Origin: a virus
DNA length: 53,997 nt
Virus record (IMG/VR): IMGVR_UViG_3300035670_000274
Location: 1 to 53,997 of that record
Direction: 5' to 3' (one strand)
This document shows, in pieces, positions 1 through 53,997 of the stretch. The position numbers and the translations under genes were made by a program. The notes beneath the pieces were generated by a model. The model did not search any database and was not told the origin of the DNA. It saw nothing but the letters and a program-made list of their open reading frames with translations. Numbering within the stretch: position 1 is the first letter of the stretch; every line of letters begins with the position of its first letter.

Positions 1-1146
1 CGCCGTGGTGCCGAACACCTTGAGCCCGCCGCTGCCGCTGATATCATTATTGCCACCCCAGAGAAAATTCCCGGTTGTGGTCATCACTCCTTTTTCAGTG
101 CTATTGAAAAAATAAAGGTTGTTCCGTATCTGCGAGGTCCCGGAAGTGGAGCCACCGATGGCGACATACCAGCTGGTCCCGGCTGCATTAGTCAGCTGAA
201 GATTCGCCGATTTGACGTTATCGCCAGTAGTCGCGACTTTGAAAAGGGCATCTTGGCCGGTGGGGGCGTTGAACGTGCCGATTCCTCCGGTGCCTTGACC
301 GAGGACCAGACTCGCGCCCGATGACCCGCCGGCCAGAGTCAGGTTGGTCGCGGAGGCGGCGGTGATGGAGGAGGCGGAACCGAGGGTGATGGCTCCGGCT
401 GACGAGGTGGTGATGGAATTCACCCCGTTGACTTGGATATTTACTGCGTTCGCGCCGTTGCTGGTAAGGGTAAGAGTGCTCTGTCCGATTACGCGGCCAT
501 TCACTTGAACGTTCGTGCCTTGGAACGTAGCGTTGCCTACGACATCGAGAAGCCCCCCAATATAAGCCGCCCCCGCAATCCCAACCCCACCGCTGACGAC
601 TAGGGCGCCGGTGGTGGTGTTGGTCGCGGCGGTGGTGGAGGCGATACTGACCGCGCCGTTAGACCCGGCAATACGCATAGCTTCCGTGCCACTATTGCGG
701 CGGAAGATCATGTTGCCGTTGGCGTTTTGGTCTACGGCAATGAACACATCACCGCCAAAGGCAGAAAATGAGCCTATGGATGTGCCGGCTGTTAAAACCC
801 GGAGAATCGGAAGACTGGCGTGGTCGGCTGCGATGGTCCCGCCCGACGCCGTAACAGTGCCCGCAAACGTCGCGGCCAACGTGCTGTTCGCCAACGTCAG
901 AGCCGTGCCCCCGGTCCCCAAGGCCAGCACCAGATTCTGCCCCGCTACAGAGGTAACGGAATTGATGGAGGTCAGCGTCGAAGACAGCGACAAAGTCCCG
1001 GCCGAAAGCGAGAGGTTGGACTGTAGAGTGGTAGTAGAAACGACGCCGGACGCATCCAGCCGCGCCAATGAGGAGGTCGTGGCACTAAGAGTGGTGGTGC
1101 CCGCGACACTTAACGCGGTCGGTATGGAAAAATTTATCGTAGCCAT
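1..1146 (-). CDS. Phage tail fibre / beta-helical structural protein (C-terminus cut by window edge)
   Basis: An open frame runs from ATG at 1146 to the left edge without a stop, giving 382 residues of a longer protein. The composition is extreme in Ala, Ser, Thr, Gly and Asn, with repeated hydrophobic strands of the type LTLAGGSS and LVLGQGTGG, typical of beta-helix or beta-prism fibre shafts. Cys is almost absent. It lies last in the order PhoH, 79-aa protein, fibre, fitting a virion gene block continuing to the left. The ATG follows a CATTTTACAC tract rather than an SD. The receptor-binding end is outside the window. Confidence 0.8.
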   Translation of the reverse strand, partial: MATINFSIPTALSVAGTTTLSATTSSLARLDASGVVSTTTLQSNLSLSAGTLSLSSTLTSINSVTSVAGQNLVLALGTGGTALTLANSTLAATFAGTVTASGGTIAADHASLPILRVLTAGTSIGSFSAFGGDVFIAVDQNANGNMIFRRNSGTEAMRIAGSNGAVSIASTTAATNTTTGALVVSGGVGIAGAAYIGGLLDVVGNATFQGTNVQVNGRVIGQSTLTLTSNGANAVNIQVNGVNSITTSSAGAITLGSASSITAASATNLTLAGGSSGASLVLGQGTGGIGTFNAPTGQDALFKVATTGDNVKSANLQLTNAAGTSWYVAIGGSTSGTSQIRNNLYFFNSTEKGVMTTTGNFLWGGNNDISGSGGLKVFGTTA

Positions 1147-1260
1147 GGGATTCGTGTAAAATGAATTGACCTTACCTGCGGCCAGACCTTGCGATGTGGT
1201 CGCCTATGTAGTTACACGTATTCCAGCTGGGGTTTGACCGCTATTTTGGGGAGACGGGCT

Positions 1261-1500
1261 TTACTTCTGGTAAAACACGACTACATTGCTCCCGGTCGCG
1301 CCGACATTCAAAAGGACCGGAGTCCCAATATGGCTCTCGATCTGTGTGGGAGCCCAAATCGGCGCGGACCCATTCACCACAGCTGCCCCTGAAACCACTG
1401 TGACAGAGAAGGTTACGGCACCAGCCGGAATCTGGGTCTGCCCGGCGGTTACGACGGCAAAATAAGGAGTAACAGGGTTGTAATCGGATGCAAAGGGCAT
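1261..1500 (-). CDS. Small beta-rich protein, probably virion-associated
   Basis: 79 aa, starting MPFASDYNPV and rich in Val, Ala, Gly, Thr and Asn, with alternating hydrophobic strands (VTFSVTVVSG, VLLNVGATGS). It looks like a single small beta-sandwich domain. It sits between PhoH and the fibre gene, so a head or tail decoration or fibre-accessory role is possible but inferred from position only. The start is preceded by CCATTTTACACCC, the same tract that precedes the fibre ATG. No SD is present. Confidence 0.6.
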   Translation of the reverse strand: MPFASDYNPVTPYFAVVTAGQTQIPAGAVTFSVTVVSGAAVVNGSAPIWAPTQIESHIGTPVLLNVGATGSNVVVFYQK

Positions 1501-1577
1501 GGGTGTAAAATGGAAGAGGTGGAAAAGACTGTATTCTCACCACTGGTTACACCTATATCCGATGGATTTTTATGTCA

Positions 1578-2378
1578 TTATTTGGGTGGAAACATGGGCT
1601 CGTTTTTGACGGAGGCCATTTCTTTCCGTTCAAATCTTTCCACGATATATTTCACGATCTTGGACCGGACAATGTCGTCTTTTGTGAAGGAGAAGCAGTG
1701 GATTCCATTCTCCCGGCTCTCTTCATCATTGAACATGTCAAAAGTCTTTTGGAAAGCGGACTTGGAACCGATATCGGACTGGCTAGGATCGCCGCAAATC
1801 ACGATTTTTGAGAACTGGCCGACACGGGTGAGAATTGTCAATAATTCCTCGCGAGTTTCGTTCTGGCTTTCGTCTGAAATTATGAACTTAGCGTTAAACG
1901 AAGCGCCTCTCAGGAAATTAACGGGAATACCCTCAATCCTGTTCTCCTTAACCAGTCTATCTACCTCACATTTCGGCAGCATTTCCTCCATTTTATCGTG
2001 AAGTGGTCGAGTGTAAGGCTCCATCTTCATGCCAGCCTCTCCGGGTAGGTAGCCAAGAGACCTAGACGCGCTTTCTACGACAGAGCGGATATACAGGATA
2101 TCGGAAACCGCACGTTTCTGCATCAGCATAAGACCAGCTAATACCGAGACATAGGTTTTGGACGTGCCGGCGGGACCCGAAAGGAAGACTACCTTTGTAT
2201 TTTTATCCAGAATCAGGTGTATCAACTCCTTCTGCTTGTCCGTTAAATCCGCTCTTTGGGATATGGAGAGGTCAAATCCGATTTTGTCCCTCTGCGGGAC
2301 TTTGGTGGATTTATCCGTTGCTGCGCCGCTATTCCCGCTTGCCTGCGGGACCGCCTTACGAGCCTTTTTCTTGGACAT
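1578..2378 (-). CDS. phoH: PhoH-like ATPase
   Basis: 266 aa PhoH-family P-loop protein. After a Lys/Ala-rich N-terminal extension of about 40 residues comes the ATPase core: Walker A GPAGTSKT at about residues 68-75 and Walker B-like IISDESQN near residue 165, with the GDPSQSD segment typical of the family. Phage PhoH proteins are common but their role is unsettled; RNA-associated ATPase or helicase activity has been proposed. It is the first large gene upstream of the fibre. A 43-codon ORF overlaps its start in another frame. Confidence 0.93.
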   Translation of the reverse strand: MSKKKARKAVPQASGNSGAATDKSTKVPQRDKIGFDLSISQRADLTDKQKELIHLILDKNTKVVFLSGPAGTSKTYVSVLAGLMLMQKRAVSDILYIRSVVESASRSLGYLPGEAGMKMEPYTRPLHDKMEEMLPKCEVDRLVKENRIEGIPVNFLRGASFNAKFIISDESQNETREELLTILTRVGQFSKIVICGDPSQSDIGSKSAFQKTFDMFNDEESRENGIHCFSFTKDDIVRSKIVKYIVERFERKEMASVKNEPMFPPK

Positions 2379-2487
2379 AGAGGATTGGTATATGATTTGC
2401 GGCGCTTTTTTCTACAGACCGGAGGTCTGCAAAGACTTCGCCACGCCCAAGGTTACACTTGATTCCTGACCCTTCTTGGAAAAACAT
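2356..2487 (-). CDS. Possible 43-aa ORF overlapping the PhoH start
   Basis: An ORF MFFQEGSGIK...VQEKGS ends 23 nt inside phoH in a different frame. Upstream of its ATG is CATACT followed by GTCAC, with TTGGGA 18 bp earlier, resembling the leaderless promoter of the small-gene array (there usually 7-10 nt to ATG, here 5). It may be a real small protein, or the promoter may simply serve phoH. Weakly supported. Confidence 0.3.
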   Translation of the reverse strand: MFFQEGSGIKCNLGRGEVFADLRSVEKSAANHIPILYVQEKGS

Positions 2488-2565
2488 GTGACAGTATGGA
2501 AAACGCTTGACTCCTGTCCCAATTGGGGTAAAAAGGGTAATCACACTGTTTTTCAACCCTATTAC

Positions 2566-3009
2566 ATGAGTTCTATCTCCTCCGGTTCTCCCGGTTTCGT
2601 CTATATCGCGACTTCCTCTACCCTTTCGGCGGCCGGTCTCCTGAAAATCGGGGCTACCACCCATGACCCGGACCTGAGAATGAAACAGTTGTCGGCCTCC
2701 ACATCCTCTCCCACTCCCTTTTTTGTGGCCTACTCCCGGCGGGTGCCAGACGTGAATCTGGCGGAGCGGGAGTTGCATGAATTCTTTGAGGATCGCCGCG
2801 TCAATGAAGGGCGCGAATTCTTTCAGGTCACATTATACGAGGCGGCCATAACTTTGGACCGCTTGGTGGGCGGAATGCCGGAATTGGTGGACCAGCCGGA
2901 AACACCTTTTTCAGAGCTGTTTGCATCTTTCCCCGATGACGGGACCGGTCGCGAGCTGACGGAATTCGAGGCGGCTCAATGTCGCGAACTGGCCGCAAAA
3001 ACGCGCTAA
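2566..3009 (+). CDS. T5orf172 / GIY-YIG domain protein
   Basis: 147 aa from ATG 2566; a longer frame starts at 2476 but that N-terminus does not resemble the family. Residues about 8-95 form a T5orf172 (Mug113-like) GIY-YIG-type domain: GFVYIATSST, then LLKIGATTHDPDLRMKQLSAS, then LAERELHEFFEDRRV and GREFFQV. The family is common in phages and is assumed to cut or bind nucleic acid. The C-terminal 50 residues are acidic. First gene of the only sizeable plus-strand cluster, divergent from phoH. Confidence 0.85.
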   Translation: MSSISSGSPGFVYIATSSTLSAAGLLKIGATTHDPDLRMKQLSASTSSPTPFFVAYSRRVPDVNLAERELHEFFEDRRVNEGREFFQVTLYEAAITLDRLVGGMPELVDQPETPFSELFASFPDDGTGRELTEFEAAQCRELAAKTR

Positions 3010-3035
3010 CCCGGCGGAATCCGCTGAATTAGCGC
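3003..3035 (+). terminator. Stem-loop between convergent genes, probable bidirectional terminator
   Basis: GCGCTAA at 3003-3009 pairs with TTAGCGC at 3029-3035, with a further GCGG/CCGC stem inside. It straddles the stop codon of the T5orf172 gene and faces the end of the convergent hsp20 gene. A short T-run follows at about 3051. Confidence 0.55.
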
Positions 3036-3063
3036 GAAAATGGGCGAAATCTTTTTGCCCGTC

Positions 3064-3435
3064 TTACTTGATTTCAATCCTCTTGGGTAGCGCTGTTTCC
3101 GGCTGGAACGCGGTAACAGTCAGGATGCCATCCTCCAGTTTGGCCTCAATCCTTCCGGTGTCAATCTCCGGCACATAAAATGTCTTGGACGCCTTGCCGC
3201 GCTTCTGGTTTTCGGCAGTCACCGTGATCTGGCTATCCGCAGCCTCCACGGAAATGTCCTCTTTCCGGTAACCGGCGACATTGATGTCAATCTGATAGAC
3301 GCCCTCCTTCTCGTTATAGGTCAGCCCCGTTTGGCTGCCGGCCAGCTCGCCGAACAGGTCGGAGAAAAAGCTGTCATAGCCGCGAGTAGTCTGCGGGCGG
3401 GAGAAGAGACTGAGCGGGTAGTTCTTGATAATCAT
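3064..3435 (-). CDS. Small heat-shock protein, Hsp20 / alpha-crystallin family
   Basis: 123 aa. The central alpha-crystallin domain (about residues 38-118) shows YQIDINVAGYRKEDISVEA, the strand pattern ITVTAENQ, and the closing GILTVTAFQPE with a C-terminal PKRIEIK. The N-terminal arm contains FFSDLFGEL. Normal length for class-A small heat shock proteins. An ATP-independent holdase in the phage-infected cell is the likely role. It stands alone on the minus strand between plus-strand genes. A GTGTAACC element lies 27 nt upstream of the ATG. Confidence 0.92.
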   Translation of the reverse strand: MIIKNYPLSLFSRPQTTRGYDSFFSDLFGELAGSQTGLTYNEKEGVYQIDINVAGYRKEDISVEAADSQITVTAENQKRGKASKTFYVPEIDTGRIEAKLEDGILTVTAFQPETALPKRIEIK

Positions 3436-3643
3436 AGCGATATGTTTTTTCTATTATTGGTTACACCGCCCGGAATTGAGCGGCTAGAAGTGTATAGGCA
3501 TGGACTGTGCCAGATGGGAAATACATCTGATACGAGGGGAAAGCGAGAAAACTCTAGTCCCGAGTGTGTCATTATGTCCCCATCCCCTTGACACATTCTT
3601 TTAACCTTGACTCAGCCCCCATAACGTGTAACATCCCTTTACT

Positions 3644-3868
3644 ATGACCCGGTTACCAAACCCTAAATTCGATTTCGGGACCACTGTCTATCCGGTCCTT
3701 TGCCCGTCCAAGGAAAACGCCGGTATGGTGACAGGCTACATCCTTCGGCCCGGCGGCCACATCCTGTATCTGGTCTCCGACGAATCCGGCACGGAATCCG
3801 AGCGGGAAGCCATCGAGCTGACGGACGAAGTGGATTACACCGCCTCTTCCGATAAAGACGACAAGTAA
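3644..3868 (+). CDS. Small hypothetical protein, first gene of a plus-strand trio
   Basis: 74 aa, acidic C-terminus (DESGTESEREAIELTDEVDY). The fold is probably a small beta barrel (FGTTVYPVLCP..GMVTGYILRPGGHILYLVS), as in short SH3-like phage proteins, but no family is certain. Upstream, TTGACT, 16 bp, TAACAT and 9 nt lead straight into the ATG, the same leaderless geometry as the minus-strand array. The next gene starts 7 nt downstream. Confidence 0.7.
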   Translation: MTRLPNPKFDFGTTVYPVLCPSKENAGMVTGYILRPGGHILYLVSDESGTESEREAIELTDEVDYTASSDKDDK

Positions 3869-3875
3869 TCGGACA

Positions 3876-4202
3876 ATGAGCGAAGAAATGAGTCTGGCCG
3901 CTTTCTGGGACGCGGCCCCAGCGGCAGACAGGAAGGAAAAGAAGTGGTTGAAAGGTCCGACCATAACCCAAGAAAACCTGAAGAACGGGACCGGCGCGAT
4001 TGAAAAGGTGACCCCGGCGGTATGGTTCTCCAAGACTTCCGGCAAACCGGCGACCAGTTCAAAAGGTCCACTCAAAATGTCTTTCGGCAAATACAAGGGC
4101 CGGCTAGCCATTGAAGTCCGAGAAGACGACCCCCATTACTGGAACTGGGCGCTGGACAATGTTGATTGGTTCGCGAAACAGGTGAAAGACGCTGGGCTTT
4201 AA
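3876..4202 (+). CDS. DUF3820-like protein (exonuclease X C-terminal type motif)
   Basis: 108 aa. The C-terminal third carries LKMSFGKYKGRLAIEV followed by YWNWALDNVDWF, matching the FGKYKG...WL pattern of DUF3820 and of the C-terminal domain of some RNase-T-like exonucleases. The N-terminal half is variable and Lys-rich. The domain is thought to bind nucleic acid. It sits 7 nt after the previous stop and 6 nt before the next gene, with TAATCGG before the ATG and no SD. Confidence 0.7.
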   Translation: MSEEMSLAAFWDAAPAADRKEKKWLKGPTITQENLKNGTGAIEKVTPAVWFSKTSGKPATSSKGPLKMSFGKYKGRLAIEVREDDPHYWNWALDNVDWFAKQVKDAGL

Positions 4203-4208
4203 TCGGTT

Positions 4209-4481
4209 ATGGCACATCCCAGAGTGGTGAAGAAAGGTGAGGCCGGCTACGACACCTACGTGGGACGCGGGTCTGTCTGGGGTAACCCATTTGTGATCGG
4301 TATCCACGGGGACAGAGCGGAAGTAATCGCGCAATACGAGGAATGGATTCGCGGCAGGCCAGAATTATTGGCCAGACTCCCGGAGCTAAAGGGCAAGACC
4401 TTGGGTTGCTTCTGTGCCCCTAAGCCCTGCCACGGGGAAGTATTGCTGAAGTTGCTGAAAGAAAACGGGATAGAGGAATAG
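4209..4481 (+). CDS. DUF4326 domain protein
   Basis: 90 aa and essentially all one DUF4326 domain: YDTYVGRGSVWGNPFVIG, a helical REYEEWI-like middle, then LKGKTLGCFCAPKPCHGEVLLKLL with the conserved Cys-x-Cys...Cys-His cluster suggesting metal binding. Widespread in phages; function unknown. Last gene of the plus-strand cluster, 6 nt after its neighbour. Confidence 0.88.
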   Translation: MAHPRVVKKGEAGYDTYVGRGSVWGNPFVIGIHGDRAEVIAQYEEWIRGRPELLARLPELKGKTLGCFCAPKPCHGEVLLKLLKENGIEE

Positions 4482-4521
4482 CCTCTGCTCTATCAGCTCC
4501 CCCCCGTTTACAGATCAGTTT

Positions 4522-4869
4522 CTAGCAGCATTTCCCGGCAAAGCGCGACCCGCCACGGAGCCCGCCATTTTTGCGAACAGCCGCGCCCCGAGCCGTTTTT
4601 TGCGGCAGGGACTGGGGCACAGGAGCCGAGCCCACGATATCCGACATTTTGGAAAGGTCCAAAGGAGGACGGTCCAATTCCCGGATTTGCCGATTGGCTT
4701 CTTCCGCAATCTGATACCACCCCATATTACTGGCGTGACGCGCCTTGGACTTGAGCCTTACCTTTTTGCGGTATTTCTCGGAGCCGAAGTCGTAACAGAG
4801 ACACTTAATGATGTGGGTCACGAACTTGCCGGTTACGACTAAGACGAAGATGAAGAATAAGGCTAGCAT
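4522..4869 (-). CDS. Single-span membrane protein with basic tail
   Basis: 115 aa. Residues 1-17 (MLALFFIFVLVVTGKFV) form a hydrophobic N-terminal span or signal anchor. The rest is strongly basic (EKYRKKVRLKSKARHAS; RGAAVRKNGGLRGGSRF). No family recognised. It stands alone next to the gene-free region 4870-5754. Confidence 0.6.
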   Translation of the reverse strand: MLALFFIFVLVVTGKFVTHIIKCLCYDFGSEKYRKKVRLKSKARHASNMGWYQIAEEANRQIRELDRPPLDLSKMSDIVGSAPVPQSLPQKTARGAAVRKNGGLRGGSRFAGKCC

Positions 4870-5160
4870 GATGGGATGGATGGATTTTGGTGAAGTTTTT
4901 GGAACAGTTTTTTCTGATTTCTCCGAGACTATGGACTAATTTCTGCCAAATGTCAAGCCCCGAAAGGGGGTAATTTTTGCAAGTAATTGGTCCCGCCTAT
5001 TTTTTGGGATTTTATCCCAAACGGATGGACCCCTTTCTGCCCGGTTTTTGAAAACAGGGGGTCACCTGATGCGAATACCACCGTCCACAGTGAAAAGGTG
5101 TCCAAACAGACATAGGCGGTGGGAGAGGACAAGATACATTGCCATAGGGACCGGAACACC

Positions 5161-5358
5161 GGGATACAACTGGATTTTTGAAGTGGTGCCGAGGCGAGGG
5201 TAGCGGTGAACCACAAAGGATAGGAAGGAATAAGACTATCGGCAAAGGAGACAGTGACTCTGGGTATAACTTGGATTTTTGGGGGACCGGCGAGGCTTCT
5301 TACAATGGATATGGAAACACTGACATACAACTGGATTTTGGAATGGGCTACGAGGCGA
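5161..5358. repeat. Three imperfect direct repeats
   Basis: Cores at 5161-5180, 5261-5280 and 5321-5340 share the pattern G-ATA(C/T)AAC-TGGATTTT; each is followed after about 10 bp by CGAGGC (GAGGCGAG in copies 1 and 3). Spacing is uneven (100 and 60 bp). The role is unknown. Confidence 0.55.
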
Positions 5359-5509
5359 GAATGATAGCCACCCGGCGCTCGCGCCGCTTGTAAAAAACTT
5401 GTAAAAATCGAAAAACACCCCTCGTTCTTTCGGATTAGGGGGAACCCCTCGGTCTGACTAGGGTGTTTCCCCTAGTTTTGACAACTTTTTTACGTATGTA
5501 AAAATCGCG

Positions 5510-5563
5510 CCTAGTATGCTTTCCCTTCGATCCTAGGCCATCGGGCCGGAGTGCATACCTAGG
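5510..5563. other. Structured RNA or cruciform candidate
   Basis: CCTAGTATGC at 5510-5519 pairs with GCATACCTAGG at 5553-5563 with one bulged base, closing a loop that contains its own GGCC-ATCG-GGCC hairpin. It lies downstream of TTGACA at about 5478 (plus strand) and an AGGG...CCCT dyad, so it may be the 5' part of a noncoding transcript. Confidence 0.4.
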
Positions 5564-5754
5564 TATACCACAAAAAGGGAGCGGCCCTAATGCGGCGCAA
5601 TGGCCGTTTCCGGGCATCCCCCCCCTTTGGCTCGATCCCCTGTTTTCGGCCTAGTCTATTGCAAGGGATTAGCGAAAGGGAGGTGGCGGGAATGGGCACG
5701 AAAAAACCCGGACCGTTTCCGGCCCGGGGCGAGGGGATGCGGCGCGCCGTGCGG

Positions 5755-5970
5755 TTAGACGCCCACGGGTTCGCGCTGCGTCACAGTTGCGTGCGTCACA
5801 TCCGACACGCTTTCAACCGTCATAGACTTGCGCGCGTGCCATTGAACCAACGTGTCGAGTGCCATAAAGCTCGCGCGCGAACGGGAAAGGAAAGCCGAAT
5901 CCGTGACAAGTTGCGTGCGTTGACCCTTGGGTGTGTTCACGATAACGGTGCGGGAATAGAGGGAGGACAT
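5755..5970 (-). CDS. Small hypothetical protein
   Basis: 71 aa, beginning MSSLYSRTVIVNTPKGQRTQ. Composition is protein-like and Ser/Thr/Val-rich, with no recognised domain. The overlapping plus-strand frames are Arg/Pro-rich and look like shadows. No SD; a weak TTAAGC lies 9 nt before the ATG. Left-most gene before the 885-bp gene-free region. Confidence 0.45.
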   Translation of the reverse strand: MSSLYSRTVIVNTPKGQRTQLVTDSAFLSRSRASFMALDTLVQWHARKSMTVESVSDVTHATVTQREPVGV

Positions 5971-6087
5971 TTGAGGGAGGCTTAAGCGAATCAGTTAATC
6001 GGCCCGGCGGAGCGCCGAACCTATGCGCAAAGGAAAAGACCCCGCACAAGCGGAGTCAATCCCTTTTTCTCGCCTACGTGTTACTAC

Positions 6088-6321
6088 TTAGGCCGCGCGC
6101 CGGCCCGTTTGCGAGGGGTGGAGACCCATTGCGCGCAATTGTTTGGCTTCCCTTTCCTCTGCGTTCCATTGCGCGGCCTGCTCCGCTTGCGCATGGCTTT
6201 CCCGCGCATCGTCCAGTAATTCCCGCGCAAGGGAAAGCAGGTTTTGGCGCCCATAGGACAGGCACGAAGCGCCCCAAAAACCGCGGTGATCCTGATCGAA
6301 ATCCGCGCTTTGCGTTACTCG
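6088..6321 (-). other. Coding-like frame without a start codon, -1 relative to the preceding gene
   Basis: Just before the stop of the 151-aa gene, an open -1 frame encodes about 76 residues with normal composition and a clear amphipathic helix (LARELLDDARESHAQAEQ), ending at 6088. It has no ATG, GTG or TTG near its beginning. GGAAAAC lies at 6321-6327, two codons before the upstream TAA, so a programmed -1 frameshift, a disrupted gene or a non-standard start are all possible. Confidence 0.35.
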
Positions 6322-6770
6322 TTTTCCGCAATCTCCAGTTTGATTCCAAGGGAGGCAAGCAATTCCGGAGTCAATGCGTCAAGCCTGTCTCCGTTCAAAT
6401 CCTTTGCGTAAATGCTCGAAAGCGTGCCGTCGGGCATCCTGCGGGAATTCCCGCGGAATCCGTAGGCATCATTCCAGCAACGCCGCAAATGGTCGCGCTC
6501 TTCGCCTTCGGGCATCGCTTCGATTTCAGCGTGCTCTTTTCCGGCCTCTTCATCGCCAGCGGGAAAGAATTCGTCTTCACAAATGGAATAGGCGTCTTCC
6601 CACGTTTGCGCCCGGACAATTCCACCAACCATGCCGAAGTTGCCAAGCGTAGTTTGCCAGACGAACAGAGGGCCGAATCCATCATCATACGTGGGGATTT
6701 TATGGCCGGATTCCGTTTGAGCGGAAACAAGCGATTGCGAGTCAGTAATCAGGGAGTTGTTTGTTTTCAC
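6315..6770 (-). CDS. Hypothetical protein, acidic, GTG start
   Basis: 151 aa with GTG start; the first codons GTGAAAACAAAC match the ATGAAAACAAAC opening of many array genes. The sequence is acidic and aromatic-rich around GFGPLFVWQTTLGNFGMVGGIV, with MPEGEERDHLRRCW later. No family recognised. Upstream TTGCGG, 16 bp, TTTACC and 7 nt reach the GTG. A possible -1 frame extension follows. Confidence 0.7.
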   Translation of the reverse strand: MKTNNSLITDSQSLVSAQTESGHKIPTYDDGFGPLFVWQTTLGNFGMVGGIVRAQTWEDAYSICEDEFFPAGDEEAGKEHAEIEAMPEGEERDHLRRCWNDAYGFRGNSRRMPDGTLSSIYAKDLNGDRLDALTPELLASLGIKLEIAENE

Positions 6771-6835
6771 GTTACGAGGTAAACGGTTTGTGCGGCGCGC
6801 CGCAAGCTTTATTTTGCGGGAAAATGCACGGTGTT

Positions 6836-6851
6836 TTGTAACGCGTTACAA
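6836..6851. promoter_or_regulatory. 16-bp perfect palindrome after a stop codon
   Basis: TTGTAACGCGTTACAA is perfectly self-complementary. It starts at the base after the stop of the 98-aa gene and lies upstream of the promoter of the 151-aa gene, the same slot that the AGGG...CCCT dyads occupy elsewhere. Probably an operator. Confidence 0.5.
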
Positions 6852-7148
6852 TCAAACCGTTTCCCGCACGGGATAAAGGTCAGCAGACGAAAGCAGGCCG
6901 GCGGCCTTTTTCATCCGGAATTCCCGGACATATTGGCGGTCAATTTCCCGGAGTTCGGCATAAACTTCGGGCTTCACAACCGCCAACGTTGGCCAATCCC
7001 ATCCCGTGCAAATGTCTCCGCGGCAACGGTCTGCGCGCGCTTCACGGTCAAGTTTCCGCAAAATTGCGTCATACCGGCGGCGGAGTGCTGCGCGCGCTTT
7101 GTCGAAAGGAGTAGGAGAAAGGACAGGGGAAACGGTGTTTGATTTCAT
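6852..7148 (-). CDS. Hypothetical Arg-rich helical protein
   Basis: 98 aa, starting MKSNTVSPVLSPTPF, one of the array genes sharing the M-K-(S/T)-N-T-Pro-rich opening. The rest is strongly helical and basic (FDKARAALRRRYDAILRKLDREARADR; VYAELREIDRQYVREFRMKKAAG). Its ATG overlaps the previous stop as ATGA, implying coupled translation. No family recognised. Confidence 0.72.
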   Translation of the reverse strand: MKSNTVSPVLSPTPFDKARAALRRRYDAILRKLDREARADRCRGDICTGWDWPTLAVVKPEVYAELREIDRQYVREFRMKKAAGLLSSADLYPVRETV

Positions 7149-7336
7149 GCGAGGAAATGAGAAGCGGGGACGGGTTTAATGGGGCGAATCGCGTTAACGT
7201 CTTGGACGAAAAACGTGCCATTGTATCCGACGCGCATAACTTTGTAAAGCGCATGTTTAGAGAGACCGTTTTCGTTGGAAGGCGATTCCAAAGTTTTGCC
7301 AAGGTAATGGGCGAGGGATTCGTTTTTCGTTTTCAC
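7145..7336 (-). CDS. Small hypothetical protein, GTG start
   Basis: 63 aa from GTG 7336. The frame is open to a TTG at 7372, but TTGCGC there is better read as the -35 box: TTGCGC, 17 bp, TTCTCT, 7 nt, GTGAAAACG. The opening VKTKNESLAHYLGK resembles the next gene's MKTKTESLALLQ. Stop overlaps the next ATG. Family unknown. Confidence 0.65.
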   Translation of the reverse strand: MKTKNESLAHYLGKTLESPSNENGLSKHALYKVMRVGYNGTFFVQDVNAIRPIKPVPASHFLA

Positions 7337-7381
7337 AGAAAAGAGAGAAAGGGGATTTGCGGCCGGGCGCAAGGTTTATTT

Positions 7382-7741
7382 TCAGTAATTTTCGCTTTCC
7401 CGCTCTTCTTTTTCCCTCAATTCTTTCGCAAATCCTTCGTGCGCGGGCACATAGACGCCCCATGCCGTGCGCGGTTCATCCTCCTTTTTCCACGCCGTCA
7501 ATCCGAACACTTTCAAGCAAGCGGACGCCACTGGACCGGTAAAACCGGCGCAAATCGCCTTGCGAGGTTCCGCGCCGCGGGAAATGTCCTCAGCTACGTT
7601 TTCGGCCCGCTCGAAATAGATTCCAAGTGCATAAGGGTTGTAACCTTTGGTGCGGTTTCCTCCGGTCCGTTCACGGTGTGCGGAGTCGAAACGCGTCAAT
7701 GCGGTTTGCAGTAAGGCAAGGGATTCGGTTTTCGTTTTCAT
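7382..7741 (-). CDS. Hypothetical protein
   Basis: 119 aa, MKTKTESLALLQTALTRFDS. Central part reads NPYALGIYFERAENVAEDI and KAICAGFTGPVASACLKVFGL, probably a compact alpha/beta domain, followed by a charged C-terminus. Promoter TTGCGC, 17 bp, TTCTCT, 8 nt to ATG. No SD. Family not recognised. Confidence 0.75.
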   Translation of the reverse strand: MKTKTESLALLQTALTRFDSAHRERTGGNRTKGYNPYALGIYFERAENVAEDISRGAEPRKAICAGFTGPVASACLKVFGLTAWKKEDEPRTAWGVYVPAHEGFAKELREKEERESENY

Positions 7742-7808
7742 CGGAAGGGAGAGAAAAGGGTTTTTGCCGGGGGCGCAAGGGAAAAGAAAAAGAATTTTCG
7801 CAAGGGGT

Positions 7809-7850
7809 TTACAGTTTCACCCCGTAAACCCGCGCAAGGTTTGTTTTCAT
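7809..7850 (-). CDS. 13-codon mini-ORF behind a strong promoter
   Basis: ATGAAAACAAAC opens a 13-residue peptide MKTNLARVYGVKL followed by TAA. It has one of the best promoters of the window: TTGACA (7883-7888), 17 bp, TTTACC (7860-7865), 9 nt, ATG. It could be a leader peptide or the remains of a cassette whose gene body was lost, since the opening is the shared one. Confidence 0.45.
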   Translation of the reverse strand: MKTNLARVYGVKL

Positions 7851-7888
7851 CGGTTGAAAGGTAAAGCGAGGGACAAACCTATTGTCAA
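7851..7888 (-). promoter_or_regulatory. Leaderless-type sigma70-like promoter of the mini-ORF
   Basis: TTGACA at 7883-7888, 17-bp spacer, TTTACC at 7860-7865, 9 nt to the ATG at 7850. Confidence 0.6.
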
Positions 7889-7927
7889 GCGGTTTTCCGG
7901 AAAAACCCACTAAGTAGTTTCCACACC

Positions 7928-7997
7928 TAGGCAAGCTCCCGTTTTTGCGCTATACTGTCCGCACGTTAGAAAACGCCCGGCAAGGCTCCTTTTCTAA
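7928..7997 (+). ncRNA. Plus-strand promoter and stem-loop: candidate noncoding transcript toward the origin-like region
   Basis: TAGGCA (7928-7933), 17 bp, TATACT (7951-7956) and GTCCGC reproduce the array promoter, including the first transcribed bases, but no ATG follows. The transcript would begin near 7963 with a stem TTAGAAAA (7966-7973) / TTTTCTAA (7990-7997) and run rightward into the repeats. It may be a regulatory RNA or replication primer. Confidence 0.4.
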
Positions 7998-8137
7998 TTC
8001 AAACCCCGGGGGTTGGGGAGAACCGGACGGCGTGTAAAAAAAGTGTAAAACAGTATTTTGGGCTTGCATGTCTCCCGGGCTTCGACTAGGGGCGGCAGCA
8101 CTACGTAATACTACTACCTAGACAGGGAATCTTTTTT

Positions 8138-8201
8138 CGCGTAGGATAGGCGGCGAAGGCTATGGGGCTCCGCCCCGCAGTGAGGGTGGACAGGCTACGC
8201 G
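8138..8201. other. Structured RNA or cruciform candidate
   Basis: CGCGTAG at 8138-8144 pairs with CTACGCG at 8195-8201, enclosing a GC-clamped hairpin GGGGC-TCC-GCCCC at 8164-8176. A further GGGCC/GGCCC pair lies just right. The arrangement resembles the closing-stem-plus-hairpin of the 5510-5563 domain. Confidence 0.45.
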
Positions 8202-8396
8202 GATTCCTAGGGCCGCCGCGCAGCAAGGCCCATTTGGAAAATTTTACCACATCCCGGAAACTGTGTCAAGCATTTATTTTTCGGCTCTTTTTTGTGTGTG
8301 TTTGGAAACATTCTAACACGAAAGCCGCGCGGAGTCAATAGCTAAAATGGTGAGGTGCGGAAACTACGTAGAAACCGGATTTGCGCAATTTTCCCG

Positions 8397-9003
8397 TTGA
8401 CTTCCCGCTGCGCGCCGTTATTAGGCCGCCGCCTCGCGCTTCTGTAAGTAGTTGGAACACGTCAATGACTTACAAAAGTGTGGGCGATTTTTTACCTCTA
8501 ATTCGCCCGAAAATTGACTTGAATTTATATCGTTGCGCCGCAATTACTTACAAAAGCGGAAAATGCCGGAAATGAGGTTTTCATCGGGGTCTGACACTCG
8601 CGGCGAATAATTAAATAAATAACGTAAGTCACTCCGACACTTGCTTGGCACGTTTCCTGCGCGTGACGCAAGTAGTTAGTCCCGCAAAGACTTACGCACT
8701 TCCCGAAGGGGCGCGCAATTCCGGCGGCGCGTTTGGAAAAGTGTTGACTTTTCCCCGGGGTTAGATAGAAGCGCGAAAATAATTGTTTTTCGGTCTTGAC
8801 TTCCCGCCGGGAGTCGATAAAAGCGCCGCGCCTACGTGTTTTTACCCCTTGACTACCGGCCGGAATCAGTTAGTGGCGCAAATTTTCCCGGATTTTCCCG
8901 CGTTTTCCCGGATTTTGCCGTTGACTTACGGGCGGGAGCAGGTAGGGGAGCGGGTCCGTGGTAGATTTTGGAAGATTTTGGAAGAAAATGGAAGATTTTG
9001 GAA
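8397..9003. repeat. Iteron-like repeat field, candidate replication origin
   Basis: Six TTGACT units at 8397, 8514, 8744, 8796, 8849 and 8921, four of them followed by a GC dyad such as TCCCGCCGGGA. ACTTAC boxes lie at 8468, 8546, 8690 and 8924, with reverse copies at 8444 and 8624. An AT-only-like stretch is at about 8605-8623. Tandem TTTTCCCGGA-type units cover about 8882-8920 and tandem GATTTTGGAA units about 8963-9003. Iterons, an AT-rich unwinding element and tandem repeats together suggest an origin or partition site. Confidence 0.5.
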
Positions 9004-9391
9004 CGTTCGTTTCAAACGGTCGTTTAGAGGCGAGAACCAAAGGCTAACCCGCCCCAACCCATTTCGACACATTTCCCCCCAAAAAGCTCCTTTTGCCTGT
9101 CCTGTCTACTGTCCTTTCCTCCTATGGCGGGAGTCTTTTCCTCTAAGGTCTTTCCCCTTTGTTTCCTTTCCTCCCTTTTGCGGCCTTTCCCTTGCCGATC
9201 TAAGGTCTAAAGACTCCGGGACAGGTGAACCCCGGGACAAGGCGGCGGGAAGGGGGCGGGAAGGGTTTGCACATCCCCCCGGGGGGACAGTTTGCCGGCC
9301 GTTTCCATGCAGCGGGGGCGGGGGCGGGACGCAAAAAGCCCCGGAAACCGTGTGACAGGCTCCCGGGGCGTAAAACTAGCGGACAGGCGGG

Positions 9392-9775
9392 TTAAACCAA
9401 CCCCGCGCGCCTAGCCGCCGCCAAGGCTTCCGGCTGAGTTTCCAAGTCCCAACCGTTCCGCAAATATTCCCGCGCCCGGGCAAGGTCCGCAAACTCTTCA
9501 ACCTCTGCAACCGTCGCGCGGATTTCCGCCAAGGGGGCCGGCTCCCGGTAATTCTTTTGACGCCGGAACGTTTCACCCCAACCAACCGCCAACCCGCCAA
9601 CCCCGGGCAGGCTTTCCACTGTATAGCCGGCCAATCGAAACGCAGATTCCGCGGACGCAAGGCACGTTTGCGGGGAGTCCGGAAACCATGCGGCAACCCC
9701 TTCCCATTTCCGGGATTTTGTCCGGCGGGCTAGGAGGTAGGGCGCAAGGGCGGCGGGGGAGGTGTTCGGATTCAT
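9392..9775 (-). CDS. Hypothetical protein with shared array N-terminus
   Basis: 127 aa from ATG 9775, chosen over the longer frame (ATG 9796) because the promoter lies exactly there: TTGACA (9807-9812), 17 bp, TTACCT (9784-9789), 8 nt, ATG. Opens MNPNTSPAALAPYLLARRTK. The body has WEGVAAWFPDSP and a helical EVEEFADLARAREYLRNGWD tail. Family unknown. First gene right of the origin-like region. Confidence 0.75.
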   Translation of the reverse strand: MNPNTSPAALAPYLLARRTKSRKWEGVAAWFPDSPQTCLASAESAFRLAGYTVESLPGVGGLAVGWGETFRRQKNYREPAPLAEIRATVAEVEEFADLARAREYLRNGWDLETQPEALAAARRAGLV

Positions 9776-9812
9776 CGGCGGCAAGGTAAGGGCCAATTTT
9801 CCCCCGTGTCAA
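9776..9812 (-). promoter_or_regulatory. Leaderless-type promoter
   Basis: TTGACA 9807-9812, 17-bp spacer, TTACCT 9784-9789, 8 nt to the ATG at 9775. No dyad precedes it; the -35 is consensus. Confidence 0.7.
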
Positions 9813-10285
9813 ACGCTTTTTGCGTAAAACTGCAACGCCCAAAGCGGGCGCGGCTTCGTGTCGTCCGTTTTCGTGATCCGGGCTAGGGAAACGGGCGGGC
9901 ATCCCGGGAACGCAACCAGCGCGGCGGTTTTCCCATTTTCGGGAATTTCACACGTTACCCCATGAAGGGCGCCCCATTGCGTTACCTGCTCCCGGGTCAA
10001 AAGGTGCGGAGACCCGGCCGGGCGCATCCCCGGCACTTCGTCCGGGGTTTCGGGAGGATAGGGGAGCCAACCGGCAACCGGCGAGCGTTCATCGGTCCGG
10101 CCGGTCAAGTCAACCCGTTTGCCCGAAGGCGTCGCGCAATAATGGCAACCCGTTTCCGGGTCAACTGCAACCCGGGCGAGCTGGCGGGAACCGTCGGCGC
10201 GGACTAGGACTAGGAGAAGCCCGGCCGCGTTCGGAATGTCCGCGCGGGCGCGAAGGGCGGGAGCGGGGGAAGTGTTTTTATTCAT
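9809..10285 (-). CDS. Hypothetical protein with shared array N-terminus
   Basis: 158 aa from ATG 10285; promoter TTGTGC, 17 bp, CAACCT, 8 nt fixes this start rather than the frame's ATG at 10294. Opens MNKNTSPAPALRARADIPNA. The middle contains ETGCHYCATPSGKRVDL, a possible metal or disulphide CxxC pair, and LVAFPGCPPVSLARITK near the end. Two TACGTA boxes 10 bp apart lie before the -35. Family unknown. Confidence 0.72.
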   Translation of the reverse strand: MNKNTSPAPALRARADIPNAAGLLLVLVRADGSRQLARVAVDPETGCHYCATPSGKRVDLTGRTDERSPVAGWLPYPPETPDEVPGMRPAGSPHLLTREQVTQWGALHGVTCEIPENGKTAALVAFPGCPPVSLARITKTDDTKPRPLWALQFYAKSV

Positions 10286-10333
10286 CGGGGCCAAGGTTGC
10301 GCCCTTTCCATCCCGGGCACAAGTTTTTTCTCC

Positions 10334-10349
10334 TACGTAGTTCTACGTA
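10334..10349. promoter_or_regulatory. TACGTA pair, 10-bp spacing, before a promoter
   Basis: TACGTA at 10334-10339 and 10344-10349, directly after the stop of the 56-aa gene and a few bases before the -35 of the 158-aa gene. Same spacing recurs at 11237/11247 and 14322/14332, so probably a protein-binding operator. Confidence 0.5.
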
Positions 10350-10520
10350 TTACCCAAGGGCCAACCCGGAGCCGATAATGGCGAACCCAAGCGCCAACCC
10401 AAGCAGGGCCGCGCAGACATAGGCCGCACCCCGGGACCGGCGCCAGACAGGGGGCCGGCGGGGCGGGACCGTCACCGGGACATAACAGAGGACGCGGGCA
10501 GGGCGTGGAAAGTGTGTCAT
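10350..10520 (-). CDS. Small membrane protein
   Basis: 56 aa from ATG 10520, 4 nt after the stop of the gene before it. A basic Pro/Arg-rich N-terminus (VPPRRPPVWRRSRG) precedes one C-terminal transmembrane helix (AAYVCAALLGLALGFAIIGS). A longer frame reaches 10553 but overlaps the neighbour. Function unknown. Confidence 0.6.
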   Translation of the reverse strand: MTHFPRPARVLCYVPVTVPPRRPPVWRRSRGAAYVCAALLGLALGFAIIGSGLALG

Positions 10521-10524
10521 GGCG

Positions 10525-10740
10525 CTAGGAAAGTTCAGCACGACGGCGGGCAATGGCTTCGTTGAACGTTTCCCCCGGGCGCGCCCAAATTAGGCCGGTT
10601 CCGCGTTGCTCACGGCAACCCCATGAACGTGCGTAAGCCGTATCGCGCCCGAAACTCTCGAAAAAGTGGTAATGCCAGCAAATTGCGCCGCGTTTGGTTT
10701 CGCGGATGACGGCTTGGCGGTGATAATATATCGAAGACAT
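10525..10740 (-). CDS. Hypothetical protein
   Basis: 71 aa, MSSIYYHRQAVIRETKRGAI. Start at 10740 is set by TAAACT ending 7 nt upstream; a longer frame to 11067 overlaps the next gene and looks Arg/Pro-rich. Aromatic-rich (ICWHYHFFESFGRD) with CREQRGTGLIWARPGETF. Family not recognised. Confidence 0.65.
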   Translation of the reverse strand: MSSIYYHRQAVIRETKRGAICWHYHFFESFGRDTAYARSWGCREQRGTGLIWARPGETFNEAIARRRAELS

Positions 10741-10771
10741 TTTTACAAGTTTAGAGGTTGCGGGGTGCGAC

Positions 10772-11104
10772 TCAGGCCGTAAGGAGCAGGCATTGCACCG
10801 GGTCGCCGCCGTTGGCGCGGTCACAATCGGCGAGAAACGCGGACAGACCGGCGCGGAAATCGGCAGGCACTTCCTCAATGCTCGACACGAAGGGCGCCAC
10901 CGGGGCCGGGACGAAATCGGCGGGGAGCAGGTCCGCCGGGTCAAGCGGAGCCGGGGCCGGGGACTGTTTGGCAACCCAAACGCGCGGCATGACGGGAGCG
11001 GACGGGGCGGGGAAAATCCCGGCGGCGGCAAGGGCGGCACAAGACGCGGCGCGGCGGGAGAGAACACGGGAGCGAATCAGGGCGAGACGGGTGGCGGATT
11101 TCAT
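10772..11104 (-). CDS. Hypothetical Ala/Pro-rich protein
   Basis: 110 aa, MKSATRLALIRSRVLSRRAA, with a possible N-terminal hydrophobic segment (SCAALAAAGIFPAPSAP) that could be a signal sequence, then Pro/Ala linker and a short acidic helix. Its best promoter (TTGACT, 17 bp, CAACCT at about 11190-11217) would leave a leader of about 70 nt, unlike most neighbours. Confidence 0.55.
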   Translation of the reverse strand: MKSATRLALIRSRVLSRRAASCAALAAAGIFPAPSAPVMPRVWVAKQSPAPAPLDPADLLPADFVPAPVAPFVSSIEEVPADFRAGLSAFLADCDRANGGDPVQCLLLTA

Positions 11105-11236
11105 CGTATAACGGGAACAGACTAGCGGTTTTCGGTTTTTGGCGTCCGGGGTGACGTTGTGCCTTCCCAGACTTGAACGGGGCAGAGGTTGTGGGCGGGT
11201 TGGCGGGAAGTCAAGCGGTTTTCCTGACTATTTTCC

Positions 11237-11252
11237 TACGTAGTTTTACGTA
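11237..11252. promoter_or_regulatory. TACGTA pair, 10-bp spacing
   Basis: TACGTA at 11237-11242 and 11247-11252, overlapping the stop codon of the 94-aa gene and upstream of TTGACT that may drive the 110-aa gene. Confidence 0.45.
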
Positions 11253-11530
11253 GTCGGCGAACTCTTTTTGATCCACTTCCGCACCGTCATATCCCAAAGG
11301 AAGCCGGCCGCAAGGCGCTCCGCTTCCCGGACACTTTGGCAGTGCGGGTTGCCGTTCCCGCCGCGTTTCGCTAGGTATTCCGCCCCGCGTTTCGTGCGGA
11401 ACGGGCCAACCGCACAAGTGAATTGCGGGCATGTTTCGGCGGTAGGTTCGCCAGTGTGACGGAATACGGTGCGGGCGTTGCCTTTTACGCCTACCCAAAG
11501 GCGGCGCGTTTGTTTCGTTTCTTTTTTCAT
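11246..11530 (-). CDS. Hypothetical basic protein
   Basis: 94 aa, MKKETKQTRRLWVGVKGNAR. Lys/Arg-rich with TCAVGPFRTKRGAEYLAKRGG and a helical SVREAERLAAGFLWDM; a small nucleic-acid-binding role is conceivable but not shown. Promoter GTGACA (11562-11567), 17 bp, GATACT (11539-11544), 8 nt to ATG; the AGGG...CCCT dyad at 11580-11593 lies 12 bp before the -35. Confidence 0.75.
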   Translation of the reverse strand: MKKETKQTRRLWVGVKGNARTVFRHTGEPTAETCPQFTCAVGPFRTKRGAEYLAKRGGNGNPHCQSVREAERLAAGFLWDMTVRKWIKKSSPTT

Positions 11531-11593
11531 CGGAGCACAGTATCGGAAAAATTCCCGCGCTTGTCACGCTTTTTCTCCTAGGGTCTATTCCCT
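11531..11593 (-). promoter_or_regulatory. Promoter with dyad 12 bp upstream of the -35 box
   Basis: Dyad AGGGTCTATTCCCT 11580-11593, GTGACA 11562-11567, 17-bp spacer, GATACT 11539-11544, 8 nt to ATG 11530. Representative of the distant-dyad class (also 12884, 13313, 14614, 15060, 17256). Confidence 0.7.
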
Positions 11594-11669
11594 AGTCATC
11601 CCGCAAATCGTTTTCAGTAGCCAAAAGGATGCCCAAAACAAGGCAAATCAGGAGAACGGCGGCAGCCAT
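11592..11669 (-). CDS. 25-aa membrane microprotein
   Basis: MAAAVLLICLVLGILLATEN plus a short acidic tail: one transmembrane helix. It begins 21 nt after the stop of the 224-aa gene and its TAG forms the edge of the dyad at 11580-11593, so it fills the gap exactly. Confidence 0.5.
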   Translation of the reverse strand: MAAAVLLICLVLGILLATENDLRDD

Positions 11670-11690
11670 AAATTGCGAGGGTTTAAGGGT

Positions 11691-12365
11691 TTACGCGTTA
11701 GCATAGGCGGGGGACTTTAGGAAAGCAATCAGCGCGAGAGCTTGCGCCCGGGTTGCATCAACCTCGATCCGCACGCTGTCCCCGCCGCGAACGTCAAGCG
11801 ACGCAAGGGCATAGCGCCCGCCCTCTTCCCCGTGCTTCGGATTCAACAGGCAAAAGGATTTGCGCGTGCCGCCCCGATGGTGATCCTTTTCAATCTCGCG
11901 CCCGCAGGCGGCGGCAATCTCCCCGGCGGTCTTTTCGTGAGCGTTCGCCGCGTTTGTGTCGCGCTCAATTTGCGCGTTCGCCATAGCAAACACCGTTTCC
12001 GCTTCCGGGAGCAGGCGCCGGGCAATGTCCGCGGCAATAATGGCGGGCGCTTTTGTTTCCGCTGCGGTGATTTCCGGGTCTTTCACACCGCCATAGTTCG
12101 GGCTCTCAGAGTAGAGCCGCACATAGTTCCCGGCGTTGCGCGGGCGATTGAACTGAACCCGGACCCGGCCCTTGGCTGCCCATCCCCCGGAAGAACCGGC
12201 GAGGAACAGTTGCAGACCGTCGGAACGGGTCAAATACTGGTTGCCGTTGCGTTCGGTGGCGTCGGGGTGAACCGGGCGGGCGTTCCAAGTGCCGGGCAGA
12301 GCGGCGGCGATTTCAGCGGCGAGAGCCGCAAGGGAAACGGGGGCGGGTGTGTTTGTGTTATTCAT
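11691..12365 (-). CDS. Hypothetical protein with shared array N-terminus
   Basis: 224 aa, MNNTNTPAPVSLAALAAEIA. A central region reads TRSDGLQLFLAGSSGGWAAKGRVRVQF, beta-rich, followed by a long Ala-rich helix (ADIARRLLPEAETVFAMANA) and a C-terminal SVRIEVDATRAQALALIAFL. Some phage hypotheticals have this layout, but no name is certain. Promoter TTGACA (12397-12402), 17 bp, CATACT (12374-12379), 8 nt, ATG. Confidence 0.78.
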   Translation of the reverse strand: MNNTNTPAPVSLAALAAEIAAALPGTWNARPVHPDATERNGNQYLTRSDGLQLFLAGSSGGWAAKGRVRVQFNRPRNAGNYVRLYSESPNYGGVKDPEITAAETKAPAIIAADIARRLLPEAETVFAMANAQIERDTNAANAHEKTAGEIAAACGREIEKDHHRGGTRKSFCLLNPKHGEEGGRYALASLDVRGGDSVRIEVDATRAQALALIAFLKSPAYANA

Positions 12366-12402
12366 CGGCGGACAGTATGCGCGCGGGTTGCGGGTATGTC
12401 AA
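12366..12402 (-). promoter_or_regulatory. Leaderless-type promoter
   Basis: TTGACA 12397-12402, 17-bp spacer, CATACT 12374-12379, 8 nt (GTCCGCCG) to ATG 12365. Clear example with consensus -35. Confidence 0.75.
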
Positions 12403-12444
12403 CAGGAGAAATGGGTTTTGCGTCAATATGAGGAAAACACCCTA

Positions 12445-12834
12445 TCAAAAACGCAATTCCTTCATTAAAGCAATTTCCTTTACGGTAAAAAACGCCTTAG
12501 CGGCGCGGTTTAAGGGAACCGTTTTACCGGCCTCTTCAATCAGTTTTTCGTCAACCGTTTCCCCCTCGTCCTCCATTTTTGCGACATATTGCGGCACAGA
12601 TTGTGCCCCGGTGCAATGGCAACACATTTGCCCCATAAAATCGGCGGCGGATCGGCAGGACCGCATAAACCCGGAGAACTCCGCGCCGTTTTGGCGGCGA
12701 AACACTCCGCGCCATGTGGCGGACTTGCCCGGTTCAATTGTCAAAACTAGGGAAAGCCCGGTCTCGGCGAGAAAATATGCAACGTCCGACTCAGGGTGCG
12801 GGGTGACAGTGTCTAATATGTTGGAATTTTTCAT
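12445..12834 (-). CDS. Hypothetical Cys/His-containing protein
   Basis: 129 aa, MKNSNILDTVTPHPESDVAY. Contains MGQMCCHCTGAQ, a CCHC cluster that may bind metal, and a C-terminal acidic helix. Family not recognised. CATACT ends 8 nt before the ATG; the -35 is poor (TTCCCT) and the dyad at 12884-12897 sits 12 bp before it. Confidence 0.72.
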   Translation of the reverse strand: MKNSNILDTVTPHPESDVAYFLAETGLSLVLTIEPGKSATWRGVFRRQNGAEFSGFMRSCRSAADFMGQMCCHCTGAQSVPQYVAKMEDEGETVDEKLIEEAGKTVPLNRAAKAFFTVKEIALMKELRF

Positions 12835-12900
12835 CGGCGGACAGTATGGGCAAAAGCCGGGGGAAAGGGAAGAAAAATGTGCTAGGGTGTATTCCCTAGG

Positions 12901-13263
12901 TCAAACCGTTTTGCGTAGCCCTACGCCGAAGAATTGCACGAATTTGCGCAACTCCTCACCATAAAGGGAGCTGGCGGGCGATACCTGAAACCCCGGGCCG
13001 GTTTTCCGCGCGCAACAGATGCAACCGAATTTTCCGTTGTCCGCGTCGTTTTCCAATTCCATGCCGCGCAACAGTTTATGCGCAACCGATGCGGGGAACG
13101 TCTCACGGGCGGCAACGGGCAAACCGTTTTTGCCAATCCATCCGGCGTCAACTACCCACTCGGCGGGCGCTCCGGGTTCATCGGCAATCATGCCGGAAAA
13201 ACAGATGCGGACAGGCACGCGGGAAGTCGCGAAACGGGCGGCGGTTTTGTGTTTTGATTTCAT
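12901..13263 (-). CDS. Hypothetical protein with CxCC motif
   Basis: 120 aa, MKSKHKTAARFATSRVPVRI. A segment FGCICCARKTGPGFQV has three close cysteines. Otherwise alpha/beta-like with WVVDAGWIGKNGLPV. Promoter TTGTTT, 17 bp, CATAAT, 8 nt, ATG, with the dyad at 13313-13326 about 12 bp upstream. Function unknown. Confidence 0.72.
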   Translation of the reverse strand: MKSKHKTAARFATSRVPVRICFSGMIADEPGAPAEWVVDAGWIGKNGLPVAARETFPASVAHKLLRGMELENDADNGKFGCICCARKTGPGFQVSPASSLYGEELRKFVQFFGVGLRKTV

Positions 13264-13324
13264 CGGGCGGCATTATGCGAGCGCGCGAACGGAAAAACAA
13301 GGTTTATTTTCTAGGGTCTTTCCC

Positions 13325-13615
13325 CTATCCGGTAACGGGCAGAGCGTGAAACGTCATGCCTACCCGCTCACAATCCCGGCGGAAACGGCGCTGCCAGTAA
13401 ACGGAAAGGGGTTTTGCCGCATCCAACGCCCGCATGGCGTCAATCTGCGCGTCATAGCGCAAAACGCCTTCCGGTTTCGTCGTATACCCCCAATCCTTCC
13501 CCATTTCGCCGGGCAATTGCGACACATAAAGCGGCGCGCGGTGCGGCTGTTTGGGGTGCGTGCAATAGCAGATTGCGGAGCCGGGAGCGGGGGAGGTGAC
13601 AGGTTTTGATTTCAT
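13325..13615 (-). CDS. Hypothetical protein with shared array N-terminus
   Basis: 96 aa, MKSKPVTSPAPGSAICYCTH. CYCTHPKQPH is a possible metal site. The C-terminal half is helical and basic (YWQRRFRRDCERVGM). TAAACT ends 8 nt before the ATG, but no good -35 is found 17 bp away. Confidence 0.7.
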   Translation of the reverse strand: MKSKPVTSPAPGSAICYCTHPKQPHRAPLYVSQLPGEMGKDWGYTTKPEGVLRYDAQIDAMRALDAAKPLSVYWQRRFRRDCERVGMTFHALPVTG

Positions 13616-13810
13616 CGGCGGACAGTTTACGCGCTTTCAGGACCTTTTCCTAGTCGGGAAAACTACCCATTTTCCGTCTAGGGTGTTCCCCCTAGTTGCC
13701 CGGCCGCGCGGGGTTGAAGTCCGGCGGCCGGGCCTAGGATGAAAACCCCGGGGGATTTATGGAAAAGGGCTCCCCGGGTTGGCCCAAGTGTAAAAAGGGA
13801 CGCGGGCCGG
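13616..13810. other. 195-bp intergenic region with strong inverted repeat
   Basis: Holds the TAAACT box of the gene to the left, the dyad at 13680-13693, a 10-bp GC stem (13698-13733) and CCCCGGGGG/CCCGGGG complementary runs near 13750-13780. No gene seen. Confidence 0.45.
13698..13733. terminator. GC-rich stem-loop
   Basis: GCCCGGCCGC (13698-13707) pairs with GCGGCCGGGC (13724-13733), 10 bp, 16-nt loop. Located downstream of the 157-aa gene on the minus strand; no T-run follows, so termination is only one reading. Confidence 0.4.
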
Positions 13811-14284
13811 TTAGCTGATTTCCGACAGTTCCGCGCGCTCCGTCTCTGTGAAGAACGCCCGCAGGCGCTTTCCGAAGGCGGCGCACCGCTTGAAAGTCGC
13901 CAACGCTTTGCGGCTGTCCTCTTCGTAACCGAACTCCCCGCAGAAGTCGGCGAACGTGTCCGGGCAATTCACATCCCCGGAGATGCACGCTAGCGCATCG
14001 TAAGACGTGGGGGTTTCACCCTTTTCCTTCGCGCTGATACTGTCCCAAAAGGAGAACGAAAGGGCGCGGACGTTTACCGGATTCACGCCGCCCGGGCGGA
14101 CCTTGCGGGAGAGCTTGACCCGGTATTTGATCCCGTGCGCACCGTCTTTTGCCCAAGCCGGGGGCGTTTGCGCTTTCGCGGGCTTCGCGGCGAACGTGAT
14201 TCCGTTCCGGGCGAGGAAGTCAAGCGCCGTTTGCTCATAGGAGGAAACCGGCGCGGGGGAGGTGTTTTGCGTGTTTGTTTTCAT
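13811..14284 (-). CDS. Conserved phage hypothetical protein
   Basis: 157 aa, opening MKTNTQNTSPAPVSSYEQTA. The C-terminal half, TSYDALACISGDVNCPDTFA then FCGEFGYEEDSRKALATFK, matches a hypothetical family I recall as frequent in phages and plasmids (PTxYDxLAC...FxDFCxEFGYxxDSRKA). Function unknown. Promoter TTGCTT, 17 bp, CTATCT, 8 nt, ATG, preceded by two TACGTA boxes. Confidence 0.8.
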   Translation of the reverse strand: MKTNTQNTSPAPVSSYEQTALDFLARNGITFAAKPAKAQTPPAWAKDGAHGIKYRVKLSRKVRPGGVNPVNVRALSFSFWDSISAKEKGETPTSYDALACISGDVNCPDTFADFCGEFGYEEDSRKALATFKRCAAFGKRLRAFFTETERAELSEIS

Positions 14285-14321
14285 CGGCTAAAAGATAGCA
14301 GAGGACCGGGAAGGAAAGCAA

Positions 14322-14337
14322 TACGTAGTTATACGTA
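14322..14337. promoter_or_regulatory. TACGTA pair, 10-bp spacing, abutting a -35 box
   Basis: TACGTA at 14322-14327 and 14332-14337, between the stop of the 74-aa gene and the TTGCTT -35 of the 157-aa gene. Confidence 0.5.
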
Positions 14338-14338
14338 G

Positions 14339-14563
14339 TCAGAGGACCGGCGCGCTAACCGTCACACGCTTGTAACGCGTCCCGTTCGGCATCCGGGAGA
14401 GCGGCGGCAATCCGTCATGCGCGCGGGCGCTGTTGTAGTCGGCAAGGGCGTTTTGCCGGTAGGTTTCACCGTAGGAGGCGGAACAGTTGCCGGAATAGCT
14501 ACCAACGTGCCGAGTAGGCGGGACGGTGAAGCGGTAGGAGGCGCGGGGGGTGTTGTTTTTCAT
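14339..14563 (-). CDS. Hypothetical small basic protein
   Basis: 74 aa, MKNNTPRASYRFTVPPTRHV, with many Tyr, Ser and Asn and basic C-terminus (NGTRYKRVTVSAPVL). Promoter GTGACA (14595-14600), 17 bp, CATACT (14572-14577), 8 nt, ATG; dyad at 14614-14627 in the distant position. No family recognised. Confidence 0.72.
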   Translation of the reverse strand: MKNNTPRASYRFTVPPTRHVGSYSGNCSASYGETYRQNALADYNSARAHDGLPPLSRMPNGTRYKRVTVSAPVL

Positions 14564-14625
14564 CGTCGGACAGTATGCCGGAGGGTTTTCCGTTTGTCAC
14601 GCTTTTTCCGTCTAGGGTCTATTCC

Positions 14626-15009
14626 CTAGACCCGGACCCGCAATGCCCTTTCCGCGCGGGCATAGTCGTATACCGTTGGCACGCCTTCCCGGCCGTCAAG
14701 CCGGGCGGATGTGAGTCTAGCGGGGATTTCCCGGACGATGGCGGACAGTTCGGCGACCTGTTCCAAAAGGGCGGCGTTTTGGCGGCGAAGTTCCTCAATG
14801 TGCGCGAGGTGAACGGATTCCGGGTCATAACAGCCGCCCTTTTCCCGGCTCCGCGCGTCCTCTGCCGCGAGTCCGGCGAGGTGTTCGGCGATTTCCGTTG
14901 GCATTTGCAGGGAGTGCAACCCCGACGGGCCTTTCCCGTCCTGCCACTGGAACAGGGAGTGCCCGGGCATTGAGGTTGGGGCGACGGCGAAAATGGGCGG
15001 GTTCTTCAT
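14626..15009 (-). CDS. Hypothetical coiled-coil protein
   Basis: 127 aa, MKNPPIFAVAPTSMPGHSLF. Helical region AHIEELRRQNAALLEQVAELSAIV is a short coiled coil. The segment PTEIAEHLAGLAAEDARSRE resembles LETEVAEYIAGLAAENARLR of the gene at 24398-24622, suggesting a shared module. Promoter GTGACA (15042-15047), 17 bp, CATCCT (15019-15024), 9 nt, ATG. Confidence 0.72.
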   Translation of the reverse strand: MKNPPIFAVAPTSMPGHSLFQWQDGKGPSGLHSLQMPTEIAEHLAGLAAEDARSREKGGCYDPESVHLAHIEELRRQNAALLEQVAELSAIVREIPARLTSARLDGREGVPTVYDYARAERALRVRV

Positions 15010-15064
15010 AATGTGTAAAGGATGCCAAAACGCGGCTTGCTTGTCACGTCTTTTCGCCTAGGGT

Positions 15065-15238
15065 CTATTCCCTACCTTTCCGGTTAAAGTGTTCCCGTGC
15101 ATCCCGGCGGGCGGTCCGCAGGTTGGCGGCATCGGTTGTAAACTGTCCTAGCCCACGGGAATAGCAGGTGAACACGGCCATGCCGTAGGCGTTGCGCCCG
15201 TGATAGGTGATTTCAGAGTGTTTGACTTTGGTTTTCAT
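15065..15238 (-). CDS. 57-aa hypothetical protein
   Basis: MKTKVKHSEITYHGRNAYGM at the start and ARRDAREHFNRKGRE at the end; a compact basic protein. Promoter TTGAAA, 17 bp, AAACGT, 8 nt, ATGAAAACC. Its TAG stop is inside the dyad at 15060-15073. It fills the gap between two array genes and has the standard opening, so it is very likely real. Confidence 0.7.
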   Translation of the reverse strand: MKTKVKHSEITYHGRNAYGMAVFTCYSRGLGQFTTDAANLRTARRDAREHFNRKGRE

Positions 15239-15251
15239 CGGTCAAAACGTT

Positions 15252-15605
15252 TCAGGATTGCGCTCGGTTTTTCAACCAAAAACCCGCTTGCAGGGCAATT
15301 TCGCCGGCATCCATTTTGCGCAATTGCCGCAGGAAAAGGACGGCGGAACGTATTTGCCGGTAGCGCCAAGCGGCCCGCGCCGCGTGTTCCGTGTCGAATC
15401 GGCTCCCGTAATAGGTCCCGCTTTTCGTGTCATAGTAAACGAATCCGCGCTCCTCAATGCGCGACGGCCAAGGGATTGAACCATAAGGGGAAAACTCGAA
15501 TCCGTCAGACAGGCGGACGGCAACCCGTGCCGGGGAGATTTCCGGGCAAGGGCGCACAGTGGCGAGCGCAATCATCTTTTCAAGTGTGGGCGTTTTCGTT
15601 TTCAT
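15252..15605 (-). CDS. Hypothetical protein
   Basis: 117 aa, MKTKTPTLEKMIALATVRPC. Beta-rich centre GFVYYDTKSGTYYGSRFDTE followed by an Arg-rich helix AARAAWRYRQIRSAVLFLRQ. Function unknown. It has the single best promoter in the array (TTGACA, 17 bp, CATAAT, 8 nt). Confidence 0.78.
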   Translation of the reverse strand: MKTKTPTLEKMIALATVRPCPEISPARVAVRLSDGFEFSPYGSIPWPSRIEERGFVYYDTKSGTYYGSRFDTEHAARAAWRYRQIRSAVLFLRQLRKMDAGEIALQAGFWLKNRAQS

Positions 15606-15657
15606 CGTCGCACATTATGCACCCTTCCCCGGGTTCTGTCAACTAGGGGATTCCCCT
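15606..15657 (-). promoter_or_regulatory. Leaderless-type promoter with abutting dyad
   Basis: Dyad AGGGGATTCCCCT at 15644-15657, TTGACA 15637-15642, 17-bp spacer, CATAAT 15614-15619, 8 nt to ATG 15605. It is the only dyad-abutting promoter with a fully consensus -35. Confidence 0.8.
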
Positions 15658-15666
15658 CATTTTCCC

Positions 15667-16920
15667 TTATTTTGCGGCAAATCCGGCAAGCACGGATTCA
15701 ACCGCTGCCAGCCCGGCAACCTTATTCCCGCGAAAGGGTTGAGAGGCGGAAATCGCGGCGTGCGCTTGGGCGCGGGTCAACCCCCGGGCGCGGAAATCCT
15801 TTCCAGTTGCGCAATAGAGAGCGAACGTCTGGCGAGGGCTTGCCGGCTCCTCCCCGTTCTCCGGGGCCGGGACGGTGACGGGCGCGGAAACAGCGCGGAC
15901 AGGGGCGGCGGCAGCCTTCACGGGCTCCCCGAAAACGCGCCCCGCCTTCGCTTGCTCCTCGAATTTCGCGACGCGTGCGGGCTCCAGACGCTTGAATTGC
16001 CCGCCGTCAACGTTGTAACAGAGGGAGCCGCCGCGTTTCTTCACGGTGATTTTGCGGGGCTTAAACGTGCCCGGAGCCGTCTCCGTTTCCATGCTGCAAA
16101 GGTAAAGCGTGAATTCCCCTCCATCCCGTAACGGAGCCGTTTCCAACCGTTGCGCGGCCGGGAGGGTCGCCAGAAAAGCGGCGAAACGCACCTTGCGCGC
16201 CTCTTCCTCTGCGGCGTTTTTGATCCGGCGCTCCTCGCATTCCGCGCGCCAAGCGTCGTCTTTCCGGTCCTGTTCCTCTTTCGCGGCCCGCTCCAAGGTC
16301 GCCAGCGTTTCGGGGCTTCCCACGTCGGGGAACACGGTTGCGATGAACGCCCAAAGGTCCGCCGCAGGGATCGCGCCAATATGCATGGATACCCCGTAGC
16401 CTAGCCCATACGCGAGGGCAAACGCCCCGGCGGACCCATAGAACAGGGACACGGGAAGGGCGCGGAGCGTGTCAATGGTTTTCTGTTTTTGCGCCGCGCG
16501 GTCCTCCTCCTTGTAAACGGTGAAGTAGCGGACAAGCTCGAAGCCGGAAGAGTTTTTGTGCGCAACCCATCCCGCCGCCGACACTTTGGCAATACGGGAA
16601 AGCAGAGCCTTTTTCTCCGCGTCAATGGCCGAAAACTTGACTCCCACGGAGCCGTTGCCGTTCTGGAAAACGGCTTTGTAACCTCCGGGGCGCGCGGCGG
16701 GATTGAAAGCGGGGAGCTTCCCGTGTATCGTTACCTGCGTGCTATACAGAAGGGCCGGGACGTTGAGGGTTTCGAGCCGTTCAAGCGTCACCCCGTTTTC
16801 CAGTTCTTCGGCCGTGATTTCGGCAACCGTGTTCGGCGCCACGTTGGAAACGCGCCGCGCTTTGTCGTCCCGGCGGCAATCCATCGTTTCCAGTTTTTCC
16901 GTCAAGGTGTATGTGTTCAT
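15667..16920 (-). CDS. Large hypothetical protein with helical middle
   Basis: 417 aa from ATG 16920, fixed by TAGACA, 17 bp, CACACT, 8 nt; the longer frame to 16980 runs through the promoter. Opens MNTYTLTEKLETMDCRRDDK. Residues about 215-260 form a charged helix (KEEQDRKDDAWRAECEERR). A Pro/Ala linker precedes a C-terminal domain RQTFALYCATGKDFRARGLT reminiscent of phage-borne hypothetical tails. Largest protein of the array; function unknown. Confidence 0.78.
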   Translation of the reverse strand: MNTYTLTEKLETMDCRRDDKARRVSNVAPNTVAEITAEELENGVTLERLETLNVPALLYSTQVTIHGKLPAFNPAARPGGYKAVFQNGNGSVGVKFSAIDAEKKALLSRIAKVSAAGWVAHKNSSGFELVRYFTVYKEEDRAAQKQKTIDTLRALPVSLFYGSAGAFALAYGLGYGVSMHIGAIPAADLWAFIATVFPDVGSPETLATLERAAKEEQDRKDDAWRAECEERRIKNAAEEEARKVRFAAFLATLPAAQRLETAPLRDGGEFTLYLCSMETETAPGTFKPRKITVKKRGGSLCYNVDGGQFKRLEPARVAKFEEQAKAGRVFGEPVKAAAAPVRAVSAPVTVPAPENGEEPASPRQTFALYCATGKDFRARGLTRAQAHAAISASQPFRGNKVAGLAAVESVLAGFAAK

Positions 16921-16970
16921 CGGGGAACAGTGTGCCAGAACGCGCGGGCTTTGTCTATGGGGTGTTCCCC

Positions 16971-17207
16971 TTATTCGCAAACCGCCACAATGGAAACCCG
17001 GACGCCGGCCGCTTCACATCGGGCTTGTGCCCATACGGCATCCGCTCCGCTGGCATACCGTTTCGCGTCCTTCCGGTCGGCAACGCCGCGCACGGCTTCA
17101 ACCGTTGACGCATCGGAAACGATCCATGCCCGGATCGGAAACCCCGGTTTCGCGGGCAGGGTGCGGAGATAGAAGGAAACAGGGGAAGAACAGGTATTTG
17201 ATTTCAT
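16971..17207 (-). CDS. Hypothetical protein
   Basis: 78 aa from MKSNTCSSPVSFYLRTLPAK. ATG 17207 fits TATGAT ending 7 nt upstream. Centre AWIVSDASTVEAVRGVADRKD suggests a small alpha/beta domain. No family recognised. Confidence 0.7.
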   Translation of the reverse strand: MKSNTCSSPVSFYLRTLPAKPGFPIRAWIVSDASTVEAVRGVADRKDAKRYASGADAVWAQARCEAAGVRVSIVAVCE

Positions 17208-17274
17208 CCCCGGCATCATAGCACATCGGGCCGGGAAGGGAAGAAAAATGTGAATAGGGTGTTTACCCTAGTCC

Positions 17275-17454
17275 CTATCCTACCCGCACCCAAACCCCGC
17301 CAAAGGACTCCCGCTCATAGCGAAAAGACTCCCCGGCATAATGGGCAACCGCCCAAAGGGAGCAAACCGTTTCGCCGCGCATCATGGAAATCCCGGGGGC
17401 GAAGTAGTCCGGGGGAAGGATGGAGCCGATGGGCGCGACGTGTGCCGGTTTCAC
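17275..17454 (-). CDS. Small hypothetical protein, GTG start
   Basis: 59 aa from GTG 17454, 4 nt after the stop of the gene before it, so probably translated by coupling. A TTG at 17487 would add 11 residues overlapping that gene. Reads VKPAHVAPIGSILPPDYFAP and ends SFRYERESFGGVWVRVG. Family unknown. Confidence 0.55.
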   Translation of the reverse strand: MKPAHVAPIGSILPPDYFAPGISMMRGETVCSLWAVAHYAGESFRYERESFGGVWVRVG

Positions 17455-17458
17455 GGGG

Positions 17459-17932
17459 TCAAAAGGCGTGATTTTCGCAGGCTTCAATCTCCGCTTCCAA
17501 CCGCGCGATTTTGGCCGTCAACTCGGCGACGGTTTCAGGGGCGGACGCACCCTCCTCCTCCGCTTCAAGATTCTCCTCTTTTTCAAGCGCGGTTTCCGCG
17601 TCCGTCAATTCGCCGCGCAGGGAGTCAAGAAACTCCTCCCGCGCGTTTTCAACGTCCCTTTCATCGTAATAGTCCCCGCCAATCTCGTAAACATTTTCGT
17701 GGTCCGAAGAGTCCGCGACTCCGCAGCGAAATGCTATGGGGTCCATCTCTTCTAGGACACGGGAGGGTGACATACCGGAGAACGGGCCGCCGATAGAGTC
17801 GAAAGAATAGAGTTCGTCAAGCGTATCGCGGAAACGCTGTTCTATGTCAACCGCCGAACATTCGGCTACAACGTGAGCGGTCAGACGGTCAATGACGGAT
17901 TTCAGGGCTTCGGGGGACAGGTTGGTTTTCAT
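17459..17932 (-). CDS. Hypothetical acidic protein, paralogue of 24816-25238
   Basis: 157 aa, MKTNLSPEALKSVIDRLTAH. Shares the core MSPSRVLEEMDPIAFRCGVA and the later YYDERDVENAREEFLDSL with the protein at 24816-25238 (MSPSRVLAECDPTAFRCGMN), so the two are paralogues. The C-terminus is a Glu-rich coiled coil (ETVAELTAKIARLEAEIEA). Phage hypothetical family; function unknown. TACAGT ends 8 nt before ATG. Confidence 0.78.
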   Translation of the reverse strand: MKTNLSPEALKSVIDRLTAHVVAECSAVDIEQRFRDTLDELYSFDSIGGPFSGMSPSRVLEEMDPIAFRCGVADSSDHENVYEIGGDYYDERDVENAREEFLDSLRGELTDAETALEKEENLEAEEEGASAPETVAELTAKIARLEAEIEACENHAF

Positions 17933-17996
17933 CGGCGGAAACTGTAACATTTTTTAGGACGCAATGGAATAGGGTGTTTTCCTTATTTTGCGGTTT

Positions 17997-18371
17997 TTAT
18001 CCCTTTTTCAGTTCCCGCGCAAGTTCTTCCAAACGATGCCGGTTGGATTCGTCGCCGGGCAAGGAGCGGGCAAGTCGCGCGTCAATCCATTCCGCAAGGG
18101 ATTCGTCCGGGGCCGATTGAATCAGCGTAAACTTCTCCCGGGCAATGTCCGCGCAATTCGCCAGTTCCTCGGCGTCAAACGCGGCGGAGCCCCCGCTATT
18201 GACAAACGTGCATTGCCAGCGGACGAACTTGGCGACCTGTTCCAAGGTGACAAAAACAGGTTTGAACCCGGGCAAACCGCAGCCAAACAACGCGGAATCG
18301 TCAACGTGCGCGAGGTCTTTCGAGTAGTCAAACGCCAGAGCGGCGGCGGAAGCGAATTCTGATTTTTTCAT
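17997..18371 (-). CDS. Hypothetical protein
   Basis: 124 aa from MKKSEFASAAALAFDYSKDL. Middle SALFGCGLPGFKPVFVTLEQ and VRWQCTFVNSGGSAAFDAEEL; helical C-terminus. Promoter TTGAAA, 16 bp, TACACT, 9 nt, with the dyad directly before the -35. Family not recognised. Confidence 0.72.
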   Translation of the reverse strand: MKKSEFASAAALAFDYSKDLAHVDDSALFGCGLPGFKPVFVTLEQVAKFVRWQCTFVNSGGSAAFDAEELANCADIAREKFTLIQSAPDESLAEWIDARLARSLPGDESNRHRLEELARELKKG

Positions 18372-18434
18372 CGGGAACACAGTGTAACAGGTTCCGGGCG
18401 GTTTTCAATAGGGTTTATTCCCTATACTACCCCG

Positions 18435-19022
18435 TCACCCAAACCGCCGGCCGTCCTCGGTAAAGGTGTATTCGTTGGCCTCAATGGATTCGTCAACCTG
18501 TTCGTCGGCGTTTTCCCATTCATAGGCGCTTTCCAGTTGACGGTAAATCCATCGCATCGCGTCTTTGGCGGCTTCCTCTAGGGCGCGTTCCGCCTCGTCC
18601 GCGTCATCCCCGTTTTGATCCGGGAAGGAGAACGAAAAATCCGTGCAATTCTCGTGCTGATAATACCCGGAATGCCGCACGGTGAAGGTCGCCAGCGGGA
18701 ACAGCGCCGCCAGACGCTCAAACTCGGCGGCAATCCGGTGAAGCTCGGCGTCTTTCGGGGCGTATTCCCGCATAGCGCCCGGCGTCACGTCAGCGGCGCG
18801 CCAAGTGCCCTCGAAACACGCGCCGTCACCTTGGGAAGAGAACCCCGAGTAAAGCACGCGGTCAATGGTGATTCCGCAGGTGGCGAACGCCTGTTTGGCG
18901 TCCTCAATGGTGGAGTAGGCGTCAAAGGAGGAATCGCCATTGCGAAACCATTCCCGCGCCTTTTCCTTGGCGGCGGCAGACAGTTCGGAGAAGGAGTAGA
19001 CTTGTGTTTGGATTGTTTTCAT
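18435..19022 (-). CDS. Conserved phage/plasmid hypothetical (antitoxin-of-TA-like annotation)
   Basis: 195 aa. The pattern VYSFSELSAAAKEKAREWFR, then CGITIDRVLYSGFSSQGDGACFEGTW, is one I recognise from a widespread family of phage hypotheticals sometimes labelled antitoxin of toxin-antitoxin stability system; that label is not experimentally firm. Acidic C-terminal helix. Promoter TTGAAA (19054-19059), 17 bp, TATTCT (19031-19036), 8 nt. Confidence 0.82.
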   Translation of the reverse strand: MKTIQTQVYSFSELSAAAKEKAREWFRNGDSSFDAYSTIEDAKQAFATCGITIDRVLYSGFSSQGDGACFEGTWRAADVTPGAMREYAPKDAELHRIAAEFERLAALFPLATFTVRHSGYYQHENCTDFSFSFPDQNGDDADEAERALEEAAKDAMRWIYRQLESAYEWENADEQVDESIEANEYTFTEDGRRFG

Positions 19023-19073
19023 CGGGGAAAAGAATAGCAGAGAAGGGTCAGTATTTCAATAGGGTGTTTCCCT
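19023..19073 (-). promoter_or_regulatory. Leaderless-type promoter with abutting dyad
   Basis: Dyad AGGGTGTTTCCCT 19061-19073 (overlapping the previous gene's stop), TTGAAA 19054-19059, 17-bp spacer, TATTCT 19031-19036, 8 nt to ATG 19022. Confidence 0.75.
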
Positions 19074-19543
19074 CATTCCGCAGTTTTCTGCGCGCTCCGA
19101 TGGATTTTACCCACATTCCGGTCCCCCCAACGGGTAACGTCAGGGTTAAACGGCTCGTCATAGGTCTCTTGCGCTTCATCATACGTCAACCCAGAGGAAA
19201 GCACATCGGGAATCAAATTCCAGCGCAGTTCCCCGCCTTTGGTCGGCAAAATGGAAACGCCGCCGACTGCAATGCCCTTGCGTTTAGTGGCGTCCGATCC
19301 CCGGTCAATGGCCGGGACTTGGGCCGTGACGTGACGTGCCCCTTTCAGGAGCGGGAGAAAAGCGTCGCCGTCATGGAAAACGATGCGGCCCTTGAACCCA
19401 AGGAAAGACCGTTCCGCGACGATCCGCTCGTAAATTTCCACGTATTCGACACGCCCCGCTTCCCGGTCGATTTTGTCGTAGCAGGCAACGGCATGGCCGT
19501 CGGAATAAAGGTAAAGGCAAGTGCAGGTTTTACGGGAGTTCAT
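19073..19543 (-). CDS. Hypothetical protein
   Basis: 156 aa from MNSRKTCTCLYLYSDGHAVA. ATG 19543 follows TGGACA, 16 bp, TACTCT, 7 nt; the longer frame to 19636 crosses the promoter. Beta-rich N-terminus with CTC and CYDKIDREAGRVEYVEIYER; C-terminal YDEAQETYDEPFNPDVTRW. Function unknown. Confidence 0.75.
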   Translation of the reverse strand: MNSRKTCTCLYLYSDGHAVACYDKIDREAGRVEYVEIYERIVAERSFLGFKGRIVFHDGDAFLPLLKGARHVTAQVPAIDRGSDATKRKGIAVGGVSILPTKGGELRWNLIPDVLSSGLTYDEAQETYDEPFNPDVTRWGDRNVGKIHRSAQKTAE

Positions 19544-19592
19544 GGGGAAGAGAGTAACAGATTCTCTGTATTTGTCCAGTAGGGTGTTTCCC

Positions 19593-19925
19593 TCAATTCG
19601 TGGTAATCTCAAATTCCCCGGCCATCCCCCGGTCAAATAGCCCCTGCAAAGCAGAGCACAATCGGCTAACGGTTAAACGGCTTTCAATTGCGGCCAAAAC
19701 CGTGTAAGTGTCACCGTCTTTTTCCATGCTGCCCCAAGACAGGGACAAGCCGCGAAAGGCGGAACTTGAATCCCCTATCCCGTGCGTCGTGCAATCCTCA
19801 AATTCCGTGCGAAGCTGGGTGATAAACCGATGGCGGTTGGTAGGGCAAACGAGACGCGGGAGAGACGGCACGGCTTCCGCGTCTTCAGCAAGGGAACGGG
19901 TGAATTTGACGGTGTGAGTATTCAT
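19593..19925 (-). CDS. Hypothetical protein
   Basis: 110 aa, MNTHTVKFTRSLAEDAEAVP. Two apparent halves: RLVCPTNRHRFITQLRTEFE and a beta-rich SLSWGSMEKDGDTYTVLAAI. Promoter TAGACC, 17 bp, TATCCT, 7 nt, preceded by the dyad at 19963-19976. Family unknown. Confidence 0.75.
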   Translation of the reverse strand: MNTHTVKFTRSLAEDAEAVPSLPRLVCPTNRHRFITQLRTEFEDCTTHGIGDSSSAFRGLSLSWGSMEKDGDTYTVLAAIESRLTVSRLCSALQGLFDRGMAGEFEITTN

Positions 19926-19982
19926 CGGGAACAGGATAGCAGGTTGGAGTGCTTGGGTCTATAGGGAGTTCACCCCATTTCT

Positions 19983-20168
19983 TCACATAATAATATGCCC
20001 CGGATTCGCGGCCTTATACGCGGCAAGGTATTTCGTGCGGGCTTTATCCAAGTCGGATTTGACCCTCTTGTAATCAGCGGAAAAAACGCTGGTGTTCATC
20101 CATTTTGCGTGGTGGGCCTCATATTCGCGGACGGCGATTTCCAAGTTCTTTTTAACATTTGTATTCAT
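19983..20168 (-). CDS. Small helical protein
   Basis: 61 aa, MNTNVKKNLEIAVREYEAHH, almost entirely helical and basic (KRVKSDLDKARTKYLAAYKA). Promoter TTGAAA (20200-20205), 17 bp, TATACT (20177-20182), 8 nt, ATG, an exemplary array promoter. Confidence 0.75.
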   Translation of the reverse strand: MNTNVKKNLEIAVREYEAHHAKWMNTSVFSADYKRVKSDLDKARTKYLAAYKAANPGHIIM

Positions 20169-20220
20169 CGGCGGACAGTATACCTGAAATCGGATGGGAT
20201 TTCAATAGGGAGTTCACCCT
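20169..20220 (-). promoter_or_regulatory. Leaderless-type promoter with abutting dyad
   Basis: Dyad AGGGAGTTCACCCT 20207-20220, TTGAAA 20200-20205, 17-bp spacer, TATACT 20177-20182, GTCCGCCG, ATG 20168. Confidence 0.8.
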
Positions 20221-20306
20221 ATTTTTCCTCAAATCACGCGATACGCCGCGAAGGGATAACTTTTTCTCGGCGCTCGGAGCGGGTTTGGTGTTCGAGTGAG
20301 CGCGGC

Positions 20307-20327
20307 TCACTTCATTGGTGTTTTCAT
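20307..20327 (-). CDS. 6-codon mini-ORF with full array promoter; possible small RNA
   Basis: ATGAAAACACCAATGAAG then TGA. Upstream TAGACT, 17 bp, CATACT, 9 nt and the dyad at 20367-20379 are complete. Downstream to about 20220 lie GTGAGC-CGC-GCTCAC and a second GC dyad but no gene, so the transcript may act as RNA or be the remnant of a lost cassette. Confidence 0.4.
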   Translation of the reverse strand: MKTPMK

Positions 20328-20378
20328 TGCGCTTGCAGTATGCCAGAGGTTGAGTCCAAAGTCTATAGGGTGAATCCC

Positions 20379-20681
20379 TTATTCCGTCTCTTCGCGCTCA
20401 GGACAAACCAGTTCCCCGGAGTCAATGAACTCCGCAACAAACCGTCGCATGGAAGCGCCGGAGAGGTGAAGGAACGCTGGATTTGGCCCCGTTTTCCACG
20501 GGAAGGGAGTCATCGGCTTACCTCTGAGGTTTTCGCAGTCGTCAAAACTCGGCGCGTCTTTTGCATAGGTATAAAGGGCAATCACCTTATTGTCAGAGTT
20601 TCGGTGATGCACCATAACCTCGCTCTCCCCGTCGGTATAGGTGTATTCGGTGAAGGCGCGGGCTTTGGTTGGTGTTTTCAT
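20379..20681 (-). CDS. Hypothetical protein
   Basis: 100 aa from MKTPTKARAFTEYTYTDGES (a second ATG sits directly before it at 20684). Beta-rich EVMVHHRNSDNKVIALYTYA, then a helix ASMRRFVAEFIDSGEL. TATCCT ends 6-9 nt before the starts, TTGCGC 18 bp earlier, dyad abutting. Family unknown. Confidence 0.72.
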   Translation of the reverse strand: MKTPTKARAFTEYTYTDGESEVMVHHRNSDNKVIALYTYAKDAPSFDDCENLRGKPMTPFPWKTGPNPAFLHLSGASMRRFVAEFIDSGELVCPEREETE

Positions 20682-20743
20682 CATGCCGAGAGGATAGCAC
20701 AGAAAGGGGGTGCGGCGCAATAGGGTGTATTCCTCATTACCCC

Positions 20744-21121
20744 TCAACCCCTACTCATGGCCCTATAATCCGCCCAAGTCTCGAATCTGTCATGCACGTG
20801 GTAAATCATCCCGCCACCCCGGGAATCCGTAGTCGCCGCCAGATTGCCGCCGGCCATCGGGCCGCACATGCCTTCGCGCTCCACATAAGGGACAAGCGCG
20901 TGATAGTTGCCGCCCCGGTGTTCGGGAAGAAAAATAAGGTTCGCATCCACTTCCGAAACCTTGAAGTGTCCCCTTGGGTTGGGGACATAAAGCGTGTGGT
21001 TCTTAGCGGAAACCCCGCCGTTTGTGCAATCGCATTCCGCACCGTCGTTCCAGTTGGCATAACGCGTGCGATAGACGTGAAACGGCAACAGCCGGGTGTC
21101 GGGGGAGAGAATGATTTTCAT
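20744..21121 (-). CDS. Hypothetical protein
   Basis: 125 aa from MKIILSPDTRLLPFHVYRTR. Contains ECDCTNGGVSAKNHTLYVPN and GGGMIYHVHDRFETWADYRAM. Promoter TTGCGC (21154-21159), 17 bp, CATACT (21131-21136), 9 nt; the frame beyond 21121 is upstream DNA. Probably a small beta domain; function unknown. Confidence 0.75.
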   Translation of the reverse strand: MKIILSPDTRLLPFHVYRTRYANWNDGAECDCTNGGVSAKNHTLYVPNPRGHFKVSEVDANLIFLPEHRGGNYHALVPYVEREGMCGPMAGGNLAATTDSRGGGMIYHVHDRFETWADYRAMSRG

Positions 21122-21186
21122 AGCGGCGACAGTATGGCAGACCAAAGGGCGCTGCGCAATAGGGTCTTCACCCCATTTTCCCGCTC

Positions 21187-21672
21187 TTATAGCACAATCA
21201 GCGCGCCATTTATCACCGCGGCAAACCCGCGCGAACCGGGGTAGCTGTGTCCGTAAACGGGAAACCAGTAGAGGGGCAGAGGTAAATTGCGCGCCTTTAA
21301 CTCGGCAGTCATTTCCGCGATGCCTTCGCGATAGATGGAGGATGACGAGGATAGCGCAGAAACACAGAACAGACACAGATCGTGCAGGGTATCAAACGCG
21401 TCACGGTCCCACCCCTCGACATACGAGGTGTCATCCGGGCGCATATAGGCGAATTCTAGCGGGCCGCGCTCACGATAGAGCCCTTCGCCATACAGGCCGC
21501 TACCCACGACCTTAAAGCACCGGGAGGGGGCATTATAGCAGGTCATCCCCTCGCGGATAAGCGTTTTGTCAGGCGGGACATAGTTGGCGAGCTGGGTAAA
21601 GTCAAAGGTCCCGGCGTCAGACGCGGGAGGTAGAGAGGTGAGGGGAGAGTGGAGGATTGCGTGCGTTTGCAT
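21187..21672 (-). CDS. Hypothetical protein
   Basis: 161 aa, MQTHAILHSPLTSLPPASDA. Aromatic-rich (YMRPDDTSYVEGWDRDAF; LPLYWFPVYGHSYPGSRGF). It starts 6 nt after the stop of the 93-aa gene and has no promoter of its own, so it is the last gene of a small operon 22550-21187. Family unknown. Confidence 0.7.
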   Translation of the reverse strand: MQTHAILHSPLTSLPPASDAGTFDFTQLANYVPPDKTLIREGMTCYNAPSRCFKVVGSGLYGEGLYRERGPLEFAYMRPDDTSYVEGWDRDAFDTLHDLCLFCVSALSSSSSIYREGIAEMTAELKARNLPLPLYWFPVYGHSYPGSRGFAAVINGALIVL

Positions 21673-21678
21673 AACGAA

Positions 21679-21960
21679 TCACCGCTTGGCTACCTCGGCG
21701 CCCGCAACAAGGGCACGCAGGATGTTGGCAGAGCTTGCCACGGCGTCACGATAGTCTGCATCTATCTTGCTGCCGGTAAGCGCGCGGGTGTTATCGGCTT
21801 GCGCTTTCACCTCTTTGGCAAGCTGAAACAGTTCGCTACTGACGTGCTCATTCCCCGTGCGCTCAAACGCGCGTGCCAAATCGGAGATTTGGAAGGCAAT
21901 GCTTTTCAGCGCATCGGAATGGGCGAACATTGAGTCAAGCCAAGTGGTTTCGGTTTTCAT
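21679..21960 (-). CDS. Helical hypothetical protein
   Basis: 93 aa from MKTETTWLDSMFAHSDALKS, all helix (LARAFERTGNEHVSSELFQLA; YRDAVASSANILRALVAGAE). It begins 5 nt after the stop of the 129-aa gene. Similar phage proteins exist but without known role. Confidence 0.7.
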   Translation of the reverse strand: MKTETTWLDSMFAHSDALKSIAFQISDLARAFERTGNEHVSSELFQLAKEVKAQADNTRALTGSKIDADYRDAVASSANILRALVAGAEVAKR

Positions 21961-21965
21961 AGGGT

Positions 21966-22355
21966 TCACAGTTTCCAAATTTCCCGGTAGTCCTGCAAAA
22001 CGAGCTTCCGGCAATCCGGCGGCAGGGACGCGAACGGAATCCGACGGCCAAGGTGGCATTTGCGGCCCATCGCGGGGGCAAATCCCCAGTCATTCACATC
22101 TGCGTGACGGTTCGGGGTTTCACCCCACATTCCGAAGCCTTGCGGGCAAAACGGGTGAGTGCTCATGGCGCGGTATTGAGCAAAGGCGCGACGGTCGCCG
22201 GGAGTGCGGACAGTGCCCGCTTTGCCGGTGAAGCAGACGGTGTAACGGTCAACGGTTTCGCCGCCGTTATCATAACAGCGAACCCAACGCGGGATGCCGC
22301 CGGGCATCAGACGTTCGGCGCGAGAGGGGGAAGAGGAGGGTGTTTGGGCATTCAT
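21966..22355 (-). CDS. Conserved phage hypothetical protein
   Basis: 129 aa. IPRWVRCYDNGGETVDRYTV then YRAMSTHPFCPQGFGMWGE are the hallmarks of a family I recall from many phages and plasmids (IPRYVRCYDNGGxxxDRYTVVFT...HPFHPQGFG), of unknown function. It opens MNAQTPSSSPSRAERL, the array-style Ser/Pro start. Confidence 0.82.
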   Translation of the reverse strand: MNAQTPSSSPSRAERLMPGGIPRWVRCYDNGGETVDRYTVCFTGKAGTVRTPGDRRAFAQYRAMSTHPFCPQGFGMWGETPNRHADVNDWGFAPAMGRKCHLGRRIPFASLPPDCRKLVLQDYREIWKL

Positions 22356-22361
22356 AGGTGG

Positions 22362-22550
22362 TTAGGTCAAGCGGAACAGTCCATCGCGGGCAATGCGTTC
22401 GTGCTGCTCAATGTCGGCGGCACTCAGATCGTATGTGTGTCCATCCTTGGCAAAAATCCAGCCGCCGATTGCGTGCCAGCCGTGCGGTTCAAGGTGGTTG
22501 GCAGCCTTGAGCCAACGGGAGTATGATTGCTGTTCGGTTTCGGGTCTCAT
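22362..22550 (-). CDS. Small hypothetical protein
   Basis: 62 aa, MRPETEQQSYSRWLKAANHL, with GWHAIGGWIFAKDGHTYDLS, a short beta unit, and a C-terminal helix. First gene of the operon with the three that follow at 6-7-nt gaps. Promoter TTGCCA, 18 bp, TAGAGT, 10 nt, dyad abutting. Confidence 0.72.
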   Translation of the reverse strand: MRPETEQQSYSRWLKAANHLEPHGWHAIGGWIFAKDGHTYDLSAADIEQHERIARDGLFRLT

Positions 22551-22641
22551 GTTGGGCGCTACTCTAGCAGATCAAAGGGTGGGGTGGCAATAGGGTGTTT
22601 GCCCTATACTGGCGCGTCATACCCAGCCTCCCAAAACCCAA

Positions 22642-22697
22642 AAGCCGCCCCCGCTCCCCGGCAAGGTGTTCAGTCTTGACAGGAGCGGAGACGGCTT
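22642..22697. terminator. Long stem-loop in an intergenic region
   Basis: AAGCCG and CCGCTCC (22642-22657) pair with GGAGCGG and CGGCTT (22682-22697), 13 bp with a small internal bulge and a 24-nt loop. It lies after the 104-aa gene on the minus strand. No T-run; an RNA element or regulatory site is equally possible. Confidence 0.45.
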
Positions 22698-22780
22698 AGG
22701 CGATGAAAACGTGACGCGTCCGGCGTCACTGCGGGCCACGGTTTGCGGGAAACTGCGGCGGAAATGGGTGAGCTAGGGCG

Positions 22781-23095
22781 TCACGCGACTACCTGCAAAG
22801 CCTCGGCGCGGGCGTGGAGAGTGGCGAGGTCAAGGCTGGTCTGCCCGTTGTCGTCCTGTTCTGCGGCGGCCAAATCGTCGTCATTCCACTCGGAAACGGT
22901 GGCGAGAGTGTCGCCGCGCAGGATGTTGCGGCCCCATACCTCAACCTCCGCTTCCGTTTCCCCAGTAAGGAGTCCGCGATGACCGGCGTGATTTGCGACG
23001 TTGGAAAGGAGGTGGATCAATTCCTCTTCCGTCACCCCATTCGGGATATACGTCACGGTGAGGGCGAGGGTCAGGGTGATGGGTTCGTTTTTCAT
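22781..23095 (-). CDS. Conserved phage hypothetical protein
   Basis: 104 aa: LTVTYIPNGVTEEELIHLLS then ANHAGHRGLLTGETEAEVEVW, a pattern shared with many phage hypotheticals (..GLLTGxTEAEVE..). Alpha/beta, acidic. Promoter TTGACA, 17 bp, TACCTT, 10 nt, ATG, without dyad. Confidence 0.8.
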   Translation of the reverse strand: MKNEPITLTLALTVTYIPNGVTEEELIHLLSNVANHAGHRGLLTGETEAEVEVWGRNILRGDTLATVSEWNDDDLAAAEQDDNGQTSLDLATLHARAEALQVVA

Positions 23096-23142
23096 TGCGG
23101 GAGGGAAGGTAGCAGGTCGTTTCTATGGTGTCAAGAGCGTTT

Positions 23143-23343
23143 TCAGTATTTCGCCCGTATCTGAGACACACGGGTATCCGTGCCTCTCAAACGCGCGGTT
23201 GGCCTTGAATCGTCAATCGTGCCGTCGTTATTGAATGAGGCGCGAATTTCCTCGGGATTCCCGCTAGCCGCAAACCGTTGGCCGTTCTTCAGGATAACCG
23301 TCCATAGGGGACGACCGAATTTATCGGCTTTCTGTGTTTTCAT
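23143..23343 (-). CDS. Small hypothetical protein
   Basis: 66 aa from MKTQKADKFGRPLWTVILKN. Beta-rich N-terminus and basic C-terminus (PTARLRGTDTRVSQIRAKY). Promoter TTGACA, 18 bp, TACCTT, 8 nt fixes the start; no dyad. Family unknown. Confidence 0.72.
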   Translation of the reverse strand: MKTQKADKFGRPLWTVILKNGQRFAASGNPEEIRASFNNDGTIDDSRPTARLRGTDTRVSQIRAKY

Positions 23344-23384
23344 GTGAGGGTAAGGTAGCGGGAGCCCCGCTTCTGTGTCAAGCC

Positions 23385-23672
23385 TCAAACCGTCCAGTTC
23401 ATGCACCCAAGCAGGTAAATCTTGGCCTCGTTCCCATCCGTGTTCATCAAATGGATCGCGCCGTCAATCAGTTTGGGCTCCATATTGTCGGCAACTGTGA
23501 AACGCTCTTCCCCGTAAGCGGTCTCAAACGAAAGGAGAGCGTCATCGTATTCCTCCCCTTCGGCGTAAATCTGAGGGAAAACAAGCGATGTTTCGTCCAC
23601 GAAAAGGGCCGTTGCGCGTTCAATCTGTTTGATAACGGACTCAAACGGGATGGTGGTAACGGAAGCATTCAT
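23385..23672 (-). CDS. Hypothetical protein
   Basis: 95 aa, MNASVTTIPFESVIKQIERA. Acidic, with GEEYDDALLSFETAYGEERF and a hydrophobic C-terminus (AKIYLLGCMNWTV). TTGACA, 16 bp, TACCTT is found, but 31 nt separate the -10 from the ATG, so this mRNA has a short leader without SD. Confidence 0.7.
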   Translation of the reverse strand: MNASVTTIPFESVIKQIERATALFVDETSLVFPQIYAEGEEYDDALLSFETAYGEERFTVADNMEPKLIDGAIHLMNTDGNEAKIYLLGCMNWTV

Positions 23673-23750
23673 GTGTTTTGGGTGTTATCGGTTTACGTTG
23701 GCTAAGGTAGCAGACGCCCCATCTATGTCAAGCCCGGAATCCGGCGCTCT

Positions 23751-24020
23751 TCAAGTGGCATCCGCGACAAACACCGTCAAATGCACATTGCGCCCGGTCG
23801 TTTCGTTGCGTCCAGTGCGGTAGCCCACGAAAGCGGAGAACTCCCCGGCGGTGCCGTCTTGGGTCCAAGACCCCAACGTGCAAGTGCGGCAGTAACCTCG
23901 GCGACCAAAGAGTTTGCGCGCTTCACGGGTGGCGAAGGTCTCGGCGGCTTCCTGCATGGAGTGGGCGCGGACAGAGCGGAAACCGGAACAGAGGTAGCGG
24001 GTGAGAGGATTAGTGTTCAT
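23751..24020 (-). CDS. Hypothetical protein
   Basis: 89 aa from MNTNPLTRYLCSGFRSVRAH. EAAETFATREARKLFGRRGYC is a basic helix followed by CRTCTLGSWTQDG, which includes a CxxC. Promoter TTGTAT, 18 bp, CATACT, 9 nt with abutting dyad at 24061-24074. Confidence 0.74.
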   Translation of the reverse strand: MNTNPLTRYLCSGFRSVRAHSMQEAAETFATREARKLFGRRGYCRTCTLGSWTQDGTAGEFSAFVGYRTGRNETTGRNVHLTVFVADAT

Positions 24021-24072
24021 TGCGTCGCCAGTATGACAGAGGATAGTGGGGAAATACAATAGGGTCTATCCC

Positions 24073-24345
24073 CTATTCGGCGACCCGCGCCGCCTTCATG
24101 GCCTCTTGCCACTCGTTTTCGCTCCCATAATAGCCATCAAGCCGAGCATCCGCGCGAACGCCGCGCACGGTGCCCATACGCATGGGGTTCTCCATACGGA
24201 CATGCCACCAGCACTTTATGCGCGCCAGAAGCCACCAGCGGTAGACGCCAAGCAGGCGGACGCCGCCGTCCCAATAGACGCCGATATGGGTATGGACTGC
24301 CCAGCGCCGGGAGGGGGAGTAGGTGAGAGGAGGCATGTTCTTCAT
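24073..24345 (-). CDS. Hypothetical Trp-rich protein
   Basis: 90 aa, MKNMPPLTYSPSRRWAVHTH. Trp-rich (YRWWLLARIKCWWHVRM) with beta strands; C-terminal helix EWQEAMKAARVAE. Promoter TTGACG, 17 bp, TACGTT, 9 nt, dyad at 24386-24399. Family unknown. Confidence 0.72.
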   Translation of the reverse strand: MKNMPPLTYSPSRRWAVHTHIGVYWDGGVRLLGVYRWWLLARIKCWWHVRMENPMRMGTVRGVRADARLDGYYGSENEWQEAMKAARVAE

Positions 24346-24397
24346 GGCACCGGCAACGTAGCACGGTTTCGGGTTGCCGTCAAGTAGGGTCTATCCC

Positions 24398-24622
24398 CTA
24401 TTTGCGCTTTTCCAGTGCCGCCCTCAGCCTCGCGTTCTCCGCTGCGAGTCCCGCGATGTATTCGGCCACCTCTGTTTCCAGCATAACGGATTGTGGATAG
24501 GGGGCGTAACCGTCTCTGCCGCCAAACCGGGTGGTTGTCCAGCACAAAAGGGTTCTGCCCCCTACGGTAGACGTTTCAAGGCGGAACGTTATGGGGTGGG
24601 GATGAACGAGCAGGGCACGCAT
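24398..24622 (-). CDS. Hypothetical protein downstream of a tRNA-like gene
   Basis: 74 aa, MRALLVHPHPITFRLETSTV. The helix LETEVAEYIAGLAAENARLR is similar to part of the protein at 14626-15009. It starts 19 nt after the 3' end of the tRNA-like gene, with CCATTTTAC in between and no promoter or SD, so it is probably translated from a message freed by tRNA processing. Confidence 0.68.
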   Translation of the reverse strand: MRALLVHPHPITFRLETSTVGGRTLLCWTTTRFGGRDGYAPYPQSVMLETEVAEYIAGLAAENARLRAALEKRK

Positions 24623-24641
24623 GAGTAAAATTGTAAAATGG

Positions 24642-24741
24642 TAGTCCCAACAGGATTTGAACCTGTAACGCCCTCAAATCTAGAGGCGACCTTTCGGCTG
24701 GAGGGTATAAGCCTCGTGTTTTACCGTTAAACTATGGGACC
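24642..24741 (-). tRNA. tRNA-like gene, anticodon loop reads UAU, atypical long variable region
   Basis: Acceptor arms GGTCCCA/TGGGACT, T-arm ACAGG-TTCAAAT-CCTGT and D-arm GTTT..AAAC are good. GAGG-CTTATAC-CCTC would present anticodon UAU (Ile, AUA codons). Between it and the T-arm lie 33 nt holding a GCC-GAAA-GGT hairpin and a bulged CGCCTC/GAGGGCG hairpin, far longer than in Ile tRNAs; total 100 nt. Identity is therefore uncertain. No CCA is encoded. Confidence 0.65.
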
Positions 24742-24815
24742 AAAAGTGAAAGGGAAGACGGCGCGGCCAGTGTGTCAACTCCCCCGGCGCGCGCAATCTG
24801 CCCCGCTACCCCATC

Positions 24816-25238
24816 TCAGAACGTATAATCCCGGATCGCCTCAATCTGCGCGAACAGGACGGCGATAGCCTCCTCGTCCTCCGCCCCGGCCCGCATCTTC
24901 ATAAGTTCCTCGTCCATCTCGCTGACCAATTCGTCCCGTGCTTCCTCGGCGGCGGTGCAGCTGTAGTAGTTCCCGTCAATCCCAATCAGCGTATCTCCCA
25001 GACTATCCATATAATCATTCATCCCGCATCGGAATGCGGTTGGATCACACTCGGCTAGAACGCGACTCGGGGACATATTGGCGAACAGACCGCCCGCGGC
25101 AAATGGATAGGTTTCGTCCAGCATTTCGGAGTAAAGCTGCTCGGCGTCAACTGACGGGACGTTGTCCTCAATGTGGTTCAACAAACGGTCAATCGCGGCG
25201 GCGCGTTGGTCGGGAGTGAGGGAGGTATCGGGATTCAT
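24816..25238 (-). CDS. Hypothetical acidic protein, paralogue of 17459-17932
   Basis: 140 aa, MNPDTSLTPDQRAAAIDRLL. Core MSPSRVLAECDPTAFRCGMN and a later YYSCTAAEEARDELVSEMDE align with the 157-aa protein at 17459. The strong promoter TTGACA, 18 bp, TATAGT lies about 50 nt before the ATG and overlaps the end of the previous gene, so this message has a leader. Confidence 0.76.
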   Translation of the reverse strand: MNPDTSLTPDQRAAAIDRLLNHIEDNVPSVDAEQLYSEMLDETYPFAAGGLFANMSPSRVLAECDPTAFRCGMNDYMDSLGDTLIGIDGNYYSCTAAEEARDELVSEMDEELMKMRAGAEDEEAIAVLFAQIEAIRDYTF

Positions 25239-25300
25239 GGGAATGGGTATCGTGCGTTTGGGTTGCGTCCTATCTCTAGGTTACGCCCATACTATACTGC

Positions 25301-25615
25301 CTAGCGCCGCCGCTTGTCAAGGATAGATTCCCAAAACATGCGGTCCGCGATGGCGTCAACCCCATCAAAGAGCCGCGCCAGTTCGCCGTCCTTGGGGCCG
25401 TTCTCCCTGTTACCTGTCACTTCTGCGGCTACCCCATCCAGCGCCGCCAACACTGCCTCGCGACACTTGTCGGTTAGCGCCTCGCGCTGTTCGTCAAACG
25501 TGGGCTGCCCGTCCTTGGCGTCAAACCCGAGGGAGCGCAGAAAAGCGGCGTCCCGGTCCATTGCTTCCCCGACCGTGAGGCCGTCGGCGCGGCGGGTGTT
25601 TCGTGTGATGTTCAT
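25301..25615 (-). CDS. Hypothetical helical protein
   Basis: 104 aa, MNITRNTRRADGLTVGEAMD. Helical, charged (EQREALTDKCREAVLAALDG; LFDGVDAIADRMFWESILDK). Ends in KRRR. Promoter TTGACA, 17 bp, GATACT with about 32 nt to ATG. Family unknown. Confidence 0.72.
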   Translation of the reverse strand: MNITRNTRRADGLTVGEAMDRDAAFLRSLGFDAKDGQPTFDEQREALTDKCREAVLAALDGVAAEVTGNRENGPKDGELARLFDGVDAIADRMFWESILDKRRR

Positions 25616-25665
25616 GGCTTTGAATAGGTGTCAGCTTATCGGCGCAGAGTATCGGTTACAGTCGG

Positions 25666-25845
25666 TCACTTGTCAAGCTCCGATTCCCAGTCTTCCGCGA
25701 TCCGCGCGCAAAGACGGATAAGCCGACGGGCACATTTCTGTTCTTCATCCGAGAGGTGACCTAGATTGTTGACGCCGGACAGGTCGTCTTCGCACTCCCG
25801 GAGAGCGGCCAACGTGTTTTCAAACCGGCAGTAGGACATATTCAT
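25666..25845 (-). CDS. Conserved MSYCRFENT-type small protein
   Basis: 59 aa from MNMSYCRFENTLAALRECED; ATGs at 25851 and 25839 are alternatives. MSYCRFENT...L..C...L and a C-terminal LIRLCARIAEDWE are diagnostic of a small family I know as common in phages and bacteria, function unknown. The previous gene ends 27 nt earlier. Confidence 0.82.
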   Translation of the reverse strand: MNMSYCRFENTLAALRECEDDLSGVNNLGHLSDEEQKCARRLIRLCARIAEDWESELDK

Positions 25846-25872
25846 AGGCATGACGGTAAATGGGTAGGTCTG

Positions 25873-26214
25873 TCAGAACTGACTCGCCGCCTCCTTCTCG
25901 TCCTCCGCGCTCCAGTAAACCCCGTCCGCAGCGACAAGGACGGGCGCATTGAACTCGATCATGCCCGGCTGGGCCTTGAAGAAGGCGAGGATTTGGGCGA
26001 GCTGCCAGTCAAGGTTCTGTGCCCGGGAGGATACGGCCCGAAATCCGATAGTAAAGGCTGTTTCAAGGCAAAAATCAAGAATGTCAAAGTCGCCACCCAT
26101 CTTGCCGGCGTTTGCGTCCATAACGAAGACGCGGAAGGCGTGCATTGCTTGGATGGAATGGTCTTTGGTGTCGAAACGGACGGCGGCGCCGTCAGTGGTA
26201 GCGTAATTGGACAT
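25873..26214 (-). CDS. Hypothetical protein
   Basis: 113 aa, MSNYATTDGAAVRFDTKDHS. Helical with AMHAFRVFVMDANAGKMGGD and LDWQLAQILAFFKAQPG, then beta VLVAADGVYWSAEDE. TTGACG, 17 bp, TACTGT and dyad (26280-26293) are present but 34 nt separate the -10 from the ATG. Confidence 0.72.
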   Translation of the reverse strand: MSNYATTDGAAVRFDTKDHSIQAMHAFRVFVMDANAGKMGGDFDILDFCLETAFTIGFRAVSSRAQNLDWQLAQILAFFKAQPGMIEFNAPVLVAADGVYWSAEDEKEAASQF

Positions 26215-26298
26215 GGTAGGTTAGAATGGGTTGTTTCAGATCGCCGTTACAGTAGCATATCCCCGAGTATCCGTCAAGTAGGGTAAAAACCCTATCCG

Positions 26299-26637
26299 TC
26301 AGTCCCGCACTTTCTGCATCCGCGCCGCGAACGGGTCATACTCCTGTTGCGTTCCGAATTCATAGGTGCCGGGCGGAATCGTGATGGCGTCATGTCGATT
26401 TTCATGGACACAGCGGATTTTGGTCTCCACAGAATTCTCCATGAAGAGCGTGCCAGCTTCGGTTTCGTAGAAATCGACGCCCTCCAGCGCGTCTACAACG
26501 TGATGGTTTCCAGTGGTTTCGCTGTTGGCCACGACGACAAAAGAGTCGCGTTTGATTCGTTTCTTTTTCGCGGCAGTCGGGATGATTGAGGGGAAAACAG
26601 TAGCTTCCCCGTGCAGGATGATTTCATTTGATTTCAT
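26299..26637 (-). CDS. Conserved phage hypothetical protein
   Basis: 112 aa. The C-terminal CVHENRHDAITIPPGTYEFG plus EYDPFAARMQKVRD matches a common phage hypothetical pattern (..I.IPAGTYEV...REYD.F....R.V.D). Start region has three 10-bp copies of ATGAAATCAA: 26637 reads into the gene, while 26647 gives only a 7-codon ORF. Promoter TTGACT, 17 bp, TACCAT. Confidence 0.78.
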   Translation of the reverse strand: MKSNEIILHGEATVFPSIIPTAAKKKRIKRDSFVVVANSETTGNHHVVDALEGVDFYETEAGTLFMENSVETKIRCVHENRHDAITIPPGTYEFGTQQEYDPFAARMQKVRD

Positions 26638-26697
26638 TTGATTTCATGGTGAATTGCCTTATGGTATGCTGATTGGGTTCAAAAGTCAATGTTATTT

Positions 26698-27984
26698 TTA
26701 AGCAACCGCAACGATTTTCATATCCCGACCGCCAAACCGCTCTTTTAGGGCGTCTTTCAGTGTGCGACAAGCCGGTGATACCGCCTCCATATGCCATATG
26801 TCAGTTGTCTGGTTCCTCATTTTTAGATACGGTTGGTATTCAAGTCCCGGAAACGCGGTTTTCATGTCAATAAGTTGATACTGGCTTTTCCACCACCAAG
26901 AATAGGCGTTTTGATCCGGGTAGTTCTCAAAAGTGTCCACGATTTGCCCCATATCAATCATGCGCTCGACTCCGAATTTGCGCACAAACTCGGCTTTTAC
27001 ATCAGCGTTTTTCTCCTGAGTAAAAAAATCAATGGACAAATCTTCCGCCGGAGTCGTAACCAATTCTTTTGGAACGGTAACACCGTTAAGCGAGTAAATT
27101 TCCCAGCCATCGCGGCAGACCATTGCGGGACCGGTCTCACAATGAAGTTGACCACGCCCGTTGACGGATTGAATCAATGGGCGCTCGCACATAAAACAGA
27201 TGTTTTCAAAAGGTTGCCACCATCCGGTAGATTCAGAAAGAGATAGCCAGAGGTGAAGTTTTTCTTTGTCACCCACGGAATACATGGGTTTTATGACTTC
27301 GTTTACGAAATTGTAGTATGCAGACCAAGAGGCTTCGTGTGAGCCCCAAAAATACCATGAAACATTAGTCCCCAGCTTATTCCGCAGATTAGTCTCCAGC
27401 TTATTCCCCAGATTAGCCTCCAGATTAGTCTCCAGATTAGTCTCCAGCTTATTCCGCAGATTAGCCTCCAGATTAGTCTCCAGATTAATCCACAGATTAG
27501 TCCGCAGATTAGTCCGCAGATTAGTCTCCAGCTTATTCCGCAGATTAGCCTCCAGATTAGTCTCCAGATTAGTCTCCAGCTTATTCCGCAGATTAGCCTC
27601 CAGATTAGTCTCCAGATTAATCCACAGATTAGTCCGCAGATTAGTCCGCAGATTAGTCTCCAGCTTATTCCGCAGATTAGCCTCCAGATTAGTCTCCAGA
27701 TTAGTCCGCAGATTAGTCCACAGATTAGTCTCCTTCAAAATATCGGTTTTCACTCCATTCTTTGGATCATTCAAAATCGCTCTTACCATTGAGCCTACTG
27801 CGGGACCGTCGCACCACCAAAAACGCGGCGCAGGCTTACCAATCAGTTCATACATACGAGTCACCGCTTTTTCTGCCCTTGCGCGATCCGACGGCTCGGT
27901 GGAACGACCGATTTTGAGCCATTTTCCACGGTATTCAATCAAGGCCTGCTCCTGATCGGGGGTGAGTGAGTTGATTTTTTTCAT
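26698..27984 (-). CDS. DUF6745-like protein with an inserted NLxx tetrapeptide repeat
   Basis: 428 aa. N-terminus LTPDQEQALIEYRGKWLKIG, STEPSDRARAEKAV and CDGPAVGSMVRAI, and C-terminus GQLHCETGPAMVCRDGWEIY, LNGVTVPKELVTTPAEDL and later FGVERMIDM fit DUF6745. Inserted at about residues 84-207 are 31 tetrads of type ETNL/RTNL/EANL/RNKL, including two identical 44-residue blocks apart from one change. DUF6745 function is unknown; some relatives have pentapeptide-like repeats. Promoter TAGACA, 17 bp, TAAGAT, 11 nt, dyad abutting. Confidence 0.82.
   Translation of the reverse strand: MKKINSLTPDQEQALIEYRGKWLKIGRSTEPSDRARAEKAVTRMYELIGKPAPRFWWCDGPAVGSMVRAILNDPKNGVKTDILKETNLWTNLRTNLETNLEANLRNKLETNLRTNLRTNLWINLETNLEANLRNKLETNLETNLEANLRNKLETNLRTNLRTNLWINLETNLEANLRNKLETNLETNLEANLGNKLETNLRNKLGTNVSWYFWGSHEASWSAYYNFVNEVIKPMYSVGDKEKLHLWLSLSESTGWWQPFENICFMCERPLIQSVNGRGQLHCETGPAMVCRDGWEIYSLNGVTVPKELVTTPAEDLSIDFFTQEKNADVKAEFVRKFGVERMIDMGQIVDTFENYPDQNAYSWWWKSQYQLIDMKTAFPGLEYQPYLKMRNQTTDIWHMEAVSPACRTLKDALKERFGGRDMKIVAVA
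27362..27733. repeat. 12-bp tandem repeat inside a coding sequence
   Basis: About 31 in-frame copies of a 12-bp unit (typically CAGATTAGTCTC on the plus strand), with a higher-order 132-bp block repeated twice. Frame is kept throughout. Copy number is probably variable. Confidence 0.9.
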
Positions 27985-28043
27985 ACTATTTTAAAATCTT
28001 AGCGCAGTTTTTGCGGTTTGTCTAGTAGGGTAAACACCCTACT

Positions 28044-28262
28044 CTAGCCTCCAACCAGTTCCCACCCCGTCCCGCGCAGGGAATCGGCGTTATGCCGGGT
28101 TAGGCAATCCGGGCAGATGCCGCCCCGGACGTTGCGACCCTCGGATTCCAACACATTCATGGTGGCCCTCCCCTTGTCTGTTCCCTCACACCACAGACAC
28201 ACTTGCGCGGCGTCATAAGGCGTGCGGCCGGGGGAATAGAGACATTTCGGGCGGCGGGACAT
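28044..28262 (-). CDS. Small zinc-ribbon-like protein
   Basis: 72 aa, MSRRPKCLYSPGRTPYDAAQ, with VCLWCEGT and GGICPDCLTRH forming two CxxC knuckles, a probable zinc ribbon. First of several genes in a row (28262 to 28277 gap 14 nt upstream). Role unknown. Confidence 0.74.
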   Translation of the reverse strand: MSRRPKCLYSPGRTPYDAAQVCLWCEGTDKGRATMNVLESEGRNVRGGICPDCLTRHNADSLRGTGWELVGG

Positions 28263-28276
28263 GGGAAAATGGGGAG

Positions 28277-28513
28277 TTAACCGGCCAAAATCTCCTCAAT
28301 CGTGCGGCCTCCGGGGTTATCGCCATAAGGGATGCAGTCAGCGTCCCACAGGTCCTTCAGATCGGCCGCAGACTCGATTTGCTCCGATACCACTGCGACA
28401 GGGTCGCTATCGTCTTCATGGCGCGCGATATAGGGCGCTTGCCGCTCGGCGTCACGCTTGTTTTCCGCAAGGATGACGACGTTGTAAGTGACTTCGACGT
28501 TGTAGAGTTGCAT
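28277..28513 (-). CDS. Conserved phage hypothetical protein
   Basis: 78 aa from MQLYNVEVTYNVVILAENKR. The pattern xYxVxVTYxVxxxAxxxxDAExxAP, then acidic C-terminus, is shared by many short phage proteins. A longer frame reaches 28573 inside the previous gene. Starts 5 nt after that gene's stop. Confidence 0.74.
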   Translation of the reverse strand: MQLYNVEVTYNVVILAENKRDAERQAPYIARHEDDSDPVAVVSEQIESAADLKDLWDADCIPYGDNPGGRTIEEILAG

Positions 28514-28518
28514 GGGTG

Positions 28519-28887
28519 TTAATTTTGGGGGGTTTCGCCTTTCGCGGCTTCCGTCAGATTCTTCAATCTCCATTCCAGAATGGCTGCATCCTCAAGCGCG
28601 TGCCTGACAGTGATTTCTGCAAAGCGGTTATCGCTATAGATAGCGTCCGTCAAAGCGGCGCGCAAGTCGGCGACTGCCAACTCGATGGATTGATGGGCTT
28701 TAATCAGGTTTTCGGGATTCATATGTTTTGTGATTTTATCAGCGCGGGCCTCCGACTCCAGATCGCCCCGCTGCTTGGCACCATAACCGTTCATGCGCCC
28801 GTCGGATTCCTCAACGGCTTTGAGCGCCGCAGAGACGACGGGCAGGCTACGGGAATCCAAGGGCGGGAAATGGGTATGCTGCTTCAT
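28519..28887 (-). CDS. Hypothetical helical protein
   Basis: 122 aa, MKQHTHFPPLDSRSLPVVSA. All helical after residue 20 (ENLIKAHQSIELAVADLRAA; ALEDAAILEWRLKNLTEA). Promoter TTGACT, 18 bp, TACCTT, 9 nt, no dyad. Function unknown. Confidence 0.74.
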   Translation of the reverse strand: MKQHTHFPPLDSRSLPVVSAALKAVEESDGRMNGYGAKQRGDLESEARADKITKHMNPENLIKAHQSIELAVADLRAALTDAIYSDNRFAEITVRHALEDAAILEWRLKNLTEAAKGETPQN

Positions 28888-28917
28888 GGTGATGGGAAGG
28901 TAACAGCAGCTACTCCC

Positions 28918-29454
28918 TCAAGTCAAGCGTTTATTCGCGCGGGAAAGGACAGACTCCACGAAGTCAATCGCCTCGTCGGACGTTTCCCGTTTGCGGCGCA
29001 AGGCAGTCAAACGGTTCTCGTATAGCATCTTCTGCGTTTGGCGCGCCCAGATGTTGAGCGCCTTTTCGGAATACTCCCAGACCATAACCTCCCAGCCGTG
29101 CTTATCGGTTTCAATGCGATAGGTGTCCGCTACACCGTAGGGAATAAGCACGGAATGGGAGCGGGACCAAGTCTCGTGCTCCATATGGGCTTCATCGGTA
29201 TAGTAGCCCCCCACACTAAACTCAACGCAAAAGCCATTACTTCCGTTATAGCCGTCCTTCAGTGCGTAAGACATGGCACAGACACTATACGTTACCTCAT
29301 GCATGCGGGGCACATACAGAGTGCCATCCTTGATGCGAACCTCCAAAGCACGGGCCAGATTGGAGCGCGAAAAGAGCGCGTTCAACCGCGACTGTTCGGC
29401 GAGAAAAGTGGCGATGGAGAAGGTAGGGCTAGAGGTGGAAGAGCGCGGTTTCAT
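28918..29454 (-). CDS. Hypothetical protein
   Basis: 178 aa from MKPRSSTSSPTFSIATFLAE; the frame continues to 29577 but overlaps the previous gene. Beta-rich centre (VPRMHEVTYSVCAMSYALKD; VLIPYGVADTYRIETDKHGW) with a helical C-terminus rich in Arg. Family unknown. Confidence 0.7.
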   Translation of the reverse strand: MKPRSSTSSPTFSIATFLAEQSRLNALFSRSNLARALEVRIKDGTLYVPRMHEVTYSVCAMSYALKDGYNGSNGFCVEFSVGGYYTDEAHMEHETWSRSHSVLIPYGVADTYRIETDKHGWEVMVWEYSEKALNIWARQTQKMLYENRLTALRRKRETSDEAIDFVESVLSRANKRLT

Positions 29455-29470
29455 GATGGGGCACTTCCTC

Positions 29471-29680
29471 TCAACCGTTAAAGGGTTGCAGGTTGCCGTG
29501 ATGAACGCCATGCTTGCCGTCCGCGAACTTGACCAGCGGGATAGTGCGCTCAAACAGATCGTCATTGGACATCCCACCGGTATAGGCGAGGCGGACGTTA
29601 TAGGTCACGCCAATGACGTGTCCGACTCTTTTGTCTTCGGTAATGACCATGCGGCCATAGGTGCATTCGTGCAGTTTCAT
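29471..29680 (-). CDS. Conserved small phage protein
   Basis: 69 aa: GRMVITEDKRVGHVIGVTYNV then RTIPLVKFADGKHGVHHGNL, beta-rich, matching a phage hypothetical type with IPLVxxADGxxxxIHxxNL. Probably an SH3-like barrel. Promoter TTGACT, 18 bp, TACCTT, 10 nt. Confidence 0.74.
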   Translation of the reverse strand: MKLHECTYGRMVITEDKRVGHVIGVTYNVRLAYTGGMSNDDLFERTIPLVKFADGKHGVHHGNLQPFNG

Positions 29681-29726
29681 GATGGAACAGAAGGTAACAC
29701 AGTGTCTGTGGTCAAGTCAAGGCTCT

Positions 29727-29921
29727 TTATTCACAATCTGAAAAGGCGTGGGCATGTTTGGCGGCAAGGTCCGGTCGCTCCCGTTGCATCCGCCTAAAGC
29801 GCCGAATCGTTGGTATACAGCGCCCCTGCTTGGACTGTTGGTGCCAAAAGCGGTCTATTGGGGTTGAAAACCGAGCCCAGCAGACAGGGCAGGTTATCAG
29901 CTCTTTGTCATACCAAGGCAT
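29727..29921 (-). CDS. Small zinc-finger-like protein
   Basis: 64 aa from MPWYDKELITCPVCWARFST; CPVC...H....C suggests a C2HC finger. The C-terminus is Arg-rich (IRRFRRMQRERPDLAAK), compatible with nucleic-acid binding. Starts 8 nt after the previous stop; a TTG at 29933 is not needed. Confidence 0.68.
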   Translation of the reverse strand: MPWYDKELITCPVCWARFSTPIDRFWHQQSKQGRCIPTIRRFRRMQRERPDLAAKHAHAFSDCE

Positions 29922-29929
29922 TGCTTGGG

Positions 29930-30307
29930 TCAATGGGTTTCTGCTCCCCCTACCTCTTTCACCGCTTCGGCCAACGTCACTTTCCGGCCGTCCGGGGATT
30001 CCAGCATCGGCGGGGTCCTATGCCCGTATGCACCCCGGAAATCAAATTCGGCATCCCAGCCGGCCACAAACAGGGCGCGCCATTGAGTCGCGCGCGTCGG
30101 GGAGAGCACATACCCGGATTGCCGTGACCAGCGTGCATTGAGGGCGTCAAGCAAACGGTGGGCGACACCTTTGAAGCCGTCGGAGTTTTCTCGGGTCAGA
30201 TCAATGGACATCTTCCCCTTGGCGCGTGCCGGGGAGCACTGAAACGTAACCCCGCGCGCAGTGCCGGAGTAGGAGAGGTGGGCTAATGGGTGGGTGTAGG
30301 AGGTCAT
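29930..30307 (-). CDS. Hypothetical protein
   Basis: 125 aa from MTSYTHPLAHLSYSGTARGV. VAHRLLDALNARWSRQSGYV and WRALFVAGWDAEFDFRGAYG give an alpha/beta pattern. Starts 2 nt after the stop of the 66-aa gene; operon with it. Family unknown. Confidence 0.7.
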   Translation of the reverse strand: MTSYTHPLAHLSYSGTARGVTFQCSPARAKGKMSIDLTRENSDGFKGVAHRLLDALNARWSRQSGYVLSPTRATQWRALFVAGWDAEFDFRGAYGHRTPPMLESPDGRKVTLAEAVKEVGGAETH

Positions 30308-30309
30308 GT

Positions 30310-30510
30310 TCAAGTGTCGGCCGAAAGAAATTTCGGTATTTCATCGTTTTCAGCCAAATCGTCAAGATACCCATACCCTTGGATATACCAAGTCCCTTTT
30401 CCGGGCTCAAAATATACAGCGCAGCCACCGATTTCACCATCACGAAAGCCGCATATAGACCGCACTTTATTTGAAGCCATTTCGTAGGCACGTAATTGTC
30501 GTTTGTTCAT
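30310..30510 (-). CDS. Small hypothetical protein
   Basis: 66 aa, MNKRQLRAYEMASNKVRSIC. ICGFRDGEIGGCAVYFEPGKG then WYIQGYGYLDDLAEND. Promoter TGGACA, 17 bp, TAAGCT, 7 nt, dyad at 30549-30562: head of the operon ending at 29727. Confidence 0.72.
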   Translation of the reverse strand: MNKRQLRAYEMASNKVRSICGFRDGEIGGCAVYFEPGKGTWYIQGYGYLDDLAENDEIPKFLSADT

Positions 30511-30575
30511 GTTTTATAGCTTAGCACATCCCGGTCACTTTGTCCAGTAGGGAGAAGACCCTATTCTTGCGTCCT

Positions 30576-30875
30576 TCAGGCGAAAGCCTCCCCCGCCCAT
30601 TTGCCACCCACCCCGTTAGCAGCCTGTTTGGTGGCCATCCATTGGTGGTAAACCTCGCGGGAGCCCCAACAGTTGGCCGGCATCTCATTGTAAACGTATT
30701 GCAGAATAGCCCCGATAGCGGCCCTATTCTCGTTATCGGCGCGGTCGTAGGTTCCGAACAGATCGTTGCACAGCACGGCGCGCAGAAAGGAGCCGGTAGG
30801 AACCCCGAAGTCTGCGTAACGGCGTAGGGATTCAAGCGTGCGGGGCGGGATGGTGATGCTGTAGTCAGTTTTCAT
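30576..30875 (-). CDS. Conserved phage hypothetical protein
   Basis: 99 aa. IPPRTLESLRRYADFGVPTG, then SFLRAVLCNDLFGTYDRADN and YNEMPANCWGSREVYHQWM, match a phage family I recall (IPxxTxxALxRYxxxGxPPGGFLxAVLxNDL...A..N...YxxN..P..CWGS). Function unknown. ATG overlaps the previous stop as ATGA. Confidence 0.84.
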   Translation of the reverse strand: MKTDYSITIPPRTLESLRRYADFGVPTGSFLRAVLCNDLFGTYDRADNENRAAIGAILQYVYNEMPANCWGSREVYHQWMATKQAANGVGGKWAGEAFA

Positions 30876-31072
30876 AGATTCGTTGATGTGCCGGTGTCCG
30901 GCGAATGAAACGCGCTGTGCCCCGTGCAGTTCGTCCCATGATCGAAACGGGTGCGCTTATTGAAGAGCGGGCAATACCCCATGTTTGCCATGTCGGGACG
31001 GTAGTCCTTCTCTGGCTCCCATAGATTGCAGGTCTGGCAGATTTTGCCGCTATGAGGGGATTCAGATGTCAT
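30872..31072 (-). CDS. Cys-rich small protein
   Basis: 66 aa from MTSESPHSGKICQTCNLWEP; CQTC, C and C later (GYCPLFN; TNCTGHS) form a likely zinc site. A longer frame to 31264 overlaps the next gene. Function unknown. Confidence 0.68.
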   Translation of the reverse strand: MTSESPHSGKICQTCNLWEPEKDYRPDMANMGYCPLFNKRTRFDHGTNCTGHSAFHSPDTGTSTNL

Positions 31073-31106
31073 GTTGGAGGGAGGGTAGCGGACGGCCTCA
31101 CAAAAG

Positions 31107-31319
31107 TCAACGCTTTTCCAGCACTCTATCAATATATTTTGTCGCATCCTTCCGGTCCGGCAGGTGCATTCTACAGAAGAGAAGGCACTCCACCAGTTCG
31201 GCATTCTCCCGATTGAGTTCGTCCATATGGTCAATAGCATTGGACATGGCCTTTTCCAGCGCACGCATGGTCAGCATGTGGGCCAAGCGTGAGGGTCCTC
31301 GGCGGCGGCGGGGGCTCAT
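31107..31319 (-). CDS. Coiled-coil small protein
   Basis: 70 aa from MSPRRRRGPSRLAHMLTMRA; basic head, then helix AMSNAIDHMDELNRENAELV. ATG follows the previous stop by 2 nt. Family unknown. Confidence 0.66.
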   Translation of the reverse strand: MSPRRRRGPSRLAHMLTMRALEKAMSNAIDHMDELNRENAELVECLLFCRMHLPDRKDATKYIDRVLEKR

Positions 31320-31321
31320 TG

Positions 31322-31693
31322 TCAATCTTTTTTTGGCAGACACGGGGAGTCCTCCGGGACAATGGGTGTGCATCCCCCGTCGTTACGCTCCGGGTCAATC
31401 CACCCGCCCGCGCGCAGGGCGTTTTTGTCCCCGAACGTGGCAATGAGAGTGTAAGTGTCGGGGTCTTGTCCGTCGGGCGTGTGCCACGCGGGGTGGTAGC
31501 TAACGTGCTTTTCGAGGACGAGGGCGACCGTCTCGCCGTTATGGTCCCCGATGGAACCATAGCGCAGGGCCTCCTCTTGGGTGTCCCCGTGATGCACGTC
31601 AAACGCGTCGCCGTCCGAATTGATGTGGCGCAGCTCGTATTCGGTCAATTTCAGGGTGCCGTCTTTGAGGATTCTTTCGGTTTTGGAGGGCAT
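31322..31693 (-). CDS. Hypothetical protein
   Basis: 123 aa, MPSKTERILKDGTLKLTEYE. Beta-rich: AFDVHHGDTQEEALRYGSIGD and TYTLIATFGDKNALRAGGWI. Promoter TTGCCA, 17 bp, TATTCT, 9 nt, dyad abutting (31733-31746). Family unknown. Confidence 0.74.
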   Translation of the reverse strand: MPSKTERILKDGTLKLTEYELRHINSDGDAFDVHHGDTQEEALRYGSIGDHNGETVALVLEKHVSYHPAWHTPDGQDPDTYTLIATFGDKNALRAGGWIDPERNDGGCTPIVPEDSPCLPKKD

Positions 31694-31749
31694 AGTGTGG
31701 CTAGAATAGCAGGTTTAATCGGCGGTGGCAATAGGGTGTATTACCTAGG

Positions 31750-31971
31750 TCACTTGGGCCAAGCACTGTTGTCTGCCATCCGCGCCGCTATGGCCTCGCG
31801 CACCGTGGCATACCCGCTGGTAGTGTTCCGGCAGAGGAAGACGCAGTGATTGACGTTGGGGTGGTCGGAAGGCAACTGGAGTTTCCATTCGTAGTGCGCG
31901 CCCTGTTTGTCCAGCCAGTCAAGCATGGCGGTGTCGGAGGGGGGAGTAGAAGCGGAGGTTTTGGCTTTCAT
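31750..31971 (-). CDS. Hypothetical protein
   Basis: 73 aa, MKAKTSASTPPSDTAMLDWL, array-style opening. Then LDKQGAHYEWKLQLPSDHPN and a helix ATVREAIAARMADN. Such short MLDWLxxxG proteins recur in phages. Promoter ATGGCG, 18 bp, TATCCT, 10 nt, dyad at 32012-32025. Confidence 0.74.
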   Translation of the reverse strand: MKAKTSASTPPSDTAMLDWLDKQGAHYEWKLQLPSDHPNVNHCVFLCRNTTSGYATVREAIAARMADNSAWPK

Positions 31972-32028
31972 GTGTAGTTGAAGGATAGCACATCCCAGTG
32001 ATGCGCGCCATAGGGAGTTTACCCTATT

Positions 32029-32268
32029 CTAGCGAGCGCAGGGAGGTGTTGGGTGCCCCAGTTCGGAGGCCAACCGGGGGATGCGCACCTTGAGTTTGGC
32101 TATTTTACCTAGGAGGCTGCCGCAACGATGGGTCACCGAAGCCGGAACTCCACCAGTCTCGTGGTCGTATTGAATGCGCCAAAATGCATACTGGGCCTCC
32201 GCGGCGGCCAATTCCTCGGTTGCCCGGTGATAGGCGCGGGTTTTGAGATAGCGGAAGATGGGGTTCAT
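32029..32268 (-). CDS. Helical hypothetical protein
   Basis: 79 aa, MNPIFRYLKTRAYHRATEEL. Basic amphipathic helices (AAAEAQYAFWRIQYDHETGG; LLGKIAKLKVRIPRLASEL). Starts 15 nt after the 96-aa gene's stop. Family unknown. Confidence 0.68.
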   Translation of the reverse strand: MNPIFRYLKTRAYHRATEELAAAEAQYAFWRIQYDHETGGVPASVTHRCGSLLGKIAKLKVRIPRLASELGHPTPPCAR

Positions 32269-32283
32269 GACTGGGTATGGTGG

Positions 32284-32574
32284 TTAAGGATTCGGCACAT
32301 AGTCCCCGCGCTCTTCGTGCCCGCAGTCGGCGCAGCGCCTATAGTCGGGCCAATGCTTGGGGTAGTGAACTACGGGTTTCATCTTATGGGGCACCCCATT
32401 GAGGCACGGTGCAGGGTAGGCGGTGTAATAAAAGGATACCTGTGTGGTAAAGACGAAATGGCGCTCGCACTTGCCGCACTGCTGCTCGTGCAGCTTGTCC
32501 TCCTCGTAACCGTAACCATCATCGTGGTTTATCTCCTGCGGCGCGCCGCAATAGGGGCAGTCTACATCGTTCAT
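32284..32574 (-). CDS. Zinc-ribbon phage protein
   Basis: 96 aa: DCPYCGAPQEINHDDGYGYE, then HEQQCGKCERHFVFTTQVSF and a C-terminal CADCGHE. Three CxxC/CxxC-like knuckles and the phrase INHDDGYGYEEDxxHEQxC are diagnostic of a widespread phage zinc-ribbon protein of unknown role. ATG overlaps the previous stop (ATGA). Confidence 0.84.
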   Translation of the reverse strand: MNDVDCPYCGAPQEINHDDGYGYEEDKLHEQQCGKCERHFVFTTQVSFYYTAYPAPCLNGVPHKMKPVVHYPKHWPDYRRCADCGHEERGDYVPNP

Positions 32575-32999
32575 TGCGCTCCCCCATTGCTCACAGGGTT
32601 CGCAGCCCCCATGCCTCCGTCGTTACCTGCGGGAGAGCCCCCCGTTACCGTTGACACGGCGGGGATACCTTGAGAGACTGGGGGCTGCGAAAGTTTAGTG
32701 AACCAAGCTATGTCGAACGCTCCCATAGCCTGCGCCGGGGAATCCCCCGAACCGGCGACCCCGTCTTGGAGGTTATCCCCGTAGAGGGCAATCCACTTGT
32801 TGCCGTCAATGGAGAGTTTAGGCCTCATCATGACGCTGGGACGCTCGTATTCAGAGGTAGCTTGAGCGATACTGGACGCAGCTCGGGCCATGTAGTGCTC
32901 GATCCCGGCGTTGCGGAAAGCGGTAAGGACTGCCTCGCCGATGTCACCGTTGGATAGGCGACTGCGGATGGCGTCGTAGATGGGTTGGTAGGTGTCCAT
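32571..32999 (-). CDS. Conserved phage hypothetical protein
   Basis: 142 aa. The motif RPKLSIDGNKWIALYGDNLQ, DGVAGSGDSPAQAMGAFDIAW is shared with many phage proteins (IDGNxWCALYGDNLQxGVAGFGxSPxxAMxxFD). A helical N-terminus and a low-complexity Gly/Asn/Pro tail flank it. Possibly a small beta domain; function unknown. Confidence 0.82.
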   Translation of the reverse strand: MDTYQPIYDAIRSRLSNGDIGEAVLTAFRNAGIEHYMARAASSIAQATSEYERPSVMMRPKLSIDGNKWIALYGDNLQDGVAGSGDSPAQAMGAFDIAWFTKLSQPPVSQGIPAVSTVTGGSPAGNDGGMGAANPVSNGGAQ

Positions 33000-33013
33000 A
33001 GGGTAGGTGGTTG

Positions 33014-33262
33014 CTAGTGTTTTGCCGCAAATTTCATGCGGTCATACTCTTCCCAGTCCACAAGTGTTTCACGCTCTAAGATTTCAGTCTTCTTTACCCC
33101 TCCTCGGTATTGGGCTGTAAACGAAACAACCAGCGCGTGTTGGACTTCGTTACCCTCAAAGAAGGTGCCGTCATTGAAATCGGTGCGGATTCTATTGATC
33201 CACTCTCGCGTCGGGTATTGCGGAGGGGGAGCGTTTGTCGCCGTGAGTTCGGACGTTTTCAT
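33014..33262 (-). CDS. Hypothetical protein
   Basis: 82 aa, MKTSELTATNAPPPQYPTRE. EWINRIRTDFNDGTFFEGNE is followed by beta strands HALVVSFTAQYRGGVKKTEI. Family not recognised. Small gene 33293-33376 precedes it by 30 nt. Confidence 0.7.
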   Translation of the reverse strand: MKTSELTATNAPPPQYPTREWINRIRTDFNDGTFFEGNEVQHALVVSFTAQYRGGVKKTEILERETLVDWEEYDRMKFAAKH

Positions 33263-33292
33263 GGATATGGTTTGATGGCGTAACGTGGGGGT

Positions 33293-33376
33293 CTACTCCT
33301 CACCGTTATCGTCTCTTCCGAAGATAGCGCAGATTATAACCAGAATCAAGCACAAAAACAGGGTGAAGGCGGCCAT
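33293..33376 (-). CDS. 27-aa membrane microprotein
   Basis: MAAFTLFLCLILVIICAIFG plus an acidic tail. One transmembrane helix. ATG directly follows the TGA of the 75-aa gene (TGAATG), so it is coupled to it. Confidence 0.62.
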   Translation of the reverse strand: MAAFTLFLCLILVIICAIFGRDDNGEE

Positions 33377-33604
33377 TCAGGAGGTTGCTCCTTTGCAGTG
33401 CAGATACCCAGAGCGCGGCATTCCCTCGGCCATTTCCCAAAACAATGACTCGGTCAGGGTATCGGCTTCCAGTCGAAGCGCGGTCACAGTGTCCTCCACC
33501 TCATAAACGGACGGTCCCGTGCGGCGGCCGGGGGATAGCAGGTATGCAATCTGCTCTCTCAGGGCGGCAATCTTCTCGCGGGTCTCTGTGATGGGGAGGG
33601 CCAT
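33377..33604 (-). CDS. Helical hypothetical protein
   Basis: 75 aa, MALPITETREKIAALREQIA. Long charged helix around TREKIAALREQIAYLL and ALRLEADTLTESLFWEMAEG, possibly a coiled coil. Coupled to the microprotein after it. Confidence 0.68.
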   Translation of the reverse strand: MALPITETREKIAALREQIAYLLSPGRRTGPSVYEVEDTVTALRLEADTLTESLFWEMAEGMPRSGYLHCKGATS

Positions 33605-33640
33605 AATGTGGTAGGTAGAGAGCGGAACCGCTGTTACCTG

Positions 33641-33943
33641 TCAATACAGATTTTCGCTATACAAGGTGCCCGGGCTGCTGACCTGCTCCCGGATTTGTCC
33701 CGTCGCTTCGGCGCGCGCCCACGCGGTTGTGCGGTCAAGGAAGGTGCCCCTGATGTCGATAAACCCCTGTTCGCGCACCTTGAGGTGGTAGCCATCGCCG
33801 TATATCCGATGGAGGACGGCCCGCATGTCGGGCGAAAAATGGCGGACCCCGGGGATGATAAGCCCGTCGTCCATCAACATAGCGGCGGAGACTATGCGGT
33901 CGGGGGATTCTGGGGTGGGGCAATGCTTCATGAGCAATGTCAT
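33641..33943 (-). CDS. Conserved phage hypothetical protein
   Basis: 100 aa from MTLLMKHCPTPESPDRIVSA. IVSAAMLMDDGLIIPGVRHF and EQGFIDIRGTFLDRTTAWARA, ending SSPGTLYSENLY, are hallmarks of a frequent phage family (QGFIDxxGxFLxRxEAxxxAxxxGQI..LxSEDLY). Function unknown. ATG overlaps the stop of the 44-aa membrane protein (ATGA). Confidence 0.85.
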   Translation of the reverse strand: MTLLMKHCPTPESPDRIVSAAMLMDDGLIIPGVRHFSPDMRAVLHRIYGDGYHLKVREQGFIDIRGTFLDRTTAWARAEATGQIREQVSSPGTLYSENLY

Positions 33944-34074
33944 CCAAGTGTAACCACCTTGCCACGGAACCCTACGATAACAGCGTTCAGCGCGACCCCG
34001 GTAGCGAGCACAAGCACGACCGTCCCGGACCAAGTCCAGAACGATGAGAAGATGAATTTTAGGATTTCAAGCAT
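33940..34074 (-). CDS. 44-aa membrane protein
   Basis: MLEILKFIFSSFWTWSGTVV then LVLATGVALNAVIVGFRGK. One transmembrane helix; the FWTWxGT motif is typical of a small phage membrane protein. Overlaps the next gene as ATGA. Clear small gene of a tight operon. Confidence 0.75.
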   Translation of the reverse strand: MLEILKFIFSSFWTWSGTVVLVLATGVALNAVIVGFRGKVVTLG

Positions 34075-34086
34075 AAAATAGATTGG

Positions 34087-34245
34087 TCAATCCCCGTCCC
34101 CGTCCCCATCTCCGGCCGCCCAGTAAAACAGCGGACCGTCATCGTTGTTTTCGGGACCGTCATCTTCGGAGTCCTGAGTGTAAGGGTCCATCCCAAGGAA
34201 TAGACCCATACCGAAACAGAGGGATAGCACAATGGCGGCGACCAT
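34087..34245 (-). CDS. Small membrane protein with acidic tail
   Basis: 52 aa from MVAAIVLSLCFGMGLFLGMD; one transmembrane helix and an Asp/Glu/Gly-rich tail ending in a DGDGDGD run. ATG follows the previous stop by 1 nt. Longer frame to 34332 overlaps that gene. Confidence 0.66.
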   Translation of the reverse strand: MVAAIVLSLCFGMGLFLGMDPYTQDSEDDGPENNDDGPLFYWAAGDGDGDGD

Positions 34246-34246
34246 A

Positions 34247-34531
34247 TCAGGAGGCCAGCTCCTCGAAAATGTGCCAGACCAGCGCGCCGCCATTGGCCTG
34301 AACGCTGGCAATGTAATGAAGGCAGTCATCATTTTCTATCGCGTGCCCGGTGCCGATAATGCGAATGACCCGACCCCTGCGGGCGGCAGCGGGATTGACG
34401 CGAGCCCACAGATACAGGTCTCCCGCCTGTATTTGGGCCGTCATGATTTTAGCGCCCTCCGGCATAAGGACCTGCTGACATTCGGTCAGGGTCAGGGGGA
34501 ATTTCCAGATGGTGTGCGGTTGCAATGACAT
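34247..34531 (-). CDS. Hypothetical protein downstream of a tRNA-like gene
   Basis: 94 aa from MSLQPHTIWKFPLTLTECQQ; the longer frame runs through the tRNA-like gene and is wrong. Beta-rich KIMTAQIQAGDLYLWARVNP, RVIRIIGTGHAIENDDCLHY: a small barrel resembling a DUF7352-type phage protein (W...QMPxGAxIL...Q.GxxxLWA.V). Start lies 14 nt after the tRNA 3' end with CCATTTTTAC in between. Confidence 0.76.
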   Translation of the reverse strand: MSLQPHTIWKFPLTLTECQQVLMPEGAKIMTAQIQAGDLYLWARVNPAAARRGRVIRIIGTGHAIENDDCLHYIASVQANGGALVWHIFEELAS

Positions 34532-34545
34532 GGTAAAAATGGAGT

Positions 34546-34645
34546 TGGGTGAGGTGGGATTTGAACCCACATTCACGACGACTTTTGGAGCCGCCGCTTT
34601 GCCTGACTTGGCGTTAAGGGTCCCGGGACATTCCGCCACTCACCC
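34546..34645 (-). tRNA. tRNA-like gene, class II-like, anticodon arm unclear
   Basis: Acceptor GGGTGAG/CTCACCC with discriminator A, T-arm GTGGG-TTCAAAT-CCCAC, and a long variable-type arm GGCGGCT-CCAAA-AGTCGTC are clear. A normal 5-bp anticodon stem with 7-nt loop could not be drawn; the D/anticodon section contains GTCCCGGGAC and GCC/GGC short pairs. Length 100 nt, as the other tRNA. Perhaps Leu or Ser type, or a degenerate gene. No CCA is encoded. Confidence 0.6.
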
Positions 34646-34666
34646 AAAGGATGGAGTCGTAAACAG

Positions 34667-35014
34667 TTAGAGCGTCGGCTCCCCACGAAGGTCTGCTTCC
34701 CGGTCAAACTGCGCGGCGCGGCCCATGAGGTAGGAGAACATAACAGGGCTGTCAATCCGAATGGTTGCCGCAATCACGCGATTGGAGTTCGCGACGTTGC
34801 GGAATGAGGTGGCGAGCAGACCGGAGTCGGCTACATCCATCGCGTCCAGCATACCGTAGAAGTAGAAGAGCAGATTTGTGGAATTGGCCGTCACCTCAAC
34901 AGGGATACTCTCCACGGTAGGAGGCGGCAGAGCGGCCGAGGTAACAGGGGCGGTCACAGTCAGGCTGCCGATCAGGGCGCCCACGAGGAGGATACGATTG
35001 AACATGGATTTCAT
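34667..35014 (-). CDS. Exported hypothetical protein
   Basis: 115 aa. MKSMFNRILLVGALIGSLTV then TAPVTSAALPPP is a classical signal peptide with AxA-type cleavage near residue 28. Mature part is helical (TNLLFYFYGMLDAMDVADSG). It precedes a tRNA-like gene. TAGACA, 17 bp, TACTCT with a leader of about 41 nt. Periplasmic role during infection possible. Confidence 0.72.
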   Translation of the reverse strand: MKSMFNRILLVGALIGSLTVTAPVTSAALPPPTVESIPVEVTANSTNLLFYFYGMLDAMDVADSGLLATSFRNVANSNRVIAATIRIDSPVMFSYLMGRAAQFDREADLRGEPTL

Positions 35015-35115
35015 GGTGTGGATATGGTTTTTGTGTTTGATTTAACGGAAAAGAGAGTAGCAGAACGGCTGTTGGTTGTCTAGTGGGTAGAACTACGTAG
35101 AGACTTTATAGGCAG
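35015..35115. promoter_or_regulatory. Intergenic promoter region with single TACGTA box
   Basis: TAGACA, 17 bp, TACTCT for the exported protein, preceded by CTACGTAG at about 35093-35100. No gene. Confidence 0.5.
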
Positions 35116-35289
35116 TCAGGCGTCAATGAACACGGCCCATCGGACCTGACCTGTTTTCCGCGAGGTGTTGACCAGTTCAACGGAGCAGGGAGAGGCTATG
35201 TCACCGGCCCCGTTGTAGACCTCAACGTTGACATCGCCAATGTCCGCTTTCTGCTTCTCTAACAGGGAGATAAGTTCGGATATTTTCAT
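35116..35289 (-). CDS. Small hypothetical protein
   Basis: 57 aa, MKISELISLLEKQKADIGDV then NVEVYNGAGDIASPCSVELV: the pattern MTIxELIxxLxxxxxxxGD..V is typical of small phage proteins with a beta-strand tail. Starts 5 nt after the membrane protein's stop. Confidence 0.76.
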   Translation of the reverse strand: MKISELISLLEKQKADIGDVNVEVYNGAGDIASPCSVELVNTSRKTGQVRWAVFIDA

Positions 35290-35294
35290 TGGGT

Positions 35295-35468
35295 TCAGCG
35301 GCGGCCTCGGACCTTGGGCCAGATGATGTGGACCACAATCAGGGTGACAAACAGGGTTGCGAGCAGACCGAATCCCCAGACAATGACCTCCGGATTCTCG
35401 TAAAGCCATTGGTCACGGTCGCGCTCAAACTGCGAGCGATAGACGACGATTTGGTCTGAGGTTTTCAT
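35295..35468 (-). CDS. 57-aa membrane protein
   Basis: MKTSDQIVVYRSQFERDRDQ, then WLYENPEVIVWGFGLLATLF and VTLIVVHIIWPKVRGRR. One transmembrane helix followed by a basic tail. Overlaps the previous stop as ATGA and the standard ATGAAAACC start. Similar SQYERxRDxWxYENP proteins are common in phages. Confidence 0.76.
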   Translation of the reverse strand: MKTSDQIVVYRSQFERDRDQWLYENPEVIVWGFGLLATLFVTLIVVHIIWPKVRGRR

Positions 35469-35665
35469 GTGGTGGAAAGATATGCCTTAGCCGTCCACTT
35501 CCCCGCCGCGCGCCCGTTGGGGAGCCGGATTTGGGTATACTCCACTTCGCCAGCACTCAAAGCGGCGGCCAGTGCGTTGCGGGTATCTGGGGATAACTGC
35601 CCTCGGTCGATAATGAAGCCGTTGAGCAGAAGGTGAGGGAGACTGAAGGGAGTGGGCATATTCAT
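35465..35665 (-). CDS. Small hypothetical protein
   Basis: 66 aa from MNMPTPFSLPHLLLNGFIID. Beta-rich EYTQIRLPNGRAAGKWTAKA. Promoter TTGTGT, 17 bp, TACACC, with about 14 nt to the ATG, dyad at 35710-35723. The overlapping 195-codon frame to 36052 crosses this promoter and is rejected. Confidence 0.7.
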   Translation of the reverse strand: MNMPTPFSLPHLLLNGFIIDRGQLSPDTRNALAAALSAGEVEYTQIRLPNGRAAGKWTAKAYLSTT

Positions 35666-35721
35666 TTGAGTAGGTGAAAGGTGTAGCACATCAGGGGCAG
35701 CAACACAATAGGGTAAAACCC

Positions 35722-36180
35722 CTATTTCTGCTTCTTTCCCCAGTCTACCCACCGGTCCGGTGCTTCTACCGCGATCCTCACCGGAACCCCGTCCCAGTTG
35801 TGCGGAAACGGGTGTCCGTAAGGCGCGGCCTTGACGTGGAGGGTGCAACGCTCGAAGGCGACCGAGATACCGAGGTAATCCGGGTGGTTGCGGTATTGGG
35901 TGGCCAACCCGTCTACAGCAGCTTCTATGCGGCCCCACGCGGCGGCGCGTTTGGCGTCCCTCTGCATGGTATCGTCCCAAGTGAAAGCGAATAACGGGGC
36001 GACAATCAGTGAGAGGAGCAACCAGACGAATGGCATCAATTGAACGGGCCAAACCCCTCGGTCGGCGCTCTCGGTGGAGAGCCAGATAACGGTGTTCCCG
36101 ACAACGTTGAAGAGCACGAGGATAACCAAGAACGCGTGCAGGAAGTGGGCGCGGCGGAGGAAGGGGATGAGACGTTTCAT
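35722..36180 (-). CDS. Two-span membrane protein
   Basis: 152 aa. Transmembrane segments at about residues 14-34 (HAFLVILVLFNVVGNTVIWL) and 49-66 (PFVWLLLSLIVAPLFAFTW). A soluble C-terminal domain VDGLATQYRNHPDYLGISVA and FPHNWDGVPVRIAVEAPDRW follows. Unknown family. Promoter TGGACA, 17 bp, TACCCT, 11 nt, dyad at 36223-36236. Confidence 0.76.
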   Translation of the reverse strand: MKRLIPFLRRAHFLHAFLVILVLFNVVGNTVIWLSTESADRGVWPVQLMPFVWLLLSLIVAPLFAFTWDDTMQRDAKRAAAWGRIEAAVDGLATQYRNHPDYLGISVAFERCTLHVKAAPYGHPFPHNWDGVPVRIAVEAPDRWVDWGKKQK

Positions 36181-36229
36181 AAGGTGCCGTCAGGGTATCA
36201 CGATGTCCCCGGCTTGTCCAGTAGGGTGT

Positions 36230-36565
36230 TTATCCTATTTTCGCGGAAGCCGTGGCCTCCCATGTGGCGAGCATTCTCGGGATCATAGATAGGACAGTGT
36301 CCACGTCCGGGGGCAGCGCATAGTTGAGTAGCTTGAACCATGTTCCATCCGGCAATTGGCCGCAGACTTCCATCTCTACATTGACCTTCCCGAAAAGAGT
36401 GGAAACATAAATGAAAACCTGCATCCCGGGCTTGTCGTCGTTACAGGCGCAGCGGGTAGGTGTATGGTGACGTTTATAGAACATGCGCGCGTAGTCGCGG
36501 GATGAGTCAGGGGCCTCGCGCCAGTCTAGGGACAGGAGGGTAGAACAGATTTCGGTGGCGTTCAT
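36230..36565 (-). CDS. Hypothetical protein
   Basis: 111 aa, MNATEICSTLLSLDWREAPD. RMFYKRHHTPTRCACNDDKPG then QVFIYVSTLFGKVNVEMEVC; alpha/beta. Overlaps the previous stop (ATGA). Family unknown. Confidence 0.72.
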   Translation of the reverse strand: MNATEICSTLLSLDWREAPDSSRDYARMFYKRHHTPTRCACNDDKPGMQVFIYVSTLFGKVNVEMEVCGQLPDGTWFKLLNYALPPDVDTVLSMIPRMLATWEATASAKIG

Positions 36566-36843
36566 GATTTGTCCTCCTTGCCGCCCCAAGGACGGGTATT
36601 CTTCAGGCGAAGCGTCGTGCCGAAAAGGTGCTGGAAAGACCCGACGCCGTTGGTCAGGTGCAGGTTGCCGTCACTGTCTATATCCAAAATCAGTGCGGGG
36701 CTCCCGTCCACTACGACAGTTACCTGCTTAGGGCGACCATTCAGGGTGGTAGCTATAGCGCCGTTGCCATAGCCAAATGCCGGCTCTTGCGTGACATCCG
36801 GGCGTTTATCCGTGACGATCTCTACTGTGAATTTGGGTTGCAT
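36562..36843 (-). CDS. Hypothetical beta-rich protein
   Basis: 93 aa, MQPKFTVEIVTDKRPDVTQE. KQVTVVVDGSPALILDIDSD and LRLKNTRPWGGKEDKS. Short beta barrel-like. Starts 12 nt after the 156-aa gene. Function unknown. Confidence 0.7.
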   Translation of the reverse strand: MQPKFTVEIVTDKRPDVTQEPAFGYGNGAIATTLNGRPKQVTVVVDGSPALILDIDSDGNLHLTNGVGSFQHLFGTTLRLKNTRPWGGKEDKS

Positions 36844-36855
36844 AAGGTGGGTAAG

Positions 36856-37326
36856 TCAAGGCTTTGGGACGGTATGGGCCGCGCGAATCTCTACCGTCAC
36901 CGGCACCGCGCGGAACCCGTCTTGCTCATACGCCTCGCGGCGCAAAGCGGGGTAGCAAAACCTGCGCCAAGCCCCATCGGCGGTGTAAGCCAAGGAGTCT
37001 TGGGCACGAAAGTCGTCATCCCAACCGGTCGGCGGCATAACAGCGTAGCCCAGAAAGGTAGCCACCGCTGGCGTTTTCGACAAAGGAGGCGTAACCTTGA
37101 GTCGCGGCATCCCGGCGCAGATACGCTGTATCTCGTCCCGTAGGATGACACGGGTAGCGTTCATATTCCGAGAAAGGTCCTCTAACTCAACCAGTTCCGC
37201 GTGCAGTCTCTCAATCTCCCGTTTCGCGGTCTTCAGCATGTCACCTTCCCGGCTATTCGGGAAAGCATAGGTGCCATCGGTTTGCGCGTAGGCGTGGTGG
37301 AGGTTGGATAGGAAGGGGGATTTCAT
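36856..37326 (-). CDS. Hypothetical protein with coiled coil
   Basis: 156 aa, MKSPFLSNLHHAYAQTDGTY. Residues about 31-65 form a helix (TAKREIERLHAELVELEDLS). C-terminal region has WDDDFRAQDSLAYTADGAWR. Starts 6 nt after the 62-aa gene. Family unknown. Confidence 0.72.
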   Translation of the reverse strand: MKSPFLSNLHHAYAQTDGTYAFPNSREGDMLKTAKREIERLHAELVELEDLSRNMNATRVILRDEIQRICAGMPRLKVTPPLSKTPAVATFLGYAVMPPTGWDDDFRAQDSLAYTADGAWRRFCYPALRREAYEQDGFRAVPVTVEIRAAHTVPKP

Positions 37327-37332
37327 GGTAAC

Positions 37333-37521
37333 TCAGGTTTTGCGAAGTATAGCAAGGGCGGAGGCGATAAATCCCGCAGACGGCTCCAGCCCGGGCTCGG
37401 TCCTACCGTTTGGGAGCGGGCGGGGTCGCCATGATTGGATGAATTCGGTGAAGCAGCAAAGGCGACGGGCAATTTCGGCGTCATTTCCGAAGGCGTCAAC
37501 GATGAGGGGAAGGTCCTTCAT
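37333..37521 (-). CDS. Small hypothetical protein
   Basis: 62 aa from MKDLPLIVDAFGNDAEIARR, then LCCFTEFIQSWRPRPLPNG. Its start overlaps the previous stop by one base (TGATG). LPLIVxAFGxxAxIAxxLxCxT looks like a helix-turn-helix of Cro-like type, but this is a guess. Confidence 0.62.
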   Translation of the reverse strand: MKDLPLIVDAFGNDAEIARRLCCFTEFIQSWRPRPLPNGRTEPGLEPSAGFIASALAILRKT

Positions 37522-37808
37522 CAGGGGTTGGCACACGGGCAGCTAGGATGATGGAGGATGGCACCCTTGGAGGGGTGCGCTTCCACAACGAACCAATGGC
37601 CGTCATGGATCACGGTGGCGAGGATATCGCTGTAATCGCCGTGTTTGGCAGCGTATTCCGCAGAGGACTTCACTGCAATGTCAGACGATTTATCTGAGAT
37701 GGTAGCGGAAGCGAATAGGGCGTCTGCGGCGGTTTGGCCAATAAATATCGCGCCCATCGTCACAGCAACAATGGCGATCCACAACAGAATAGCGATAATA
37801 GCTTTCAT
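37521..37808 (-). CDS. Membrane-anchored small protein
   Basis: 95 aa from MKAIIAILLWIAIVAVTMGA: one N-terminal transmembrane helix, possibly a signal anchor. Then a soluble part VKSSAEYAAKHGDYSDILAT and GAILHHPSCPCANP with two Cys. TTGACA lies upstream, 24 nt before the -10-like GATAGG. Function unknown. Confidence 0.68.
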   Translation of the reverse strand: MKAIIAILLWIAIVAVTMGAIFIGQTAADALFASATISDKSSDIAVKSSAEYAAKHGDYSDILATVIHDGHWFVVEAHPSKGAILHHPSCPCANP

Positions 37809-37896
37809 GTCACCTATCCTGCCACACTCTCCCGTCCCTGTCAAGCCCCGAAAGTGTTGGCTCCTTTCGTGGCCTCACAATCCATTGACCCGCGCC

Positions 37897-38103
37897 TCAC
37901 TTACGCCCCTTTGCGGCGATGCTCAAACATGCGTCTGCAATGGCATAAGCCTTTGCGGGTGCCCAAATCTCGGCATTACTGGTGGGTTGCCCCGCCATGA
38001 TGCCGGCGAGCGCCTGACCAGCTAGGTAGTCCCGCAAGGTAATGGGTTCCGGTCCGCGATCTGGCATTCCGGGGATAAAGGGACGAAATGAGTGTGGCTC
38101 CAT
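37897..38103 (-). CDS. Conserved TLRDYLAGQAL-type phage protein
   Basis: 68 aa. ITLRDYLAGQALAGIMAGQP and then YAIADACLSI match a small phage/bacterial family (GMTLRDYFAAQAxxGxxA...YxxADAMLxAR) of unkn own function; I recognise the pattern from many prophage annotations. ATG 38103. Confidence 0.82.
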   Translation of the reverse strand: MEPHSFRPFIPGMPDRGPEPITLRDYLAGQALAGIMAGQPTSNAEIWAPAKAYAIADACLSIAAKGRK

Positions 38104-38118
38104 ATAAAACGTGGGGTA

Positions 38119-38427
38119 TCAGTTCTTTGCGCGGCCCTTGCGCGCCTTTACCTTGCGGTCCGGTGCCACAGAGTAGACATCCCCAAATGCCGTCCCGTGG
38201 ATGACATCGAAAACATTTTCGTCCACGCATTCGATCAGCGGGTAGTGCTCGCCTTCAGCGTCACCCCATTTCCGTATCATCTTGGCGCAATCGTGGAACC
38301 GCCCCTCTTCAAAGGTGTCATAGAGAGCAGTGAGTTTTTTGCGGTCGTTCGCGGGGAAAAGGTCCGGGGAGTTTAAGTGATCCCGGACGGCTTTCAGGTC
38401 GATGGTAAGGTGGTGGTAGATGAGCAT
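38119..38427 (-). CDS. Hypothetical protein
   Basis: 102 aa from MLIYHHLTIDLKAVRDHLNS. Helical middle (KKLTALYDTFEEGRFHDCAK), and basic C-terminus (DRKVKARKGRAKN). A TTG at 38436 is possible but 38427 fits the junction with the previous stop better. Family unknown. Confidence 0.7.
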   Translation of the reverse strand: MLIYHHLTIDLKAVRDHLNSPDLFPANDRKKLTALYDTFEEGRFHDCAKMIRKWGDAEGEHYPLIECVDENVFDVIHGTAFGDVYSVAPDRKVKARKGRAKN

Positions 38428-38432
38428 GGTAA

Positions 38433-38747
38433 TCAAAAAGTCGCGGCCCTACCCGTGTCCACCAAATCCCGCCGATACCCCAGAACGTGCTCTACCACAG
38501 CGTCATACGCGTGGGACAGGTCCTCTTCGGATAGGTGGGGGACTGTCCCGTTAACCTTTTGGCCCACGGCTTTGAGACCCCGGATGTAGATGCGCCGGCA
38601 GTGAATCTCGACCTCGGCGGACACCTGTAAAGTCCGGCAGTCGGGGAGGTTAACGGACAGGGTTACTGTAGTGGAGTGGGACAAATGAAGGGTGTTTATC
38701 GAGTAATTTCTTAGTTTTCGCTCGGATGCCCGTAGCGCCTCATCCAA
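38433..38747 (-). CDS. Hypothetical beta-rich protein
   Basis: 104 aa, MDEALRASERKLRNYSINTL. Strands SHSTTVTLSVNLPDCRTLQV and SAEVEIHCRRIYIRGLKAV, then HAYDAVVEHVLGYRRDL. Starts 37 nt inside the previous gene in another frame; a downstream start is possible but no ATG is available. Confidence 0.62.
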   Translation of the reverse strand: MDEALRASERKLRNYSINTLHLSHSTTVTLSVNLPDCRTLQVSAEVEIHCRRIYIRGLKAVGQKVNGTVPHLSEEDLSHAYDAVVEHVLGYRRDLVDTGRAATF

Positions 38748-38962
38748 TCCGGCAGGACCGCGTCACGGCGTTCCCCAAAATGCTGTTCCAGCTCTCTGTC
38801 TACGGCGGCCCCGTAAATGGAACGTATCGCATCGCGCAGTTGACGAACGGTCAATTCTTGGTCTCCGCGCCAGAATCCAATCACATACGCTTCCAGTGCG
38901 TGCTTGGCGTGCGGCGATAGCTTGGCTTCAAGGGGTGTGAAAATGTTTTCTGTTGGATTCAT
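38711..38962 (-). CDS. Hypothetical helical protein
   Basis: 83 aa, MNPTENIFTPLEAKLSPHAK, with ELTVRQLRDAIRSIYGAAVD and EQHFGERRDAVLPDWMRRYG. Helical throughout. Follows the 85-aa gene by 10 nt. Family unknown. Confidence 0.7.
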   Translation of the reverse strand: MNPTENIFTPLEAKLSPHAKHALEAYVIGFWRGDQELTVRQLRDAIRSIYGAAVDRELEQHFGERRDAVLPDWMRRYGHPSEN

Positions 38963-38972
38963 GTCTGTGCGA

Positions 38973-39230
38973 TTATTTTACGTTATGGACCCGGCGCTTG
39001 ACCGGGGCATGTTCCTGCTTGTCAGCGGCTATAAAGGCTTCGGCGCTGGCTAGGTCCGAAAATGCATTGCAGAAAACGCCTTCACTGGGTGTATACACAT
39101 CGCTCCGCATCCAAAACGGCCAGATAGGCATACGTGATTCGGGGTAGAAAAAGGTGCGATGCCCCTCTTGGGACTCCTCTATCACTCGGTAATCAAACGG
39201 GCGGAACAGATAGGATAGCAGTGCTTTCAT
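38973..39230 (-). CDS. Hypothetical protein
   Basis: 85 aa, MKALLSYLFRPFDYRVIEES. Strand EGHRTFFYPESRMPIWPFWM, then helix DLASAEAFIAADKQE. Overlaps the previous stop as ATGA. Family unknown. Confidence 0.7.
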   Translation of the reverse strand: MKALLSYLFRPFDYRVIEESQEGHRTFFYPESRMPIWPFWMRSDVYTPSEGVFCNAFSDLASAEAFIAADKQEHAPVKRRVHNVK

Positions 39231-39523
39231 GGTGTAGGAGAGAGGTTAAAGGACCGGAGTATACCCTCCGCCCATTCGGCGTGCAAGCGCAAAATGTCTA
39301 CCCTCGCCTGTTTGCTCTCTGCGGATTGCCGGATACAGTAGCCATACTCGATTTCGCGCTCCAGACTGTTGGCAACCCTCGTGCATTCCCCAGAGAAGCG
39401 GCGCAGCTCTTGGGCAACATCCTCAATGGTGGGCTTCGGAGCCTTGGCAGCAACCTCGGCGTCGGCAATAGCGTTGACCTCGGCGAACGTGCGCCGGGAC
39501 ATGGTGGTAAAGGGTTCGTTCAT
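39227..39523 (-). CDS. Helical hypothetical protein
   Basis: 98 aa from MNEPFTTMSRRTFAEVNAIA. Long helices around TIEDVAQELRRFSGECTRVA and SAESKQARVDILRLHAEWAE. Overlaps as ATGA with the zinc-ribbon gene. Role unknown. Confidence 0.7.
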   Translation of the reverse strand: MNEPFTTMSRRTFAEVNAIADAEVAAKAPKPTIEDVAQELRRFSGECTRVANSLEREIEYGYCIRQSAESKQARVDILRLHAEWAEGILRSFNLSPTP

Positions 39524-39765
39524 GATGGCACATGTATATAGCAAGTCCGCCGGTAGCCTCCGCCCTTCAACGGTGTCCCGCAGGCCGCTATGTTCCAGCA
39601 CCCTTTTTCGTCACACACTGGGCAGAACCTGTTGATTTCCCGACACTTCGGGCAGCCGGATACGGTGTCCTCGGGATCAAAGGGGTGGGGAGCTGTTAGA
39701 ATAGAGTCCACGTTCCCGCGCCAGTTACAGGATTCGCAGAATAGACGGTTGGGGGAAAGGGACAT
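39520..39765 (-). CDS. Zinc-ribbon phage protein
   Basis: 81 aa. Three Cys pairs: FCESCNWRG, GCPKC and FCPVCDEKGCW, with ACGTPLKGGGYRRTCYIHVPS at the end. This is a recognisable phage/bacterial zinc protein (FDPED.. GCPKC ..CDEPGCW..CGTP...GYRxTCxxH). Function unknown. Confidence 0.84.
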   Translation of the reverse strand: MSLSPNRLFCESCNWRGNVDSILTAPHPFDPEDTVSGCPKCREINRFCPVCDEKGCWNIAACGTPLKGGGYRRTCYIHVPS

Positions 39766-39782
39766 GGGGAGTCAATGGGTGG

Positions 39783-39992
39783 TTAGCCAATCCGAGGAAC
39801 ACTCCACCCGTAGCTGCGCTTCCGTGCCTCGACCCCATTCCTGAGTCGGATGTATTCAAAGCCGACCTCTAAAGTCAGCGCGGTGACGCTACCGATAACG
39901 TTGTGCCCGTCCCATGACAGGGACCAGCCGCCCCAACTCCACGGATCGCGGTTGGAGAAAACGATAAGACGCTTGAACCTGAGGTGTTTCAT
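39783..39992 (-). CDS. Small hypothetical protein
   Basis: 69 aa, MKHLRFKRLIVFSNRDPWSW then GGWSLSWDGHNVIGSVTALT: beta-rich, basic. Promoter TTGACA, 18 bp, TAGAGT, 7 nt, ATG, no dyad. Family unknown. Confidence 0.72.
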   Translation of the reverse strand: MKHLRFKRLIVFSNRDPWSWGGWSLSWDGHNVIGSVTALTLEVGFEYIRLRNGVEARKRSYGWSVPRIG

Positions 39993-40039
39993 GGGGGCTA
40001 CTCTAGCACGTCTTGCGGCGCTTTGTCAAGCACCCATTC

Positions 40040-41044
40040 TCACTTCCGCGCGTCATAGTGCAGGTTAATCACCTTGAACGACCCGCCGGCATGGTTGATA
40101 ACGACGCCCTCAAACGGCTGCCCATCAATCGTTTCCAGTTCCTCACTGTAACGCTTGACCAGTTCCGGGGTGAGGATAACGTCTTGCTGGATCATCGGGA
40201 CGGTCGGCAACCCCAGTTGCGGCGCAAGGCGATGAATATACAAGGGGTGCCCCTTGGTGGCGTAACGTCGCTCGTCTATCAGCCAAGTAGAGAAAAGGGC
40301 GAGCCCAACGGGTAGCTTGCTATGTGGATTGTGAGCCTTCGTCTGGATACCTTGGCCGTATTGCTCGCCGCGGACGCAGAGGGAGACGCCTTCATTGTCA
40401 CGGCAAAACCGCTCCAACTTGGCAAGCACTCCATACCGCCGCTCGTTACGGATATAGTGGTTGTCGCTGGTTTCCTTGTAAAGGAACGAACGACCTCCAA
40501 CTCCACGGGATACGTCCAAAACACCGGGTGAGACGTGGGATATGGCACAGAAGGCCGAAAATGACTGTCCGTCAATTTTCAGCGCCACATCCACAGACTG
40601 TCCATACGGAAGGTCGTCCACCGACTGCCACCGCTCTTCGTCAGTTTTTGGAATGCCGAATCCATACGGGCCGCTAGCGCTCAAGTCTTGCGGCGCAGGG
40701 GCTTCGTATTTGACAATGCCTAGCACGGCAGTGATGTCCAACCCCGGAGTGAGCGGGCCGGTGTAGCCCACGTTGACAGGGTCCTCAACAATGCCGAAAC
40801 TGAAAACGCCGCGTAGCTTGATAGCCTTCACGCGGTTGCTGCGGGCCTTGTAGAATGTAGCCCACGGGGCGTCCGGTAACACGCTGTCCGGCTCAATGAA
40901 GACGCAGAGGTCTCCGGCGCGCCACTTCCCGCGCGGCACAACGGCTTTGTAGCCCTTGATTTGGGCAATATCCAAAGAGTCGGCGTTAGGATGGGTGACA
41001 ACCGACAGGATCGGTTGGATGGAGGCTAGGATAGAGGTGTCCAT
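40040..41044 (-). CDS. RNA ligase, DRB0094 (DraRnl-like) family
   Basis: 334 aa. An N-terminal OB-like domain (LDIAQIKGYKAVVPRGKWRAG; GDLCVFIEPDSVLP) precedes the nucleotidyltransferase core. Catalytic Lys in motif I is K156 (ALKIDGQSFSAF). Motif III-like RGEQYGQGIQ, motif IV FEGVVI near 312 and motif V SFKVIN near 323 are all visible. Seals nicked RNA, probably in repair of tRNA or other RNA after host-defence cleavage. TTGACA about 60 nt upstream. Confidence 0.93.
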   Translation of the reverse strand: MDTSILASIQPILSVVTHPNADSLDIAQIKGYKAVVPRGKWRAGDLCVFIEPDSVLPDAPWATFYKARSNRVKAIKLRGVFSFGIVEDPVNVGYTGPLTPGLDITAVLGIVKYEAPAPQDLSASGPYGFGIPKTDEERWQSVDDLPYGQSVDVALKIDGQSFSAFCAISHVSPGVLDVSRGVGGRSFLYKETSDNHYIRNERRYGVLAKLERFCRDNEGVSLCVRGEQYGQGIQTKAHNPHSKLPVGLALFSTWLIDERRYATKGHPLYIHRLAPQLGLPTVPMIQQDVILTPELVKRYSEELETIDGQPFEGVVINHAGGSFKVINLHYDARK

Positions 41045-41104
41045 AAAGAGGTGTTTGGTCTATGTGGGGGGATACTGCCATGTCTGACACCAGATGTCAA
41101 GCAC

Positions 41105-41305
41105 CTAACACACGATTCCCTGCCGATACCACCCATCCACCGTCTCGCGCGCGGCTCGGATGGTCGCCGTCGGGGTTTGCTCACCATCGAGATCGACAAT
41201 GGAGTAGCCGCGCCTCTTGCCGCTCCTCCGCTTGAGGCCGAACCCTCGGTAGTGCCAATACCCTTGGCGGACCTTGACAATGGGATAGGTTCTAATAGAG
41301 CGCAT
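41105..41305 (-). CDS. Small basic protein
   Basis: 66 aa, MRSIRTYPIVKVRQGYWHYR, Arg-rich (GLKRRSGKRRGYSIVDLDGE) with TIRAARETVDGWYRQGIVC. Starts 18 nt after the next upstream gene. Family unknown. Confidence 0.66.
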   Translation of the reverse strand: MRSIRTYPIVKVRQGYWHYRGFGLKRRSGKRRGYSIVDLDGEQTPTATIRAARETVDGWYRQGIVC

Positions 41306-41323
41306 AGCAAGGGAGCGTCGTTC

Positions 41324-41689
41324 TCAGACCTTGAACCTCGCCTTTTCCACCGGCTTACCGTCCACATACAGGGTATGCGCCCGATTCAGTTGACGTGCTA
41401 GGTCGCGCACCGCCGCGCCAGAGGTGGCGCCGTTCCCCGCGACACTGCTCCAACAGAATGTGTCCTCGGGACTGGTCCACTGACTGGTCCACCAGAGGTC
41501 CATCCCATAGGCGTAATACAGGAAGGAGCGCCAACTCTTGGGCCTTCCATAGATGTGGGTAGCCACCCAGCGGGCGTCATCTACCGGACGCTTCACAACA
41601 ATGGCTTCCGTCCCGTGGGCGCGACAAAAGGACTGGACACTGACCGGGCGCGCGGCGGGGCGGCGACTGGGGGATTTGGTGGACTTCAT
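41324..41689 (-). CDS. Hypothetical protein
   Basis: 121 aa, MKSTKSPSRRPAARPVSVQS. Trp/Tyr-rich centre (RSFLYYAYGMDLWWTSQWTS), then helix AAVRDLARQLNRAHTLYVDG. Basic N-terminus. Family not recognised. Confidence 0.7.
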   Translation of the reverse strand: MKSTKSPSRRPAARPVSVQSFCRAHGTEAIVVKRPVDDARWVATHIYGRPKSWRSFLYYAYGMDLWWTSQWTSPEDTFCWSSVAGNGATSGAAVRDLARQLNRAHTLYVDGKPVEKARFKV

Positions 41690-41742
41690 GATGATTGAAT
41701 GGGGGTATCGTATAGGGTAGCGCAGGATATGTCAAGCGCCAT

Positions 41743-41958
41743 TCACTCGCCCCACCATTTCTTGGCCCTATCATCGGCTTCCAGCTCAATGATGCCGGCC
41801 TTGCGCAGGGCTTCCAATAGGGTAAAGCAGGCCATGGCGTCGGTCGATTCGTAGTCAATATCGTAAGCGCGCATCAGTTCGGTGTCGCCGGAACTGATAA
41901 TGGCTACCTGCGTGGTAACCCCTTTGCGCTCTGACTCTACGGTGATCTTAGGTTTCAT
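41743..41958 (-). CDS. Small hypothetical protein
   Basis: 71 aa from MKPKITVESERKGVTTQVAI. Beta start then helix MACFTLLEALRKAGIIELEA. ATG overlaps the previous stop (ATGA). Function unknown. Confidence 0.7.
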   Translation of the reverse strand: MKPKITVESERKGVTTQVAIISSGDTELMRAYDIDYESTDAMACFTLLEALRKAGIIELEADDRAKKWWGE

Positions 41959-42242
41959 GAATTGCGGCCATAATGCAAGTTGTCGTCCCGCAGATCGGGA
42001 ACGTTCGGCGAAGACTGTATGAGCACGCCTCGCGCTCCCCGTTGCCAGTGAGTGTTGTCGTCGCTTCGGTATTGGAGTGCCCCGCAACATTTGCAATTGC
42101 GTCCTCGCTGTGTTCCGGTCGGGAAGGCACACTTGTAGCTTTCCGCCATTTCAAATGTTTCCCATTGATGAAAGCCGTTTTTGCAGCTGCGGAAATATAG
42201 AATGATTTGCCAAAACCAAAGGGGTTTCTTTTCGCGGGTCAT
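41955..42242 (-). CDS. Cys-rich protein, DUF1660-like
   Basis: 95 aa from MTREKKPLWFWQIILYFRSC. CKNGFHQWET, CAFPTG and RNCKCCGALQ form a likely zinc site resembling the C..GHxW...R.C..CG layout of DUF1660 phage proteins. C-terminus Asp/Asn-rich. The TTG-like longer frame is not needed. Confidence 0.66.
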   Translation of the reverse strand: MTREKKPLWFWQIILYFRSCKNGFHQWETFEMAESYKCAFPTGTQRGRNCKCCGALQYRSDDNTHWQRGARGVLIQSSPNVPDLRDDNLHYGRNS

Positions 42243-42281
42243 AACAGGAGGGAGATGGGCAGTGTAAGACAAGCGATAGCG

Positions 42282-42590
42282 TCAGGCAAGCACCTTCTGG
42301 CGCTCCTCCGTAATCTTCTCTTCGTCAAGGACCTCCAGCAAAAGGAGTTTTACCCCAACTGCCGTCACCTCATCGGTCAGCACCTCCACATAAGCCCGCG
42401 CTTCAATGAGCGACGCTTCTAGGACGCGATCCCGGGGAGAACCCGCCAAGGATAGCGCCCCGAAGAGGTGGTCCTCCATGGCGGCCAACTGGACTTGGGC
42501 ACTCTCTAGGTGGCCCAACAGGTAACGGTGCTCACGGGAGAGAAGCGCTTTGCGGGCGCGGCGGATAAGGGTAGAGACGAGGTTTGGCAT
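42282..42590 (-). CDS. Helical hypothetical protein
   Basis: 102 aa, MPNLVSTLIRRARKALLSRE; strongly helical with heptad character (ESAQVQLAAMEDHLFGALSL; EVLTDEVTAVGVKLLLLEVL). Family unknown. Confidence 0.7.
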   Translation of the reverse strand: MPNLVSTLIRRARKALLSREHRYLLGHLESAQVQLAAMEDHLFGALSLAGSPRDRVLEASLIEARAYVEVLTDEVTAVGVKLLLLEVLDEEKITEERQKVLA

Positions 42591-42626
42591 AACGGATCAG
42601 AAGATAACCGATGATGGGGTGCCCTG

Positions 42627-43673
42627 TCAAGGGGTTTCCGACAGAAAAGGCACGCACCTCTCTCGGATAAGCGGCACATAGTCGGCATTCAGTTCGCAGA
42701 CAACAGCGCTACATCCGTGCTGCAATGCTACGGCGGCGGTAGTGCCTGAGCCGCCAAAAGGGTCAAGGACGGTGTCTCCTGCGCGGGCGCAGGATTTGAC
42801 GCATGGTTCGATAAGGGTAGCCGGGAAGACGGCGAAGTGCGCACCTTTGTAGGGCTTGGTATTGACGATGAACGCTAGAGGGTCACCCTCTTCGTCTTGA
42901 AGCATCCCTTGCCAGCTCTCGAAGAACCAGTCGCCGGAGCGGCGAGTGCGCTTCCCTCCCGTCTGCTCTCCGCTGGCGCGGTGACGCTGTTGGCTGTTAG
43001 GATCGTCTCTATTCGGACGCTTTGCCGCCGTGGCGGTGCTGGCAGAGTGGGAATTGTTCGAGGCGTTTACCTTGACCGCTTCGGCATCGTAGTGATACCT
43101 CTCGCTCTTGGTGAGCATGTAGAGCGTCTCGATGGTTTGGCTAGGACGGTCCTTGACGCTCTCAGGCATCCCATTACGTTTGATCCAAGGGCAAGCTGCA
43201 CGCAGATACCAGCCGTCCGCTTGAAGCGCGATAGCGACCCGCGCCGGGATCATCAAGAGGTCCTTCGGTTTGAGCCCTTCCGCGTTGGCTCGGGCGGAAT
43301 CTGCCCCAACCGACGAAGCGCGGTTGGTTTGCTGCTTATACCCGATGCGCGTCCCATGCCCTACGCGCCCCGCCGCATTGTAGCTATCCCCAAGGTTGAG
43401 CCAAAGCACCCCGTCTTCCTTGAGCACTCGCTTTACCTCACGAAACACCTCAACCATCGTCTTGACGTAGGCATCAGGTGTCTGTTCTGCGCCAATCTCA
43501 GCGGCCTTCGCCGGGTCATCACTCTTGAGGTATGACCGTAGCCCGTAATACGGCGGGCTGGTCACACAACACTGGACGCTATTGTCTGGCAGCGTTTTGA
43601 GTGCTTTCAGGCAATCGTCGTTGAGGATAGTCAGCGTGGGGTTGGGCTTTTCGATAGTGGATATATTGTCCAT
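42627..43673 (-). CDS. Orphan DNA methyltransferase (N4-cytosine or N6-adenine, beta-type order)
   Basis: 348 aa. Motif IV TSPPYYGLR at residues 38-46 precedes the SAM-binding motif I VLDPFGGSGTT near residue 305, the order of the beta class. The middle holds a variable target-recognition part rich in Ser/Lys/Arg (HSASTATAAKRPNRDD). No restriction gene is adjacent, so it probably shields phage DNA from host enzymes or regulates. Starts just after a 164-aa gene. Confidence 0.93.
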   Translation of the reverse strand: MDNISTIEKPNPTLTILNDDCLKALKTLPDNSVQCCVTSPPYYGLRSYLKSDDPAKAAEIGAEQTPDAYVKTMVEVFREVKRVLKEDGVLWLNLGDSYNAAGRVGHGTRIGYKQQTNRASSVGADSARANAEGLKPKDLLMIPARVAIALQADGWYLRAACPWIKRNGMPESVKDRPSQTIETLYMLTKSERYHYDAEAVKVNASNNSHSASTATAAKRPNRDDPNSQQRHRASGEQTGGKRTRRSGDWFFESWQGMLQDEEGDPLAFIVNTKPYKGAHFAVFPATLIEPCVKSCARAGDTVLDPFGGSGTTAAVALQHGCSAVVCELNADYVPLIRERCVPFLSETP

Positions 43674-43691
43674 AGAGTGTTGTCTGTGATG

Positions 43692-44186
43692 TCAAAGGGT
43701 TTCCGCACTGCGCCGCGCTTTTGCCAATGCCCGCGCTGCTATGGCGCTAATCTCCATAAACTTGGCCCACACTTCAGGCCACGTCTTGATGGCTGCCGGT
43801 CCGTAGAGCGCGATACAGTGTGCTTTTGTGCTGATGTCCTTCAGAGCATCGCGCATATCATCGGTGGACGACAGGGGCAACGGTATATCAGCTTCCTCAC
43901 GCCATTGGCGTCCGTAATGACGCAAACGGATCAGTCGCTCCGTCAAATCCTCGATCTCAGCGCGCAGCCCGGTTTCCTGTTCCTCCTTGGTGATGTGCTG
44001 CACCCCATACTCCAGATAGCTAATACGCGCCTCTACTTCCATTACCCAAACGTCGGCTTCCTGTATGGACCCGAACCATTTCGCGTGACACGGGGGTTGG
44101 TAGTAGTCCGTAGACCCATCCCCGTGCCAGACCGCCCAGCCGTCGGGGCCGCAGTCCATTATGCAAATTCGATTATCGGCGCTCAT
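43692..44186 (-). CDS. Conserved MSADNxIxI-type hypothetical protein
   Basis: 164 aa. MSADNRICIMDCGPDGWAVW opens as in a common phage/bacterial family (MSADNGIYI...DGxRV.H). Then long helices (LRAEIEDLTERLIRLRHYGR). Overlaps the previous stop as ATGA. Function unknown. Confidence 0.8.
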   Translation of the reverse strand: MSADNRICIMDCGPDGWAVWHGDGSTDYYQPPCHAKWFGSIQEADVWVMEVEARISYLEYGVQHITKEEQETGLRAEIEDLTERLIRLRHYGRQWREEADIPLPLSSTDDMRDALKDISTKAHCIALYGPAAIKTWPEVWAKFMEISAIAARALAKARRSAETL

Positions 44187-44434
44187 GTGGAGGTAGGTTC
44201 GGTTTCACGCCACTCTCGCGGCTTCCCTTGGGCGTCCTCCAACTCGGTTTGCGCCGAGGAAAAGTTCTTCCCACAGGTGTTGCACCTGACAGAATGAGTC
44301 ACCCGATTGAGTCCACCCCCGACAGCGCGACCCTCGCGGTCATATTCCAGTGGGGACCACATGCAGGTGGACATAGTGGCTCCATGCGCAAAGCGGCAAT
44401 CGGTCCGATCAGTCGGGCATTCGGGGTATTTCAT
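44183..44434 (-). CDS. Zinc-binding small protein
   Basis: 83 aa, MKYPECPTDRTDCRFAHGAT, with several Cys and a clear CNTCGKNF knuckle later. TCMWSPLEYDREGRAVG in the middle. Overlaps the 34-aa ORF as ATGA. Confidence 0.72.
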   Translation of the reverse strand: MKYPECPTDRTDCRFAHGATMSTCMWSPLEYDREGRAVGGGLNRVTHSVRCNTCGKNFSSAQTELEDAQGKPREWRETEPTST

Positions 44435-44535
44435 GGCGAGGTAACGGAATTGAGTATAGCCCCATACCCGTCAGGCCCAAGGAGGGCTACCAGCTCGGAG
44501 GCGCGGTAGGTGGTTTTGAATACTTCGTCGTTCAT
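44431..44535 (-). CDS. 34-aa hypothetical protein
   Basis: MNDEVFKTTYRASELVALLG then PDGYGAILNSVTSP. It overlaps both neighbours as ATGA, which makes it a coherent member of the five-gene run 45235-43692. Confidence 0.65.
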   Translation of the reverse strand: MNDEVFKTTYRASELVALLGPDGYGAILNSVTSP

Positions 44536-44735
44536 TTGATGTCGGCAGTATTGAGTTGGTTCGCGATATGCTCGGCGGCTTCCCAGTCATCGCCACAGTG
44601 ACAGCAGTGCAATCGGAATGGATCGCCCGCTTTCGTCGTTATCCACGGCGAGAGCACGACCCAACCTTCGGGGGTCAGATGCACGGCGGAGAACCTTGAG
44701 CCGGCCGCGGGATGAGGGGTGTCGCTTGATGTCAT
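44532..44735 (-). CDS. Small zinc-knuckle protein
   Basis: 67 aa, MTSSDTPHPAAGSRFSAVHL, with RLHCCHCGDDWEAAEHI, a likely metal-binding CCHC. Overlaps the lysozyme stop as ATGA. Confidence 0.7.
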   Translation of the reverse strand: MTSSDTPHPAAGSRFSAVHLTPEGWVVLSPWITTKAGDPFRLHCCHCGDDWEAAEHIANQLNTADIK

Positions 44736-45235
44736 GGCCCCTTTCTACGCAATACCCTGACACAGTGATTGAACCGGGATACCGAAACTTGGGTGCGCCA
44801 CTTGGAGTCGGCCAACTCCACGGCTGCCGCATCGTAAGCGCGCCAAGAGAGTGCTCGCCTAAAATTGGTGAACCGATGGAAGCCAGTCCTCCCGGTGGTG
44901 AACGCCACGGAGAGTGCCACCAGTTGAATATCCTTCGGCAGATCATCAAACCGGCGAACCCCGGCGCGGCACGCGTCTAAGGCCCATGACAGGTCGGCGG
45001 CGAAATAGCGCTCAATCTGGGTGGGGCTGTATCTGGCGCGCGGGACTTCTCCATTGGCAGTCAGGGAATGGCCGATGCCTACGCTGTAGTGTCCTGCGGG
45101 ACCATCACGGTAAGGTGTCGTCTTATACCCTTCCCATTGAACGAGATAGGTGCGTGCCTCGGAGTAGGTTACCGGCACGGCGCGGCAGATGGAAGTAGCC
45201 GCGAACAGGAGGGCTACGGTCAGGAAACGATGCAT
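44732..45235 (-). CDS. Phage endolysin, GH24 lysozyme with signal peptide
   Basis: 167 aa from ATG 45235. Signal peptide MHRFLTVALLFAATSICRA. Catalytic region WEGYKTTPYRDGPAGHYSVG with E35 and D44 as in T4 lysozyme E11/D20 and Ser51 where Thr26 is usual, followed by GIGHS. It cleaves peptidoglycan between MurNAc and GlcNAc. Secretion by the host Sec system is expected; no holin was recognised although small membrane proteins follow upstream. Start fixed by TTGACT, 17 bp, TATGCT, 7 nt. Confidence 0.9.
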   Translation of the reverse strand: MHRFLTVALLFAATSICRAVPVTYSEARTYLVQWEGYKTTPYRDGPAGHYSVGIGHSLTANGEVPRARYSPTQIERYFAADLSWALDACRAGVRRFDDLPKDIQLVALSVAFTTGRTGFHRFTNFRRALSWRAYDAAAVELADSKWRTQVSVSRFNHCVRVLRRKGP

Positions 45236-45271
45236 AGATACCAGCATAGAGCGTCTGCGCGCCGAAGTCAA
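45236..45271 (-). promoter_or_regulatory. Leaderless-type promoter of the endolysin gene
   Basis: TTGACT 45266-45271, 17-bp spacer, TATGCT 45243-45248, 7 nt to ATG 45235. This decides the start against ATG 45247 and the longer frame to 45271. Confidence 0.7.
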
Positions 45272-45654
45272 GCGTTTTCCCGCTCTTTTCGGTCGGCATA
45301 GTCCCGCAGGGACTCTACCAGTTTTGCCGCAGCTACAACGGTGTCATATCCCTTGGTGCCGCGCGGGATGGTGATAAACTCAGTGTAAAGCGGCTCGGAC
45401 ATGAGGCAAACAACGATACGAAACCGATTGATGGACACAAACCGATAGTGCTCATCCTCCCAAAGGTGGATGAGATAACCATTGTCATCTTTCGTGGAAT
45501 ACGGGGCTGGTCGCGCCATAGCGGCGAGCAGGCCGCCGGGGGCCTTGGAAGTGAAGCGGAACCCGTAAACCAAGCAATGGGCTAGACAGGCCATCAGAGC
45601 GACCACGGTAAAGGAGCCGATTACCAAAGCTGGGAAGTGGAAGTATGGGGTCAC
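45268..45654 (-). CDS. Membrane protein, GTG start
   Basis: 128 aa from GTG 45654, overlapping the previous stop as GTGA. One transmembrane helix at about residues 8-30 (ALVIGSFTVVALMACLAHCL). Soluble part IHLWEDEHYRFVSINRFRIV and FITIPRGTKGYDTVVAAAKL. Its position before the endolysin could suit a holin or spanin-like role; unproven. Confidence 0.66.
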   Translation of the reverse strand: MTPYFHFPALVIGSFTVVALMACLAHCLVYGFRFTSKAPGGLLAAMARPAPYSTKDDNGYLIHLWEDEHYRFVSINRFRIVVCLMSEPLYTEFITIPRGTKGYDTVVAAAKLVESLRDYADRKERENA

Positions 45655-45905
45655 GGTTTGTTGGCGCCGGACTTGGAGGAGTCGGCGTCGTCCTTGGGCT
45701 TGGCTTCCCAGAGGACAATATGGTCTCCACAAGTGATAAAAAAACCGATCCACGCTATGGGGCCTAACACAAAAGTAAAGAGTGACACAAAAAGAGTTTG
45801 AAGCGTTATACGCTGCTCGCCCTTGAGGACCAGAATATAAGAGGCGGTAGCTCCGAGTGTCGCCCATGAGACGACAAGTAGGAATGCAAACAGTGTGTAG
45901 GCCAT
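45651..45905 (-). CDS. Two-span membrane protein
   Basis: 84 aa from MAYTLFAFLLVVSWATLGAT: helices at about 2-26 and 36-60 (LQTLFVSLFTFVLGPIAWIG), with a charged C-terminus (AKPKDDADSSKSGANKP). Two spans with a hydrophilic tail just upstream of the endolysin cluster fit a class-II holin in layout. Confidence 0.68.
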   Translation of the reverse strand: MAYTLFAFLLVVSWATLGATASYILVLKGEQRITLQTLFVSLFTFVLGPIAWIGFFITCGDHIVLWEAKPKDDADSSKSGANKP

Positions 45906-45919
45906 AAAGTGTGTTGCTA

Positions 45920-46129
45920 TCACTCCTCGCCGCGCCCGCGGTCGCGGTCGGCCCACGCCCACACCGCAACGCAGACCCACCAGACGGGACCGGCCGCGAA
46001 ATCGCGCCAGATCGGGACAGGCGGCATATTGACTAACGGCAGGGTCCCGATATATCGCAGTATCCACGCGAATCCGAGGACGGACCAGACGAATATCGCC
46101 AAAACGAAAATTGCGAACGCCATGGACAT
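45920..46129 (-). CDS. Two-span small membrane protein
   Basis: 69 aa, MSMAFAIFVLAIFVWSVLGF, then AAGPVWWVCVAVWAWADRDR. Two hydrophobic helices and basic C-terminus. Promoter TTGACG, 16 bp, AATAAG, 10 nt. Also a holin candidate. Confidence 0.7.
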   Translation of the reverse strand: MSMAFAIFVLAIFVWSVLGFAWILRYIGTLPLVNMPPVPIWRDFAAGPVWWVCVAVWAWADRDRGRGEE

Positions 46130-46140
46130 AGGGGTAGACC

Positions 46141-46389
46141 TTATTCCGATTGACTCTCTCGCGTCAACAGCTCCGAAAGGTAGATGACCGCGCCCTTTTG
46201 CGCGTTCGTCACGTCCTTGCCGCCGTTAATGTAGAACATGGAGTTGTAGTCGCGGCGATATACCTTGGACTTCCGCGTGTCGCCGTGGCGGCGGGCGGGC
46301 GTGAGTTTGGGGCCACGGGTCTTTTTGTCGGCCTTGGCGGCGGTTTTGGCGGCAGTTTTGATGGAAGTCTCCTGATTCTCGGTGGTCAT
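46141..46389 (-). CDS. Small basic protein
   Basis: 82 aa. Lys/Ala/Thr-rich first half (IKTAAKTAAKADKKTRGPKL) like histone H1 tails, then DYNSMFYINGGKDVTNAQKG. Nucleic-acid binding is plausible. Follows the 34-aa basic protein. Confidence 0.66.
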   Translation of the reverse strand: MTTENQETSIKTAAKTAAKADKKTRGPKLTPARRHGDTRKSKVYRRDYNSMFYINGGKDVTNAQKGAVIYLSELLTRESQSE

Positions 46390-46481
46390 GGTATGGTATT
46401 CGTGATTTGCAAAAGTGTGCGGGCTATTGGGTAAACAGCCACCCGCCGGGCTGGAGCTATCCTATGTGAACTGCCGGAAGA

Positions 46482-46586
46482 TTACTGGTCCGCAGTCGGA
46501 GCGGCGGCCTCAACCTTGGCGGTCTTGGCCCGCGCCTTGGCGGGAGTCTTCTTCTTGGCGGTGGTCTTTTTGTTGTTTTTGGCCAT
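46482..46586 (-). CDS. 34-aa Lys/Ala-rich basic protein (histone-tail-like)
   Basis: MAKNNKKTTAKKKTPAKARA then KTAKVEAAAPTADQ. Composition as in bacterial H1-like DNA-binding proteins, followed 93 nt later by a second protein with the same type of tail. Probably a DNA- or RNA-binding peptide. Confidence 0.65.
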   Translation of the reverse strand: MAKNNKKTTAKKKTPAKARAKTAKVEAAAPTADQ

Positions 46587-46611
46587 GGGAAAAGTGAATA
46601 AAATACAAAGA

Positions 46612-47067
46612 CTAGGCAGCTATCTTTGCGCGCTTCGCCATTCGGTCATAGAGCACGACATTGACGCAAGAAGCCAAATTCATGCATACCCTTGTCGGTA
46701 TCATAACGCGACGCGGACACCATGAAAGAACACGTTCGCCAAGCGTATTATCCTCCGCTCCAAAAACGTAGAATGCTCGTTCCGGGTGAACGAAATCAAC
46801 CAAAGATTTGGCGTCCTCAACGAGTTCAACGGCGACCGGGATACAGTCATAGGGAACTACGTCATGAAGGTCATCCACTTGAAGCATGGGCATATGTCTC
46901 CACTGTGCCATGGTGTCGCAAGCATGTTTTTTGTAACGCATACCACTGACGGCAAGCATGGCGGCATCATAACAACCACAGGCGCGCAAAACGCCAGCGA
47001 TATTTGCGGGTGTCTTTGGGTTGTCAAGACCTATTGCGCAATAACCTCTTGAAAAATTGCTTTTCAT
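46612..47067 (-). CDS. SpoU-family RNA 2'-O-methyltransferase
   Basis: 151 aa, only the SPOUT catalytic domain. GLDNPKTPANIAGVLRACGC, VFGAEDNTLGERVL and NLASCVNVVLYDRMAK are the three SpoU motifs; the trefoil knot and SAM site lie at the last two. Methylates ribose in tRNA or rRNA. Next to the amidoligase-like gene; shares the function theme with RNA ligase and tRNA genes. Confidence 0.92.
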   Translation of the reverse strand: MKSNFSRGYCAIGLDNPKTPANIAGVLRACGCYDAAMLAVSGMRYKKHACDTMAQWRHMPMLQVDDLHDVVPYDCIPVAVELVEDAKSLVDFVHPERAFYVFGAEDNTLGERVLSWCPRRVMIPTRVCMNLASCVNVVLYDRMAKRAKIAA

Positions 47068-47078
47068 TTGTAAATGGT

Positions 47079-48053
47079 TTACCGCATTTCCCCGTGCAGT
47101 ATCCGGGTCCGGTAATTGCGGTCAAACAGTTTCATCAGATTCGCCGCCATAGTAGCATCTATGGAGAATCCGTCAAGCCATTTTCGGACAATCTTTCGGG
47201 CTGTCCCTACCTTGGCCATTTCCGCCAAGTCTTTGCGCTTAATCTCGGGCTCCAACACCAGCCCGGCCGCTGCGAAGTCCGCCATCTTGCACGTCCATTT
47301 GTCCAGCAGCCATGCGACTGCCGCCAGTTCTGCGGGATTTTCCACCATTCGGATGAAACGAAACTCAAACGTGTAATACGTGTTTTTGAGCCCGTTCATG
47401 AACCGGGGGCGGATAGAGACATTGTTATGGACAGATTCAAAGAACAGATCGTCTTTGGTCAGCTTCTTTTTCCCGATATTCTTGGCGGTCACCAGACATT
47501 CGCTGTTATGATTGTCGGACCATTCCGCCAAGAGCCAGCGGATGTAGGGGCGATTCGCAAAGTCAATCACCATATTCCGATGGAATAACTCCATGGCCTT
47601 ATACCATTGGACGGATTCCGAGAACATGGAAGGCTGTATATGAATGTGGCAACCTCCCGTGGGATAGGTCTTTGCAATACGCCGGCCATTTTTGACGACA
47701 TTTCGGGTCACAGACGGGACCAACCCATGGGATTCCCGCAAAACCGTGAAGATTTTCTCAAGGACTGGCATGAAAATAGCGTTGGACTCGTCTTTATCGG
47801 TGAGCCAGTGCGTTTCCAACGGCCGGATGGGCTGCGTCACTTCCACGCACCAAGAATACGCACTCTTGATGTCGCCGTAGGTGGAAAGGTGGAAGGGCTC
47901 TGTCTTGGCCTCAAACAGGAAAACGGCGACATCCGAGAGGTTGCGGATAGATTCGTTCACCTCTTTGACCACGGCTTCCACCTTTTCGAGAGAGGTAAAG
48001 CAATAGGGCGCGGTTGAAGGGATGAACGTGAGTTCTGGGGAGAAGGTGGCCAT
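47079..48053 (-). CDS. Amidoligase-like (COOH-NH2 ligase) protein
   Basis: 324 aa. TGGCHIHIQPSMF resembles the GxHVHV motif of the amidoligase fold (glutamine-synthetase-like), FEFRFIRM resembles the later catalytic strand, and SPELTFIP near the N-terminus an ExE-type strand. Such phage enzymes are thought to modify peptides or proteins with amide bonds; substrate unknown. Promoter TTGACT, 17 bp, CATAGT, 10 nt. Confidence 0.65.
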   Translation of the reverse strand: MATFSPELTFIPSTAPYCFTSLEKVEAVVKEVNESIRNLSDVAVFLFEAKTEPFHLSTYGDIKSAYSWCVEVTQPIRPLETHWLTDKDESNAIFMPVLEKIFTVLRESHGLVPSVTRNVVKNGRRIAKTYPTGGCHIHIQPSMFSESVQWYKAMELFHRNMVIDFANRPYIRWLLAEWSDNHNSECLVTAKNIGKKKLTKDDLFFESVHNNVSIRPRFMNGLKNTYYTFEFRFIRMVENPAELAAVAWLLDKWTCKMADFAAAGLVLEPEIKRKDLAEMAKVGTARKIVRKWLDGFSIDATMAANLMKLFDRNYRTRILHGEMR

Positions 48054-48092
48054 TTCGGAACAGACTATGCCCTATCACTTGACGGAAGTCAA

Positions 48093-48233
48093 TCAGAAAT
48101 CAAGGCTATCTTCGTCCTCTTCGCTCAAAAACAGGTCCATGACGAATTCAACCGTTGTAAATACGGCAAAAGCCACGGTCAAAACGATAAGTCCGGCGCA
48201 GGTTTCGAGAAATCGGAGAGTAGATTTGACCAT
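48093..48233 (-). CDS. 46-aa membrane protein
   Basis: MVKSTLRFLETCAGLIVLTV, then AFAVFTTVEFVMDLFLSEED. One transmembrane helix and an acidic tail. Starts 5 nt after the previous stop. Confidence 0.66.
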   Translation of the reverse strand: MVKSTLRFLETCAGLIVLTVAFAVFTTVEFVMDLFLSEEDEDSLDF

Positions 48234-48238
48234 TTTGC

Positions 48239-48739
48239 TCACTCCCCCGAGGACTCTGCCCGGCCCGGCGTGGCAACCGAGTAAATGGGTGCCATACTCT
48301 TGGCGCGCTCCATCACGAGGCCGGTCGTTTTGATGTGATTCACCATGAAGTGGTTCGCTCTTTCCTCCGCCAGTTTCGCGACCAGTTCCTCATTCCATTG
48401 GTGCGAAACCTCTTCCGTCTCGGGATCGCGGGTGACGGTAATCTCAACTTCCCGGCGGGCGACTATCTCCCAAGCCATTTGAGAAACGAGGCCCTTCAAT
48501 ACTTTGCCCCTGTTTTTGGGGCAAACATACGCGCGGGTTCCCTTGAATCCGTCCACCCACCCGTTTAGGATGGATGATCGGGAGATGACCGAGCGGTTGA
48601 CTGACCAATTGAACCAACGCTCAATGAAGGGTTGGGGACCAGTGAAGACAAGGGCTAGACCGGCACCGTAAGGGATGAGGTGTAGCTCCCCGTTTTTGGC
48701 GTCTTCTTCAAGGGAGATAAAATCGGTGGATTGGAGCAT
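48239..48739 (-). CDS. Hypothetical protein
   Basis: 166 aa, MLQSTDFISLEEDAKNGELH. LVFTGPQPFIERWFNWSVNR, KGTRAYVCPKNRGKVLKGLV and EITVTRDPETEEVSHQWNEE, alpha/beta. Family unknown. Confidence 0.72.
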   Translation of the reverse strand: MLQSTDFISLEEDAKNGELHLIPYGAGLALVFTGPQPFIERWFNWSVNRSVISRSSILNGWVDGFKGTRAYVCPKNRGKVLKGLVSQMAWEIVARREVEITVTRDPETEEVSHQWNEELVAKLAEERANHFMVNHIKTTGLVMERAKSMAPIYSVATPGRAESSGE

Positions 48740-48754
48740 GGTCAGGGTTTGGCG

Positions 48755-49234
48755 TTAATAGGTTTGAGTGCGTTCTAGTGTGATTGATACGTCTAGGTTT
48801 TTCGGGTAGTGCGCTTTTGTCAGAATCGAAAACATTGAGGCCGCAACTTCGCCGTCGCTGCCGTCCTTGCAAAAGGCGATTTCCGCTCGGCGGATGATAT
48901 CGCGCAGTCGTTTATTTTCGCAATATAGCATGTCTGCCAGTTCGCTGATGCTGGGCACATAGTAGCTGTCGCCCTCGACCTCGTGCTCGGCGCGGCCAAC
49001 GGCGCGGCAGAGATTTTGCAGATGCGTGTGGTCCGCAGCCCATTCCTCGCAGGCGCTGCGATTTATCGTCCGCAGTCGCTCGATTTCCGCGACCGCATTG
49101 GTCAGTAGCTCGGATGTCTTTCGGGCGCACGCATCTTCTCCGAGCGAATCCTCGACCTTTTTCCATTCGGCTGCATCCTCGCGCATCGCCGCGAGAAGGT
49201 CCGAACTCGGTTCGTGATTTGCAGCAGTTTCCAT
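48755..49234 (-). CDS. Coiled-coil hypothetical protein
   Basis: 159 aa, METAANHEPSSDLLAAMRED. Heptad helices (TSELLTNAVAEIERLRTINR; LADMLYCENKRLRDIIRRAE). Cys and Tyr scattered. Starts 3 nt after the previous stop. Function unknown. Confidence 0.7.
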   Translation of the reverse strand: METAANHEPSSDLLAAMREDAAEWKKVEDSLGEDACARKTSELLTNAVAEIERLRTINRSACEEWAADHTHLQNLCRAVGRAEHEVEGDSYYVPSISELADMLYCENKRLRDIIRRAEIAFCKDGSDGEVAASMFSILTKAHYPKNLDVSITLERTQTY

Positions 49235-49237
49235 TTT

Positions 49238-49471
49238 TCAAGGCTTCCGTTTTAGAAAACATTCATCCAAAGTCCGACGAAACGCTTCGCCGTTCTTCTT
49301 CCCCGAGGCCCCGGCGGTATCCTCGAACCCGTATTCCACGATATCCGTGTCCCCGCCGCTGGCTGCGTCCATCTGTCGGCCATAGAACTCTTCCGCCAGA
49401 TGCGTGATTTGCCCCTCCTTGATGAGGTAGGACGGCAAATGGATTGATACCGTAAAATTGGAGGAGCCCAT
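49238..49471 (-). CDS. Hypothetical protein
   Basis: 77 aa, MGSSNFTVSIHLPSYLIKEG, then HLAEEFYGRQMDAASGGDTD. Starts 4 nt after the 124-aa gene. Family unknown. Confidence 0.7.
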   Translation of the reverse strand: MGSSNFTVSIHLPSYLIKEGQITHLAEEFYGRQMDAASGGDTDIVEYGFEDTAGASGKKNGEAFRRTLDECFLKRKP

Positions 49472-49475
49472 GGAA

Positions 49476-49850
49476 TCAGTCCGTTTTGTCGTCGGGTTTC
49501 GCCGCTTTAACCGAGGAGATTACCGCGCCTTCAATCTCGCGGTTAAACCGCTCCCAAGTCAGGTTGTCTCTGGCTTTTTGATCCAGAACCCATTCCTCCA
49601 TTTCCTCGCGCAAATCTTGTCTCACGATATAACGGCCAAAATCCCAGCGCCACAACTCGAAAACCGTATATGAAAAGGGCCATATCGCAGACAGGTCCAT
49701 AGACGTTTGCTCGTCCTGATTCGTCATAATCACCCAGTATGAACCCATAATGGAATGGCGCTCTGTCTTCCAGAGAATCCAGTGGATTCGGATGGCAAAA
49801 ACCAAGGCAGCTACGAATAGAACGGCTAAGAGTTGGAACGGTATGGACAT
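49476..49850 (-). CDS. Membrane-anchored protein
   Basis: 124 aa from MSIPFQLLAVLFVAALVFAI: N-terminal transmembrane helix. Then a charged soluble domain (RYIVRQDLREEMEEWVLDQK). TTGACT, 17 bp, TATAAA lies upstream with about 25 nt leader. Family unknown. Confidence 0.7.
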   Translation of the reverse strand: MSIPFQLLAVLFVAALVFAIRIHWILWKTERHSIMGSYWVIMTNQDEQTSMDLSAIWPFSYTVFELWRWDFGRYIVRQDLREEMEEWVLDQKARDNLTWERFNREIEGAVISSVKAAKPDDKTD

Positions 49851-49928
49851 GGTCAGTTTATGGTCGAACGGGTTTATATCTCGGCATAGCCGAAGAGTCA
49901 ATCCAAATGTCGAAAAGAGTCGCGGGAA

Positions 49929-50195
49929 TCACTCCCCGCTCTGCTCTTCTTCCATGTTCTTGCGGAATTCCCGGAAAATGGCCGGGTTTTTATCCAGCTC
50001 CAGCTGAATCCTGTTTTGGATATTGGAAATGAGCCCGCGCGTCTTATTGGCTTCCATCTGCACGTTTTTTTTGACTTTTATCAGTTTATGCAGGCGGTGC
50101 TGGGCCATTTTCAATTCCGAACCCAAGAACTGGACCGTTTGTTCGGCCGTCAGGTTGTCTTGGGCAGATTCCTTGGAAGAGTCGGATTTATCCAC
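49929..50195 (-). CDS. Coiled-coil protein
   Basis: 88 aa, MDKSDSSKESAQDNLTAEQT. Helical, with regular heptads from residue 20 (FLGSELKMAQHRLHKLIKVK; ISNIQNRIQLELDKNPAIFR). Acidic ends. Role unknown. Confidence 0.7.
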   Translation of the reverse strand: MDKSDSSKESAQDNLTAEQTVQFLGSELKMAQHRLHKLIKVKKNVQMEANKTRGLISNIQNRIQLELDKNPAIFREFRKNMEEEQSGE

Positions 50196-50252
50196 GATAC
50201 ATGGAGTTACACTTGGCTTTTCGGGATTTCTTTGGGTCAGAGGGAAGAATTT

Positions 50253-50474
50253 TCAGTTCCGGTTTCTGGGGTTGTAAATCTCTTCGGAAGCGCCGTCGGC
50301 GTATTCGCAAAAGGCGTTGCCACCATAAGCCTTGGCGGTGTAAAGCGCGTATTTCCGGGCATTTGCGACGCCGAGACCGGTGTTATAGCCGACTCGGGGA
50401 GAATCCCAGAATTCAACAAAAAATCGAAGCGGGGGACTGGATTGGTGATTGGAGGACATATTGGTTTGGAACAT
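50253..50474 (-). CDS. Hypothetical protein
   Basis: 73 aa, MFQTNMSSNHQSSPPLRFFV; ATG 50459 is an alternative. VGYNTGLGVANARKYALYTA is alpha/beta-like. Basic C-terminus. Family unknown. Confidence 0.6.
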   Translation of the reverse strand: MFQTNMSSNHQSSPPLRFFVEFWDSPRVGYNTGLGVANARKYALYTAKAYGGNAFCEYADGASEEIYNPRNRN

Positions 50475-50480
50475 CTTTGG

Positions 50481-50735
50481 TCAGCGGACCTTCTCTGTGA
50501 TGACGGATTTCAGGTATTCGACTTCTTCCCGGTTTTTGTCGTCAAAATAGGCGGTAATCCCGATAATGGGATTGTTACGTTCGCCGCAGACGGAGACGAA
50601 CAGGTCTACCGGCAGCTTCTTCTTGAAGGTCTGCAAATAGGAGGTTTCCAACATCTCAATCAGTTGGGACACCTGTTTGGTGGCGTTGTGGCCGGAAGCC
50701 TCGTGAATTAGGGCTCGGTTGGGTTTGTCGGGCAT
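50481..50735 (-). CDS. Hypothetical protein
   Basis: 84 aa, MPDKPNRALIHEASGHNATK. Helix QLIEMLETSYLQTFKKKLPV then beta VCGERNNPIIGITAYFDDKN. Small alpha/beta domain. Starts 5 nt after the 152-aa gene. Confidence 0.7.
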   Translation of the reverse strand: MPDKPNRALIHEASGHNATKQVSQLIEMLETSYLQTFKKKLPVDLFVSVCGERNNPIIGITAYFDDKNREEVEYLKSVITEKVR

Positions 50736-50740
50736 ATAAA

Positions 50741-51199
50741 TCAGTTTTTGGGCAGTTCGTTGAAGGCGATTTCTTGGACGAGGACCGGGGTCCGGGTTTT
50801 GACCCGAGTCACCTTGCCGGGCTCCTTGTAAAACTTGGCCGGGACATTCTCCAGAGTTTCCCCGATGGTCTTGACGGGCACACGCTTGCCCTTCTTGGAG
50901 CCGTTAAACGCATTGGCGGCGGCCACGACACGGTCGAAGGCGACTGCGGGGCTGGCGGACTCTTCGATTTGCATGACCCAGCCGACCTGATCCTTGCCGG
51001 CGACCTGACCGGGTGCGGGCTTGGAGACAAGGACCACAAACTGGGTCTTGTTCTTCTGCTTGGGGGCGTTCGCTTTCTCGGCGGCCTCCTCGGCTTTGGC
51101 CTTTTTCAGGTCCGAGACCGTTTTTTCGATCAGTTCGGGAGTCGCGCCGTTTTCACGGAGAGACTGGACAGTGAGGGAGATGAATTCGTCGGTAGACAT
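50741..51199 (-). CDS. Hypothetical protein, possibly structural or DNA-binding
   Basis: 152 aa. Charged helix (SDLKKAKAEEAAEKANAPKQ), then beta FVVLVSKPAPGQVAGKDQVG and VGWVMQIEESASPAVAFDRV with KKGKRVPVKTIGETLENVPA. Family not recognised. Confidence 0.7.
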   Translation of the reverse strand: MSTDEFISLTVQSLRENGATPELIEKTVSDLKKAKAEEAAEKANAPKQKNKTQFVVLVSKPAPGQVAGKDQVGWVMQIEESASPAVAFDRVVAAANAFNGSKKGKRVPVKTIGETLENVPAKFYKEPGKVTRVKTRTPVLVQEIAFNELPKN

Positions 51200-51217
51200 A
51201 TGATTTGTGCAGGTTTC

Positions 51218-51457
51218 TTAGTTCGCGGTCATTGTAGATGATTCTGTTCCATTGTCAAGGGATTTGCGGGAAATCTCCTCCAGCTTGTCCAGCGCCTCAA
51301 TCTGGTCTGCGGCACTCATCTTGGACAGATTCCGGGAAAATGCCTGAAACATGGAGTCCTTGACCCCGTTCATCTGGTCGCCGGGGAACTGGCGGTCAAC
51401 GATGGAATGGAGTCGGGTCAGGTTTTGGCGGGTTCGCTTGGCGGTTTTGTGGGACAT
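51218..51457 (-). CDS. Helical basic protein
   Basis: 79 aa, MSHKTAKRTRQNLTRLHSIV; basic N-terminus then LSKMSAADQIEALDKLEEIS. Helical bundle likely. Family unknown. Confidence 0.68.
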   Translation of the reverse strand: MSHKTAKRTRQNLTRLHSIVDRQFPGDQMNGVKDSMFQAFSRNLSKMSAADQIEALDKLEEISRKSLDNGTESSTMTAN

Positions 51458-51470
51458 GGGAGAAGGTGTT

Positions 51471-51692
51471 TTACTTGCGGGAGCGCTTGAAGTAGTAGCG
51501 GATGACAGCAGGCCAGTTTGTGCTCATGTCGGGTGGGGGCTCGACAGTGCCGATAATGCCGCATAACTCCCAGCCGTCTGGCCCGAAATTCTCATGCAGT
51601 TCTTTGTAAAGGTCATCTCCACCGTAGCGGTATTCAACGCGGTAATCCCAGTGCAAGTATTTAGGCTTGGGTTTTTGTCTTGTTTTAGGCAT
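51471..51692 (-). CDS. DUF4177-like small protein
   Basis: 73 aa. WDYRVEYRYGGDDLYKELHE, then NFGPDGWELCGIIGTVEPPP and RYYFKRSRK match the DUF4177 plan (strand, helix, GxxGWEL, strand, KR). Role unknown. Confidence 0.76.
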   Translation of the reverse strand: MPKTRQKPKPKYLHWDYRVEYRYGGDDLYKELHENFGPDGWELCGIIGTVEPPPDMSTNWPAVIRYYFKRSRK

Positions 51693-51704
51693 GGTGGGAG
51701 TGGT

Positions 51705-51833
51705 TCAGAGCATCGGCAAAAACGGCCAGATGAAGTCAATTGCGATAGCCGCGCCGATCAGGATGTAGACAATCCCCATAAGAACGGAGAAAGTGGCGAA
51801 GATCATGAAGAAGACTAGGCGGATTTTGCTCAT
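51705..51833 (-). CDS. 42-aa membrane protein
   Basis: MSKIRLVFFMIFATFSVLMG, then IVYILIGAAIAIDFIWPFLP. Two short hydrophobic segments. Overlaps the macro-domain gene's stop as ATGA. Confidence 0.7.
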   Translation of the reverse strand: MSKIRLVFFMIFATFSVLMGIVYILIGAAIAIDFIWPFLPML

Positions 51834-52333
51834 TTCACACCCTTTTCCCACTCCACGACAGTGCAGGGCACCGGGGACTGGTAGAAAATGTCCTCGACCA
51901 TGGCCTGAATGACCAGTGCCGAGCCTCCAGCCAATCCGCCACCGATCCATTGCGGCAGGCCAAGGTGCCAGACTCGACCTTGGGAATGTGCTATGGCCAG
52001 AAGGGACTTGATATCGGACAGCCCCGAGTAAAGGGCCTCATAATCCAATTGGCGCTTGTCCGTGCCAACCTTCTCTTGGGTGACGAGCCAGATGATTCGG
52101 CGCTTGGTCTCGCCCTCGGTCACATCGGAAACGTGATAGCTGCCTAAAGCGGCCTGCCCGAGTGCTCCCGCTTTACAGAAGAGTCTATATTCCTCGGCGG
52201 CTGTCGGGTAACGCTTGGCGATTTGCGCGGCAATCCCCGCGCCATGCAGCCCCAAGGAGTTGCAGCCGTGGCAGATGACATTGATCCCCGCCGGCCACTG
52301 CAACAGATCGCCTTTGATGTAGGTAATGGGCAT
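51830..52333 (-). CDS. Macro-domain protein (ADP-ribose binding)
   Basis: 167 aa, whole protein one macro domain. MPITYIKGDLLQWPAGINVI, then CHGCNSLGLHGAGIAAQIAK (N-x-G-x-x-G-x-G ADP-ribose loop) and LGLPQWIGGGLAGGSALVIQ (second glycine loop). Probable removal of ADP-ribose from proteins or nucleic acids, relevant against host ADP-ribosylation defences or in RNA repair. Confidence 0.92.
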   Translation of the reverse strand: MPITYIKGDLLQWPAGINVICHGCNSLGLHGAGIAAQIAKRYPTAAEEYRLFCKAGALGQAALGSYHVSDVTEGETKRRIIWLVTQEKVGTDKRQLDYEALYSGLSDIKSLLAIAHSQGRVWHLGLPQWIGGGLAGGSALVIQAMVEDIFYQSPVPCTVVEWEKGVK

Positions 52334-52347
52334 AAATCGGGTTGGAC

Positions 52348-52626
52348 CTATAGCGCATCACGCGTTTCGTAGGCCGCGACAGTTTCGAGCCAGTCATTAC
52401 GTTTGAGCGCGTCCTTAACCTTGCTCAGCGCCGTCTGCGCGCGTTCATTTGCTTCTCTCAGCTGTTTATTTTGATGCGATTCTTCGGCAAAGTATCGCTC
52501 TCCAAGGTAGAAGCATCCAGACAGGTGCCACGCCCAAAAATTAAAGATCAACCGCCCCTCGCGGACGATGCTGAATCCGAGGCCACGGGCATAGAGATTT
52601 CGATGAATGTAGAGATGTGGTTTCAT
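52348..52626 (-). CDS. Hypothetical protein
   Basis: 92 aa. Aromatic N-terminus YIHRNLYARGLGFSIVREGR (beta) then helix QLREANERAQTALSKVKDAL. TATAAT overlaps the ATG directly. Family unknown. Confidence 0.68.
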   Translation of the reverse strand: MKPHLYIHRNLYARGLGFSIVREGRLIFNFWAWHLSGCFYLGERYFAEESHQNKQLREANERAQTALSKVKDALKRNDWLETVAAYETRDAL

Positions 52627-52691
52627 TATAAAATAGGTCTAACTAAATGCTACAGAGAGCAGTTCTGATCGGAATGTCTCTTAAGATGTTA

Positions 52692-53060
52692 TTAGATTAC
52701 GAACTTAACTTCCTTCACGGTAATCTCGGACGGGACCGGGGCAACGGCACCCTTCAGTTGCAGCTTATACAGTTTCGCGACCTCATGGGTGATATTCTCC
52801 CGCAGCTGGAACAGGACGGACTCAATGGCGGCGCCATGTTTTTGGCGGGCCTCCGCCAAGGCGAGCAGATTCAGGACGAATTCTCGGTCAAATGGAGAGG
52901 CCAAAGTGATGGATTCGTCAAATTTAACGGAATGAATGCGGAAGCCGTAATGGATCACTCCATCATGTGACCAACTAGTCCGGTTGTATTCCAGAATGAT
53001 TCTCTGAGAAACTAGGTCGTCAAGGATTTCGGAGAGTTGGGACTGTTCGGATTTGGTCAT
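52692..53060 (-). CDS. Hypothetical protein
   Basis: 122 aa, MTKSEQSQLSEILDDLVSQR. Beta part SHDGVIHYGFRIHSVKFDES, then helical FVLNLLALAEARQKHGAAIE. Family unknown. Confidence 0.72.
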   Translation of the reverse strand: MTKSEQSQLSEILDDLVSQRIILEYNRTSWSHDGVIHYGFRIHSVKFDESITLASPFDREFVLNLLALAEARQKHGAAIESVLFQLRENITHEVAKLYKLQLKGAVAPVPSEITVKEVKFVI

Positions 53061-53126
53061 TTTGAGTTAGCTTTTAGACTTTTCAAGTCGTCATATCTAC
53101 TGGTTGGGCGAAGAAAAATTACCATC

Positions 53127-53552
53127 ATGAATCCATTCCAGAACATTCGCAATTGGACCCGTAAGGATTTTGATGAGTCTGACGAAGAAAAGAAGGCCAG
53201 AAGAGAGCGGGCGCGTGTTGAGACCGACCACGATCTGCAAAAGCCGGTCCAGCAGCTTTTGTGCGATGTCCACGAAGAGTCGCTAGCTCCCGTTCCGACG
53301 ACTAGCGAAGGCGCGGCGATTGTATTCCAGCTCCAACGTTTGATTGGAGCGCAAAAGAGAATGGTTTCGTTGCAGACCGTAAGCACATTCCAGACGGGAC
53401 GCACGAATGCTTTAGTGTTTTGGCTCACAGCGATTATTGTTATCCAGACGTTTGTCCTCATCTACCTTACTCTTTACCCGAGGACCGGACCAAGTCCGGT
53501 CTGTCACTGTCACGTAGATGGCGCAGACAAGAAAAGTGCCGATAAAAAGTGA
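53127..53552 (+). CDS. Membrane protein with coiled-coil-like head
   Basis: 141 aa from MNPFQNIRNWTRKDFDESDE. Charged N-terminal part, VFQLQRLIGAQKRMVSLQTV helix, then a transmembrane helix (LVFWLTAIIVIQTFVLIYLT). C-terminus Cys/His-rich. Overlaps the convergent gene 53412-53639 by 141 nt, so one of the two may be mis-called. The frame above 53127 is not needed. Confidence 0.55.
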   Translation: MNPFQNIRNWTRKDFDESDEEKKARRERARVETDHDLQKPVQQLLCDVHEESLAPVPTTSEGAAIVFQLQRLIGAQKRMVSLQTVSTFQTGRTNALVFWLTAIIVIQTFVLIYLTLYPRTGPSPVCHCHVDGADKKSADKK

Positions 53553-53639
53553 CCAAAGAAGCAAGGCCCAGCCCAACAAGGTGCCAGAGCCAACGGCCAC
53601 AGCCGTCACGTAGGGGGTAGTTATGAGGTATTCGATCAT
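53412..53639 (-). CDS. Membrane protein
   Basis: 75 aa, MIEYLITTPYVTAVAVGSGT; two hydrophobic segments (about 8-29 and 30-47: LLLWSLFIGTFLVCAIYVTV). Overlaps the plus-strand gene's 3' end. In line with the minus-strand gene order. Confidence 0.55.
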   Translation of the reverse strand: MIEYLITTPYVTAVAVGSGTLLGWALLLWSLFIGTFLVCAIYVTVTDRTWSGPRVKSKVDEDKRLDNNNRCEPKH

Positions 53640-53647
53640 GATATATG

Positions 53648-53935
53648 TTATTCTAAAGAACGTTGCCGCTGTGGTCGTGGCTCATCTTTGACGTTGGCCG
53701 AAGAGTGCTTGATGACTTCGCCGTTCCCGTCGCGGACGGACCAGAAGAGGATTTCCAGCGCGTCGAGCTGTTCCTTTTTCCACCCGATGCGGAGCATCTC
53801 AGCCATAATCTGCCCGCAGACAAGAATTCCACGCCGCGTGGGTTTCTTGGCGGCGCGGATGCGTTCCAGTGCTTGCGTAGCCTCCTCGGCCAACCCGTCG
53901 CCAGTGCCAACGCTCGGGACTTGTCCTTTGTTCAT
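53648..53935 (-). CDS. Hypothetical protein
   Basis: 95 aa. TQALERIRAAKKPTRRGILV, then CGQIMAEMLRIGWKKEQLDA and LEILFWSVRDGNGE, helical. Its ATG overlaps the previous stop (ATGA), and GGAGG lies 8 nt upstream, the only clear SD of the window. Confidence 0.72.
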   Translation of the reverse strand: MNKGQVPSVGTGDGLAEEATQALERIRAAKKPTRRGILVCGQIMAEMLRIGWKKEQLDALEILFWSVRDGNGEVIKHSSANVKDEPRPQRQRSLE

Positions 53936-53997
53936 AAATTTTTCCTCCGCTCGCCGCCCTGGGGTTTCTCGCCCGAGCGCGGCACATCTTTTTCGTT
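53932..53997 (-). CDS. 3' end of a gene cut by the window edge
   Basis: Open frame NEKDVPRSGEKPQGGERRKN-L then TGA, overlapping the next ATG as ATGA. Basic and Gly-rich; identity unknown. Confidence 0.5.
   Translation of the reverse strand, partial: NEKDVPRSGEKPQGGERRKNL

Follow-up and report, generated by a model that had tools for sequence, protein, structure and literature searches.

A non-coding gap with a private family of 31-bp direct repeats as a candidate replication origin in a tailed phage genome of about 190 kb

The stretch of DNA analysed here (the window; 53,997 bases) is an IMG/VR virus record that proved 100% identical to part of a larger record, IMGVR_UViG_3300036770_006434 (G001; 190,671 bases). 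Window position w corresponds to G001 position w+163136 up to 27,535, and to w-27579 from 27,580 on. G001 begins and ends inside a 12/84-bp tandem array (window 27364-27733), a junction that the window spans. Since the window bridges both ends, the genome forms a closed map of about 190.7 kb. As the window is part of this larger genome, repeats seen in it could be tested genome-wide. The array in which the larger assembly breaks lies within a coding gene, an open reading frame at 26698-27984 with a DUF6745 match, where a 12-bp repeat forms a higher-order 84-bp array of 4.4 copies. G001 is a tailed phage genome. It encodes TerL, a DnaE-like polymerase, a DnaB-like helicase, a primase and a RecA/UvsX-like recombinase, together with ribonucleotide reductase, a thymidylate synthase with an HNH insert, and at least 8 tRNAs. 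One tRNA, at window 24642-24741 on the minus strand, was found by Rfam match and missed by ARAGORN; a second tRNA-like 3' half (GTGGGTTCAAATCCCAC) lies just upstream of the minus-strand gene 34247-34531. Coordinates below are those of the window unless G001 is named.

The locus under study lies in a long non-coding gap, in which the following boundaries and transcription signals were predicted.

7742-9391, no strand: non-coding gap holding the whole field (gene calls, codon scores, tRNA and Rfam scans)
8241-8269, minus strand: leftward sigma-70-like promoter, TTGACA-N17-TAAAAT (consensus match)
8310-8338, minus strand: leftward sigma-70-like promoter, TTGACT-N17-TAGAAT (consensus match)
9338-9369, minus strand: predicted intrinsic terminator, ending the leftward transcript of gene 9392-9775

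The preliminary description had called this the largest gene-free gap, which is true within the window. Genome-wide there are two longer gaps, at G001 46.4-52.9 kb, but these contain 8 tRNAs, and 7742-9391 is the largest gap in the 190.7-kb genome that is free of both genes and tRNAs. Every open reading frame in it scores negative by codon score, and a hidden gene, including a 190-aa frame with a TTG start at 8783-9355, was rejected on these non-coding scores. The gap holds no tRNA and no Rfam RNA match. Folding was no better than that of shuffled sequences for 8380-9010 as DNA (z -0.6), for 7960-8240 as minus-strand RNA (z -0.1) or for 8950-9390 as plus-strand RNA (z +1.3); on these three folds and the missing Rfam match, we rejected a folded RNA or a single-strand origin. 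If the predicted promoters and terminator work as they look, 8340-9335 is a transcription-insulated island on the minus strand.

Six TTGACT hexamers, at 8397, 8514, 8744, 8796, 8849 and 8921, had been reported in this gap, and all were found on the plus strand at those positions. This density, 6 on the plus strand within 700 bp, compares with 2 or fewer elsewhere in a whole-genome scan, and shuffles of the gap gave a mean of 0.26 and a maximum of 3. We observed that 5 of the 6 hexamers (8397, 8744, 8796, 8849 and 8921) head a longer direct repeat of 31 bp, TTGACT-N16-TAnnnG, as follows; all were located by pattern and matrix.

8397-8427, plus strand: repeat unit 1, TTGACT-N16-TATTAG
8744-8774, plus strand: repeat unit 2, TTGACT-N16-TAGAAG, with a CCCCGGGG dyad
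8796-8826, plus strand: repeat unit 3, TTGACT-N16-TAAAAG, with a TCCCGCCGGGA dyad
8849-8879, plus strand: repeat unit 4, TTGACT-N16-TAGTGG, with a CCGGCCGG dyad
8921-8951, plus strand: repeat unit 5, TTGACT-N16-TAGGGG

The consensus consists of TTGACT, 16 spacer bases with a fixed G at spacer positions 8 and 15, TA, 3 variable bases and G, mostly followed by GCGC. The TTGACT at 8514-8519 on the plus strand, tried as a sixth unit, was rejected as lying outside this family. When both strands of the 190,671 bp were searched, TTGACT-N16-TAnnnG had exactly five matches, all in the gap and in one orientation (G001 positions 171533, 171880, 171932, 171985 and 172057), as against a mean of 0.003 occurrences in dinucleotide shuffles of the gap. 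In leave-one-out tests, a weight matrix built from four units scored the fifth at 18.7-32.6 bits, and nothing outside the gap above 15.5 bits. A scatter of the same repeats through the genome had been named as an outcome that would speak against an origin; the unit is instead confined to the gap. We consider it nearly certain that these repeats form a private array for protein binding, and likewise that the array is a dedicated cis-acting one.

GC dyads had been described as following four of the TTGACT hexamers. TCCCGCCGGGA, CCCCGGGG and CCGGCCGG are true palindromes; TACGGGCGGGA is not palindromic, and the unit at 8397 has no dyad. The centres of the three real dyads lie 12, 13.5 and 11.5 nt into the unit, so that the dyad cannot count as a constant element of it. 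As both its presence and its position vary, we rejected the GC dyad as the defining element, and the dyads are partly due to chance.

Start-to-start distances among units 2 to 5 are 52, 53 and 72 bp, the last (unit 4 to unit 5) being 52 bp lengthened by a tandem duplication of 20 bp of spacer, which roughly preserves helical phase. The five unit starts fall on about one face of the helix (R=0.947 at 10.5 bp; p about 0.002, or 0.013 once the period is allowed to vary over 10.3-10.6 bp). These observations bear on the possibility that the field is a product of unselected drift, in which local slippage duplications built up in a large gap without genes and serve no dedicated function. Slippage does typically produce arrays such as the 10- and 20-bp ones listed below. 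The units, however, differ from each other at most spacer positions and yet retain TTGACT, TA, the final G and their helical phase, which suggests selection rather than recent copying, and we regard drift as quite improbable.

Several further elements lie among or beside the units.

8491-8553, no strand: 63-bp segment with the highest predicted curvature in the genome (AA-wedge-type model)
8606-8622, no strand: 17-bp pure A/T run, the longest in the genome and a possible unwinding point (genome scan)
8882-8920, plus strand: 10/20-bp array ATTTTCCCGG, with T-tracts at 10-bp phase (tandem repeat detection)
8959-9003, plus strand: 10-bp array GATTTTGGAA, with A/T-tracts at 10-bp phase (tandem repeat detection)
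9044-9195, plus strand: pyrimidine-rich tract whose strand bias is the second strongest in the genome in 100- and 150-bp windows (strand-bias scan)

The A/T tract, previously placed at about 8605-8623, and the two tandem decamer arrays were thus found as described. It should be noted that a pure A/T run of this length arises in 7% of gap shuffles, and that over 50 bp the least stable parts of the genome lie outside the gap, which displays no outstanding instability over 30-80 bp either. A second predicted curvature peak, at 8877, near the 8882-8920 array, is among the top 105-bp segments of the genome in the same AA-wedge-type model. Taken together, phased direct repeats, predicted curved DNA, an A/T run and a non-coding island with predicted insulation give the field an origin-like anatomy.

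TTGACT also serves as a -35 hexamer of this phage, whose intergenic promoter shape is TTGAC[A/T]-N16/17-TAnnnT, so that the units could derive from promoters or act as regulatory sites. As a regulatory array, they would be promoter-like or operator sites for RNA polymerase or a phage regulator, with TTGACT as -35, a T-tract as an UP-like element and TA as part of a non-standard -10, and the gap would be a control region for early transcription. T-tracts do lie upstream of the TTGACT in 4 of the 5 units, and the gap contains the two strong predicted leftward promoters. The last position of the -10 is a highly conserved T in sigma-70 promoters, but it is G in all five units (TAnnnG and not TAnnnT), and the units conserve further positions, some within the spacer and others beyond the -10-like element. 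The plus strand, moreover, has no gene downstream, and its RNA from 8950 to 9390 is the one that folded no better than shuffles.

The gap also contains short boxes.

8363-8371, no strand: operator-like ACTACGTAG box, upstream of the promoter at 8338 (matrix and motif comparison)
8444-8473, no strand: inverted pair GTAAGT / ACTTAC, with 18 bp between the boxes (motif scan)
8546-8551, plus strand: ACTTAC box (ACTTACAAAAG), second copy of the box at 8468 (motif scan)
8624-8629, minus strand: ACTTAC box abutting the A/T run (motif scan)
8690-8695, plus strand: ACTTAC box, forming an inverted pair with AAGTAGTT at 8670 (motif scan)
8924-8929, plus strand: ACTTAC box within repeat unit 5 (motif scan)

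ACTTAC boxes had been said to occur in both orientations, and we observed 4 on the plus strand and 2 on the minus strand; these 6 in 700 bp, versus 2 or fewer per 700 bp elsewhere, are the densest cluster of the genome. Boxes of the ACTACGTAG type also lie just upstream of the -35 elements of early promoters (window 10341/10351, 11244/11254 and 14329/14339), where they are often tandem pairs 10 bp, or one helical turn, apart. A matrix made from these early-promoter boxes gave 8 hits of more than 8 bits in the gap, against an expectation of 1.1, which favours a regulatory role, and the ACTTAC boxes that it found score 6.6-8.8 bits. That the ACTTAC boxes belong to the ACTACGTAG early-operator family is suggested by these scores, not proven. 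On balance, we view a regulatory array as possible and on the doubtful side.

We present the ACTACGTAG boxes as a second early operator family of the phage, beside a shared dyad, AATAGGG-N5/6-CCCTATT, that overlaps the -35 of many early promoters at window 16900-24400, approximately, with a few as far as 36 kb. CCCTA[TC]T occurs 20-60 nt upstream of 15 minus-strand genes, and the dyad looks like the operator of a phage-wide early regulon. Many early minus-strand genes at window 9300-23000 look leaderless, having a -10 followed by 6-9 bases to the ATG and no Shine-Dalgarno sequence. Such starts have a TTGACA-like -35 and a TAnnnT -10, and the bases before the ATG are often ccgccg; between 9.3 and 23 kb, 20 TAnnnT hexamers were found no more than 25 nt from a start codon, and 18 of these stop 6-9 nt short of that codon.

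Known packaging sites, such as the lambda cosB R sites and P1 pac, can likewise combine repeat arrays and bent DNA. The field might in this way be a pac- or cos-type array for a small terminase, or a centromere-like partition site. Measured from the TerL gene, the gap is 15 kb away, on the structural-module side. It does not adjoin TerL, however (G001 155.3-157.2 kb, as against 170.9-172.5 kb for the gap), whereas pac or cos sites would be expected beside the terminase genes or where the genome ends. The assembly breaks of both contigs lie elsewhere, so that nothing points to a fixed end at the gap, and the proteins tested included none that resembles ParA/ParB. We consider a packaging or partition role unlikely.

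The preliminary description had named the lack of a skew change at the gap as an outcome that would refute its reading of the field as a candidate replication origin with iteron-like repeats. Neither the cumulative GC skew nor the third-codon GC skew switches there; this is weak evidence, since the skew of this phage simply follows the gene strand. A DnaA-type origin, of the bacterial oriC kind, was rejected, as the gap has no exact or near-exact TTATCCACA cluster. No initiator was recognised among the proteins scanned, a subset of those encoded. The replication module, about 90 kb from the gap, encodes an AAA+ ATPase (G001 60390-61574).

We also looked for the field in other genomes. The nearest TerL is 59% identical and lies on a 4.9-kb contig, the next being near 40%, and by this measure no close relative was found. 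A DNA search for homologues in 50,697 phage records gave no match, and protein searches with the neighbouring genes returned only the same genome or one distant PhoH. Scans for three-unit patterns returned 15 stretches in IMG/VR and 32 in GTDB genomes, among which only the phage's own array has units that score alike. The unit is absent from the relatives G004-G007 (TerL 40%, GC 35-37%), whose base composition differs from that of G001, including G006, the most related large contig (TerL 40%). Upstream of PhoH, at distances of about 5 kb and 20 kb, G006 contains large gaps that are rich in A/T and carry repeats of other kinds; these are not evidently homologous to the gap described here. The G006 gaps (L037:350-1500 and L037:15570-17500, in the early region) carry repeated AGAGAGCTTGGCTCTCT-type hairpins and GTATTTGAAATTCTGATAC dyads, and also 43-nt units of the form AAATAA...AGTTTTTT.

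To our knowledge, experimentally mapped origins exist for few large lytic phages, and sequence seldom suffices to predict them. Transcription-primed origins of the T4/T7 type have strong promoters beside an A/T element, as is predicted here, but lack an array of long repeats like that of G001. By anatomy, the closest described case is oriR of the Bacillus phage SPP1, a lytic phage with a DnaB-family helicase. There, direct repeats and an A/T-rich unwinding element lie in a long intergenic region that is bracketed by transcriptional signals and located away from the replication genes (PMC6316719). The G001 field resembles oriR/oriL of SPP1, which are bound by gp38, in these respects: direct repeats, a candidate A/T element, an intergenic site with predicted transcription signals, distant replication genes, and a DnaB-like helicase in what is most likely a lytic phage. 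G001 is, however, four times larger and has its own polymerase, no gp38- or gp39-like protein was recognised in it, and the likeness concerns anatomy.

Origins of lambda and the Stx phages combine iterons, an A/T tract and intrinsic curvature, and the field is like them in its number of repeats (four to six O iterons in those origins), its adjoining A/T tract and its predicted curvature (PMC7466680). The lambda iterons lie inside the initiator gene and are inverted repeats that bind O dimers (PMC5043065, PMC7466680), whereas G001 has 31-bp direct units spaced 52-72 bp apart in non-coding DNA, and no O-like protein was found. Plasmid iterons are usually in phase with the helix, and the iteron origins of P1 (oriR), RK2 and F share with the field their helix-phased direct repeats and an A/T-rich opening region, for which the field offers a possible counterpart (PMC5043065). 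Unlike these plasmids, G001 has no Rep protein that we found and no DnaA-box cluster, exact TTATCCACA being absent from the gap.

In the aggregate, the anatomy fits the origin that had been proposed, while an initiator, a conserved homologue and a skew switch were not found. The weakness of the unwinding region, the distance of about 90 kb to the replication genes, the absence of the unit from G006 and the use of TTGACT as a -35 hexamer also count against an origin. We tentatively take the field at about 8390-9010 to be an iteron-type replication origin, the best single function that we can assign to it, though with something less than an even chance of being right. We place this reading above a regulatory array, which is less probable, above a packaging or partition site, which is less probable again, and above unselected repeats, which come last. 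As part of the origin reading, the phage is most likely a lytic tailed phage of about 190 kb.

We infer that binding, unwinding and helicase loading would take place at the gap. A phage-coded DNA-binding protein may bind the units cooperatively and wrap the curved DNA, with the AAA+ ATPase as one candidate helper. The strain of wrapping could then open the A/T run, at which a DnaB-like helicase, a primase and a DnaE-like polymerase, all encoded by the phage, would be loaded. Transcriptional activation from the two leftward promoters (8338 and 8269) could assist. In a more speculative version, to which we give little credence, the units would be promoter-derived iterons, with a perfect -35 hexamer, mostly an upstream T-tract and a changed -10. 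Such an array might nucleate replication and also recruit (or sequester) RNA polymerase, either unchanged or as modified by the phage, and the ACTACGTAG/ACTTAC boxes might couple early transcription to origin firing.

In the genome-wide search, a single locus of 600 bp stood out by its private family of repeats. If the origin reading is true, this locus would mark both the origin and the binding motif of its initiator in an uncultured phage lineage that has its own DnaE-like polymerase.
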